Origin: Paracoccaceae bacterium
GTDB taxonomy: Bacteria; Pseudomonadota; Alphaproteobacteria; Rhodobacterales; Rhodobacteraceae
DNA length: 45,644 nt
NCBI GenBank assembly: GCA_027484915.1
Contig: JAIXSA010000002.1
Span: 1-45,644 of the forward strand
Direction: 5' to 3'
The translations under genes were made by a program, and so were the position numbers. Below are positions 1 to 45,644 of this stretch, in pieces. The notes below the pieces were generated by a model. It was not told where the DNA came from, made no database searches, and worked only from the letters and a program-made list of their open reading frames with translations. Positions within the stretch are counted from its first letter, which is position 1. Every line of letters begins with the position of its first letter.

Positions 1-256
1 TCATGCTTGCCGCCGTGTCTGCACGCGCACTCGAACACGAGATTTTCCGGTGGAATCCCCAGGTTCAGCCTGGGATCGACAGCTGACCAAGGTCGTTCAA
101 CCGAAGGAAGCTCGCGTGTTAGGCGAGCTGTTGGCGCACCTGGGCAGGGACGTGCCGGGCGTCAGCGGCCCAAGGGGTGCACGCCACGCCCCGATGCGCT
201 GACCGCGTCTTCCGGCGGCCGCTTGAAGGTGCAACGACGAAGCCTCTCTGCTGTGC
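1..256. other. Left-edge stretch with no recognised gene
   Basis: This stretch lies downstream of the ABC operon and holds nothing I can name. A plus-strand frame is open from the left edge to a TGA at 84-86 and would end in ...FRWNPQVQPGIDS. It could be the tail of a gene entering from the left, but that is too short to support. Positions 95-105 (GTTCAACCGAA) repeat 11 bases of the inverted repeat upstream of the ABC operon at 5556-5571. No hairpin followed by a T-run is seen after the last ABC gene. Confidence 0.3.
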
Positions 257-1033
257 CTAGGACGCAGCGTCGACCGGGCCGCCCAGCATCCGGTCAGCGC
301 TGGCTTCGAACAGGCTTCGGGCATAGGGGGTCGTCATCTTCGCGGACGCCAGGGCATCGCGCGTGATCTCTTCCACGGCCCGGCCATGCTGCAAGACCAG
401 GATGCGGTCGCACATGTGGTCGATCACCGCCAGATCGTGCGACACCATCAGGAAGGTCAGCCCCTGTTCCGCCCGCAGGCGGTTCAGAAGGTTCAGGACC
501 TCCGCCTGGACCGAGGCGTCCAGCGCGCTGGTCGGTTCGTCCAGAAGCAGGATCTTCGGCCGCAGCATCAGCGCCCGGGCGATGGCCACCCGCTGTCGCT
601 GGCCGCCCGACAGCTGGTGCGGATAGCGGAAGCGGAAGGCGGGCGGCAGGCCCACGTCGGTCAGCGCCTGCACCACGCGGGCATCGCGGCCGGGCAGGCC
701 GTGGATCGCCAGCGGCTCGGACAGGGTGCGGTCTATGGTGTGGCGGGGATGCAGGCTTGCGTAGGGGTCCTGGAAGACCATCTGCACTTCGGTCGAGAAT
801 GCACGGCCGCGCGGGGTGGGCAGTGGCTGCCCGGCAATCCGGATCGTGCCCCCGGTTACCGGCGCCATGCCGCAGATTGCGCGCAGGATCGTCGACTTCC
901 CCGACCCGCTTTCCCCGACCAGCCCATAGCTTTCGCGGGCCTCGACCGACAGGCTGACGTTCTGCACGGCCTGCACCTCGCGCCCCTTGGAGCGGAAGGT
1001 GACCGTCAGGTTCTCGATCTCGATCAGCGCCAT
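257..1033 (-). CDS. Oligopeptide/nickel-class ABC transporter ATPase (DppF/OppF type)
   Basis: This is the second ATPase of a DppABCDF-like importer. It would hydrolyse ATP in the cytoplasm to drive uptake through the paired permeases encoded upstream. Visible motifs in the 258-residue protein are the Walker A GESGSGKS, the signature LSGGQRQRV and the Walker B LLLDEPTSALD, followed by the D-loop and the switch histidine in MVSHD. It starts 3 bases after the upstream ATPase stop, so the two are co-translated. The C-terminus is short for the OppF subfamily, whose members usually carry an extra 50-70 residues; the usual C-terminal oligopeptide-transporter extension is mostly absent. The class is certain, the substrate is not: peptides, opines, glutathione or nickel are all possible for this family. 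Confidence 0.93.
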   Translation of the reverse strand: MALIEIENLTVTFRSKGREVQAVQNVSLSVEARESYGLVGESGSGKSTILRAICGMAPVTGGTIRIAGQPLPTPRGRAFSTEVQMVFQDPYASLHPRHTIDRTLSEPLAIHGLPGRDARVVQALTDVGLPPAFRFRYPHQLSGGQRQRVAIARALMLRPKILLLDEPTSALDASVQAEVLNLLNRLRAEQGLTFLMVSHDLAVIDHMCDRILVLQHGRAVEEITRDALASAKMTTPYARSLFEASADRMLGGPVDAAS

Positions 1034-1036
1034 CGC

Positions 1037-1858
1037 TCAGAACCCCGCCCGATCTAGCACCGGCAGCGGCTGACGCGTGCCGCCGATGCGGGGCAGGCAG
1101 TTCAAGAGACCCTTGGTATAGGGATGCCGCGCCTCCATCAGATGCGCTGCGGTGATTTCCTCGACCACCAGCCCCTTGTGCATCACCAGCACCCGGTCAC
1201 AGAACCGCGCCACCAGCCGCAGGTCATGGCTGATGAAGATCAGACCCATGCCCCGGTCGCGAACAAGGCGGTCGAGGATCGACAGCACCTCGGCCTGCAC
1301 CGTGACATCCAGCGCACTGGTGGGTTCATCGGCGATCAGCAGCTCCGGCTCCGGGATCAGCATCATCGCGATCATCACCCGCTGGCCCATGCCGCCCGAC
1401 AGCTCATGCGGATAGGCCTCCATCACCCGTGCCGGGTCGCGGATCTGCACCGCCTCCAGCGCCGCGATGGCCTTTGCCGTCGCATCCGCCCGGCCCAAGC
1501 CGTCGCGCAGCCGCAACCCCTCGGTCAGTTGGCGGCCCACGGTCATCACCGGGTTCAGGCTGTACTTCGGGTCCTGCATCACCATGCCGATCCGCTTGCC
1601 CCGCAAGGCGCGCATCTCGCGTTCCGAGGCGTTCAGGATGTCCTGCCCGTCGAAGGTCATCGCATCCGCCTCGATCCGGCCCGGCGGGCGGATCAGGCGC
1701 AGGACGGACCGGCCCGTCATCGTCTTGCCCGACCCGCTTTCTCCCACGATCCCCAGCCGTTCATGCCCCAACGAAAACGACACGCCGCGCACCGCCTGGA
1801 CCGGGCCGGTCTCGGTGTCGAAGGTGACGCGCAGGTTCCTGACCTCCAGAAGGCTCAT
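1037..1858 (-). CDS. Oligopeptide/nickel-class ABC transporter ATPase (DppD/OppD type)
   Basis: This is the first ATPase of the importer, 273 residues. Walker A GESGSGKT, the signature LSGGMGQRV, the Walker B LLIADEPTSALD and the switch region FISHDL are all present. The insert between Walker A and the signature contains the Q-loop GMVMQDPKYSLNP, typical of the OppD/DppD subfamily. Its ATG overlaps the stop of the upstream permease by 4 bases, and the next ATPase starts 3 bases after its end, so the five genes form one operon. It would pair with the 257-1033 product as a heterodimer under the DppB/DppC-like permeases. Substrate cannot be read from the ATPase. Confidence 0.94.
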   Translation of the reverse strand: MSLLEVRNLRVTFDTETGPVQAVRGVSFSLGHERLGIVGESGSGKTMTGRSVLRLIRPPGRIEADAMTFDGQDILNASEREMRALRGKRIGMVMQDPKYSLNPVMTVGRQLTEGLRLRDGLGRADATAKAIAALEAVQIRDPARVMEAYPHELSGGMGQRVMIAMMLIPEPELLIADEPTSALDVTVQAEVLSILDRLVRDRGMGLIFISHDLRLVARFCDRVLVMHKGLVVEEITAAHLMEARHPYTKGLLNCLPRIGGTRQPLPVLDRAGF

Positions 1859-2760
1859 CGCGAGGTGCTCCTCGGGTCAAGGACATCGCGCAAGCCGTCG
1901 CCCAGCAGGTTGAAGCCCAGGCTTACGATCAGGATCGCAAGGCCCGGCATTGTGGCGACCCACCATTGTTCGAACAGGTACTTGCGGCCTGACGAGATCA
2001 TCAGTCCCCATTCCGGGGTCGGCGGCTGGACGCCAAGGCCCAGGAAGCCAAGCCCCGCCGCAATGAGGATCACGCCCGCCATGTCCAGCGTCACCCGGAT
2101 GATGACCGAGGGCAGGCACATCGGCACGACATGGCCCGCGATGATGCGGGGCGCGGATGCCCCTTGCAGCCGGATCGCGGCGATGTAGTCCGAGGAGCGG
2201 ACGGTCAGCGTCTCGGCCCGAGCCACCCGGGCATAGGGCGGCCAGGCGGTCAGCGCGATGGCCAGGACCGCGTTCTCGATCCCCGGGCCCATCACTGCGA
2301 CCAGCGCCAGGGCCAGGATCAGGCGCGGGAAGGCCAGGAAGATGTCGGTCAGCCGCATCAGCGTGGCGTCGATCCAGCCACCGAAATAGCCCGCGACGGT
2401 GCCGATCAAGAGGCCCAGGACCGGCGCGGTCACGGCGACCAGCACGATGATATAGAGGGTGATCCGCGCGCCATAGATGATGCGGCTCAGGATATCCCGG
2501 CCGAAATCGTCGGTGCCGAGGAGGTTGCCGGGCGTGCCGGGTGGCAACAACCGCCGCGACAGGTCCTGCACCAAGGGATCATGCGGCGCGATCAGGGGTG
2601 CCAGGGCCGCCACGACCAGAAGGATGCCGACGATCACCAGCCCGGCCATCGCCAGCCGGTTGCGCTGGATGCGCTGCCAGGCAAGCCAGGCCTGCCCCAG
2701 CCGGGCCTGCCGCCGCGAGGCGGGGTTGGGGTCGGTAAGCCAGGCGCGCAGGGCCGTCAT
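1855..2760 (-). CDS. ABC transporter permease, DppC/OppC type
   Basis: This is an inner-membrane permease of 301 residues with the usual OppC-like N-terminal region (LAWQRIQRNRLAMAGLVIVGILLVV), a first membrane span, then a periplasmic loop with the family motif HDP...LLGTDDFGRDILSRIIYGAR. About five further spans follow. The cytoplasmic EAA loop that docks the ATPase is visible as SDYIAAIRLQGASAPRII. I chose the ATG at 2760 because it overlaps the stop of the upstream permease by 4 bases and gives the usual family length; a longer open frame upstream lies inside that gene. Its own stop overlaps the start of the next ATPase by 4 bases. Confidence 0.93.
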   Translation of the reverse strand: MTALRAWLTDPNPASRRQARLGQAWLAWQRIQRNRLAMAGLVIVGILLVVAALAPLIAPHDPLVQDLSRRLLPPGTPGNLLGTDDFGRDILSRIIYGARITLYIIVLVAVTAPVLGLLIGTVAGYFGGWIDATLMRLTDIFLAFPRLILALALVAVMGPGIENAVLAIALTAWPPYARVARAETLTVRSSDYIAAIRLQGASAPRIIAGHVVPMCLPSVIIRVTLDMAGVILIAAGLGFLGLGVQPPTPEWGLMISSGRKYLFEQWWVATMPGLAILIVSLGFNLLGDGLRDVLDPRSTSR

Positions 2761-3821
2761 GCGCGCGCCCTCGGGTCGACCAGCCGGTACAGGATGTCCG
2801 ACAGCATGTTCAGCGTGACGAAGGCCACGCCCACCACCACCGTCCCGCCCAGCACCGCCGGCATGTCGGCCGAGAAAAGCGCGTCGGTGATATAGCTGCC
2901 GAGGCCCGGCCAGGCGAAGATCGTCTCGGTCAGGACCGAGCCCTCCAACAGGTAGGCGTAGCTGAGGGCGATCACGGTGATCAGCGGCACAAGGACGTTC
3001 TTCATCGCATGCACCCAGATCACCCGCCACTCCGGCATGCCCTTGACCCGGGCTGTGGTGATGTATTCCTGGCCCAGCTCGTTCATCATGAAGCTGCGGG
3101 TCATCCGGCTGATGTAGGCCATCGAGACATAGCCCAGAAGGCCCGCGGGCAGGATGATGTGGCTGACCGCATTGCCGAAAACGTCCCAGGCCCCGTTGAG
3201 CGCCGAGTCGATTAGGATCATCCCGGTGTATGAGGTCAGCGTGAACTCCATCATCATGTCGTAGGTCGGGTCCAGCCGCCCCGGACCCGAGACCCAGTCA
3301 AGCTGGCCGTAGAACACCAGAAGGCCGATCAGCCCCAGCCAGAACACTGGCATCGAATAGCCCAAAAGACCCACTACCCGGACGATCTGGTCGGCAATGC
3401 TGCCGGGTCGGGTCGCGGCCAGCACGCCTGCGGGGACACCCACCAGCGTGCCGAAGATCGTGCCCAGCGTAGCAAGCTCCAGCGTGGCGGGGAAATAGCG
3501 CGCGATTTCCGCGGCGACGGGGGCCCCGGTCTTGATCGAATTGCCTAGATCGCCCCGCACCGCATCCCAGACATAGATGACGAACTGCTGCCAAAGCGGC
3601 AGGTCCAGGCCCAGTTTCTCGCGGATCGCGGCGATCTGCGCTTCGGTCGCGCGTTCGCCGACGATAGACAGCACCGGGTCCGTGGGCACGACGCGGGCGA
3701 TGACGAAGGTGATGAGCAAAAGACCAAGCAGAGTGATGGCCAAGGTGCCAAGACCCAGCAGGATCTGCTTCACAAGGGGAAGCACGCGGTTGCGCTGCGG
3801 CGGGGCGGGGATGGATGTCAT
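2757..3821 (-). CDS. ABC transporter permease, DppB/OppB type
   Basis: This is an inner-membrane permease of 354 residues. It has an N-terminal span at about 18-42, then the conserved DppB-type segment with VPTDPVLSIVGERAT...LGLDLPLWQQF and RGDLGNSI. A multi-span core follows, with the EAA loop QEYITTARVKGMPEWRVIW near residue 250. The end SALYRLVDPRARA-like (here DILYRLVDPRARA) is typical of DppB. The start at 3821 fits the family; a longer in-frame start would run back into the binding-protein gene. The gap to the upstream binding-protein gene is 43 bases. It forms the translocation path with the DppC-like partner. Confidence 0.93.
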   Translation of the reverse strand: MTSIPAPPQRNRVLPLVKQILLGLGTLAITLLGLLLITFVIARVVPTDPVLSIVGERATEAQIAAIREKLGLDLPLWQQFVIYVWDAVRGDLGNSIKTGAPVAAEIARYFPATLELATLGTIFGTLVGVPAGVLAATRPGSIADQIVRVVGLLGYSMPVFWLGLIGLLVFYGQLDWVSGPGRLDPTYDMMMEFTLTSYTGMILIDSALNGAWDVFGNAVSHIILPAGLLGYVSMAYISRMTRSFMMNELGQEYITTARVKGMPEWRVIWVHAMKNVLVPLITVIALSYAYLLEGSVLTETIFAWPGLGSYITDALFSADMPAVLGGTVVVGVAFVTLNMLSDILYRLVDPRARA

Positions 3822-3864
3822 GCGGAAATCGGGCCGCCGCCAGGTCAGGCGGCGGCCCGGTCGC

Positions 3865-5466
3865 TTACTTGATGACGGTCCAGTAGGACGCCGAGTCGGT
3901 CGCCCCACCGGCATAGAAGCCCGTCACATTGGCGCGCATCGCGTCCTGGCGGGCCTGCTGGAACATGAAGACGAAGGCGGAATTGTCCCGCACCTTGGCC
4001 TGCAGGTCCTCATACATCGCCTTGCGCTTTTCGGTGTCCTTCTCGACCACCGCCGCGTCCGTTTCGGCGTTGATTTCGGCACCCGGGTCCCATGCGGTCC
4101 GCCAGGCGAGATAGCCCGTGGCCTTCGCCTCGTCCGAGTTGTCTGGGTTCGACGCGAAGGTCGAGGCGTTGGTGTGCGGGTCGGGATAGTCCGGCCCCCA
4201 GGTCTGCAGCGTGATCTCGTGCAGGCGGCCGCGATAGACCTCCAGCCCCTGCGCGCCGTCGCCCACGTCGAGGACAAGGTTGACCCCGATCTGGGCGAAG
4301 GTGTTCTGCAGCGAGGTGGCGATGTCCAGCCGTTCCTGGTTGTTGCGGACGGTGAATTTCACCTCCAGCGGCAGGGTGACCCCCGATTCCGCCATCAACG
4401 CCTTGGCCTTCTCAAGGTCCAGGCTGTAAGGCGTCTCGGTCAGAGCGCCAAGGAAGCCCTGCGGCAGGAAGGCCTGATGGACGACCCACTGGCCCTTGAG
4501 GATGCTGTCCGCCATGCCGGAGTAGTCGACGGCCCACCGCATCGCTTCCTGGACCTTGGGATTGGCGAGCTCGGCCTTCTTCTGGTTCAGCGCGAGATAG
4601 TAGACCTGACCGCCGACGTCGTTCTGCACCTTGATGTCGGCATTGCCCTCGACGCCAGCGATGTCGGTGGGCGTCATCTCACGCGCCACGTCGATGTCGC
4701 CCTTTTCCAGCAGCAGACGCTGGGTCGCGCCTTCCGGGACGTGCTGCATGAAGACGTTCTTGATCTTCGCGTCACCGCGCCAGTGGCCGGCACGGGCCTC
4801 TAGCACGTAGCCCTCGTTCGGCTTGAAGGACTTCAGCACATAAGCCCCGGTTCCGGCGCTGTTCGCCTTGAGCCAGGCATTGCCCATGTCGCCGTCGACC
4901 TCGTTCGCCATCACGGTCTTCATGTCGACGATGTTGGCCACACCGGCGGTGAGGCAGTTGTAGACGAAGGACGGCGCATAGGCCTTGTCGGTCTTCAGCG
5001 TGACGGTGTCGCCCTCGAAAGTGATCATCTGGTCGACGTTTTCCGGCGTCAGGCCGAACTGCGTCAGGATGAACGCAGGCGTCTTGTTCAGCTTGACCAC
5101 CCGGCGCAAGCTGCCCGCCGCGTCTTCCGCCGTCAGCGGGTTCCCGGACGAGAAGGTGATGCCCGACTTGATTTTGAAGGTGTAGGTCATGCCGTCTTCC
5201 GACACGGCCCAGCTTTCGGCGAGGCCCGGAACCAGCTCGCCCGGCTTGGTCGGGTCCAGCTCGATCAGGGTGTCGTAGGTGTTGTTGTTCAGGTCCACGC
5301 CCGAAAACTCGAACGCCTCGTGCGGATCGATCGACACGATGTCGTCGATTGCATCGGCCACCACCAGCGTATCGGCGGGGGTCTCGGCAAGCAGTGCCAT
5401 TGGGGCGGTACCGGCCATGAGCGCGGCGAGGGCTGCCGCACGGCCAAATCCATGCTTCAGGTGCAT
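3865..5466 (-). CDS. Periplasmic solute-binding protein of a peptide/nickel-class ABC importer
   Basis: This is the first gene of the operon: a 533-residue family-5 extracellular binding protein (SBP_bac_5). The N-terminus MHLKHGFGRAAALAALMAGTAPMALLAE is a classical Sec signal peptide with probable cleavage after LLA. The start at 5466 is chosen because it gives this signal peptide. Family landmarks follow: VSIDPHEAFEFSG, the LAESWAVSEDGMTYTFKIKSGITFSSG block, and near the C-terminus TWGPDYPDPHTNASTFASNPDN. The protein would capture its ligand in the periplasm and deliver it to the two permeases. The ligand is not evident; this cluster type includes dipeptide, glutathione, opine and nickel importers. 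A putative promoter and inverted repeat lie upstream. Confidence 0.93.
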   Translation of the reverse strand: MHLKHGFGRAAALAALMAGTAPMALLAETPADTLVVADAIDDIVSIDPHEAFEFSGVDLNNNTYDTLIELDPTKPGELVPGLAESWAVSEDGMTYTFKIKSGITFSSGNPLTAEDAAGSLRRVVKLNKTPAFILTQFGLTPENVDQMITFEGDTVTLKTDKAYAPSFVYNCLTAGVANIVDMKTVMANEVDGDMGNAWLKANSAGTGAYVLKSFKPNEGYVLEARAGHWRGDAKIKNVFMQHVPEGATQRLLLEKGDIDVAREMTPTDIAGVEGNADIKVQNDVGGQVYYLALNQKKAELANPKVQEAMRWAVDYSGMADSILKGQWVVHQAFLPQGFLGALTETPYSLDLEKAKALMAESGVTLPLEVKFTVRNNQERLDIATSLQNTFAQIGVNLVLDVGDGAQGLEVYRGRLHEITLQTWGPDYPDPHTNASTFASNPDNSDEAKATGYLAWRTAWDPGAEINAETDAAVVEKDTEKRKAMYEDLQAKVRDNSAFVFMFQQARQDAMRANVTGFYAGGATDSASYWTVIK

Positions 5467-5523
5467 TGTCCATCTCCCTGTTATTGTCTTGCGAGGAGCC
5501 GACCAGCGCCAGTTCCTTCTACG

Positions 5524-5571
5524 ATTGGATGAAAGCGGCGGGCCGGAGTCAATGGTCAACCGTTCGGTTGA
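5524..5571 (-). promoter_or_regulatory. Putative promoter with inverted-repeat operator for the ABC importer
   Basis: Read on the minus strand, TTGACT (5552-5547) and TCCAAT (5529-5524) are separated by 17 bases and resemble -35 and -10 boxes, about 60 bases before the binding-protein ATG. Immediately upstream of the -35 box is an inverted repeat with 7-base arms, TCAACCG (5556-5562) and CGGTTGA (5565-5571), separated by TT. The position fits an activator site or a repressor site next to the polymerase. No regulator gene is adjacent. Promoter assignment is by eye only. Confidence 0.4.
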
Positions 5572-5689
5572 ACAAGGGAACTTGCCCTCGAGCCTCGGTT
5601 CGATGAGCGGCCACTGCCCGCGGGAGAGTGCGGGATCTACACTTTGCCCGCCGACGATGGGGCAGAATGCGGGACGCGGGGCCGATCCC

Positions 5690-7354
5690 CTATCTTTGCC
5701 GGGCGCGTCGCTGTGCTTGGAAAGCGGGTGCTGCAGCCAAAGCAAGCACCATGGCCAGAAGCAGCCAGGGCAGCGCCATGCGGATGATCGGACGCTCCAC
5801 CATGACGTTGGGGCGCAGGGTCAGGCCCATTTCCGCGCCGGGATCGGGATGGAGCACATAAAGCGTGTCGCCGCAGCCAAGAACGCGCGCCTCTTCGGTC
5901 CCGAAGACGTATGTGACACCGGCCAGCGGTCCGCGATAGATCGCGACCGACGCATCGGTGCGCAGTCCACCCCAGACATCGGTCAGTCCGACGGTGCGGA
6001 ATGGTCCCGATGGGATCCGGGCGCAGTCGGGGGAGGGAGGGTATTTCGGATAGAACTCAGACCGGCCCCAACTGAATTCATCGGTTGCCGAGGCGCGGGC
6101 GAAATAGCCCTCACCCCCCAGGCTGCTTTCGACGGTCGAGGGACGGAGCATGCTGCCGACCTCAAAGGCCGAATGGCCGATCGCAAGGAAGATGATCAAC
6201 CGGACGATCAGCGTCCGCTCACCCGCCTTCCAGGTCACGGCAAACCAGAGAATGCCGAGGAAAATCACAACGAACTTCCAGCGCCAGATGAAAAGACCCA
6301 TGTCCGCCAGGGGAATCTGGCTGGTAATGGGCCTGCCCAGTGTGGTTTGCAGGAACATGAGCACAGCCGCGAGCGCAAGAATGACTCTGGCGCGTCCGGT
6401 TCCCAGCCCGAAGGTCACTGCGGCAAGAATCAAAAGCGCAAAGAAGTATGGGCCCGGCGCGATGGAGTTGAAGGGATTGAAGAACGCCGCAAGGGGCTTG
6501 AAGGTGTCGAGAAACTTGATCGGTAGCCCCTCGACTCCAAGGATAAGATCGCGATCCCGGAACGCGAAGTACCAGGCGGGGAACGCCAGAAGCACACCGC
6601 CACCGTAGACAAGGGCGATCTTGCGCAAGTCCTTCAGGCCCTTGGATGGACCTGTTGCTGCATAGCCGATGGCCGTGGCAACGGCAGCCTGCGGCATGAC
6701 GGGCGGATGCAGTGCGACCTGCAGCGCAACCAGCGCGAGACCCAACAGCAGCCGGTCCGAGCGGAGCGCCAGAATGACCGCCGGAACTAGGCCGTACACC
6801 ACCGATTCGGAATAGGCGTTGCGACCCACGATGTTGAAATAGATGTAGCTGGACGAAAGGAACGCCAGCAGCGCAATCGCAGAAAGGGTGTGGCGGTCCG
6901 GGTCGGGCAATCGTTCATCGGTGATCTGCAGGAAAAGCCGCCAACTCGTCAGCACCATCGCCACGAAGAACGCCAGCATCACCAGCTTGACTGACATCTC
7001 TGCCGAGAAGCCGAGCAGTTCGAACGGCACGGCGAGGATATAGATCCCGGCGCTGTAGTAGTAGAAGACTGGCAGTCCGACATCACCGAAGAACAGGTAG
7101 CTGTTCAGCGCGCCGTGCTTCACCTGATCGGCGACGGCATAGGCGCGCGCGGCGTGATGCACGATGTCCTGCCCGCGGGAGAACAGGATGCTTATCGCAA
7201 GGAAGACGGCGTACATCGCGGCGGCGGCGGGGTAGCGCGCGCGCAACGTGAACCACAGGGCAAGCACAAGCGAGACGCCCACCACAAGCAGCACGAACAG
7301 GAACGTAGGGTTCTCTGCCACTGACCGAAGTGCCGTGGTCAAAAGGTCGGTCAT
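5690..7354 (-). CDS. Polytopic membrane protein, probable GT-C-type glycosyltransferase
   Basis: This is a 554-residue protein with roughly 11-13 hydrophobic segments through about residue 400, then a periplasmic-looking C-terminal part and a last span near the end (MALPWLLLAMVLALAAAPAF). The segment around residues 85-130, VADQVKHGALNSYLFFGDVG followed by LPVFYYYSAGIYILAVPFEL, resembles the conserved region of membrane proteins annotated as 6-pyruvoyl-tetrahydropterin-synthase-related, which have a GT-C-like architecture. It is the last gene of an operon that appears to build a polyprenyl-phosphate-linked pentose, 40 bases after the DprE2-like gene. A role as the arabinofuranosyltransferase using that lipid donor is therefore attractive but inferred from context; I see no catalytic residue I can assign with certainty. 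Confidence 0.75.
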   Translation of the reverse strand: MTDLLTTALRSVAENPTFLFVLLVVGVSLVLALWFTLRARYPAAAAMYAVFLAISILFSRGQDIVHHAARAYAVADQVKHGALNSYLFFGDVGLPVFYYYSAGIYILAVPFELLGFSAEMSVKLVMLAFFVAMVLTSWRLFLQITDERLPDPDRHTLSAIALLAFLSSSYIYFNIVGRNAYSESVVYGLVPAVILALRSDRLLLGLALVALQVALHPPVMPQAAVATAIGYAATGPSKGLKDLRKIALVYGGGVLLAFPAWYFAFRDRDLILGVEGLPIKFLDTFKPLAAFFNPFNSIAPGPYFFALLILAAVTFGLGTGRARVILALAAVLMFLQTTLGRPITSQIPLADMGLFIWRWKFVVIFLGILWFAVTWKAGERTLIVRLIIFLAIGHSAFEVGSMLRPSTVESSLGGEGYFARASATDEFSWGRSEFYPKYPPSPDCARIPSGPFRTVGLTDVWGGLRTDASVAIYRGPLAGVTYVFGTEEARVLGCGDTLYVLHPDPGAEMGLTLRPNVMVERPIIRMALPWLLLAMVLALAAAPAFQAQRRARQR

Positions 7355-7394
7355 TGGGACTGCCTCGGACCTTTGCGCGCTAGGCTGTCCAGAG

Positions 7395-8132
7395 TCATAG
7401 CTTGAGCTTCTTGAAGATGCGCTCGGGAATGCTGCGGATGATCAGCATCACCAGCCGCCAGATCGGCCGGACATAGACGACGTCCCGGCCGCGCTCGACA
7501 GCTTTGGCAATCGCCTCGGCCACCTCTTCGGGCTGGGCGGTCAAGCGGGCGGGAAGGTCCATCCCCTCGGTCATCCTGGTCGCCACGAAGCCCGGTAGCA
7601 CCGTCACGACATGGACCCCGCGCTTTGCCAGCCGGTTGCGCAGGCCGGAGAGAAAGGCCGTGAAGCCGGCTTTGGCCGAGCCGTAGACGTAATTCGTGGC
7701 CCGTCCCCGTTCGCCCGCGACCGAACTGATGCCGACCAGCGTGCCGCGACCGCTGGCGTCGAAGCGGTTGGCCAGTTCGGCAAGAATGCTGGCGGGCCCT
7801 TCGTAGTTGCTGCGCATGACAAGGCTGGCGGCGGCACGATCCTTTTCGTTCACCGCCTGCTCGCCCATGATCCCCACTGCGCAGACTGCGATGCCAGGAA
7901 GGTCGGGCAGGGCGGCGACGAAGTCTCCATGATGTGCGGTGTCCAGAACGTCGAACTCGTGCAGGCTGATCGGCACCCGGTAGCGCAGCTCCATGTCCAT
8001 CCTGTCGGCCTGCATGCTTTCGGCGTTGCGGGCGGCAAGCTGGATCGGGTGGCCAAGGGCCGCGAACTTGTGCGCGACGGCGCGGGCCATGTCGGACCGC
8101 GCGCCAAGGATGAGAACGGGGAGTTTGCTCAT
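7395..8132 (-). CDS. dprE2: DprE2-like decaprenylphosphoryl-2-keto-ribose reductase (SDR)
   Basis: This short-chain dehydrogenase of 245 residues is likely the reductase half of the decaprenylphosphoryl-ribose 2'-epimerase, which reduces the 2-keto intermediate made by DprE1 to the arabinose form using NADH. The Rossmann start is LILGARSDMARAVAHKFA, the DprE2-type variant of the glycine motif. The catalytic region is GISSVAGERGR...YGSAK (Ser, Tyr, Lys present), followed by VLPGFVATRM. The basic, hydrophobic C-terminus (RLVMLIIRSIPERIFKKLKL) suggests peripheral membrane binding near a lipid substrate. Its start overlaps the DprE1-like stop by 4 bases, and this pairing is what identifies it. 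The polyprenyl chain length and end product in this organism are unknown. Confidence 0.82.
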   Translation of the reverse strand: MSKLPVLILGARSDMARAVAHKFAALGHPIQLAARNAESMQADRMDMELRYRVPISLHEFDVLDTAHHGDFVAALPDLPGIAVCAVGIMGEQAVNEKDRAAASLVMRSNYEGPASILAELANRFDASGRGTLVGISSVAGERGRATNYVYGSAKAGFTAFLSGLRNRLAKRGVHVVTVLPGFVATRMTEGMDLPARLTAQPEEVAEAIAKAVERGRDVVYVRPIWRLVMLIIRSIPERIFKKLKL

Positions 8133-9454
8133 AGCTCCAGCCTTTCCGCCTGCGTCGAGACAAAGCGCCGTGTGGTGCCGAGGTCGGTCCTTGCCTGCTT
8201 GAAACTGGCCACGCGTGGATCTGCGGCGCGCAGGGTTTCCGCTCGCATCCGGCTGTCCTTGGCCAGATAGAACCGGCCCCCATGATACAGCGTGATCCGG
8301 TCCAGCCGGTCAAGCAGGGCAAGCGTCTTCGCAGTCACCGGAAAATCCAGCGCCAAGGTGTATCCTTCCATCGGGAACGAGAATGGGCTGTCCTGCGGGC
8401 CGAAGCGCTTCAGCACCGCAAGGAACGATGCGGAGCCAGCTTCGGCAATGGTGCGCAGCAAGCTGGAAAGACCCGTCTCTGCCCTGTCCAGCGGCAGAAC
8501 GCACTGGAACTGGGCAAAGCCCTTGCGGCCATAAATTCGGTTCCAGTCCAGGATCGCGTCAAGCGGATAGAAGTAGCGGTCCCAGTCTACAATCTGTTCG
8601 CCCGACTTCCGCTCTCCCGCGCGGTAGTACAGCGTGTTGAAGGCGCGCACCGACAGACGGTTCAGCGTGAACGCTGGCAGGTCGATAGGCACGCGGCGAC
8701 GAGGGGGCCGCTTCGTCTGAAACGGCTGGGTCCTTTGCGCAGGAGCCAGATCCTGGCGCGTCGCATGTTCGCCCAGCATCACCAGCGACCGCCCCAACCC
8801 CTCGCCCTCGGCCAGGCAGTCGATCCAGGCGACCGAATAGGTTGCGTCCTTTTCCGCTTCGAACGCGGCCATCGCGGCCTGCAGGTTCGGCGCCGGAATG
8901 GTGGTCTGCCGGATCCAGCCGCTTTCCACCGGCCGCAGCCTTATGGCCGCGCGCAGGATGATGCCGGTCAGCCCCATCCCGCCCAGAGTATGGTCGAACA
9001 GGACCGCGTTCTCGTCCCGCGAGCAGCGCGTGACCTTGCCATCCGGTCCCATCACGTCGATCCAGTCCACGCAGGCCCGGAAGCTGCCGTCCTTGTGGTG
9101 GTTCTTGCCGTGGACGTCGGCGGCGATGGCCCCGCCGATGGTCACGAATTTGGTGCCGGGCGTGACCAAAGGGAACCAGCCTTGCGGCAGGAAGGCCGCG
9201 ATCAGGTCGCCGAGAAGCACGCCGGCCTCTGCGACCACCTGTCCCGTGCCGGTATCAAAGGCGATCAGCTTGTCAAAGTGGCTGGTCTGCAACGTGGCCG
9301 TCCGGTTGATGGCACTGTCGCCATAGGCCCGACCATTGCCACGTGCGATGACGCTTTTGTGGCGGTCAAGCAGTGCCGCCAACTCGGTTTCTGTCCGTGG
9401 CCGAAAGACCTGTGCCTCGATCACCGGAAAGCGACCCCAGCCCGACTGCTTCAT
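8129..9454 (-). CDS. dprE1: DprE1-like FAD-dependent decaprenylphosphoryl-ribose oxidase
   Basis: This FAD-linked oxidase of 441 residues has the VAO/PCMH fold. The FAD-binding half shows VIARGNGRAYGDSAINR near residue 40, then TPGTKFVTIGGAIAADVHGK and NHHKDGSFRACVDWI around residues 100-130, which closely follow the DprE1 signature (GGAIA-D-HGKNHH--GSF). The C-terminal half contains FYPLDAILDWNRIYGRKGFAQFQCVLP, as in the substrate domain of DprE1 and of the rhizobial NoeO-type proteins. The expected reaction is oxidation of the 2'-hydroxyl of polyprenylphosphoryl-ribose to a ketone, with DprE2 completing the epimerisation. It overlaps both neighbours by 4 bases. Family assignment is firm; activity is inferred from the full set of pathway genes. 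Confidence 0.87.
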   Translation of the reverse strand: MKQSGWGRFPVIEAQVFRPRTETELAALLDRHKSVIARGNGRAYGDSAINRTATLQTSHFDKLIAFDTGTGQVVAEAGVLLGDLIAAFLPQGWFPLVTPGTKFVTIGGAIAADVHGKNHHKDGSFRACVDWIDVMGPDGKVTRCSRDENAVLFDHTLGGMGLTGIILRAAIRLRPVESGWIRQTTIPAPNLQAAMAAFEAEKDATYSVAWIDCLAEGEGLGRSLVMLGEHATRQDLAPAQRTQPFQTKRPPRRRVPIDLPAFTLNRLSVRAFNTLYYRAGERKSGEQIVDWDRYFYPLDAILDWNRIYGRKGFAQFQCVLPLDRAETGLSSLLRTIAEAGSASFLAVLKRFGPQDSPFSFPMEGYTLALDFPVTAKTLALLDRLDRITLYHGGRFYLAKDSRMRAETLRAADPRVASFKQARTDLGTTRRFVSTQAERLEL

Positions 9455-9873
9455 GCCGCGCGCCCCAGCAAGCGGTCGGGGAAGACAAAGCGCCGGTCAA
9501 GTTGGTACTTGACCACATAGCCGATGCTCAGCCCGATCACCGCGCCCAGCTCACGCATCGCTGTTGTCTGCCAGATGACCCAGAACAGCGTCTCGGTCCC
9601 CCAGAAGATCGCCGTGGTGACCAGCCCCATGACCGTGTAAAGCGTGAACTTGCGGCCGTGGTTCTTCAGGCCGGTCTCCTGGTCGAAGAAGATCCACCGC
9701 TTGTCCAGGATGTACTTCACCACAAGGCCGACCAGCGTCCCGGCGCCGACGGCCGCCATGAAGAACCAGGCCGACTGGCCGAAGCCCAGCACGGCGCGTT
9801 GCGTGGCAAGGTTCGCCAGGGTGGCGATCACGGCGAACGCGGCATAGCGCAGGACTAGGGTTCCCAGGCTCAC
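9451..9873 (-). CDS. GtrA-family membrane protein, probable lipid-linked sugar flippase component
   Basis: This is a 140-residue protein with four hydrophobic segments (about 7-27, 37-57, 75-95 and 105-125) and the GtrA-family pattern, including LVLRYAAFAVIATLANLATQ, LVKYILDKRWIFF and YVVKYQLDRRFVFPDR near the end. GtrA-like proteins such as mycobacterial Rv3789 lie next to dprE1/dprE2 and have been linked to translocation or membrane organisation of decaprenyl-phosphoryl-arabinose. Here it sits between the HAD-UbiA fusion and DprE1 with 4-base overlaps on both sides, which supports a role in moving the lipid-linked pentose across the inner membrane. That function is inferred from context. 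Confidence 0.85.
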   Translation of the reverse strand: MSLGTLVLRYAAFAVIATLANLATQRAVLGFGQSAWFFMAAVGAGTLVGLVVKYILDKRWIFFDQETGLKNHGRKFTLYTVMGLVTTAIFWGTETLFWVIWQTTAMRELGAVIGLSIGYVVKYQLDRRFVFPDRLLGRAA

Positions 9874-11300
9874 AGCAGGGCCCCTCCAATGACGAAGCCA
9901 AGGATCAGCAGGAAGCAGATCTGGCTGATGCGATCCTTGGCGGCGAAGACCACGGGATCGTCATGCATCCAGCCCCGGTGGGCGATCATGACTGTCCGCG
10001 TGATCCAGTATAGAAGGACCGCGCTGACACCCCAAAGCGCCTCGGGCCGGTGGTAAAGCCGGGCGACCTCGGGCGAATTGACGTGAAGGGCCATCACCAG
10101 CGCCGAGACGTATCCTGCGCTGATGGCGATCATCGAGATGATCGGCAGGTCATCCACATGGTAGCCGCGCCCGCTGGCTGTCAGCTTGCCGCGCGCAACG
10201 CTGTCGATCAGTTCCGCCTGCCGTTTCACCGCAGCAAGCGACAGGAAGAAGAAGGCCGAGAAGGCCAAAAGATACATGGACAACTCGATGCCTGTGGCGG
10301 CTCCGCCGGCAATGATGCGGGCCGTGTAAAGTGCCGCGAGGACACTGATGTCGATCACCATGCGACGCTTTAGGTTCAGCGAATAGGCGGTGGTCAGTAC
10401 CCAGTACAGAAGCATGACCAGCAGGAACTTGGCGCTTATCGCGGCGGCAACTACAATGCCCAGCACGATCAGGCCGACCGCCATCGCTGTCCCCTGCGCC
10501 AGACCGATGCTGCCCGAGGCGAAGGGACGGTTTCGCTTGCGCGGATGGGCCCGGTCTGCCGAGAGATCGAGAAGGTCGTTCAGCACATAGACGCTGGAGG
10601 CCACGAGGCAGAACGAGACAAAGGCCAGGGCCGAGGCAAGGAACGTCTCCATTGTCCACTGGTGGGCGGCAAGCATGGGCAAGAAGACCAGGACATTCTT
10701 CAGCCACTGATGCGGCCGCAGGGCTTGGGCGTAGGGCGTCCAGGACGGCTGCCTTGTCACCAGATGCTCGGTCGAGCTGCAGGCGCGCTCGGCCTCCCGC
10801 TGCAACGAGGCGGGGGCGTTGACGGTAATCGCCTGTGCGGCCCGCGCCCATACCGGGACATCGGCCCGCGCATCACCCATGTAGGCAAAGCTGCCGGGGC
10901 CGAACCGCTCTTCGATGAAGCGGGCCTTCTCGGCAGATTTGAGGTTTCTGGTGCCGTCCGATCCATGCACTTCGTCGAAGATGCCAAGGTGGCCACCGAT
11001 CCGGTCGGCGAACTGCTGGTCGCTTGCGGTCACAAGGACAGCGCGGCCGCCGTCCTGCCGCCACTTGGCGATGTAGTCCAGGACGGCGGGTTCATAGGGC
11101 AGGTTAGTGACCTCGACCGCCGAGGCCTCGGCCAGATACTGCTTCAGTGCGGCCCGACCCTTCAGCAGGGAAAGGGCCGAAAGCACCGGACTGCGCCAGT
11201 CGCGCCCCAAGGCTGACCAGAAGCTTTCGTACAGCATGTCGCTGCGCAAAAGCGTGCCATCCAGATCGACGACAAGGACGCGGGCGCCGGTCTCTCCCAC
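9870..11300 (-). CDS. HAD phosphatase-UbiA fusion, probable polyprenyl-phosphate phosphoribosyltransferase
   Basis: This is a two-domain protein of 476 residues. The N-terminal 190 residues are a HAD phosphatase: VLVVDLDGTLLRSD (nucleophile and acid Asp), VTASDQQF, the Lys in LKSAEKARF, and YMGDARADVPV. The C-terminal part is a UbiA-type prenyltransferase with about eight spans and the motif NDLLDLSADRAHPRKRNRP, like mycobacterial DPPR synthase (Rv3806c) and rhizobial NoeC. Expected chemistry is transfer of 5-phosphoribose from PRPP to a polyprenyl phosphate, then removal of the 5-phosphate by the fused HAD domain; mycobacteria use a separate phosphatase. It heads the operon and overlaps gtrA by 4 bases. 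The GTG at 11300 has AAAGG about 10 bases upstream and is preferred; a GTG at 11333 is the alternative. Confidence 0.85.
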   Translation of the reverse strand: MGETGARVLVVDLDGTLLRSDMLYESFWSALGRDWRSPVLSALSLLKGRAALKQYLAEASAVEVTNLPYEPAVLDYIAKWRQDGGRAVLVTASDQQFADRIGGHLGIFDEVHGSDGTRNLKSAEKARFIEERFGPGSFAYMGDARADVPVWARAAQAITVNAPASLQREAERACSSTEHLVTRQPSWTPYAQALRPHQWLKNVLVFLPMLAAHQWTMETFLASALAFVSFCLVASSVYVLNDLLDLSADRAHPRKRNRPFASGSIGLAQGTAMAVGLIVLGIVVAAAISAKFLLVMLLYWVLTTAYSLNLKRRMVIDISVLAALYTARIIAGGAATGIELSMYLLAFSAFFFLSLAAVKRQAELIDSVARGKLTASGRGYHVDDLPIISMIAISAGYVSALVMALHVNSPEVARLYHRPEALWGVSAVLLYWITRTVMIAHRGWMHDDPVVFAAKDRISQICFLLILGFVIGGALL

Positions 11301-11311
11301 CTCAGCGGCCC

Positions 11312-11329
11312 TTTCGCATCGATGCGAAA
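11312..11329. promoter_or_regulatory. Perfect 18-bp palindrome at the 5' end of the lipid-arabinose operon
   Basis: TTTCGCATCGATGCGAAA is its own reverse complement and has no spacer. It lies 12 bases before the preferred GTG start at 11300 and contains part of the presumed ribosome binding site; with the alternative GTG at 11333 it would be coding. The symmetry fits a dimeric regulator site or a small hairpin that could mask the Shine-Dalgarno sequence. No cognate regulator is adjacent. Confidence 0.45.
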
Positions 11330-11440
11330 CCACGGCGACCCAAAGACCCGGCGCTTGTGAGGCATGAGTTTCTCAATTGAGTGGTGAAACCGTCAAACAA
11401 ATGTAACCTTTTCATTATTCGGGACAATCTGGATCAAAGG

Positions 11441-11487
11441 GACAGTCGTACAGTGCCAAATGGACTTTGCGACACAGTACGTCTGTC
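11441..11487. promoter_or_regulatory. Imperfect inverted repeat in the 11301-11559 intergenic region
   Basis: GACAGTCGTAC (11441-11451) and GTACGTCTGTC (11477-11487) are inverted repeats matching at 10 of 11 positions, separated by 25 bases. The surrounding 11350-11480 is markedly AT-richer than the neighbouring genes and also holds the palindrome CTCAATTGAG (11372-11381). This is the likely promoter region of the minus-strand lipid-arabinose operon, between it and the SDR stop at 11560. I cannot assign -35 and -10 boxes with confidence. Confidence 0.3.
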
Positions 11488-11559
11488 GCCCCGGCTGTCA
11501 AGTTTGCACTGACTCACCGACGGACGGGTGCGACTGATCCATGCGCCCCGCGCGAGTCG

Positions 11560-12387
11560 TCAGACCCCGTCGAGGCTGCGTTTGAACGCCTCGGCCCAGT
11601 CGGGATGCCAGCGCGAGAGGGCAGGGCGGTTCTCGATAAGGTCGCCCGCCGCCCAGGCGATCCGGCGTTCGTCCAGCGGGCGGGTGACGTCGTTGTCGGG
11701 GCACAGGATGTAAAAGTCGCCCCGGTCCAGGCTTTCCAGCATGAAGCGCACGGCCTCTTCGGCCGTCCAGGCCCCGGCAGGCTTCGGGGCGCCCGAGGCT
11801 GCGGTCATTCCGGTGTGCACCCAGCCCGGAATCATCAGATGGGCCGAAACCTGCGATCCCGGCTGGTTGCGCAGGTCGTGTGCCAGAAGCTCGGTATAGG
11901 CTTTCACCGCCGCCTTCGAGACATTGTAGGCCGGATTGCCGGGGGGCAGGGTGATGCCCTGCTTGGATCCGGTGTTGATCACGGCAGCGGGCCGACCGTG
12001 CGCCAGCATCGCTGGGACGAAAGCCTGGGCCACGGTCAGGATACCGCCAAAGTTGACCGCCAGCGTGCGGTCCCAGGCGGCGCGGTCGGCCAGCGCCGAC
12101 GAGGGGATGCCAAGCCCGGCGTTGTTGAAGAGCAGCGTCACGGGCGGCAGCTCGGCGGCGATGGTCGCGGCGGCGGCAGCAATGCCGTCCCGATCCGAGA
12201 CGTCGACCGCGAAGGCCCGCGCGCCTGGCAGAGCGGCGGCGGCCTTGTCAAGCATCGGGCCGGGCAGGTCGATCAGTGCGACCCGCATCCCTTTGGCGGA
12301 CAGCGCCTGTGCCGCAGCAAGGCCGATGCCCGATGCCGCCCCGGTGATCACGGCGGTCATGCCGGCGGCAATGGCGGGATGGGTCAT
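11560..12387 (-). CDS. Short-chain dehydrogenase/reductase (classical SDR), substrate unknown
   Basis: This is an NAD(P)-dependent oxidoreductase of 275 residues. The Rossmann motif TGAASGIG is at about 15-22, NNAGLG is near residue 93, and the catalytic segment INTGSKQG...YNVSK is near 140-160, so Ser, Tyr and Lys are all present. The ATG at 12387 is preceded by AAAGG at a suitable distance; a second ATG at 12360 is possible but has a weaker site. It lies 39 bases after an aldo/keto reductase gene on the same strand, so the two are probably co-transcribed. Sequence alone does not reveal the substrate. I have no evidence linking the pair to either the hydrolase operon upstream or the lipid-arabinose operon downstream. 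Confidence 0.88.
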   Translation of the reverse strand: MTHPAIAAGMTAVITGAASGIGLAAAQALSAKGMRVALIDLPGPMLDKAAAALPGARAFAVDVSDRDGIAAAAATIAAELPPVTLLFNNAGLGIPSSALADRAAWDRTLAVNFGGILTVAQAFVPAMLAHGRPAAVINTGSKQGITLPPGNPAYNVSKAAVKAYTELLAHDLRNQPGSQVSAHLMIPGWVHTGMTAASGAPKPAGAWTAEEAVRFMLESLDRGDFYILCPDNDVTRPLDERRIAWAAGDLIENRPALSRWHPDWAEAFKRSLDGV

Positions 12388-12426
12388 GGGGGCAACCTTT
12401 CTGCAATAGGGGCGGGACGCGGATGT

Positions 12427-13398
12427 CTATTGGGTGACGGGCAGGCGGGGGGTGTAGGGCGCCTCCAGCCGGGTGATCTGTTCAGGGGTCAGGACCAGGT
12501 CAAGCGCGGCCAGGATATCGGCGAACTGTTCGGGCCGGGAATAGCCGACGATCGGGGCCACCACCCCCACTTTCTGCCGAACCCAAGCGAGAGCCACCTG
12601 CGCCATCGGACGCCCGATCTCATTGGCCACGTCCTGGACGGCATTGATCACGGCGGCGTCGGCGTCCTGGGTCTGCGCAAAAAGCATCCTGCCATAGGCG
12701 TCCGTCTCGGTCCGCGCGGTGGCCACACCCGCCGGACGCGCAAGCCGACCGCGCCCGATGGGGGACCAGGGGATCAGCCCCACGCCTTGGTCGAGGCAGA
12801 GCGGGATCATCTCGCGCTCTTCCTCGCGGTAGATCAGGCTGATCTGGTTCTGCATGCTGGTGAAGGGCGTCCAACCATTGCTCCGCGCTACGTCCTGCAT
12901 CTTGGCGAACTGCCAGGCCGACATGGTCGAGGCCCCGATGTAGCGGACCTTGCCGACGCGGATCAGGTCATCCAGCGTCTGCATCGTCTCGGCGATGGGG
13001 GTCGTGGGATCGAAGCGGTGGATCTGATAAAGGTCGATGTAATCGGTCTTCAGCCGCTTCAGCGACAGATCGACCTGCCGCAGGATCGCGCGGCGGGACA
13101 GGCCCTGGTGGTAGGGATCGGCATCCCCGAAGACCTTGGTCGCCAGGACGATGCGGTCGCGTGGCACTAGGGTCCAGAGCGTCTCGCCCAGGATCTCTTC
13201 CGAGGAGCCGTCGGAATAGACGTTCGCGGTGTCGAAGAAGTCGACCCCCGCCTCTACCGCCTGCGCGATCAGCGGGCGCGACTGGTCGGGCGGCAGCGTC
13301 CAGGGATGGCCACCCCGCTGCGGCTCGCCGAAGGTCATGCAGCCGATGCAGATTTCACTGACCCAGAGACCCGACCGTCCCACCTGCTTGCGTCGCAT
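12427..13398 (-). CDS. Aldo/keto reductase
   Basis: This is a TIM-barrel NADPH-dependent oxidoreductase of 323 residues. Catalytic-tetrad surroundings are visible: DTANVYSDGSSEE (Asp and Tyr), VLATKVFGD (Lys) and LYQIHRFDPTTP (His). IPWSPIGRGRLARP and the C-terminal VGVVAPIVGYSRPEQ contribute to cofactor binding. The protein resembles the large group of general stress or YajO-like aldo/keto reductases with broad carbonyl substrates. The start at 13398 (MRRKQVGRSGLWVSEICIG) is chosen because it begins just before the first conserved strand; an upstream in-frame start adds eight residues without homology. It is followed after 39 bases by an SDR gene. Confidence 0.9.
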   Translation of the reverse strand: MRRKQVGRSGLWVSEICIGCMTFGEPQRGGHPWTLPPDQSRPLIAQAVEAGVDFFDTANVYSDGSSEEILGETLWTLVPRDRIVLATKVFGDADPYHQGLSRRAILRQVDLSLKRLKTDYIDLYQIHRFDPTTPIAETMQTLDDLIRVGKVRYIGASTMSAWQFAKMQDVARSNGWTPFTSMQNQISLIYREEEREMIPLCLDQGVGLIPWSPIGRGRLARPAGVATARTETDAYGRMLFAQTQDADAAVINAVQDVANEIGRPMAQVALAWVRQKVGVVAPIVGYSRPEQFADILAALDLVLTPEQITRLEAPYTPRLPVTQ

Positions 13399-13515
13399 GG
13401 CATCGCCCTCCATTGCCCCCAAGGATCATGCAACGCTTCCCGCCCGGCGGATGCAAGCGGCATTGTTCTTCCACGCTGGCCTTGGCCGGCACTCCCTGGG
13501 CGTCAGCTGGTGCGA

Positions 13516-15402
13516 TCAGATCTCGAACGGGTGCTGGGCGTCGAACGCCGGGTCCTTGCGCCCGACGACCCAGTGGTTGGGCGTCTGGCTGTCGGGCATG
13601 AGCCGCCGGATCGCCCGGTGGAACGCGCCGTAATCGCCACGGAACCCGCCCTCGAGCACCTGCAGAAGACGGCTGGTGAACAGCCCGTTCAGATCACCGT
13701 CGGCCGAGGTCTGATTGTCCATGCACCCCGAAAGAAGCCGGACCGTGCAGTCTAGCGGTTGGGACACCCGCCGGGGTCGCCGAGGCTGGAGAGCGCCACC
13801 ATCGCCTGCAGCAACGGCAGCCGCTGCAGCGCGGTAGGTGTCCTGATGCGCCGCGACCACCGCCCGCCGGACGTCATCGGCCAAAGCGCGCGGGCGCCCG
13901 GCACCGCCGCCGCGCATCGCGACGATCCCGTCCGCCGTCGCACGCAGGACCGTGCCGCTGTGGCAGCTGTCCGAGATCACCAGCACCCGCACACCTTCCC
14001 GGAACGCCCGCCAGCCATCGTAGATCTCGTCGTCCAGCAGCATCCGGTCATAAAGGCACCAGGTTTCATCCTTGCCGTCATCCGTTTCGTCGCCGCCGAA
14101 GTCCGGGACCGAGGCCCCGTGGCCGGCATAGGTCAGAAGGAAGATGTCGCCGGCCTGCAGCTCGGCCGCGGCGGCGGCGATGCGGTCGCGGACGGCGCGC
14201 ACCGTGGCCTCATTGTCCTTCAGGACCTCCGGCTTGGCATATCCCGCTTCCTCGGCGATGCGCGCCATTGCGTTCGCGTCGTTGTGGCAGCCGTACAGCG
14301 TCTGCGGCCCGCCGTAATGGCCGGGATCAACGACGTTCATCCCGATGTGCAGCGACAGGCCCCGGTTGAGGCCGGTCGGCGACTTCAGCCCCTTGCGTCG
14401 CGTCGCGGGGACAGGGGTCTTGGCCTTGCCCCGGCCGACCTTCGGCGCTGCGGGTGGCGTGATCGACCGGCCGGTCGCCTGCCGGATCGCCGCATCAAAT
14501 TTTGAGGCAACCTTGCGGAATCCGGGGGCATTGGGGTGCAACTCGTCCGTCCATTCACCGGCAACGACTGTCCCGCGGTTGTCCAGGAAGGTCACATGCG
14601 GATGGCGGGCGGCAAGCCTCGTCATGGCCAGGCCGAAGCGGCTGATCAGCTCGGCAACGATCGCGCGCTGGAAGGCCTTGTCGTTGATCCCCAGTGCCTT
14701 CATCGGCTTGCCCAGCCACTTTCCACTGGCCGGGATTGCCAGGTCGTAGCCGTGGCAGATGATCCCGACGCCCGGCGCCTTGCGCGCGACGTTGCGGAAG
14801 ATCTGGTCGAACTGCTGCACCGCCCGGTCCAGAAGCCCGGTGAACGACGACCGAACATGCTCGGCCGGGGTCAACGCGGGATCGAAGGGCCGCAGATGCG
14901 TTTTCAGGTCGCCGCCACCCAGGGCGTCGTTGCCGCCCGCCGAAAGCAGAAGGAGCCGTGCACCAACCCGGCGCACTTCGTCCAGGTATTCATCCTGGTC
15001 CAAAATCTGCTGCAGCGTATCCCCCGCCGCCGCGAGATGCGAGATCGCCCAGGTGTCGTTCAGCGCCCCGACCACGTCGAGACCGGGGTAGGTAAACCAG
15101 CTGTCGCCCTCGGCCACCAGGATCGGCCCTTTGTAGCCACCCAACAGCTTCAGCTCGAACTGGCCGCGCCGCAAAAGTCGCACCATCGCGTTGAACCCCG
15201 GCAGGGCAAGTGCGGCCCGCTGGCGTTCTTCCTCGGTCACACCCAGATCGACCGCCTCGGGGTCGTAGGTGACGTGCAGGCGGAAGGGTTCGTCCGGGTC
15301 CTCGGTCACCTTGAAGTACCTGGCGAAGTCCTCGACCTTTGCGCCGGGTGTGTAGATCTTCTTTAGCAGGTCTTCGGCTTTGATCTTCTTTGCCATGTTC
15401 AT
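13516..15402 (-). CDS. SGNH hydrolase-caspase fusion protein
   Basis: This is a 628-residue, two-enzyme fusion. Residues about 92-310 form an SGNH/GDSL-type hydrolase: AEGDSWFTYPG with nucleophile S101, the GGND block at 156-159, and TDELHPNAPGF with D286 and H289. A basic linker (about 318-345) leads to a caspase/metacaspase-like C14 domain: GCHNDANAM at about 371, LLTYAGHGA with catalytic H428, VISDSCHSGT with catalytic C480, and SGCMDNQTSADGDLNGLFT at about 559-577. The start MNMAKKIKAEDLL shows no signal peptide or membrane span, so it is probably cytoplasmic. AAGGAC precedes the ATG at 15402. It is third in an operon with a papain-like protease and an amidase/M15 protein. An alanine-rich insert (about 505-545) follows the cysteine. 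Enzyme classes are clear; targets and trigger are unknown. Confidence 0.88.
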   Translation of the reverse strand: MNMAKKIKAEDLLKKIYTPGAKVEDFARYFKVTEDPDEPFRLHVTYDPEAVDLGVTEEERQRAALALPGFNAMVRLLRRGQFELKLLGGYKGPILVAEGDSWFTYPGLDVVGALNDTWAISHLAAAGDTLQQILDQDEYLDEVRRVGARLLLLSAGGNDALGGGDLKTHLRPFDPALTPAEHVRSSFTGLLDRAVQQFDQIFRNVARKAPGVGIICHGYDLAIPASGKWLGKPMKALGINDKAFQRAIVAELISRFGLAMTRLAARHPHVTFLDNRGTVVAGEWTDELHPNAPGFRKVASKFDAAIRQATGRSITPPAAPKVGRGKAKTPVPATRRKGLKSPTGLNRGLSLHIGMNVVDPGHYGGPQTLYGCHNDANAMARIAEEAGYAKPEVLKDNEATVRAVRDRIAAAAAELQAGDIFLLTYAGHGASVPDFGGDETDDGKDETWCLYDRMLLDDEIYDGWRAFREGVRVLVISDSCHSGTVLRATADGIVAMRGGGAGRPRALADDVRRAVVAAHQDTYRAAAAAVAAGDGGALQPRRPRRVSQPLDCTVRLLSGCMDNQTSADGDLNGLFTSRLLQVLEGGFRGDYGAFHRAIRRLMPDSQTPNHWVVGRKDPAFDAQHPFEI

Positions 15403-15444
15403 CGTCCTTTCCGGATCGCAGACGGGCGTCGAAGCCCTTGGGGG

Positions 15445-17334
15445 TCAGGTGGTCTTCAAGGCATTCTGCCGCACGACCTCATGCAGCAAGATCGCGTTCG
15501 AGGTCAGGTCGCCGCTGGGACGGTCCGGTGCGGTCAGCGTCCGGGGTAGGGGATCGCCCCGCGGCGTGCCGTCGAAATCGTGGGCCCCGACCAGCTTCAC
15601 AGGCTCTTCCTCGAAGGCGCGCGCGACGAGGTCGGTCCAGGATCGGCTATAGGCCCCGACAGATAGCCGCTCGTCGAAGGTCGCGTCGGGGCGGAAGATC
15701 GTGGCGCGGCCCGGCCAGCCTTCAAGAAAGGAGCCGATGTGGTCGTCGAACTCCTGCGGTCGGACCAGGGGCGCAACCAGCGTCAGCTGGTCCAGCACCC
15801 GGCCCAGGTCGTCGCGCAGCCGTCCCGACTTGAACGGGCCCGCCAGAAGCGCCACCAGCAGCAGGACCCCGGCACCTTCGGTCTGCAGATGCAAGCGACG
15901 GTCCGTCTTCAGGCAAAGCTCGACCAGTGCTGTCAGCGCATGCGTCGCATCCCCGGTCTGCCGCGCGGCGATCTGCGCCTGCCGACGCACGTCGCGCCAG
16001 AGCGCCCGGCCGACCGGGCGGGTCATCTTCTCGATCCGGGCGTCGGCATCGTCCTTGTTGCCGTTCGCTATGGCCGCCGCGTGTTCGAAAAGCGGTTTCA
16101 GCGCCTCGGCCGCCCCGCTGATCAGCCCGTTGGCCCAGACCAGCGATATCGCGTGGAACCCCTGCGCCTTGTCAGCGGCAATCTCGCTGGCCAGACGCCA
16201 CATCACCTCTTCCAGCCGCCGCGTGTCGCCGTGCAGGGTCAGGCGGATATGGCGCACTTCGTCCCGCTTCTTCTTGGTCTCCAGATACTCCAGCGTGGTC
16301 TCGAGGCAGCGGCGCGAACTGGGATAGGCCCCGGTCGTGACATGCCGGCCATCGTCGAGATGCAGGTAGTGGCCAAGCACCTCCAGCCGCCGGACCGAGG
16401 GTGCACCCAGCGCAGGCTGGTCCGCCCCGAACATCGCGCTGCCGTGCTGGCCGATGGCAAAGCGGAAGGCGTCCGGCGTGGGGGCCGCAAGACGCAGCGC
16501 CCAGGCGTCCAGCACATTTGCGGCCCAGTCGGTGTAGGGCCAGAGCGCGATGCCCGGCAGGGGCGGGCCGCCGGCAAAGCGATATCCGCCCCAACCTCCC
16601 CCCCATGAGTTCAGGACCAGAAACCCGTTGGCGTCATAGCCCACAATGGCGAAGGCATGGCCGTAGGTGGTCTCTCCTGCCGCGCCGATCACCCCGTCCG
16701 ACAGGGCCTGCCAGCCGTCATGGACCTGCGCCGACACGTAAAGCGCCCCGGCCTCGACCAGAGCCGTGTGCATGTCGTTGATGAACGACCGCACGCGGTA
16801 ATAGGCCCCGAGGGTCAGCTTCCGCGCCTCGACGGAAACCGCGACGGATGTGCTGTCGAAAAACTGTCCCTTGCGTGCCAACGGGCGCTGGTTCCACGTC
16901 GCCTCGCTGCAGACGCCCGAGTTGTAGAACCCCTTCAGCCCAGAGCGCAGGCTGAACACCTCCTGCACGGTCTGACCGGCTTCGTGACGCTCGATTTCCA
17001 GCGCCATTGCGTAAAGCATGTCCGCGCTGGAAGGCTGGACGTTCTGCCTTGCGCCTGCGGGATCGCCCTGCTGGCGGTAGCTTTCGATCCGCTGGATGTC
17101 GATCAGGGCGGCCAGCGCCTGACCGACGCAGGTCGGTGTCTTCTTCTGGTCGCGCAGCCGGAAGATGCCGGCGTAGTCTTTCTGCGCCGGGTCCAGTGCC
17201 GCGCAAAGGAACCGTTCGGGCAAAAGGCCCAGCGACGGCCGGTAGATCAGGTCGCGCACGTCCTGCGGATCGCGCCCGACCAGGCCCTTGGCCACCGCAT
17301 CCGCCCCTGCCGCTGCGCGGGGCGGCCGGGTCAC
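15445..17334 (-). CDS. Papain-like (C1) cysteine protease with C-terminal hydrolase-like region
   Basis: This is a 629-residue protein. Residues about 40-260 form a C1 peptidase: LRDQKKTPTCVGQA (oxyanion Q63, nucleophile C69), TYGHAFAIVGYD (H226) and LVLNSWGGGWGG (N242). The remaining ~330 residues, from IRLTLHGDTRRLEEV through FHAISLVWANGLI, RPVGRALWRD, LHLQTEGAGVLL and YSRSWTDLVARAFEEEP, resemble from memory an alpha/beta-hydrolase-like family. The expected Ser of the nucleophile elbow is replaced (TEGAG), so that domain may be non-catalytic. No signal peptide is seen. The GTG at 17334 overlaps the stop of the upstream amidase gene by 4 bases (GTGA), which decides the start; a longer open frame runs back inside that gene in another frame. 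The next gene follows after 42 bases. Substrate is unknown. Confidence 0.85.
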   Translation of the reverse strand: MTRPPRAAAGADAVAKGLVGRDPQDVRDLIYRPSLGLLPERFLCAALDPAQKDYAGIFRLRDQKKTPTCVGQALAALIDIQRIESYRQQGDPAGARQNVQPSSADMLYAMALEIERHEAGQTVQEVFSLRSGLKGFYNSGVCSEATWNQRPLARKGQFFDSTSVAVSVEARKLTLGAYYRVRSFINDMHTALVEAGALYVSAQVHDGWQALSDGVIGAAGETTYGHAFAIVGYDANGFLVLNSWGGGWGGYRFAGGPPLPGIALWPYTDWAANVLDAWALRLAAPTPDAFRFAIGQHGSAMFGADQPALGAPSVRRLEVLGHYLHLDDGRHVTTGAYPSSRRCLETTLEYLETKKKRDEVRHIRLTLHGDTRRLEEVMWRLASEIAADKAQGFHAISLVWANGLISGAAEALKPLFEHAAAIANGNKDDADARIEKMTRPVGRALWRDVRRQAQIAARQTGDATHALTALVELCLKTDRRLHLQTEGAGVLLLVALLAGPFKSGRLRDDLGRVLDQLTLVAPLVRPQEFDDHIGSFLEGWPGRATIFRPDATFDERLSVGAYSRSWTDLVARAFEEEPVKLVGAHDFDGTPRGDPLPRTLTAPDRPSGDLTSNAILLHEVVRQNALKTT

Positions 17335-18623
17335 CGTCCTGCCCAGTCGGCTTGGGTCCCCCGGGTGTCGATATGGACGAAGTTCTGACTTGGGTAGATG
17401 CCGATGCCGCCCCGGAAACGCTCCTCCTCGTCCCGCAGGCTGGCCGCGATCCGGCGCCAGACTTCGGGGGTGCCGGACTGCCCGGTGAAGTCGATCGCAT
17501 TGAACTGCATGTGAAAGCTGTTCCGCTCGCCGCCGATGCAGCGGTTGTAGTCGGGGCTTCTGTAGCAGCTGAGGATGCGGATGGCCGCGCCAAGGCGGTC
17601 CCGGATGCGGTCCAGCATCTGCGCAGTGTTGGCGATCCGCGGCCAAAGCTCGCGCGGCGGGAACGAGTTCAGCGCCTTGCAGGGACCGCTGGCATTGCTG
17701 GCGCCGAGTTCAAGAAACTCCTCCGGACGGAAGTGCTTCAGACCCAGGCTGCCGATGAATGCCGCGAAATCCCCGGCCTCGGACCACTGGCGCAGCTCGC
17801 GCGTCAGCGCGGGACTGGTGGTACGCCCGCGCAGGAAGCTGGTCGGAAACGCCGGGCTGGGCAAAGCGACGCGTTCGCTCCCCTCATCCGTGCCGATCCC
17901 GCGCTGGCGTGGCAGTGCAGCACCGGAGAGGCCAAGGAACTTTTCCACCTGGGCCGGAACCACCGTACCTGCCTCGGCTTCGATGGCATCGCCGAAGCTG
18001 CGCGTCACGCCCCTTTGCCGGCTCAGGGTCGCCAGATAGGTTTCGATCCCCTGCGCGATGGCCTTGGCAAGGGCGTCCAGATAGCCCGTCGTCCGCAGGC
18101 GCCGTTCTTCGTCGGCTTGGTCAAGGAAGCTTACCTCGGCAAGGCAGGCCGCCGTGCCGGGGTCGTGGTAGGCCAACCGCAGCACGCCCAGCGACTGCGG
18201 CTTGATCCGGGTCGCCGGATCGAAGGATTTGTTGCGGTCGCGCAGCCCGGTGACCGGCAACAGCGCATCTTGCACGCAAAGGCTAAGCTTTGCCGACCGC
18301 GCGGTGTGGTTCAGCTCGACCAGCGTCTCGGTCCCTTGCGCCGTGTGGCCGGTCGATCCGTTGAAATGGATCGAAACGAACGCATCGGCCCGCAGCCGCT
18401 TGGCCACGTTCGCCCGGTCGCGCAGCCGCAGGTTCACATCCGTCGTCCGCGTCGCCACCGCGCGGTGGCCCGCTTGCGTCAGCCGCGCGACGATGCGTAG
18501 GCCGAGGTCGAGGGTAAGCGTCTTTTCCAGAGTGCCCGCCGGTCCGACGGCGTTGTTCCAGGTCGAATCCCTGGGAATGGTTGCAGTCCCGCCATGTCCG
18601 GGATCGATGACGATAATTGCCAA
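17331..18623 (-). CDS. N-acetylmuramoyl-L-alanine amidase fused to a peptidase M15 domain
   Basis: This is a peptidoglycan-hydrolase fusion of 430 residues. Residues about 1-190 are an amidase_3 domain with zinc ligands H10 (IDPGHGG), E33 (GTLEKT) and H86 (VSIHFNG) and catalytic E163 (LAEVSFLDQ). Residues about 290-430 are an M15A/VanY-like DD-carboxypeptidase or endopeptidase domain: LSCYRSPDYNRCIGGERNSF, then the H-x6-D metal motif in FHMQFNAIDF and the distal His in FVHIDTRG. The start is taken as TTG at 18623 because GGAGGA lies 6 bases upstream; the in-frame TTG at 18638 would put that site inside the gene. Translation then begins directly at the first strand, so there is no signal peptide, which is odd for cell-wall enzymes. 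It heads the three-gene hydrolase operon. Confidence 0.87.
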   Translation of the reverse strand: MAIIVIDPGHGGTATIPRDSTWNNAVGPAGTLEKTLTLDLGLRIVARLTQAGHRAVATRTTDVNLRLRDRANVAKRLRADAFVSIHFNGSTGHTAQGTETLVELNHTARSAKLSLCVQDALLPVTGLRDRNKSFDPATRIKPQSLGVLRLAYHDPGTAACLAEVSFLDQADEERRLRTTGYLDALAKAIAQGIETYLATLSRQRGVTRSFGDAIEAEAGTVVPAQVEKFLGLSGAALPRQRGIGTDEGSERVALPSPAFPTSFLRGRTTSPALTRELRQWSEAGDFAAFIGSLGLKHFRPEEFLELGASNASGPCKALNSFPPRELWPRIANTAQMLDRIRDRLGAAIRILSCYRSPDYNRCIGGERNSFHMQFNAIDFTGQSGTPEVWRRIAASLRDEEERFRGGIGIYPSQNFVHIDTRGTQADWAGR

Positions 18624-18678
18624 TTCCTGTCCTCCCAAAATGATTGTCGCGGTTCAATGGCGGCCATGGTGCCGCAGA

Positions 18679-18693
18679 TTGACCTTACGTCAA
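18679..18693. promoter_or_regulatory. Inverted repeat upstream of the hydrolase operon
   Basis: TTGAC-CTTAC-GTCAA is a perfect 5-base inverted repeat with a 5-base spacer, 56 bases before the proposed TTG start of the amidase/M15 gene and inside the 132-base gap after the inositol aldolase gene. Read on the minus strand it begins TTGACG and could overlap a -35 box, but no convincing -10 box follows at 16-18 bases. It is a candidate operator for the hydrolase operon. Confidence 0.3.
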
Positions 18694-18755
18694 GTAATGG
18701 GTTCACTACCTTTGGGCGTTTGCTCAGGACCGGTTCGCGACGGCGAGTGCAGGAC

Positions 18756-19595
18756 TTAGACGCGTCCCGAGGCCCCGAAATTGCGCAGGATGGCGCGGCA
18801 GGCCAGCGCCACCGGGGCTTCGGTTTCGCGCAGGATTTCGATCCGGTCAAAGCGTGCGGGGTCGCGGCCCACCGCCTCACGCAGGGCCACCCCGAAGGCC
18901 ATGCGCAGTTCGGTGCCGACGTTGAACTTGGCGATGCGGCTGGTGGCCGCAAGGCTTGCCCGTTCGGCAGCAGGCACGCCAGATCCGCCGTGGATTACCA
19001 GTGCTACGTCGGTCAGCGCCTCGATGGCGCGCAGGCGTTGCAGGTCCAGGCCGCCGCCGGGGGTTTCCTGCAGGTGCAGGTTGCCGATGGACACCGCCAT
19101 CGCATCGACGCCGGTTTCCCGCGCAAAGCGCGCCGCCTCCTCCGGGTCCGTCCCGGCCGAGGCCGCACCGCCGACATAGCCGACGAAACCGATCTCGCCC
19201 TCGCAGCCCACCCCCGCCGCATGGGCCAATGCTGCCACCTTGGCAGTCAGTTCGATGTTCTGCTCCAGCGGCAGACGCGAGCCGTCGAACATCAGCGAGG
19301 TGAAGCCCGCGTCCAGCGCCGCGCGGCATTCGTCCAGGGTCGTCCCGTGGTCGAGATGCGCCACCACTGGGACGCTTGCCGTCTCGGCAAGGTGGCGGAA
19401 CATCCGGCCAAGGATCGGCAGGGGCGTGTGCGCGCGGCACCCCGGCCCGGCTTGCAGGATGATCGGCGCCCGTTCCGCTTCGGCGGCGGCGACATAGGCG
19501 CGCATGTCCTCCCAGCCAAGGCAGACAAGGCCGGGGACCGCATAGCCGTCCCGCAGCGCCGGTTGCAGCACCTCGGCCAGCGTCGCCAGCGTCAT
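18756..19595 (-). CDS. iolJ: Class II aldolase, IolJ-like (inositol catabolism)
   Basis: This is a class II fructose-bisphosphate-aldolase-family protein of 279 residues. Zinc-site and active-site blocks are present: VPVVAHLDHG (near 75-84), SLMFDGS (~103), GCEGEIGFVGY (~130), VSIGNLH (~172) and ALVIHGGSG (~200), with KFNVGTEL near 222. In inositol catabolism this family cleaves 2-deoxy-5-keto-gluconate 6-phosphate, the product of IolC, to dihydroxyacetone phosphate and malonate semialdehyde. The position at the end of iolD-iolC-iolB, with its start overlapping the iolB stop by 4 bases, supports that assignment over a glycolytic or tagatose aldolase. It is the last gene of this arm of the cluster. 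Confidence 0.83.
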   Translation of the reverse strand: MTLATLAEVLQPALRDGYAVPGLVCLGWEDMRAYVAAAEAERAPIILQAGPGCRAHTPLPILGRMFRHLAETASVPVVAHLDHGTTLDECRAALDAGFTSLMFDGSRLPLEQNIELTAKVAALAHAAGVGCEGEIGFVGYVGGAASAGTDPEEAARFARETGVDAMAVSIGNLHLQETPGGGLDLQRLRAIEALTDVALVIHGGSGVPAAERASLAATSRIAKFNVGTELRMAFGVALREAVGRDPARFDRIEILRETEAPVALACRAILRNFGASGRV

Positions 19596-20431
19596 TTGAA
19601 CTTGGCCACCATGTCCATGATCCCCGGGATCGTGTGCACCTGCGCGGCGTGGGTCGGCTGGAAATACTGCTTAAGGCTTCGCTGCGACTGACCGCCAAGG
19701 ATCGTGAAGTAGTACATCTCGTAGCCTGGCAGCACGCAGCAGGGGTGGTAGCCCTTGTCGATCAGGACCGTCGAGCGGTTCATGATGTGATAGGCATCGC
19801 CCGGCTCGTTATCCACCCGCTGCAGCATCTGCAGGCCCGACCCATAATCGGGGCGGAAGCGAAAGTTGTAACATTCGTCATGCCGCGTCTCGTCCGGCAG
19901 GCGGTCGGTGTCGTGCTTGTGCGACGGAAAGCCCGACCAGCCGCCCGCGCCGACGGTGTAAAGCTCGGACACCAGCAGGCGGCCCACGCGGTCATGATAG
20001 GCCGCGCCCAGGATGTGCTTGATCTTGCGGTGGGTCTTGGTGTCGTCCGACCCGTATTGCACCTTGTCGATATCAGCGGCCCGAACAGCGAAGGGGCGCA
20101 AGGTTTCAGCAAATTTCGCGCCCGCGATGAAGACTTCGGCCGCAGTCTGCGCCGTGATCCGGGCGCCGGTGTCTGTCGGGACATAGACCCCTTCCGGCTC
20201 TCCGTCCCAGACATCCACGCCGCGGTTGCCGATCCCCGCAAACATCTCGCCCGCGGTTTCCACCGTGACCGTGCCGGTGGCGGGAACGATGCAGGTCTCG
20301 TAGCCGGGGGTGCGGTAGTCGAAGGTTTCGCCTGCCTTCAGGTGGACGATGTTGAAATAGACATAGGGGACCAGCGCGTGCTCCCGGTCGACGATGGGCT
20401 GGTTCCGGTTGTCATGGGGGACAATATGCAT
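19592..20431 (-). CDS. iolB: 5-deoxy-glucuronate isomerase
   Basis: IolB converts 5-deoxy-D-glucuronate to 2-deoxy-5-keto-D-gluconate in the myo-inositol pathway. The 279-residue protein has the double-cupin pattern of the family. The second cupin shows SGFPSHKHDTDRLPDETRHD around residues 165-185, with the conserved SHKHD metal ligands and the downstream E, followed by YYFTILGGQSQRSLKQYFQP close to the C-terminus. The ATG at 20431 begins MHIVPHDN, the usual length; an upstream open frame belongs to iolC in another frame. It starts 10 bases after the iolC stop and overlaps the aldolase start by 4 bases. Confidence 0.93.
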   Translation of the reverse strand: MHIVPHDNRNQPIVDREHALVPYVYFNIVHLKAGETFDYRTPGYETCIVPATGTVTVETAGEMFAGIGNRGVDVWDGEPEGVYVPTDTGARITAQTAAEVFIAGAKFAETLRPFAVRAADIDKVQYGSDDTKTHRKIKHILGAAYHDRVGRLLVSELYTVGAGGWSGFPSHKHDTDRLPDETRHDECYNFRFRPDYGSGLQMLQRVDNEPGDAYHIMNRSTVLIDKGYHPCCVLPGYEMYYFTILGGQSQRSLKQYFQPTHAAQVHTIPGIMDMVAKFK

Positions 20432-20441
20432 GGGGGTTCCT

Positions 20442-21416
20442 TTATGCGGACGGGCCGCTGTGGTTGGCCAGGAAGGCGTCAAGCTCGGCGTGGGTCGGCA
20501 TGGCGGGGGCGCAGCCGACGCGGGCCACGACCATCGCCGCCGCAGCCGAGCCGCGCAGGACTGACTCCCGCACCGGCAGGCCATCGGCAAGTCCCGCGAT
20601 GAAGGCGCCAAGGAAACTGTCGCCGGCGCCGGTGGGTTTCAGCGCCTGGGTCGGATAGATGCCGGTGGCGAACTCACCCTCTGCCGTGATGGTGACGGCG
20701 CCCTTTTCGCCCATCTTGTAGACGACGATCCGCGCCCCGTCCGCGATCAGCGCGCGCGCCTTGTCGAGACCGCGGTCGGGATGCCCGGCCATGAAGCCGA
20801 ACTCGACATCGTTGCCGACGATGATGTCACACAGTGCACCGGCGCGCGAATAGACCTCGGCGGCCACAGCAGGCGAGGGCCAGGAATAGGGGCGGTAGTC
20901 CACGTCGAAGATCAGCGGCAGACCGGCGGCGCGGGCCAGCTCGAAGGCGCGGAACGCGGCGCTGCGCGACGGTTCGGCGGCCAGGACCGTGCCGGTGGTG
21001 ATCAGCCCCGAGAAGGCGGGATAGTCGACAGGTTCGACATCCGCGACCGTCATCGCGAAGTCAGCCGCATTGTTGCGGTAGATCACCGACTGGCAGTCGT
21101 CCGCCCGCGTCTCGACCACAGCCAGCGAATTGCGCGGCTCGCCCGCGACGGCACGAACGTGGCTGCGGTCGATGCCGTAGGCGTCAAGCTGCCCAAGGCA
21201 GTAGCGGCCCACCGCATCGTCCGAGACGCAGGTCAGCAGCGCTGCGGTGCACCCCTGCCGGGTCAGGGCGACCGCGATGTTGGCCGAAGATCCGCCAAGC
21301 GCCGTCGTGAAGCGCGCGGCCTCTTCGATCCGCGTGCCCGGCGGGTCGGCATAAAGGTCCATGCCCGCCCGTCCGATCACCAGGAAATTACGGCCCCGAA
21401 GCCGCGCCAGGGACAT
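20442..21416 (-). CDS. iolC: 5-dehydro-2-deoxygluconokinase (PfkB family)
   Basis: This is a ribokinase-fold sugar kinase of 324 residues that phosphorylates 2-deoxy-5-keto-gluconate at C6. The N-terminal FLVIGRAGMDLYADPPGTRIE is characteristic of IolC, followed by GGSSANIAVALTRQGC, the PfkB family signature 1. The C-terminal signature 2 with the catalytic Asp is LKPTGAGDSFLGAFIAGL near residue 265. The chosen ATG at 21416 is in TGATG context: its first base is shared with the stop of iolD, indicating translational coupling. The gene is placed exactly between iolD, which supplies the precursor of its substrate after ring opening, and iolB. Confidence 0.94.
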   Translation of the reverse strand: MSLARLRGRNFLVIGRAGMDLYADPPGTRIEEAARFTTALGGSSANIAVALTRQGCTAALLTCVSDDAVGRYCLGQLDAYGIDRSHVRAVAGEPRNSLAVVETRADDCQSVIYRNNAADFAMTVADVEPVDYPAFSGLITTGTVLAAEPSRSAAFRAFELARAAGLPLIFDVDYRPYSWPSPAVAAEVYSRAGALCDIIVGNDVEFGFMAGHPDRGLDKARALIADGARIVVYKMGEKGAVTITAEGEFATGIYPTQALKPTGAGDSFLGAFIAGLADGLPVRESVLRGSAAAAMVVARVGCAPAMPTHAELDAFLANHSGPSA

Positions 21417-23287
21417 CAGACGCCACGCCTTTGGCCTGCGCGCCCGGCCTCGACCTCGGCGCGCTTTTCGCGGACGCCCGCACTGGCGGAAACTTCGGCG
21501 GTGCCGATTTCCCACCAGGCGTGGCCTTGCGTGGTCCAGCCCTCATAGGGGTCGACCAGCATGACGATGACGCTGGTCTTCGTGGCGGCCTTCGCGCGTT
21601 GGAAGGCCTCGGCCAGCGCAGCGGGGTTCGCCACGGTTTCGGCATTGGCCCCCATCGCCCGGGCATGCGCCTCGAAATCCACCGCGAAAGGTTCGGCCAC
21701 GGTCGGGCAATCGGCGATCAGGTTGTTGAAGCTGTCCTGCCCGGTGTTGTTCTGCAGCTTGTTGATGACCGCAAAGCCGCCGTTGTCCAGCACCAGGACG
21801 ATCATCTTCTTTCCCGTCAGCACCGAGGAATAGATGTCCGAGTTCATCAGAAGGTAACTGCCGTCGCCCACGAAGACGACGGTGTCGCGGTCCGGCTCGA
21901 CTTCCGCCTGCGCGATCCGGGCGCCCCAGCCCCCCGCGATCTCGTAGCCCATGCAGGAAAAGCCGAACTCCACGTCCACCGTGCCGATGCCAAGGGTGCG
22001 CCAGTTCGCCGTTACCTCGGCCGGCAAGCCCCCCGCCGCCGTCACCACCCGGTCGCGCGGGTGGCAGAGGGCGTTCACGACGCCAATTGCCTGGGCGTAA
22101 GAGTTCGGGCGGTTGCCGTGCGCCACGTTCGTGGCGACGTAGTCGTCCCAGGACTTGCGCTCGGCCTGGGCCCGGGTGACCCACTCCGTCGGCGCGCGGT
22201 GGCCCTTTAGGGCGGCGTCCAGCGCCAGAAGTCCCAACTTGGCATCTCCGACCACGGGCAGCGACAGGTGCTTGGCCGCGTCATGCCGCCCGGCGTTCAG
22301 GCCGATAAGTCGGGCTTCTTGGGAAAAGACTGTCCAGGACCCGGTGGTGAAGTCCTGCAGCCGCGTGCCGACGGCCAGCACGACATCGGCCTGGCCGGCG
22401 ATGGCGTTGGCGCTGTCCGATCCCGTTACGCCCAGAGGGCCGATGTTCAGCGGATGGTCGGCCAGAAGGTTCGCGCGCCCGGCGATGGTTTCCACCACGG
22501 GAATGCCGTGCCGTTCGGCAAATGCGGTCAGTTCGGCCACCGCGCCCGAATACTGCACACCGCCACCCGCCACGATCACCGGGCGCTGGGCAGTTGCCAG
22601 AAGCGCTGCTGCTTCGGCGATCTCGTGTGCGTCGGGTGACTGGCGACGGATGCGGTGCAGGCGGCGGGCGAAGAAGGCGCTGGGGTAGTCATAAGCCCAT
22701 CCCTGCAGATCCTGTGGCAGGCCCAGGAAAGCCGGTCCGCAGTCGGCGGGGTCAAGCATCGTGGCCAGCGCCGCAGGCAGCGACTGCAGGATCTGCGCGG
22801 GATGGGTGATCCGGTCCCAGTAGCGGCTGACCGCCTTGAAGGCGTCGTTGACGCCCAGCGTCGGATTGCCGAAATGCTCCAGTTGCTGCAGCACCGGGTC
22901 GGGCAGGCGGGTCAGAAAGGTGTCGCCGCACAGCATCAGCATCGGCAGCCGGTTGGCATGGGCCAGTGCCGCCGCCGTCAGAAGGTTCGCCGTGCCAGGC
23001 CCGGCGCTGGCCGTGCAGAACATGAAGCGGCGGCGCAAGTTGTATTTGGCATAGGCCGCTGCGGCAAAGCCCATGCTCTGCTCGTTCTGGCCGCGATAGA
23101 GCGGCATCTCCTTGTGAACCGGATAGAGCGCTTCGCCCAGACACGGGACATTGCCGTGGCCAAAGATGCCGAAGCCCCCGCCACAGATGCGGACCTCTTG
23201 CCCGTCGATCTCGATATGCTGCGCCATCAGCCAGCGCACGATGGCCTGTGCCACGGTCAGCCGGATCGTCTCGCCTGTGCTGGTCAT
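21416..23287 (-). CDS. iolD: 3D-(3,5/4)-trihydroxycyclohexane-1,2-dione hydrolase (ThDP-dependent)
   Basis: IolD opens the inositol-derived ring to give 5-deoxy-D-glucuronate, using thiamine diphosphate. The protein has 623 residues, the usual length. The N-terminal domain has IFGHGNVPCLGEALY and the catalytic Glu region RGQNEQSMGFAAAAYAK near residue 65. The middle domain has RPVIVAGGGVQYSGA. The C-terminal ThDP domain has VEFGFSCMGYEIAGGWG and the metal motif VFVGDGSYLLMNSDIYSS near 475. It is the first gene of the minus-strand iol arm and is preceded by the divergent operator region at 23341-23368. No iolA and no inositol transporter are seen nearby, so the pathway must be completed elsewhere. 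Confidence 0.95.
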   Translation of the reverse strand: MTSTGETIRLTVAQAIVRWLMAQHIEIDGQEVRICGGGFGIFGHGNVPCLGEALYPVHKEMPLYRGQNEQSMGFAAAAYAKYNLRRRFMFCTASAGPGTANLLTAAALAHANRLPMLMLCGDTFLTRLPDPVLQQLEHFGNPTLGVNDAFKAVSRYWDRITHPAQILQSLPAALATMLDPADCGPAFLGLPQDLQGWAYDYPSAFFARRLHRIRRQSPDAHEIAEAAALLATAQRPVIVAGGGVQYSGAVAELTAFAERHGIPVVETIAGRANLLADHPLNIGPLGVTGSDSANAIAGQADVVLAVGTRLQDFTTGSWTVFSQEARLIGLNAGRHDAAKHLSLPVVGDAKLGLLALDAALKGHRAPTEWVTRAQAERKSWDDYVATNVAHGNRPNSYAQAIGVVNALCHPRDRVVTAAGGLPAEVTANWRTLGIGTVDVEFGFSCMGYEIAGGWGARIAQAEVEPDRDTVVFVGDGSYLLMNSDIYSSVLTGKKMIVLVLDNGGFAVINKLQNNTGQDSFNNLIADCPTVAEPFAVDFEAHARAMGANAETVANPAALAEAFQRAKAATKTSVIVMLVDPYEGWTTQGHAWWEIGTAEVSASAGVREKRAEVEAGRAGQRRGV

Positions 23288-23340
23288 TTCCGGCTATCCT
23301 TCCGCTGTCGCCAATCGGCACTTGCGCGCCCTGCGGCGGG

Positions 23341-23368
23341 AGGATACAGCTTTTGCAACCGGTTGCAA
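23341..23368. promoter_or_regulatory. Divergent iol control region with perfect 16-bp palindromic operator
   Basis: TTGCAACCGGTTGCAA (23353-23368) is a perfect palindrome with a central CG, the hallmark of LacI-family operators. It sits in the 105-base gap between iolD (minus) and the dehydrogenase gene (plus). On the minus strand TTGCAA (23368-23363) and TATCCT (23346-23341), 16 bases apart, resemble -35 and -10 boxes, so a bound repressor would cover the -35 box and spacer. The likely regulator is the LacI-family protein at 26544-27542, presumably relieved by an inositol catabolite. Confidence 0.75.
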
Positions 23369-23392
23369 TACTGGTGAGCGGGGAGACACGGC

Positions 23393-24508
23393 GTGACAGA
23401 CATCGGTATCGGTCTGGTGGGTGGCGGGTACATGGGCAAGGCCCATGCTGTGGCCCTTTCGGCTGTAGGCACAGTGTTCGACACGGCCCTGCGGCCCCGG
23501 CTGGAAGTGATCGCGGCTACCAGTGCCGACAGTGCCGAGCGCTATCGCAAGGCCTACGGCTTTGCCCGCGCGACAGGCGATTGGCGTGATCTCGTCGCTG
23601 ACCCGCTGGTCGAGGCAGTGGTGATCGCCTCGCCACAATCCACCCACCGCGCAATCGCCGAGGCGGCCTTCGCGGCTGGAAAGCCGGTCTTCTGCGAAAA
23701 GCCGCTTGGTGCATCTCTGGACGACGCAAAGGCGATGGTCGCCGCAGCCGAGGCGTCGGGCCTGCCGAACATGATCGGCTTCAACTACGTCCGCACCCCG
23801 GCCACGCAATTCGTCCGTCAGCTTCTGGCCGAAGGTGCCATTGGCCACATCACCTGGTTCCGTGGCGAGCATACCGAGGATTTCCTGGCCGATCCCTCTC
23901 TGCCCGCCACCTGGCGCACCAGCGGGCGGGCCAACGGCTGCATGGGCGACCTTGCACCGCATCCGATCAACTGCATGCTGGCCCTGATGGGCCCTGTGGC
24001 CGAACTGTCCGCCCGGATCGAGACGGTCCATCCCACCCGCCCCGGCCCGAACGGCCCCGTGGCCGTGGACAACGACGATCAGGCGCAATTGATGCTGCGC
24101 TTTGCCTCCGGCGTCATGGGGCATCTCTTCATCAGCCGCGTCGCGACGGGGCGGAAGATGGGCTACGCCTATGAAATCCACGGCACCAAGGGGTCGATCC
24201 GGTTTGACCAGGAAGACCAGAACGCCGTCTGGCTCTACCGGGCCGAGGGGCCAGAGGCCACACGCGGATTCACCCGCATCCTGACCGGGCCGCAGCATCC
24301 CGACTACCTCGCCTTCTGCCAGGGTCCGGGCCACGGCACGGGCTACCAGGACCAGATCATCATCGAGGCGAAGGACTTCCTGACCGCCATCGCCACCCGC
24401 ACACCGGTCTGGCCGACCTTCCGCGATGGGCTTGCCGTCAGCCAGATCATCGACACCGCCTTCCAGGCATCCGACGACGGCCGTTGGCACGCCGTCCCCC
24501 AGACATGA
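23393..24508 (+). CDS. Gfo/Idh/MocA oxidoreductase, probable inositol dehydrogenase
   Basis: This is an NAD(P)-dependent dehydrogenase of 371 residues. The Rossmann motif GLVGGGYMGKAHA is at about 6-18, the family motif VFCEKPLG (catalytic Lys) is near residue 102, and the substrate-side helix contains GDLAPHPINCML near 184. The C-terminal sheet has YEIHGTKGSIRFDQED. In an iol cluster this gene would most simply oxidise myo-, scyllo- or chiro-inositol to an inosose, the first step of the pathway; a levoglucosan-type or other sugar dehydrogenase is possible. The start is GTG at 23393, preceded by GGGGAG at 7 bases, and the operator palindrome ends 24 bases upstream. The next gene, iolE, starts 7 bases after its stop. 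Confidence 0.85.
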   Translation: MTDIGIGLVGGGYMGKAHAVALSAVGTVFDTALRPRLEVIAATSADSAERYRKAYGFARATGDWRDLVADPLVEAVVIASPQSTHRAIAEAAFAAGKPVFCEKPLGASLDDAKAMVAAAEASGLPNMIGFNYVRTPATQFVRQLLAEGAIGHITWFRGEHTEDFLADPSLPATWRTSGRANGCMGDLAPHPINCMLALMGPVAELSARIETVHPTRPGPNGPVAVDNDDQAQLMLRFASGVMGHLFISRVATGRKMGYAYEIHGTKGSIRFDQEDQNAVWLYRAEGPEATRGFTRILTGPQHPDYLAFCQGPGHGTGYQDQIIIEAKDFLTAIATRTPVWPTFRDGLAVSQIIDTAFQASDDGRWHAVPQT

Positions 24509-24515
24509 GGACCCC

Positions 24516-25406
24516 ATGACCATCCGTATCGGCAACGCGCCCTGCTCCTGGGGCGTGGAATTCGCAGACGACCCGCGCAACCCGGCCTGGCGGCAGGTCC
24601 TGTCCGACTGCGCCGCCGCCGGCTACAAGGGGATCGAACTTGGTCCCATCGGCTTCATGCCCGAAGACCCCGCGATCCTGGGCGAGGCGCTGGCCGAAAA
24701 CGGGCTGGAACTGATCGGCGGCGTGGTCTTCCGCCCCTTCCACGACCCAGCGAAGTGGGACGAGGTCTGGGATGCCTCCGTCCGCACCTGCAAGGCCCTG
24801 ACCGCGCATGGCGCAAAGCACCTTGTGCTGATCGACAGCATCTCGCCCCGCCGTGCGCCGACGGCGGGCCGGGCGGATGCGGCAGAACAGATGGATCATG
24901 CGGAATGGACCGCCTTCCGCGACCGTATCGCCACCGTGGCGAAGCTTGGGGCTCAGGAGTACGGCCTGACTGTCGGCATCCACGCCCATGCCGCAGGCTT
25001 CATCGACTTTGAGCCCGAGCTGGAGCGTCTTTTGGACGAGGTTGACGAAAAGACCCTGAAGATCTGCTTCGACACCGGCCACCATTCCTATGCCGGTTTC
25101 GATCCCGTGGCCTTCATGCGCCGCCACATCGGACGGATCTCCTACATGCATTTCAAGGACATCGATCCGAAAGTGAAGGCCGACGTGATCGCAAAGTCGA
25201 CCGGCTTCTACGACGCCTGCGGCCAGGGCATCTTCTGCAACCTCGGCACTGGCGACGTCGACTTTCCGGCGGTCCGCCAGATCCTGCTTGACGCGGGTTT
25301 CGAAGGCTGGTGCACCGTCGAGCAGGACTGCGACCCGACGCTGGACGTCAGCCCGATTGACGACGCGCGGAAGAACCGCGCCTATCTGCAATCCATTGGT
25401 TTCTGA
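24516..25406 (+). CDS. iolE: myo-inosose-2 dehydratase (IolE-like TIM-barrel protein)
   Basis: This is a sugar-phosphate isomerase/epimerase-type TIM barrel of 296 residues. IolE dehydrates 2-keto-myo-inositol to the trihydroxycyclohexane-dione that IolD hydrolyses. Visible elements are IRIGNAPCSWGVEF at the start, GYKGIELGPIGFMPED near 35-50, TVGIHAHAAGFID near 150, the metal-binding ICFDTGHHSYAG near 183, MHFKDIDPKV near 210 and the terminal acidic ligand in CTVEQDCDP near 265. The ATG at 24516 follows the dehydrogenase stop by 7 bases and gives the family length. The gene lies opposite iolDCB across the shared operator, which supports the assignment over a generic isomerase. Confidence 0.88.
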   Translation: MTIRIGNAPCSWGVEFADDPRNPAWRQVLSDCAAAGYKGIELGPIGFMPEDPAILGEALAENGLELIGGVVFRPFHDPAKWDEVWDASVRTCKALTAHGAKHLVLIDSISPRRAPTAGRADAAEQMDHAEWTAFRDRIATVAKLGAQEYGLTVGIHAHAAGFIDFEPELERLLDEVDEKTLKICFDTGHHSYAGFDPVAFMRRHIGRISYMHFKDIDPKVKADVIAKSTGFYDACGQGIFCNLGTGDVDFPAVRQILLDAGFEGWCTVEQDCDPTLDVSPIDDARKNRAYLQSIGF

Positions 25407-25413
25407 GGACAAC

Positions 25414-26547
25414 ATGGCACGACTGAACTGGGGCATGATCGGCGGCGGCGAAGGCAGCCAGATCGGCCCGGCCCATCGCCTGGGCGCACTGGCCGACGGG
25501 CATTTCAATCTGGTTGCTGGCGCGCTGGACCACAGGGCCGACGTTGGGCGCGAGTATGCGCAGCGCCTTGGCGTTTCTGCCGACCGCGCCTATGGCGATT
25601 GGGAAGAGATGCTGGCAGGCGAAAGGAACCGTCCGGACCGCTGCGACCTTGTCACGGTGGCCACGCCGAACTCCACCCATTTCCAGATCACCAAGGCTTT
25701 CCTTGAGGCCGGGTTCAATGTGCTGTGCGAAAAGCCGATGACCGTGACGGTGGAAGAGGGCGAAGAGATCGTCCGCATCGCGCAAAAAACCGGCAAGATC
25801 TGCGCGGTGAACTACTGCTATTCAGCCTACCCGATGGTCCGCCAGGCCCGCGCTATGGTCAGGAACGGCGACATCGGCAAGGTCCGGCTGGTGGTGACGA
25901 ACTTCAGCCACGGCCACCACGGCGACGCGACCGACGCCGACAACCCACGCGTCCGCTGGCGCTATGACCCGGCGATGGCGGGCGTCTCGGGCCAGTTCGC
26001 CGACTGCGGCATCCACGCGCTGCACATGGCCAGCTTCATCTGCGACGACGAGGTGGAAAAGCTGTCCGCCGACTTCGCTTCGACCATCCCCTCGCGCCAA
26101 CTGGAAGACGACGCGATGGTCAACTTCCGCATGTCGAAGGGCACCGTGGGCCGCCTTTGGACCTCTTCGGTGGCCATCGGGCGTCAGCACGGTTTCGACA
26201 TCCAGGTCTTCGGCGAGACGGGCGGACTGCGCTGGGCCTCGGAACAGCCGAACCAGCTGATCTACACGCCTGTCGGTGGCCGCACCCAGATCATGGAGAA
26301 GGGTGAGTCCGGGCTGTACGACGACGCCAAGCGCCTGAGCCGCGTCGCCATCGCCCACCCCGAGGGCTTCCCGCTGGCCGTGGCCAACATCTACTGCGAC
26401 CTTGCCGATGCCATCCGGGGCGAAAAGCGCGACGGCTTGCCCACGGCCCCCAGCGGTCTGCGCTCGATGGCCGCCGTCCACACCGCCGTGGCATCGGCCA
26501 GGGCCGGAGGCCAGTGGATGGACGCCCGCCCGCCGATGTTCCGCTAG
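25414..26547 (+). CDS. Second Gfo/Idh/MocA oxidoreductase of the iol cluster
   Basis: This is an NAD(P)-dependent dehydrogenase of 377 residues. The N-terminal motif is GMIGGGEGSQIGPAHRLGA, the catalytic-Lys motif is VLCEKPMTVTVEEG near 105, and the substrate helix contains GVSGQFADCGIHALHMASF near 190-210. It differs clearly from the first dehydrogenase (23393-24508), so the pair is not a recent duplication. It may act on another inositol isomer or an inositol-derived sugar; substrate cannot be read from sequence. It starts 7 bases after iolE. Its TAG stop overlaps the opposite-strand stop of the LacI-family regulator: the four bases CTAG serve both genes. Confidence 0.87.
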   Translation: MARLNWGMIGGGEGSQIGPAHRLGALADGHFNLVAGALDHRADVGREYAQRLGVSADRAYGDWEEMLAGERNRPDRCDLVTVATPNSTHFQITKAFLEAGFNVLCEKPMTVTVEEGEEIVRIAQKTGKICAVNYCYSAYPMVRQARAMVRNGDIGKVRLVVTNFSHGHHGDATDADNPRVRWRYDPAMAGVSGQFADCGIHALHMASFICDDEVEKLSADFASTIPSRQLEDDAMVNFRMSKGTVGRLWTSSVAIGRQHGFDIQVFGETGGLRWASEQPNQLIYTPVGGRTQIMEKGESGLYDDAKRLSRVAIAHPEGFPLAVANIYCDLADAIRGEKRDGLPTAPSGLRSMAAVHTAVASARAGGQWMDARPPMFR

Positions 26548-27542
26548 GGCAGGGCGCGCAGGGTCTGCCGCTCGACCACGTGGCAGGGGAACAGGCGGGT
26601 CTCCGGTCTGCGGTCCGGCGTCTCGCTGGCTTCCACCACCAGCTCGATCGCCGCGTCGATGATCTGCGCGACGGGCTGGCGGATTGTCGTCAGTCCGATC
26701 ATCTGCCAGCGCGCCATCTCCATATCATTCAGGCCGATCAGCCCGACATCGCCCGGTACGGACAGGCCCGCTTCCTGCAGCGCGCTCAGGGCACCCACCG
26801 CAAGCAGGTCGTCGCCGCAGAAATAGGCCTCGGCCGGGGTGTGCTGCAAAAGCCGCTGCATCTCGGCCCGGCCCGCGTCGAAGGTGTATTCGGTCGCAAA
26901 GCTTGTGCTGGCACTGACCTGCGGGTGGGCGGCCAGTTCCGCCACGAACCCCGCCATCCGGTCTTGGGTCGACGTGGCAGTCCTGGGACCGCCAAGGAAA
27001 GCCACTTGCCGATAGCCGCGGTCCACCAGCGTCTTTGCCGCCATCCGACCGCAGGCGACATTGTCGATCCCCACCACATGCACATCCGGCGCCGTTGAAT
27101 ACCGTCCGAAGGCATGGACGACCGGCAGTCCAGCCGCCTTGAAAGCTTCGGCAAAGCTCGGCGGAAGGGTCGAGGAGGCAACGATGACCCCATCGACCGA
27201 ATACTGCCGCAGCATCCGCACTGAAGCCGCAGGGTCCGTCGCATCGCTGAGGTTGACCAGCAGCGGCCGCAGCCCCCGATCCTGCAGGCCCCGGGTGAAA
27301 AGGTCGAACACCTCCAGGATCAGCGGATTGTGGAAATTGTTGGCGATCAGCCCGATCAGCTTCGTTCGCCCCGTCGTTAGGCTGGACGCCAGCGCATTCG
27401 GGGCATAGCCCAACTCGCTGGCCGCCTTCTCGACCTTGGCCCGCGTCTTGGCCGAGACCGACGCCCCGTCGGTGAAAGTGCGCGACACTGCCGACCGCGA
27501 CACCCCGGCCCGCTCTGCCACCTCTTTCAGTGTCACGCCCAT
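26544..27542 (-). CDS. LacI-family transcriptional regulator, probable inositol repressor
   Basis: This is a LacI/GalR-type repressor of 332 residues. The N-terminal helix-turn-helix is VTLKEVAERAGVSRSAVSRTF with the hinge helix in YAPNALASSLTTGRT, then a periplasmic-binding-protein-like ligand domain from IGLIANNFHNPLILEVFDLF. The ATG at 27542 is selected because it begins immediately before the HTH; in-frame starts upstream add non-homologous residues. Clustering with iol genes and the perfect LacI-type palindrome at 23353-23368 make it the likely local regulator. A degenerate copy of the operator at 27617-27632 hints at autoregulation. The inducer is unknown. It converges on the second dehydrogenase gene, sharing CTAG at the stops. 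Confidence 0.9.
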   Translation of the reverse strand: MGVTLKEVAERAGVSRSAVSRTFTDGASVSAKTRAKVEKAASELGYAPNALASSLTTGRTKLIGLIANNFHNPLILEVFDLFTRGLQDRGLRPLLVNLSDATDPAASVRMLRQYSVDGVIVASSTLPPSFAEAFKAAGLPVVHAFGRYSTAPDVHVVGIDNVACGRMAAKTLVDRGYRQVAFLGGPRTATSTQDRMAGFVAELAAHPQVSASTSFATEYTFDAGRAEMQRLLQHTPAEAYFCGDDLLAVGALSALQEAGLSVPGDVGLIGLNDMEMARWQMIGLTTIRQPVAQIIDAAIELVVEASETPDRRPETRLFPCHVVERQTLRALP

Positions 27543-27616
27543 TCCACGCCCGCACATCCTTGACCGCAGGACACCACCCGCGCAGTTCCACCAACCCAAG
27601 CCATGAATGCCGCCCA

Positions 27617-27632
27617 TTGCAAGCGGTTTCGG
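27617..27632. promoter_or_regulatory. Degenerate copy of the iol operator upstream of the LacI-family gene
   Basis: TTGCAAGCGGTTTCGG matches the perfect operator TTGCAACCGGTTGCAA at 12 of 16 positions and keeps the left half-site TTGCAA and the central CGGTT. It lies 75 bases before the regulator start, in the 194-base gap between the regulator and the broken dctB. This would allow weak autoregulation. Confidence 0.35.
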
Positions 27633-27736
27633 GACGCGCCCCTTGCGACCGGCGGACCGCGAGAGCCCGATTTCGTCTCCCACCGCCCAACCCGGCGTGG
27701 TAAGGGCTGGGATGGGCCGGGGGCAACGGGTTCACG

Positions 27737-29527
<1,791 letters not shown>

Positions 29528-29531
<4 letters not shown>

Positions 29532-30760
29532 AACAGACCGTCCTTCTCATCGACGACGACCAGGCGATGCGCCGGTCGACCGAACAGGCGCTGGAACTGG
29601 CGGACTTCACTGTCCAGTCCTTCGCCAGCGCCGCGTCCGCCTTGCTGCTGATCGGGCCGGGCTTCACCGGCGCCGTGATCTCGGACATCAGAATGCCCGG
29701 CATGGACGGAATGACCCTTCTGGAACGCCTGACGCTCTCGGACCGCGATCTCCCCGTCATCCTGATCACCGGCCATGCCGAGGTCAGCCTTGCCGTCGAA
29801 GCGATGCGGCGGGGGGCCTATGACTTCATCGAAAAGCCCTTCACCACGCAGCGTCTCGCCGCCACCCTGCGCCGTGCGCTGGAGCGCCGGGCACTGGTGA
29901 TAGAAAATCGCCGCCTCCGCGCCGTGGCGGGCCAGCGTGACGACCTTGAGGCGCGGCTTCCGGGCCGCAGCCCCGCCGTGATCGACCTCCGCCGCCTGGT
30001 CAGCACCCTTGGTCCCTCCGAAGCGGATGCGCTTGTCATCGGGCCAACCGGCGTGGGGAAAGAGATGGTGGCGCAGGCGATGCACGACCTGTCACCGCGT
30101 GCGGGAAAACCCCTCATCGCGATCAATTGCGCCGCCTTGCCTGCGCAACTGATCGAAAGCGAGCTTTTCGGCCATGAGGCCGGGGCCTTTCCGGGGGCCC
30201 TGCGCGCCCGCTTCGGCCGTTTTGAACACGCGCGCGGCGGCACGATCCTTCTGGACGAGATCGGCTCGATGCCCCTCGACCTCCAGGTCCGGCTTCTGCG
30301 CGTGCTGCAGGACCGGGTCATCACCCGGCTCGGCTCGAACGACCCCATCGCGCTGGACGTCCGGTTCCTTGCCACCTCCAAGGCCGACCTCGCCCAGGGC
30401 GCCGCCCAAGGAACCTTCCGACAGGACCTCCTCTACCGCCTTGCGGTCGCCACCATCCGTGTCCCCCCGCTTGCGGACCGGCGCGAGGACATAGCCCTCC
30501 TCTTCCTGCAACTCGTCCGCGAGGCCGCCGCTCGTCACGGCGCCCCGGACCGCACCCCCGACCCCGAACTCCTGGCCGACCTTTCCGCCCGCGACTGTCC
30601 TGGCAATGTGCGCGAGTTGCGCAATGCCGCCGACCGTTTCGTCCTCGGTCTCGACTGGATGGAGGGGACGGGACCGGAAGCCCCTCGCCTTGCCTGGAAC
30701 TCTTCCCCCGGCTTGCCACCCGGCCTGAGGCGTTCCCCGATGCGCGGCTCACCCTCTAGC
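29528..30760 (+). pseudogene. dctD: Decayed dctD-like sigma-54 response regulator lacking its DNA-binding domain
   Basis: DctD-type proteins activate sigma-54 promoters of dicarboxylate transport genes. The receiver domain is intact (DDD at 9-11, phospho-acceptor D53, K103). The AAA+ domain has Walker A IGPTGVGKE (171-179) and Walker B GGTILLDEIGS (237-247). The loop that touches sigma-54, normally GAFTGA, reads GAFPGA at 219-224, with codon CCG at 30191-30193; this Thr is critical in the family. After NVRELRNAADRFVLGLDWMEG, near 30670, similarity ends: no Fis-type helix-turn-helix follows in any frame, and the frame runs on without a stop to 31201 across the antisense of chrA. The 3' end is approximate. 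The broken partner kinase agrees with decay. Confidence 0.72.
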
Positions 30761-30807
30761 CGCATGAGGCGCCCGTGCTTGTTGCCGGTCAGGTCCGCCG
30801 CCGCAGT

Positions 30808-32172
30808 TCAGGCCAGACCCGACAGATGCAGGACAAGGCCCAGCCCGGCCGCCCCGGCCAGCACCGTCGCCATGCCCAGCTTCAGCCGGAGCACGGCGAT
30901 GATCGCCAGGGCCGACAGGCCCGCCGCCACCCAGTCGATCGACCCTGCCACCGGCAATTCCATCGTCAACGGGCCGAAGTCGACCCATGCGGTCTCGCGC
31001 CAGACCACGTGGATCGCGAACCACAGGGCCAGGTTCAGGATCACGCCCACCACGGCCGCAGTGACGGCGGACAGCGCCGCCGACAGGACCACGTTGCGTC
31101 GCAGCCCCTCCATGAACGGCGCACCAAGGAAGATCCACGCAAAGCAGGGCGCGAAGGTCACCCAGGTCGTGAGCAACCCGCCCAGCGTTCCGGCCAGGTA
31201 AGGTTGCGCCCAGCCCGCCTCGCGCAGCGCGCCCATGAAGCCGACGAACTGCAGCACCATGATCAGCGGCCCCGGCGTGGTCTCTGCCATGCCAAGACCA
31301 TCCAGCATCTCGCCCGGCTCAAGCCAGCCATAGGTCCCCACCGCCTCCTGCGCGACCCAGGCCAGGACGGCATAGGCCCCGCCAAAGGTCAGCACGGCAA
31401 GCTTCGAGAAGTAGGCGGCGATGTCGGCAAAGACGCTGCCCGGGGCCAGAAGCAGGATGGCCGCGACGGGCAGAAGCCACAGGACAAGGGCCGCCATGCC
31501 CGCGCGCAGCGCATCGCGCCGGGCCGACGGGGGGAGGGTCACTTCCTCGCCAAGAAGCGTCTCGGCATCGTGGACATGGGACGCGCCCACCGCCGCATGG
31601 CCGCCCGCGCTCTGGAATGCGGCAATTCCGGCCTTCGCCCCGGCCCAGCCGATCAGCGCGGCAGCCGCGATGATCGCCGGGAACGGCACCTGCAGCGCGA
31701 AGATCGCCAGGAACGACGCAGCCGCGATGGCGCGCATCGCGGTGTTGCGCAAGGCCCGCCGCCCGACGCGCACCACCGCCTGCAGCACGATGGCCAGCAC
31801 GGCTGCCTTCAGCCCGAAGAACAGCGCCGAGACGACACCCACCTGCCCATAGGCCGCATACACCCAGGACAGCCCCATGATCGCCACGACACCCGGCAGG
31901 ATGAACAGAAGCCCCGCCACCAGCGCACCGCGCACCCCATGCATCAGCCAGCCGATGTAGGTCGCGAGCTGCTGCGCCTCGGGACCGGGCAAAAGCATGC
32001 AGAAATTCAGCGCATGCAGAAACCTTCCGTCGCCAAGCCAGCGCTTCTCCTCGACCAGCACCCGGTGCATCACCGCGATCTGCCCGGCCGGTCCGCCGAA
32101 GGACAGGGCCGCGATCCTGGCCCAGACGCGGGTGGCCTCGGCCAAGGTCGGATGGTTCGGACGGTCGGTCAT
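30808..32172 (-). CDS. chrA: Chromate transporter ChrA (two-domain CHR family)
   Basis: This is an inner-membrane efflux protein of 454 residues with two homologous CHR halves and about ten to twelve hydrophobic spans. The first half shows ALSFGGPAGQIAVMHR...EEKRWL and LNFCMLLPGPEAQQLATYIG. The second shows KLAVLTFGGAYAVLAWVAQE and ETTPGPLIMVLQFVGF. Both carry the FGG and PGP motifs of the family. The family exports chromate using the proton gradient; sulfate-related roles have been suggested for some members. The ATG at 32172 (MTDRPNHPTLAEATRVW) fits the family start. No chrB or other resistance gene is beside it. It converges on the dctD remnant, and its 3' end lies close to where dctD loses homology. 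Confidence 0.92.
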   Translation of the reverse strand: MTDRPNHPTLAEATRVWARIAALSFGGPAGQIAVMHRVLVEEKRWLGDGRFLHALNFCMLLPGPEAQQLATYIGWLMHGVRGALVAGLLFILPGVVAIMGLSWVYAAYGQVGVVSALFFGLKAAVLAIVLQAVVRVGRRALRNTAMRAIAAASFLAIFALQVPFPAIIAAAALIGWAGAKAGIAAFQSAGGHAAVGASHVHDAETLLGEEVTLPPSARRDALRAGMAALVLWLLPVAAILLLAPGSVFADIAAYFSKLAVLTFGGAYAVLAWVAQEAVGTYGWLEPGEMLDGLGMAETTPGPLIMVLQFVGFMGALREAGWAQPYLAGTLGGLLTTWVTFAPCFAWIFLGAPFMEGLRRNVVLSAALSAVTAAVVGVILNLALWFAIHVVWRETAWVDFGPLTMELPVAGSIDWVAAGLSALAIIAVLRLKLGMATVLAGAAGLGLVLHLSGLA

Positions 32173-32733
32173 TTCGCCGTCGCTCCCTGCGGCCAATCAA
32201 GGACTGCCTCGGTCGCATCCCGCGCCCTGGGTGTGCCGGTTAGATTGGCAAGCTTGTTGCGTTCTATTGCATTCGGCGCAGGCATCCGCAGTCCTTAGGC
32301 TGGTTGTGTTTCATATCTGTGAAACGCGACCTTCGGCTGACGCCTGTCGGGGAGCGCGCTATCCCCATTACGAATGTGTCGCAATGGCCCTTCGGATTGT
32401 CAATGCTCAGCGCCGCGCGCCTGGTGCTGCAGGTCACAGGCGCTTTGGATACTGCCCTGCTGGAACGAAGACAGCGGTGACAGCACCCGACAAAACACTT
32501 GCCGGAAAGGAAAAAAAGCGCAAGGTTCCGCCCGACGCATATCGCTAGGAACCGGTCCGGACCAACCTCGCAAGACGGGTACCTGCGGGTCAGGGTTGGC
32601 AGCTGAAAAGAACGATTGGGCCCCGGCGCAGCCCGGATGGCAGAGAAGATTATGGATCGATCCGGGCCGCAACGGACGGATTGCAGCACAGGGCCGCAAG
32701 GCATGTAGGTTGGCAAAGCATGAACTTTTCCGG
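32173..32733. other. 561-base intergenic region between chrA and the GMC oxidoreductase gene
   Basis: I see no convincing gene here. An open plus-strand frame runs through it into the GMC gene but lacks family similarity before 32734. It is a divergent region that must hold the promoters of chrA and the GMC gene. Symmetric elements are GTTTCA-N6-TGAAAC (32308-32325), GGTTCC...GGAACC (32524-32529 and 32548-32553), the 10-base palindrome GGTCCGGACC (32554-32563), and a direct repeat GGGCCGCAA (32664-32672 and 32691-32699). None is diagnostic of a known RNA or riboswitch. Confidence 0.5.
32308..32325. promoter_or_regulatory. Inverted repeat upstream of chrA
   Basis: GTTTCA (32308-32313) and TGAAAC (32320-32325) form a perfect 6-base inverted repeat around TATCTG, about 136 bases before the chrA start. 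It lies in AT-richer sequence that could hold a divergent promoter. A dimeric regulator site is possible; no regulator gene is adjacent. Confidence 0.3.
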
Positions 32734-34365
32734 ATGACCCCAGCCCCAGCATCACTGCCTGCCACTGTTGCCCAAGGCGCTGTCGCCAGGGCTGCGGCCC
32801 GCCATTGGGACGTCATCGTCATCGGCACGGGTGTCGGGGGCGGGCTGGTCGGTCGCCGCATGGCCGAACGCGGCCTTTCCGTGCTTTTCGTCGAGAAGGG
32901 ACCGCTCGGCCACCGGACCGAAGGGCAGGACCTGCGGGCAGACCTTTCGGACTACAGGGCGCGCCAGGCCCGTGGCTTCTGGCCCACCCCGATCGAGACT
33001 CGGATCGCCGGGGAAGGGCCGCAGCGCTTCTTCGCGCCGCTTGGCAGCGGGGTTGGCGGCTCGTCGGTGTTCTACGCCGCGGCGGCCGAGCAGCCCGAAC
33101 GCCACGACCTCGAGACGACCAGCGCAATGCCCCATCCGACCGGCGGCTGGCCCGTTGGCTTCGACAGTTTCCGGCCCTATTTCGTCCAGGCGCAAGAGGC
33201 CCTGTCGATCCGGGGCGAGAAGGACCCCCTCTCTGACCTGCCCGGCCCCGCCTTGGACGCACCGCCCCTGACCGAGGCCGAAGCGCGAATGTTCGACGAC
33301 TTCCGCGCGGCGGGACTTCACCCCTACCGCGCGCATGAGGCGCTGCGCAGGCTGCCCGGCTGCACCGACTGCCTTGGCCGCAAGTGCCCGCGCGCGTGCA
33401 AGATGGATGGCCGCTCGGCTGGGGTCGAACCCGCGCTGGAAACCGGGAATGCGACGCTTCTGCCCAACTGTGCGGTCGAGGAACTGATCGAAGGGCAGGG
33501 CCGCATCACCGCCGTCCGCGTCCGGGCCGAGGGACGTGACCACCTGCTGCAGGCCGACGTCTTCGTGCTGGCCGCCGGCGCGCTGAACTCTCCGAACCTC
33601 CTGCTGCGCTCGACCGGCAAACATGCAGCGGGCTGTGCGAATTCCAGCGGCTGTGTCGGTCACGGCCTCATGTTCCACCTGTCCGAGATGGTGGCGCTCT
33701 GGCCCCGGCGCGGCAGTCCGGCCGTGGGTGCCACCCGCACCTTGTCCTTCCGCGACCTCTATACCCACGAAGGCCAGCGGCTGGGCCTGGTACAATCGAT
33801 GGGCGTTGCCGCCGACTACGGGCAGATCGCCGGGCATCTGAAGGGCATCCTCGCGCGCAGCCGGCTGCGCCGGGTGCCGGGTGCTTCTCGCGTGGCTACG
33901 TTGGCCGCCAAGATCGGTGCGGATGTCTTTGGCTCGGCCACCGTCCTTGTCGGGCTACTGGAAGACCTTCCCTATGTCGATAACCGCGTCGAACCGCATC
34001 CCGATGACCCCGAGGTCCCGCTGATCCATTACACCATCTCGGACGAACTTAAGGCCCGCCGCGCGCTCTTCCGCCAGGCGATGCGTCGGACACTCGGCCA
34101 GCACCGGATGATGCTCCTGAACTTCGGGCCGTCCCTCAACTTCGGTCATTCCAGCGGTACGCTGCGCTTTGGCTCGGACCCCGCCACCTCGGTCCTTGAT
34201 GTGGATTGCCGGGCGCATGACCTGGACAACCTCTATGTGGCCGACGCCTCCTTCATGCCCACCTCGATGGGGGTCAACCCCAGCCTGACCATTGCCGCCA
34301 ACGCGCTGCGGGTGGGGGACATTGTCGCGACGCGCCTTGCCGCCACCCGGCGCATTGCCAGTTGA
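32734..34365 (+). CDS. GMC-family FAD-dependent oxidoreductase
   Basis: This is a flavoprotein of 543 residues. The dinucleotide-binding motif DVIVIGTGVGGGLVGRRMAE is at about 26-45, FAPLGSGVGGSSVFYAAAAE is near 100, and the C-terminal FAD and catalytic region is LNFGHSSGTLRFG...NLYVADASFMPTSMGVNPSL near 470-525. The cysteine cluster C-x2-C-x4-C-x3-C in GCTDCLGRKCPRACKMDG (~210) resembles that of cholesterol-oxidase-like GMC proteins rather than choline dehydrogenases. The ATG at 32734 is chosen because the Rossmann motif follows closely; upstream in-frame codons lack similarity. Its stop is 18 bases before the proposed SDR start, so the pair probably works on the same alcohol or carbonyl substrate, which is unknown. 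Confidence 0.87.
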   Translation: MTPAPASLPATVAQGAVARAAARHWDVIVIGTGVGGGLVGRRMAERGLSVLFVEKGPLGHRTEGQDLRADLSDYRARQARGFWPTPIETRIAGEGPQRFFAPLGSGVGGSSVFYAAAAEQPERHDLETTSAMPHPTGGWPVGFDSFRPYFVQAQEALSIRGEKDPLSDLPGPALDAPPLTEAEARMFDDFRAAGLHPYRAHEALRRLPGCTDCLGRKCPRACKMDGRSAGVEPALETGNATLLPNCAVEELIEGQGRITAVRVRAEGRDHLLQADVFVLAAGALNSPNLLLRSTGKHAAGCANSSGCVGHGLMFHLSEMVALWPRRGSPAVGATRTLSFRDLYTHEGQRLGLVQSMGVAADYGQIAGHLKGILARSRLRRVPGASRVATLAAKIGADVFGSATVLVGLLEDLPYVDNRVEPHPDDPEVPLIHYTISDELKARRALFRQAMRRTLGQHRMMLLNFGPSLNFGHSSGTLRFGSDPATSVLDVDCRAHDLDNLYVADASFMPTSMGVNPSLTIAANALRVGDIVATRLAATRRIAS

Positions 34366-34382
34366 TGCCGAACGGAAGTCCC

Positions 34383-35114
34383 ATGCTTGAGCTTGCCGAA
34401 ATCGCCGTGATCACCGAAGCAAGCTGGGGCCTTGGCAAGGAACTGGCGCTGGCTCTGGTCCGCCGCGGCATCGCCGTGGCCGGGATCGCGCGTGATCCAT
34501 TCCAGGCCGAGGGCGTCCTCTCCGTCACCGCCGATGTCCGCCAGTCCGACCAGGTTGCCCGCGCCTTTGACGAAATCCGGGACCGGCTGGGCGCGCCGAC
34601 GATCCTGATCAACAACGCGGAAACCTATCCCGACCGTGACATCCTGGATGAGACGCCCGCGTCCTTCATGGACACCGTGCAGCTCAATCTGGGCGGGGCC
34701 TTCAACTGCTGCCACGAGGTTCTTCCCGCGATGGTGGCAAATGGATCGGGCCGGATCGTCAACGTTGTGACCTTCGCCGACGTTAGTCCGGCCCCGCTGG
34801 CCGCCGGATATTCCGTGTCCAAGGGCGCCTTGCGCATCCTGACCCGGGCGCTGGTCGCCGACCTTGGCGACCGCTTCCCCGGCATCGTCGTCACCGACTG
34901 GGTTCCGGGCACCCACCAGCCGCGCAAGGGCATCCCCGATGGCGTCGACCCGGCCTTGGCCGCCGAATGGGGGGCCAAGCTTGCGCTGATGCGGCGCGCC
35001 GATCTCAACGGGCGCGTCTTCCTCCGCGACCGCGAGCACCAGCCGCCCCGTTCGCTGAAGGGGCGGGTCAAGGACCGGGTGCTGGGGCAGGGGCGCGCGC
35101 GAATCCGGCTGTGA
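34383..35114 (+). CDS. Divergent SDR protein paired with the GMC oxidoreductase
   Basis: This is a short-chain-dehydrogenase-fold protein of 243 residues. The Tyr and Lys of the active site are present (GYSVSKGALR, near 146-150), but other hallmarks are altered. The glycine-rich TGxxxGxG motif reads TEASWGLG, the NNAG motif reads NNAE, and the position 13 before the Tyr, usually Ser, is Thr. Cofactor binding may be changed or lost, so a different activity or a non-catalytic role is possible. The ATG at 34383 has GGAAG just upstream and is preferred; an ATG at 34365 overlapping the GMC stop would add six residues. It is downstream of the GMC gene in the same operon. Confidence 0.82.
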   Translation: MLELAEIAVITEASWGLGKELALALVRRGIAVAGIARDPFQAEGVLSVTADVRQSDQVARAFDEIRDRLGAPTILINNAETYPDRDILDETPASFMDTVQLNLGGAFNCCHEVLPAMVANGSGRIVNVVTFADVSPAPLAAGYSVSKGALRILTRALVADLGDRFPGIVVTDWVPGTHQPRKGIPDGVDPALAAEWGAKLALMRRADLNGRVFLRDREHQPPRSLKGRVKDRVLGQGRARIRL

Positions 35115-35137
35115 TACGCCAGCGGTCTGCACAAATC

Positions 35138-35166
35138 TTGAGCATGTGGTCATTGCCTTGGCTATT
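35138..35166 (+). promoter_or_regulatory. Possible promoter of the ATP-grasp/Anbu operon
   Basis: TTGAGC (35138-35143) and GCTATT (35161-35166) are 17 bases apart in the 126-base gap before the ATP-grasp gene, about 75 bases before its GTG start. The boxes are weak matches to a sigma-70 promoter but fall in the only AT-rich part of the gap. Confidence 0.3.
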
Positions 35167-35240
35167 TCTGCAACGCGGGACTTTTCCGGGCGGCGGGGCT
35201 CTGCTCTAGTCGCCTTGTAGGCAGTGCCCGGGGGACACGA

Positions 35241-36650
35241 GTGTCGCAGTTCAACGAGATGTTTCAGGGGGCCGATGTCCGTCCACCCTATGCGCGGCTG
35301 CAGGACTGGGTGGGGCAGATGCCTCAGGAACTTCGCAGCCTGAAGCAGGCCGAAGCCGAGGCCCTGTTCCGCCGGATCGGCATCACCTTCGCCGTCTATG
35401 GCGAGGGGGGCGACCCCGACCGGCTGATCCCCTTCGACATGTTCCCGCGCGTCTTTTCCGGCAGCGAATGGGCGAAACTGGAACGCGGCATAAAGCAGCG
35501 CGCCCGTGCCCTGAATGCCTTTCTGGTCGACGTCTATGGCCGGGGCGAGATCATCCGCGCGGGCCGCATCCCCGCCCGCCTGGTCTACCAGAACGAGGCC
35601 TATGAGAAGGCCGTCGCCGGGTTCGTGCCCCCAAAGGGCGTCTATTCCCACATCGTCGGCGTCGACATCGTCCGCACCGGCCCCGACGACTTCTTCGTCC
35701 TCGAAGACAACTGCCGTACACCCTCGGGCGTCAGCTACATGCTTGAAAGCCGCGAGATCATGATGCGGATGTTCCCTGACCTGTTCCGCGAGAACCGGAT
35801 CGAACCCGTCGACACCTATTCCGACAAGCTGCGTCGCACCCTCTCCAGCGTGGCACCCGCCAAGTGCAAGGGTGACCCTACTGTGGTGATCCTGACGCCC
35901 GGCCATTTCAACAGCGCCTCCTACGAACACTCGCTGCTGGCCGACCTGATGGGGGTGGAACTGGTCGAAGGCCAGGATCTCTTCGTTGACGGCGAATACG
36001 CCTACATGCGCACCACGGAAGGCCCGCAGCGGGTGGACGTGATCTACCGCCGCATCGACGACGCCTATCTCGACCCGCTCTGCTTCCGCCCGGACTCCAT
36101 GCTGGGCATCCCCGGCCTGATGGATGTCTACCGCTCGGGCGGTGTCTCGATTTGCTCGGCCCCCGGGGCAGGGGTCGCCGACGACAAGGCGGTCTACACC
36201 TACGTCCCCGACATGGTCCGCTTCTACCTGGGCGAGGAACCGATCCTGCAGAACGTCCCCACCTGGCAGTGCGGCAAACCCGACGATCTTGGCCATGTCC
36301 TCGACAAGCTGCCGGAACTGGTGGTCAAGGAAGTCCACGGCTCCGGCGGCTACGGGATGCTGGTCGGACCCAAGGCCACCAAGGACGAGATCGAACGGTT
36401 CCGCGCGAAACTGATCGAGGACCCCGGCAACTACATCGCCCAGCCCACGCTCGCGCTGTCCACCGTCCCCACTTTCGTCGAGGAAGGCGTCGCCCCCCGC
36501 CACGTCGACCTGCGGCCCTACTGCCTTGTCGGCGAACGCATCGAACTGGTCCCAGGCGGCCTGACCCGCGTCGCGCTGAAGGAAGGATCGCTGGTGGTGA
36601 ACTCGTCGCAGGGCGGCGGGGTCAAGGACACCTGGGTCCTGGCGGAGTGA
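35241..36650 (+). CDS. Circularly permuted ATP-grasp protein of the Anbu operon
   Basis: This protein of 469 residues belongs to the circularly permuted ATP-grasp type 2 family (formerly DUF404/DUF407). Conserved blocks are DRLIPFDMFPRVFSGSEWAKLERGIKQR near 55-85, DVYGRGEIIRAGRIPARLVYQN near 100, FVLEDNCRTPSGVSYMLESRE near 150, and VKEVHGSGGYGMLVGPKAT near 365, where the Gly-rich loop and Lys fit nucleotide binding. ATP-grasp enzymes activate a carboxylate and join it to an amine or thiol; the substrates of this family are not established. The start is GTG at 35241. Alpha-E, transglutaminase and Anbu genes follow closely on the same strand, a conserved arrangement. Confidence 0.92.
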   Translation: MSQFNEMFQGADVRPPYARLQDWVGQMPQELRSLKQAEAEALFRRIGITFAVYGEGGDPDRLIPFDMFPRVFSGSEWAKLERGIKQRARALNAFLVDVYGRGEIIRAGRIPARLVYQNEAYEKAVAGFVPPKGVYSHIVGVDIVRTGPDDFFVLEDNCRTPSGVSYMLESREIMMRMFPDLFRENRIEPVDTYSDKLRRTLSSVAPAKCKGDPTVVILTPGHFNSASYEHSLLADLMGVELVEGQDLFVDGEYAYMRTTEGPQRVDVIYRRIDDAYLDPLCFRPDSMLGIPGLMDVYRSGGVSICSAPGAGVADDKAVYTYVPDMVRFYLGEEPILQNVPTWQCGKPDDLGHVLDKLPELVVKEVHGSGGYGMLVGPKATKDEIERFRAKLIEDPGNYIAQPTLALSTVPTFVEEGVAPRHVDLRPYCLVGERIELVPGGLTRVALKEGSLVVNSSQGGGVKDTWVLAE

Positions 36651-36654
36651 CAGC

Positions 36655-37605
36655 ATGCTAAGCCGCACCGCCGACAACCTCTACTGGATCGCCCGCTACA
36701 TGGAGCGTGCCGACACGGTCGCGCGCCTGCTGGAAGTGGGGTCCCGCATCAGTCTGCTGCCAAGCGCGCAAGGCTACCGCAGCGAATGGGACAGCCTTCT
36801 GCAGGCCACCGGCATGGCCCATGCCTTCGCCCAGAAATACGGCGACCCGGTTCAGCGCAACATCGAAAGCTTCCTCTTCTTCGACCGCGACAACCCGTCC
36901 TCCATCGCCTCCTGCATCACCGCCGCGCGGGAAAACGGCCGCATCGTCCGTACCGCGTTGACCACACAAGTCTGGGACGCGCTGAACACCGCTTTCCAGG
37001 AGTTGAAACAGCTTGAACGCGAGGAACGCTCTCACCTTGAACTGTCCCGCCTGACCGACTGGACCATGCGCCACGCCGCCATGCTGCGCGGTGCCATCGA
37101 CGCCACGCTTCTGCGCGACGACGGGTTCAACTTCCTGAACATCGGTTATTACCTGGAACGCGGCGACAACACCGCGCGCCTGATGGACGTGAAGTACTAC
37201 GTCCTTCTCCCCCGTATCGATTTCGTCGGCTCCGGCCTCGACAACTATCAGTGGACGACCCTTCTGCGCGCTATGGGGGCGCAGCGCGCCTTTCACTGGG
37301 CCTATGGCGGCGACGTCACCGCGATGAAGATCGCCGACTTCCTGATCCGCAACCCGCAGTCGCCCCGGTCTCTGGCCACCTGCACTGCGGGCCTGATGAA
37401 CCACCTCGGCCGACTGGCCAAGGCCTACGGTCGCGAGACCGAGGCCCAGGACAAGGCCCGCCGCCTTGCCGCCGGGATCGAAAGCGCCACTGTCGAAGCG
37501 ATCTTCGACGAAGGCCTGCACGAATTCCTCACCCGCTACATCGCCGAGGCCGCCACCCTCGCGATATCCATCCATGACGCCTATCTCAGCGGAGAGATGC
37601 GCTGA
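36655..37605 (+). CDS. Alpha-E domain protein (DUF403) of the Anbu operon
   Basis: This is a 316-residue, mostly helical protein of the alpha-E family. The family start LSRTADNLYWIARYMERADTVARLLEV is intact, and the repeat-like second half contains FLNIGYYLERGDNTARLMDVKYY near 160-180. The protein has no signal peptide and no recognisable catalytic motif. It is almost always found beside a circularly permuted ATP-grasp gene and is sometimes fused to it, so a partner or substrate-carrier role is inferred. It begins 4 bases after the ATP-grasp stop, and its own stop overlaps the transglutaminase start by one base (TGATG). Confidence 0.93.
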   Translation: MLSRTADNLYWIARYMERADTVARLLEVGSRISLLPSAQGYRSEWDSLLQATGMAHAFAQKYGDPVQRNIESFLFFDRDNPSSIASCITAARENGRIVRTALTTQVWDALNTAFQELKQLEREERSHLELSRLTDWTMRHAAMLRGAIDATLLRDDGFNFLNIGYYLERGDNTARLMDVKYYVLLPRIDFVGSGLDNYQWTTLLRAMGAQRAFHWAYGGDVTAMKIADFLIRNPQSPRSLATCTAGLMNHLGRLAKAYGRETEAQDKARRLAAGIESATVEAIFDEGLHEFLTRYIAEAATLAISIHDAYLSGEMR

Positions 37606-38411
37606 TGCGCCTGACCGTCGACCATGTGACCCGCTACAGCTATGACCACCCCGTCCGCTCGGTGGTGCAAAGCCACCGGCTGGCGCCCGCGAACCATGCC
37701 GGCCAAAAGGTCATCGAGTGGGAGGTCACCGTTTCGGGCGGCACCAAAGGGTCGCGCCACCGTGACGGCGCGGGGGACCTGATCCAGGCCTGGACCGTCG
37801 CGGGTCCCGTGACCGAGGTTGTGGTCCAAGTCCGCGGTACGGTCGAGACCGAGGACCTCGCCGGCGTTCTGCGCGGCCACCGTGAGACTGTGGCGCCCGA
37901 CTGCTACCTGCGCGACACCCTGCCCACACGTCTTGACGTGGCGCTGATCGCGCTGGCCGACAGCGCCACGGCCGCCGATACCCTGTCGCTTGCCCATGCG
38001 CTTTCCGCCGTTGTCTCTGACGCAATCGCCTACCGGCCCGGCGTGACCCATGCCCACACCACCGCCGCCGAGGCGCTGGCGCTTGGCGAAGGGGTCTGCC
38101 AGGACCATGCCCATGCGCTGATCGCCTGTGCCCGCCATCGCGGAATCGCCGCGCGCTACGTCTCGGGCTACCTTTCGGCCAACGAAGACGGCTCCGCCCA
38201 CGAGGCTGCCCATGCCTGGGCTGAACTCTACATCCCCGGCCTTGGCTGGGTTGGCTTCGACCCCGCGAACCGTTGCTGCCCGGACGCCCGCTATATCCGC
38301 CTCGGCTCGGGCTTCGACGCCCAGGATGCGGCACCGATCCGTGGCATCGCACGCGGCGGCGGGCATGAAGATATGGATGTGACGGTTGCGATCCTGCAGG
38401 CAGCCCAATAG
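37605..38411 (+). CDS. Transglutaminase-like protease of the Anbu operon
   Basis: This is a 268-residue protein with an N-terminal bacterial transglutaminase-like beta domain (MRLTVDHVTRYSYDHPVRSV...) and a C-terminal transglutaminase core. The catalytic triad is visible: C165 in GEGVCQDHAHA, H203 in AAHAWAELYIPG and D219 in GWVGFDPANRC. Bacterial members of this family are usually cysteine proteases or amide-bond-forming enzymes rather than true protein cross-linkers. No signal peptide is present, so it probably acts in the cytoplasm with its operon partners. The coupling to the alpha-E gene is by TGATG; the Anbu gene follows after 54 bases. Confidence 0.93.
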   Translation: MRLTVDHVTRYSYDHPVRSVVQSHRLAPANHAGQKVIEWEVTVSGGTKGSRHRDGAGDLIQAWTVAGPVTEVVVQVRGTVETEDLAGVLRGHRETVAPDCYLRDTLPTRLDVALIALADSATAADTLSLAHALSAVVSDAIAYRPGVTHAHTTAAEALALGEGVCQDHAHALIACARHRGIAARYVSGYLSANEDGSAHEAAHAWAELYIPGLGWVGFDPANRCCPDARYIRLGSGFDAQDAAPIRGIARGGGHEDMDVTVAILQAAQ

Positions 38412-38465
38412 GCTGCAGCCGCAAAGGGCGGGTCCGGAACCGGGCCCCGGACCGAGGGACGACGA

Positions 38466-39188
38466 ATGACCTACTGTGTGGGCCTCCTGCTAAACGAGGG
38501 CATGGTGATGCTGTCGGACACCCGCACCAACGCGGGTCTCGACAACATCTCGACCTACCGCAAGATGTTCACCTTCGAGGAGCCGGGCGAGCGTGTCATC
38601 GTCATCATGACGGCGGGCAGCCTGTCGGTGACGCAAACCACGATCGCCCAACTGCGCGAAGCGATCGAGGATCCCGAAGCCACGCCAGAAACCTCGATCA
38701 TGCTGGCGCCGACACTGCTCAAGGTGGCAGAGATCGTCGGCAACAAGCTGGCCGAGGTGCGGGCCGAGATCGACCACAAGCTGTCGGCCGCTCAAGGCGC
38801 TAGCGCCAGCATGATCGTCGCGGGACAGCGCAAGGGCGGGGCGATGCGGATGTTCCTTATCTACCCGGAGGGCAACTTCATCGAGGCGACCGAGGACGCG
38901 CCCTTCCTGCAGATCGGCGAGCACAAGTATGGCAAGCCGATCCTCGACCGCGTGGTCAAGCCCTCGACCAGCCTGTCGGACGCGCAGAAGGCGGTCCTTC
39001 TGTCGATGGATTCGACCTTGCGCTCGAACCTGTCGGTGGGCATGCCGCTTGACCTGGCGGTGATCGAGCGTGACGCGCTGAAGGTCACGCTCCGCCGCCG
39101 GATCGAGGCGGGCGATCCCCAGTTCCGCGCCATGTCCGACGCCTGGTCGACGGCGCTGCGGGAAGGCTTCGCCAAGATCAGCATCTGA
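38466..39188 (+). CDS. anbu: Anbu proteasome-like Ntn-hydrolase
   Basis: This is a 240-residue member of the Anbu (ancestral beta subunit) family, related to the 20S proteasome beta subunit and HslV. The second residue is Thr (MTYCVGLLL), which becomes the N-terminal nucleophile after Met removal; D18 in SDTRTN and K33 in STYRKMF match the proteasome Asp17 and Lys33 positions. G and S landmarks around AGSLSVTQTT and ASASMIVAGQ also fit. Published Anbu structures show open helical or ring-like assemblies without a known unfoldase. Its target is not established. It ends the ATP-grasp, alpha-E, transglutaminase, Anbu operon and is convergent with tctA, only 15 bases away. Confidence 0.94.
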   Translation: MTYCVGLLLNEGMVMLSDTRTNAGLDNISTYRKMFTFEEPGERVIVIMTAGSLSVTQTTIAQLREAIEDPEATPETSIMLAPTLLKVAEIVGNKLAEVRAEIDHKLSAAQGASASMIVAGQRKGGAMRMFLIYPEGNFIEATEDAPFLQIGEHKYGKPILDRVVKPSTSLSDAQKAVLLSMDSTLRSNLSVGMPLDLAVIERDALKVTLRRRIEAGDPQFRAMSDAWSTALREGFAKISI

Positions 39189-39203
39189 CAGGCAGGTGCC
39201 GCC

Positions 39204-40718
39204 TCAGTCCGCGTCCCCCGCCACCTGGCTCAGAACCTGCCCCCGTCCGCGCCGCCGCATCAGCATCGGCACCACAAGGAATATCGCCGAGATCCCCAGC
39301 AGCGTGGCCGACACCGGGGTGGAGACCAGCGTCGTCCAGTCGCCCTGCGCAATCGCCAGCGCCCGGCGCAACTGCTGTTCGGCCATCGGCCCAAGGATAA
39401 GCCCGACAACCACGGGTGCGATGGGATAGCCGTAAAGCCGCATCCCGTAGCCCATCAGCCCGAACAGGATCAACATTCCCAGTTCGACGGGCGACGGGTT
39501 CACCCCGATGGTCCCCAGCGTGGCGAAAAGCAGGATGCCACCGTAAAGCCAGGGCCTTGGGATCGAAAGCAGCTTGATCCACAGCCCGATGAGCGGCAGG
39601 TTCAGGACCACCAGCATCAGGTTGGCGATCAGAAGACTGGCGATCAGGGTCCAGACCAGCTCGGCGTTCATCACGAACAGCAGCGGCCCCGGCTGCAAGC
39701 CGAACTGCTGGAACCCCGCCAGCATGATCGCCGCCGTCGCCGTCGTGGGCAGGCCAAGCGTCAGAAGCGGCACCAGCGTCCCCGCCGCGGCAGCGTTGTT
39801 CGCAGCCTCCGGTCCCGCAACGCCCTCGATGGCGCCCTTGCCGAACTCCTCGGGGTGCTTCGTCAGCTTGCGCTCTGCCGCGTATGACAGGAATGACGCC
39901 ACATCCGCCCCGCCTGCGGGCATCGAGCCGATGGGAAAGCCGATGAACGTCCCGCGCAGCCAGGCCTTCCACGACCGCCGCCAGTCCTGGCCCGTCATCC
40001 GGACGGACCCCTTGACGCTGTGCATCCCGTCCGACGGCGTCAGCATCGCCGCCACGGCCAGCGCCTCACCGATGGCGAACAGCGCCACGGCCAGCGTCGT
40101 CGTCTCGATCCCGTCCATCAGTTGCGGCACCCCGTAGGTCAGCCGCGCCGCCCCCGTCAGCCCGTCGATCCCGACGCAAGCCAGCGCCAGCCCGATGAAC
40201 AAAGACGTAAGCCCCCTAAGCGCGCTGTCCCCGAAGGTCGCCGACACCGTGACGAAGGCCAGCACCATCAGTGCAAAGTATTCCCGAGGGCCCAGCGTTA
40301 GCGCCAGCTTCACCACCTGCGGCGCAAGGAACGCCAGCAGCAGCGTCGCGATCAGGCCAGCAACAAAGCTCCCGATGGCCGCCGTCGCCAGCGCCGGTCC
40401 CCCGCGCCCCTGGCGCGCCATCTGGTTGCCCTCGATGGCCGTCACGATCGACGCGCTCTCACCCGGCGTGTTCAGCAGGATCGAGGTCGTCGACCCCCCG
40501 TACATCCCGCCGTAATAGATGCCCGCGAACATGATCAGCGACCCCGCAGGGTCCAGGCCATAGGTGACCGGCAGCAGCAGGGCCACCGTCAGCGCCGGGC
40601 CGATGCCCGGCAACACGCCGACCGCCGTGCCCAGCGTGACCCCGATCAGTGCGTAAAGCAGGATCATCGGATCCATCGCAGCGGCAAGGCCCTGCATCAG
40701 CAGCGAAAAGCTTTCCAT
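39204..40718 (-). CDS. tctA: Tripartite tricarboxylate transporter large permease
   Basis: This is the large membrane subunit of a TTT-family importer, 504 residues with about 11-12 spans. Family blocks are [20 protein letters not shown] near 25-45, the [20 protein letters not shown] motif near 65-85, and the second-half counterpart [21 protein letters not shown] with [14 protein letters not shown] near 305-340. TctA forms the translocation path together with TctB and is loaded by the periplasmic TctC. It begins 3 bases after the tctB stop. Tricarboxylates are the type substrate but the family also carries other carboxylates, so the ligand here is open. Confidence 0.95.
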
Positions 40719-40721
40719 CCC

Positions 40722-41210
40722 TCAGCCCCTGAAGATCAGCCGCTCCAGCGGACCCGCTGGCAGGTTCAGTTGAAGAATCCGGTCGAAGACCCCGTAAATC
40801 ACCAGGGCCAGAACCATCCCCACCGCCACAGCCTTCCAGAGCGGCGTCTGCCCGAACCCCCGCGCCGTCATCCCGAACAGGATCGCACCCGAGATCACGA
40901 AGCCCGCCACATGCAGAAGCGCCAACTGCAACCCAAGGCCGCCCAGGATCCAGAACACCGGGGCAGGGGCCTGACGTGGCGGCTTCGGCAGATCGCCCCG
41001 CAGTCCGGACATCACCGTCAGTACCGACAGCACCAGCAACCCATAGGCGATGATCCGCGGCACATCACCAGGACCCACACCGGCATAGCCGCCGTCCTGC
41101 TTCAGCCCCGCCGCATCGACCAGAAGCAGCGCGGCAAGCCCGGCAAGCCCCGCCGCAATGACGAACGCCGCCCCACGGGGGCGGCGTTCCGGGGACATCC
41201 CCTGGCTCAT
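40722..41210 (-). CDS. tctB: Tripartite tricarboxylate transporter small membrane subunit
   Basis: This is a 162-residue protein with four hydrophobic segments (about 15-30, 48-65, 82-105 and 120-145), the topology of TctB. The only clear family signature is GYAGVGPGDVPRIIAYGLLV near 37-56, which is typical. The function of TctB in the complex is structural or supporting. Its stop lies 3 bases before tctA, and its ATG overlaps the tctC stop by 4 bases, so tctC-tctB-tctA form one operon in the usual gene order. Confidence 0.92.
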   Translation of the reverse strand: MSQGMSPERRPRGAAFVIAAGLAGLAALLLVDAAGLKQDGGYAGVGPGDVPRIIAYGLLVLSVLTVMSGLRGDLPKPPRQAPAPVFWILGGLGLQLALLHVAGFVISGAILFGMTARGFGQTPLWKAVAVGMVLALVIYGVFDRILQLNLPAGPLERLIFRG

Positions 41211-42151
41211 TTCACCAGGCCGATGTCGCGCAGCACACCTTCGGTCGCTGCGGTGTCGGCCTCAAGCTGCGCGGCAAAGGCGTCACCCGCGAGATAGGTG
41301 TTGGTCCAGCCCTTGTCGGCCAGCATCTTCGTCCAACCGGCGCTCGCGTTCAGCTTCTCGATGTCCGCGCTGATCTTCGCCACCTGCTCGGGCGTCAGGC
41401 CCGGTGCCGCGGCGACCATCCGCCAGTTCTCGACCACGACATCGAAGCCCGCTTCCTTGATGGTCGGCGCATCGATGCCCGGCAGCCGCTCGGCGCTGGA
41501 CACGGCCAGCAGCCGCATCGTCCCGGCCTTCACCTGCTCGGCGAACTCGCCCACCGACGATACGCCCGCCGTCACCTGGTTGCCCAGGATCGCCGCCATC
41601 GCCTCGCCGCCGCCCGAGAAGGCGACATAGTTGATCTTGGTCGGATCGACGCCCGCCGCCTTGGCCAGAAGGCCCACGGTGATGTGGTCAGTACCGCCCG
41701 CCGAACCGCCAGCCCAGCTGACCGCGCCCGGGTCCGCCTTCAGCTTCTCGACCAGATCGCCCAACGTCTGGATGTCCGAGGCCGCCGGAACCACGATGGC
41801 CTGAGTGTCACCCGTCAGCCGCGCGATGGGGGTCACGTCCTTCAGCGTCACCGGCGAGGCGTTGGTCAGGATTGCACCCACCATCACATAGCCGCCGACG
41901 ATCAGCTTCGTCGGATCGCCCGCGCTGTCGGCTGCGAACTGCGCCAGGCCCACGGTGCCGCCTGCGCCGGGGACGTTGATCACCTCGACGGACGGGGCGA
42001 TGCCTTCGGCCTGCATCACCTCCTGCATCGCGCGCGCCGTGCCGTCCCAGCCACCGCCGGGGTTCGCCGGGGCCATGATCGTGTAGTCCTGCGCGAAAGC
42101 CGGAACAGCCAGCGCGGCCGCAAAGGCCACGCCAAGGATTGCGTGCTTCAT
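41207..42151 (-). CDS. tctC: Tripartite tricarboxylate transporter periplasmic binding protein
   Basis: This is a periplasmic receptor of 314 residues. The signal peptide [21 protein letters not shown] is clear, with cleavage likely after AFA. Family landmarks are [17 protein letters not shown] near 28-44, which forms the carboxylate-binding loop, [15 protein letters not shown] near 65, and the [13 protein letters not shown] segment near 150. The start at 42151 is set by a strong GGGAGGAAAG site and by the signal peptide. The expected role is to bind a di- or tricarboxylate and deliver it to TctAB. It is the first gene of the operon; a candidate operator lies about 90 bases upstream. Confidence 0.94.
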
Positions 42152-42238
42152 ATGTCTTTCCTCCCTTGGGCGGCGCAAAGGCCGCGAATCCGCCGGGGTC
42201 TCCTCACCCCGGAACGACTCCAGCAAAGCACGGCAACC

Positions 42239-42254
42239 TGTCACGAACCTGACA
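42239..42254. promoter_or_regulatory. Inverted repeat upstream of tctC, possible TctD site
   Basis: TGTCA-CGAACC-TGACA is a perfect 5-base inverted repeat with a 6-base spacer, 88-103 bases before the tctC ATG and downstream of the orphan binding-protein gene. Its placement would suit an OmpR-type activator such as the adjacent TctD homologue, though OmpR-type sites are more often direct repeats. It rests on symmetry and position only. Confidence 0.3.
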
Positions 42255-42280
42255 TGGTCCCCCGGAAGAACCTCTGCCGG

Positions 42281-43327
42281 CTACTCGCCCCCCTCCAGTG
42301 CCGCGTTCCACTGCGCCAGCACCCGGGCCCGGCTCGCCGCATCAAGATAGGCCAGCAGGCCGGGCGACACCGCGACTGGACGCAGCTTCGCCCCCAGCGC
42401 CTCCTGCATCGCGGCCGCCGAATCCTTGCCCCTGACCTCCAGACTGACCGCCGGCAACCGCAACCGCTCGGCCAGAACCGTCTGCCCCTCGCGCGACATC
42501 AGGAACTCCAGGAACGCCTCGCCCAGGTCTGGATTGCCCGCCGCGCGCGGCACCAGCGCCACCCGGCTGATCACCACGACATAATCGCGCGGCAGCACCA
42601 GCCCGATGTCGGGCAGCCGTGCCGCCTGATCCGCCGCATAGGACCCCAGCACGTTGTAGCCCAGCTTCAGTACGCCCGAGTTCACCCCGTCGATCACGTC
42701 CTGCGACGTCGGGTAGGTCTGTACTCCGGCCTGTCCCATCGCCCGGACGAGGGGCCAGAGATCGGCGAAATGCTCCTGATCGCGCATGAGATACAGATAC
42801 CCCACTGCCGACCGCGCGATGTCATAAGTCCCGATTGACCCCTTCGGTGCCGTCTCCAGCCAGTCGATCAGCGCCGCCCGCGTGTCCGGTGGGCCCTCGG
42901 GGAACGAGGGGCGATGATAAACGATCACCCCAGGCTCGAAGGTCAGCGCGAAGACCATGCTGCGCCAGGCCGCCCAGTCAGGCCAGGCCGCCGCCCCCGG
43001 CACATCCGCCTCGCGCGCATAGCCGTCATTGGCCAGCTTCACCGTCACGTCCATTGCCGAGGAAAAGACCAGGTCCGCCGTGGGCTGGCCTGCGTCGCTC
43101 TCGGCCATCACCCTTGCAGCGATCTCTCCGGCCAGAAGGTCCTCGTAGCGCACCGCGACATCCGGCCGAATGGCCTGGAAGGCCTCGATCAGCGGACGTG
43201 CCAGCGGGGAATCCAGCGAGGAATAGACCACCAGCTCCCGTTCTCCACCGTCGGGCGCGGGAAAGACCACGACCTCGGCCCGTAGGGGCAGGGCAAGGCA
43301 AATCAGCGCTGCGGTCCATCTCCACAT
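42281..43327 (-). CDS. Orphan periplasmic binding protein next to tctDE (family 1 or iron type)
   Basis: This is an extracellular solute-binding protein of 348 residues. The signal peptide is MWRWTAALICLALPLRA, then ELVVYSSLDSPLARPLIEAFQAIRPDVAVRY, which is the typical start of the ferric-iron/2-aminoethylphosphonate-type binding proteins. Further landmarks are ADLVFSSAMDVTVKLANDGYA, YDIARSAVGYLYL and the C-terminal AFLEFLMSREGQTVLAE. No ABC permease or ATPase gene accompanies it. It is divergent from the tctD/tctE two-component genes and upstream of tctCBA on the same strand, so it probably feeds ligand information to the TctE sensor rather than transporting by itself. That role is inferred from context. 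Confidence 0.88.
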   Translation of the reverse strand: MWRWTAALICLALPLRAEVVVFPAPDGGERELVVYSSLDSPLARPLIEAFQAIRPDVAVRYEDLLAGEIAARVMAESDAGQPTADLVFSSAMDVTVKLANDGYAREADVPGAAAWPDWAAWRSMVFALTFEPGVIVYHRPSFPEGPPDTRAALIDWLETAPKGSIGTYDIARSAVGYLYLMRDQEHFADLWPLVRAMGQAGVQTYPTSQDVIDGVNSGVLKLGYNVLGSYAADQAARLPDIGLVLPRDYVVVISRVALVPRAAGNPDLGEAFLEFLMSREGQTVLAERLRLPAVSLEVRGKDSAAAMQEALGAKLRPVAVSPGLLAYLDAASRARVLAQWNAALEGGE

Positions 43328-43589
43328 GCGGCCAGCCTAGCCGCAGCTCTCTGGCCCCGGCAACTCCCACCGACCTCCCGCGATTCGGCCGCATGACCAA
43401 AGCGGTCCATGCGGCCTGATCCTCTGGCGGGAAGCTATACGAAAGCAATCCGCACCCCGGATGCGCCCAGCACAACCTCGATTCGTGATTAATCCTGCGT
43501 TTTCCGTAGCCTGTCTCCCGATCTTCGCGCTTCCCGCCAGTCTCCGTTCGCGCTTCCTAAACCAAGGCCACCTGTCCTACGCTCGCCCC
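43328..43589. other. Divergent intergenic region between the orphan binding protein and tctD
   Basis: This 262-base gap must carry the promoters of both the binding-protein gene (minus) and tctDE (plus). An AT-richer patch around 43482-43510 (GATTAATCC and the following bases) is the likeliest promoter location for tctD, but I cannot place convincing -35 and -10 boxes. In-frame codons before 43590 extend the tctD frame without family similarity and are treated as non-coding. Confidence 0.4.
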
Positions 43590-44261
43590 ATGAGAATCCT
43601 GCTTGTCGAGGACGACCTGCCTTTGGCCGAGGCGCTGACCGCGCTCCTCCTCGGCGCGGGCTATGCCGTGGACGTCACCCACGACGGCCTGTCTGCCGAG
43701 ACTTTGATTGGGGCCGAGCGGTTTGACCTTGTCATTCTCGATCTCAACCTGCCGGAAAAGGACGGGCTCGCGGTCCTTCGCTCCCTGCGGGTAAAGAAAA
43801 ATCCCGTTCCAATCCTGATACTTACCGCCCGAGGCGAACCTGCCGAGCGCATCGCAGGCCTCGACCTTGGCGCCGACGACTACATGGTCAAACCCTTCGA
43901 CGTCGGCGAATTCGAAGCCCGGGTCCGGTCGATCCTGCGTCGGCAGGCCGGCCACCATGCCTCGGAACTTCAGATCGGCGCGGTCCGCTTCGACATGGCT
44001 GCACGCCGCTTCTCGGTGGGGGATGATGCCCTTGACCTCCCCCCGCGCGAACTGGCGCTGTTGGAACTCTTCTTCCTTCGTGCCGGCCGTGTCGTCGGAA
44101 AAGAGGCGATTGTCCAATCACTTACCTCGCTCGACGACTCGCTTTCCGACAATGCCATCGAGCAATACGTCAGCCGCCTTCGCCGTCGCCTCCAACCCCA
44201 CGGCCTGACCCTCCGCACCGCCCGCGGGCTTGGCTACCTGCTGGAGCGCCCCGTTGGCTGA
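43590..44261 (+). CDS. tctD: TctD-like response regulator (OmpR family)
   Basis: This is a two-domain regulator of 223 residues. The receiver domain starts MRILLVEDDLPLAEAL, with acidic pocket E7/D8/D9, phospho-acceptor D51 in LVILDLNLPEKDG, T83-region LILTARG and K102-region DDYMVKPFD. The C-terminal OmpR-type winged helix contains LPPRELALLELFFLRAGRVV and IEQYVSRLRRRL...LRTARGLGYLL. The ATG at 43590 is the family start. Its stop overlaps the TTG start of the sensor kinase by 8 bases. It probably controls tctCBA and the binding-protein gene in response to external carboxylates, as TctDE does in other proteobacteria. Confidence 0.93.
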   Translation: MRILLVEDDLPLAEALTALLLGAGYAVDVTHDGLSAETLIGAERFDLVILDLNLPEKDGLAVLRSLRVKKNPVPILILTARGEPAERIAGLDLGADDYMVKPFDVGEFEARVRSILRRQAGHHASELQIGAVRFDMAARRFSVGDDALDLPPRELALLELFFLRAGRVVGKEAIVQSLTSLDDSLSDNAIEQYVSRLRRRLQPHGLTLRTARGLGYLLERPVG

Positions 44262-45618
44262 CAGCCCGGCCTCCCTCCGCCGGACGATCCTCGTCTGGCT
44301 CGTCCTCGCCACCGCCGCCATCGGCGTCCTCGCGCTTCTCGACACCAGGGTCGAGGCCCTGCGCACCGCGCGCGAGGTGTCGGACCGGGTGCTGATCGGT
44401 TCGGCGATGGCCATTGCGGAAGGCGTCAGCGTCGACGCCGAAGGAGGGCTCGCCATCACGATTCCCTTCTCCGCTCTCGATATGCTCTCCTCGACCGCGC
44501 AGGATCAGGTCTTCTACCGCGTCGATGGGCCGCAAGGAATTCTGACTGGATATCAGGATCTTGCCACCGCTTCCGTAAGTGCTGGTGCGGAAACCGCGCT
44601 CGCTGATGCGACTTACAGGTCCCTGACGATCCGCACCGCCACCCTGTCGCGTGAACTGACCTCGGGCGACGGCACGCTCCCCTTCACGGTTACAGTGGCC
44701 GAGACGACGCGCGCCCGCGATGCGCTGGCCCGGTCGATCCTGACCCGGTCCGCACTGCGCATCGCCGGCCTGATCGCCGGGGCCGCCCTGGTCGCCTGGA
44801 CCGTCGCCACCTATGCCCTGCGGCCGCTCGACCGGCTGTCCCGCACCATCGCAACGCGTGCTCCGCACGACCTGACCCCCATCGAAACCTCCGCGCCCGA
44901 TGAGCTCCGTCCCGTGGTGGAGGCGCTGAACGGGTTCCTCCTTCGGCTGTCGCGCGCGATGGCGGCGCTGCAGAACTTTGCCAGCAATGCCAACCACCAG
45001 ATCCGCACCCCCCTGACTGTCGCCCGCACCCAGATTGCCGTTTCGGGTAAATCCAGCGCTTCCAATGCCTTGGAAAAGGCCGACTCGGCCCTCATCCGCA
45101 TCGAGCGGGTGCTGGAGCAGCTCCTCCTCCTCGCGCGGGTCGAAGCCACCGGCACACGCCCTGCGCTGGCAGAAGTCGATGTCGCCGCCCTGGCGCGTGC
45201 GGTCACTGCCGATCTGATGCCGCTGGCGGTGCGTCTGCGTCAGGACCTCGGCTACGACGGCCCGCAACTGGCCACGGCCCAGACCGAAGAAGTCCTCCTT
45301 GGCGAACTCTTGCGCAACCTAGTCGGAAATGCGCTGACCCATTGTCCGCCCGACACGATGGTGACCCTGCATCTTGCGGATCACGGGGCGTCGGGCCTTG
45401 AACTAAGGATCGCCGACACAGGCCCCCCGCTGGACGCCGCCGCCCTTGCCAACCTGCAAGCGCGGCTTCGGCCGGGGCAAGAGATGCGGTCGGGCACCCG
45501 CGGGCTTGGCCTCCACATCGTCGCCGAAATCGCCCAGGCGCTTGGTGCCGGCCTCGCCATTGACCGCGGACCACTCGAACGGGGACTGGTCGTCCGGATC
45601 ACGCTGCCACTGGGATGA
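44254..45618 (+). CDS. tctE: TctE-like sensor histidine kinase
   Basis: This is an inner-membrane sensor kinase of 454 residues. It has a first span at about 11-30, a periplasmic sensor (about 31-165) resembling the two-component sensor kinase N-terminal domain, a second span at about 168-187, then a linker. The H-box is NFASNANHQIRTPLTVAR with phospho-acceptor H248. The ATPase domain shows NLVGNALTH (N-box), IADTGPPL (G1, reduced) and RGLGLHIVAEIAQALG (G2). The start is taken as TTG at 44254, overlapping tctD by 8 bases, because it directly precedes the first span; an ATG at 44230 would add 8 residues inside tctD. It is the last gene in the window. Confidence 0.91.
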   Translation: MADSPASLRRTILVWLVLATAAIGVLALLDTRVEALRTAREVSDRVLIGSAMAIAEGVSVDAEGGLAITIPFSALDMLSSTAQDQVFYRVDGPQGILTGYQDLATASVSAGAETALADATYRSLTIRTATLSRELTSGDGTLPFTVTVAETTRARDALARSILTRSALRIAGLIAGAALVAWTVATYALRPLDRLSRTIATRAPHDLTPIETSAPDELRPVVEALNGFLLRLSRAMAALQNFASNANHQIRTPLTVARTQIAVSGKSSASNALEKADSALIRIERVLEQLLLLARVEATGTRPALAEVDVAALARAVTADLMPLAVRLRQDLGYDGPQLATAQTEEVLLGELLRNLVGNALTHCPPDTMVTLHLADHGASGLELRIADTGPPLDAAALANLQARLRPGQEMRSGTRGLGLHIVAEIAQALGAGLAIDRGPLERGLVVRITLPLG

Positions 45619-45644
45619 GGTTGGCTGGGGCGCTAGGATTCGAA

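Follow-up and report, generated by a model that had tools for sequence, protein, structure and literature searches.

A three-gene cassette of wall hydrolases, a papain-like protease and an SGNH-caspase protein in a Paracoccaceae bacterium, a candidate self-demolition set

What could unite a cell-wall amidase, a papain-like protease and a caspase that are encoded side by side in a bacterial genome? The window, i.e. the whole stretch of 45,644 nucleotides analysed here (Paracoccaceae bacterium, assembly GCA_027484915.1, contig JAIXSA010000002.1), raises this question at positions 13516-18623, where three consecutive minus-strand genes, whose coordinates match to the base, encode an Amidase_3-M15 protein (gene A), a papain-like C1 protein (gene B) and an SGNH-caspase protein (gene C). 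As the original prediction had it, five hydrolase domains retain intact active-site residues, and these are invariant across 20-48 aligned homologues, depending on the domain; a sixth, alpha/beta-hydrolase-like domain is predicted to be inactive. The three genes are the only operon-consistent reading frames in a 5.3 kb stretch (13463..18759, no strand) that is likely an inserted cassette: it is absent from one same-genus relative (locus L112, genome G224), in which the flanking metabolic genes are adjacent and the blocks aligning to the cassette flanks stand 24 nt apart. In the window the cassette is surrounded by myo-inositol and other metabolic genes, lying directly behind the myo-inositol genes in the same orientation, and related loci likewise have varied metabolic genes as neighbours. 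Such a setting would suit digestive or recycling enzymes that feed the cell by breaking down dead cells or imported macromolecules and have no killing role. We nevertheless regard this explanation as unlikely, as a crude test finds no secretion signal, a caspase with a Lys/Arg-rich linker would be an odd member of a digestive set, and the distribution is patchy (3 of the family's 198 genomes).

Gene A (17331..18623, minus strand; 430 amino acids, TTG start) encodes an N-acetylmuramoyl-L-alanine amidase domain (Amidase_3, residues 4-194; 18042..18614, minus strand) and a Peptidase_M15_3 domain (residues 319-419; 17367..17669, minus strand). The amidase residues H10, E33, H86 and E163 and the M15 residues H371, D378 and H417 are all invariant in 36/36 homologues. 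As a gene of its own, an amidase-M15 fusion of this kind is rare, and among the 385 genomes of the class only the window's own yields a full-length match. Gene A matches PHROGs lysis families; a phage origin was considered and rejected for all three genes, since matches to gene A are partial (151 of 50,697 phage records, none covering 80% of the gene) and genes B and C each have 0 matches among phage records. On viral contigs, only 4 of 31 pattern stretches are relatives, with 24-29% identity and none extending beyond the SGNH part.

The GTG start of gene B (15445..17334, minus strand; 629 amino acids) overlaps the stop of gene A. Its C1 peptidase domain, of the cathepsin B or xylellain-like kind (residues 17-285; 16480..17286, minus strand), carries Q63, C69, H226 and N242, which are invariant in 48/48 homologues. 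The otherwise unannotated second half (residues 316-600; 15535..16389, minus strand) resembles an alpha/beta-hydrolase. As all fold-search matches of gene B fell on the C1 domain, this reading rests on family matches (DUF900 in 4/48 members, best E 4.3e-4, with weaker matches to LIDHydrolase in two and to Abhydrolase_6 in one), on a GHSAG elbow in 2/48 members and on the residue at the nucleophile position 487, which is Ser in 9/48. In the window's protein this residue is Gly, so that the domain is predicted to be inactive there.

Gene C (13516..15402, minus strand; 628 amino acids) begins with a conserved region (residues 4-60; 15223..15393, minus strand) that precedes the SGNH domain both in SGNH-caspase proteins and in several SGNH proteins of other architecture. 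The lipase-like SGNH hydrolase domain itself (residues 61-312; 14467..15222, minus strand; S101, N158, D286 and H289) is joined by a linker (residues 313-345; 14368..14466, minus strand) to a caspase domain (residues 346-628; 13519..14367, minus strand; Pfam Peptidase_C14, E 1.9e-21). With a caspase-fold p20 unit and a His-Cys dyad (H428 and C480, present in 20/20 proteins), the latter belongs with the metacaspases or orthocaspases; its nearest solved structure is GSU0716 (3BIJ), and the gene C model also matches plant metacaspases. D478, which stands two residues ahead of the catalytic Cys, is invariant. As in metacaspase structures, this Asp would line the S1 pocket, and a caspase of this metacaspase-like type would be expected to cut after Lys or Arg. 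The linker, whose residues 313-332 are modelled with pLDDT under 50, is rich in Lys and Arg (Lys+Arg fraction 0.219 in the linker, 0.117 over the entire protein), and the linker has the higher fraction in 20/20 SGNH-caspase proteins. The inter-domain linkers of the partner proteins differ in this respect, Lys+Arg being enriched in the gene A linker in 12/36 and in the gene B linker in 3/48 homologues (the gene B N-terminus is enriched in 18/32). A Lys/Arg-rich linker would thus fit self-processing by a metacaspase-type protease. The proposal that proteases may control the wall hydrolases is a fair inference as far as the linker beside a metacaspase-type active site goes.

Are the three genes together by chance? 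Among the 46 SGNH-caspase loci that could be tested, i.e. that had at least 600 nt of upstream sequence, a C1-alpha/beta-hydrolase gene stands directly upstream on the same strand in 34 (35 when L056 is reassigned by hand) and is absent from 10; in L102 it lies 3.7 kb away on the opposite strand. The protein distances of genes B and C correlate strongly (Mantel r 0.956, 0/2000 permutations as high; 36 pairs including the window, 16 groups at <70% identity), although co-inheritance alone would yield the same correlation. Fusions connect the same modules: M15 is fused to SGNH-caspase in 22/48 proteins, SGNH to amidase and M15 in L103, L120 and L121, SGNH to amidase, M74 and an S8 subtilase in L104, SGNH to trypsin and endonuclease in L116, L117 and L089, and amidase to trypsin and nuclease in L136. 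A haem peroxidase gene lies directly upstream of the C1 gene in six loci (L028, L037, L106, L114, L119 and L126), the first of which also has a CHAP/peptidoglycan-binding gene. Trypsin-nuclease, subtilase or haem-peroxidase modules replace some parts in related gene sets. The full trio is rare overall, being found on a single contig in L022 and on four contigs of 80969, 55132, 37904 and 14967 bases, the latter judged by equal sizes across match lists; the 55132-base contig carries the name Roseomonas sp. CAU 1739 in each of the three. Every family is also found alone: a class-wide search for the C1 gene matched 13/385 genomes, and of the C1-anchored loci examined in 10 of the 12 genomes besides the window's own (the short C1-only matches G247 and G476 being left out), three have an SGNH gene nearby and seven have no partners. 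Repeated adjacency and several independent fusions nonetheless make a chance neighbourhood of three housekeeping hydrolases highly improbable and largely refute it. The families are therefore linked well beyond the window, contrary to the possibility that they never occur together elsewhere and are unrelated housekeeping genes, and the recurrence of the same modules side by side or fused makes a single protease-controlled set likely.

Where would such a set act? A crude hydropathy test of the first 45 residues gave values >2.0 in 1/56, 1/56 and 0/120 members of the three families, and by this test the gene A protein has no hydrophobic N-terminus, which suggests that the products of genes A-C may be cytoplasmic. 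The main rival to a cytoplasmic set is that these are exported antibacterial enzymes, delivered into or released at competitors by a type VI or other non-classical route, with the caspase and C1 domains maturing the cargo and the amidase, M15, SGNH and protease domains attacking the target cell. An attack role suits a multi-enzyme toolkit, the haem peroxidase genes of the six loci and the CHAP/peptidoglycan-binding gene of L028 fit it, and the host genome encodes a match to the type VI sheath protein VipB (E 4.3e-128), which makes export conceivable. On the other hand, this match lies on a contig other than that of the cassette, there is no obvious N-terminal signal, Pfam detects neither VgrG nor PAAR nor any further secretion domain in the proteins of genes A-C, and the cassette has no immunity-type fourth gene, so that we consider export rather unlikely. 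Type VI effectors may lack both a linked VgrG, PAAR or adaptor gene and an immunity gene. A search for haem peroxidase gave 0 matches in the host genome, but its control likewise gave 0 in every genome.

An anti-phage role, in which a phage would trigger the set and the cell would be killed by abortive infection, had been suggested too. Caspase and trypsin conflict systems have been proposed for alphaproteobacteria and multicellular bacteria (PMC7159879), L116 and L117 have an SGNH-trypsin-endonuclease fusion, and the full SGNH-caspase protein occurs on 11 plasmid records. However, the idea of a defence-island setting did not hold: the cassette has metabolic neighbours, and of 15 PADLOC families none was hit by more than 3 of the 126 neighbour ORFs from 14 related loci (156 ORFs at 16 loci, minus 30 from L101 and L102; ORFs >650 aa, <150 aa or cut by the locus end were excluded, and one L114 ORF gave way to the haem-peroxidase ORF that overlaps it on the opposite strand). 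Within genes A-C, PADLOC yielded a single match, a generic 'caspase' model hit by gene C (E 2.4e-8), and the cassette shows no sign of a sensor, NLR, STAND ATPase or adaptor. Abortive infection proper thus appears quite improbable.

We tentatively favour, with less than even confidence, a cytoplasmic, protease-triggered set that would demolish the cell's own membrane and wall. The sequence basis of this self-demolition model is the linkage and fusion of the modules, their invariant catalytic residues, the apparent lack of hydrophobic N-termini and the disordered Lys/Arg-rich linker. The proteins of genes A-C would stay dormant in the cytoplasm until some trigger activates the caspase, which would cut its own linker after Lys or Arg and free the SGNH enzyme. 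A further protease would be supplied by the papain-like enzyme, whose largely dead alpha/beta-hydrolase domain would act as a binding or sensing module. The SGNH enzyme would then attack envelope lipids and open the peptidoglycan to the amidase and the M15 peptidase, which, given this access, would need no export signals, and the cell would lyse or die. As the cassette has no holin or exporter (no PHROGs holin family matched), access by way of SGNH is a guess.

Several known systems share parts of this set. The gene C caspase is ~41% identical to 3BIJ (GSU0716) and has the fold and His-Cys dyad of prokaryotic metacaspases and orthocaspases. In the accessible part of a survey of these proteins (PMC3501461), four metacaspases carry Amidase_2, and one of the four, from Chitinophaga pinensis, has a GDSL lipase as well; in addition, an amidase gene lies inside a Geobacter sulfurreducens metacaspase operon. 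The window's set differs in having Amidase_3 with M15 and a papain-like partner, none being named in the same part of the survey ('papain', 0 occurrences), and the SGNH-caspase pairing, seen there in one protein, characterises a large family here. System 3 (NucA-trypsin) of Kaur et al. 2020 is, in the text available to us, mostly alphaproteobacterial and combines trypsin, S8, nuclease and papain- or lysozyme-like wall enzymes (PMC7159879); relatives of the gene C SGNH domain (40% identical over 277 residues) are fused to a trypsin-NucA pair, yet genes A-C contain no Endonuclease_NS/NucA or trypsin domain, and elsewhere in the host genome there is only a 98-residue NucA-region match, on C18. 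SGNH, GDSL and amidase appear nowhere in the text of that paper. The VMAP/vWA-MoxR ternary systems, as far as the same source describes them, join a caspase gene to an alpha/beta-hydrolase-superfamily gene, of which the second half of gene B may be a counterpart; the cassette lacks vWA, MoxR and VMAP, and its alpha/beta-hydrolase-like domain is fused to the papain-like peptidase with its nucleophile mostly missing. Similarly, the wall-cutting amidase and M15 enzymes of phage endolysin cassettes are cytoplasmic and carry no signal, but those cassettes, unlike this one, come with a holin. The combined set was not found described in the literature searched, the scope of which excluded subscription papers and preprints.

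Although caspases were recognised in bacteria two decades ago, few of their targets are known. The conserved pairing of a caspase-SGNH protein with a cathepsin-like protease, in many species with a wall peptidase fused on, provides specific candidates for both substrates and executioners. In Caulobacter, according to the part of the report available to us, host lysis requires the peptidase domains of LypC (a trypsin-endonuclease) and LypA, and the downstream lytic effectors are unknown, a stated open question (PMC13236601). Peptidase-dependent host lysis in alphaproteobacteria would be the point of likeness to such CARD-NLR systems, and the difference is that genes A-C contain no CARD, NLR-like ATPase or trypsin. 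The set bears on the lytic effectors downstream of peptidase-based systems such as LypABC. More speculatively, and with low confidence, it may represent one layout of a broad, so far undescribed arsenal by which bacteria demolish cells. Around an SGNH hub, such an arsenal would exchange caspase, cathepsin-like, trypsin, subtilase, nuclease, wall-hydrolase and haem-peroxidase modules by fusion or neighbourhood; it would be a functional analogue of the contents of the lysosome or the neutrophil granule and could hold the missing executioners that LypABC-type, peptidase-based immune systems turn on when lysing alphaproteobacterial cells.

The three genes occupy the minus-strand positions originally predicted, which the reading frames bear out: gene A (17331-18623), whose TTG start follows a strong ribosome-binding site, encodes Amidase_3 and Peptidase_M15_3 domains (Pfam); gene B (15445-17334), which starts at the GTG within a GTGA overlap, gives a weak Pfam match to Peptidase_C1 (3.9e-5); and gene C (13516-15402), beginning 42 nt beyond gene B, encodes Lipase_GDSL_2 (SGNH) and Peptidase_C14 (caspase) domains (Pfam). 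In alignments of sequences selected from the homologue search lists for genes A, B and C (n = 36, 48 and 20), every catalytic residue named in the original prediction was invariant, as were the papain oxyanion Gln of gene B (n = 48) and the Asp two residues ahead of the caspase Cys of gene C (n = 20).

The SGNH-caspase profile, scanned against the genome collection, matched at least 564 loci, the best 80 of which comprised 44 full-length and 36 partial matches. Adding two loci on plasmids and two in relatives to these 44 gave 48 loci besides the window, 46 of which had the at least 600 nt upstream needed to look for a C1 gene. Such a gene lay directly upstream on the same strand in 34 of the 46, its alpha/beta-hydrolase-like half present every time; L056 is a 35th such locus, in which the ORF caller had stretched the SGNH-caspase frame across the C1 gene, and L102 carries its C1 gene on the opposite strand. 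Ten testable loci carried none (L027, L029, L030, L034, L040, L043, L051, L053, L058 and L064; Thauera, Zoogloea and Lamprocystis among the named records). As the next commonest neighbour family reaches only 10 of the 47 loci compared, the pairing is more than conserved synteny. Pairwise distances of the C1 and SGNH-caspase proteins correlate strongly (36 pairs), as shared descent alone would also produce. In 3 of 35 caspase-only partial loci among these best 80, a C1 gene lies directly downstream of the caspase gene (recorded as Deltaproteobacteria, L072; Rokuibacteriota, L097; Epsilonproteobacteria, L100). Loci at class level anchored on C1 all retained the C1-alpha/beta-hydrolase pair (10/10), but only three (L126, L127, L128) had an SGNH gene nearby. 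Taken together, the loci show a link that is frequent but not obligatory. The complete three-gene set, with amidase-M15 as a gene of its own, is rare: it was read directly in L022 and is inferred for four more contigs because their lengths are equal across the match lists. A full-length match to the gene A family came from just one of 385 class genomes, the window's own.

The modules also recur in fused form. Of the 48 loci, 22 encode M15 and SGNH-caspase as one protein, and we found fusions of SGNH-amidase-M15 (L103, L120, L121), SGNH-amidase-M74-S8 (L104), SGNH-trypsin-endonuclease (Endonuclease_NS in L116 and L117, Exo_endo_phos in L089), SGNH-trypsin (L122, L126 and, below the Pfam cut-off, L119) and amidase-trypsin-nuclease (L136). 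Homology search across L001-L137 placed a haem peroxidase gene directly upstream of C1 in L028, L037, L106, L114, L119 and L126; Pfam confirms three of these genes, and a fourth is annotated as such in its record.

Several neighbouring genes were seen besides. A module of ~250 aa without a Pfam match, exemplified by the last ~250 aa of L048:9989-13369, follows SGNH-caspase-M15 within one protein in many loci; it is a gene of its own immediately upstream of SGNH-caspase in L029 (3869-4630) and of SGNH-amidase-M15 in L103 (5505-6278). The enlarged same-strand run L022:1221-11763 holds a PAP2 phosphatase, a protein that we judge subtilase-like from its sequence, amidase-M15, a pair of unnamed genes, C1 and SGNH-caspase; in L021, too, C1 is preceded by a homologue of the second gene of that pair. 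Behind SGNH-caspase-M15 in 10 loci (L033:8130-9203 and homologues in nine others; Aliiroseovarius in the named loci looked at) is a gene of 350-366 aa that seems to encode a hydrophobic stretch close to the beginning, the two members tested giving no Pfam match. On Rhizobium leguminosarum pRle248d, L102:11165-11875, annotated 'YEATS-associated helix-containing protein', lies directly upstream of SGNH-caspase and has no homologue among the other loci compared.

The full-length SGNH-caspase protein occurs in 3 of 198 genomes of the family sample and was not found in 31 further genomes of the window's genus, whose matches are short and caspase-only. In one of these 31, G224 (locus L112), the aldolase and aldo-keto-reductase genes bordering the cassette (13463-18759) adjoin each other: two window blocks, 18760-24401 and 11560-13462, match L112 in a single order, 24 nt apart there versus 5,297 nt in the window, so the cassette is likely an insertion, its empty site being seen in this one relative; in another, G216 (L113), the right flank alone aligns. 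Within the 132 nt separating the aldolase gene from gene A is a short inverted repeat (18679-18693, TTGACGTAAGGTCAA), which could be an operator or a chance occurrence. Elsewhere in the host genome (L125, G000:C19:5001-25000) two further caspase-like genes, 6536-8722 (-) and 14372-16318 (+), diverge ~6 kb apart; many of the 31 genomes show comparable pairs of caspase-only matches, unrelated to the cassette.

Between SGNH and caspase lies a linker that the structure model predicts to be disordered and that is rich in Lys/Arg (0.219 versus 0.117 overall; higher in 20/20), unlike the linkers of gene A (12/36) and gene B (3/48). The Asp ahead of the caspase Cys is of metacaspase type and presumably forms part of a Lys/Arg pocket. 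Given this linker and this Asp, the simplest reading is that the caspase would process itself and release SGNH. The N-termini of all three proteins look cytoplasmic when judged by crude hydropathy. The products could form a dormant set that proteolysis releases, SGNH opening the membrane and giving the wall enzymes access, which would account for these features. Alternatively, they may be delivered to competitors, an option kept because the host genome carries a type VI sheath gene.

Our literature search found no published description of this gene set. Its nearest published relatives are the few proteins combining a metacaspase with an amidase, one of them also bearing a GDSL domain, noted in a metacaspase survey (PMC3501461); LypABC (PMC13236601); the conflict systems described by Kaur et al. 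(PMC7159879), whose System 3 shares the trypsin-NucA unit that in L116 and L117 carries a relative of SGNH; and a follow-up paper on Death-like and TRADD-N domains (PMC8195603), in the available text of which the terms 'amidase', 'GDSL' and 'peptidoglycan' are absent. The window gene set lacks the cores that define System 3, VMAP and CARD-NLR systems, so we do not class it with any of them, though it may act as they do. The linkage of SGNH-caspase, C1, amidase and M15 modules, whose functions are predicted only, is real, conserved and modular.
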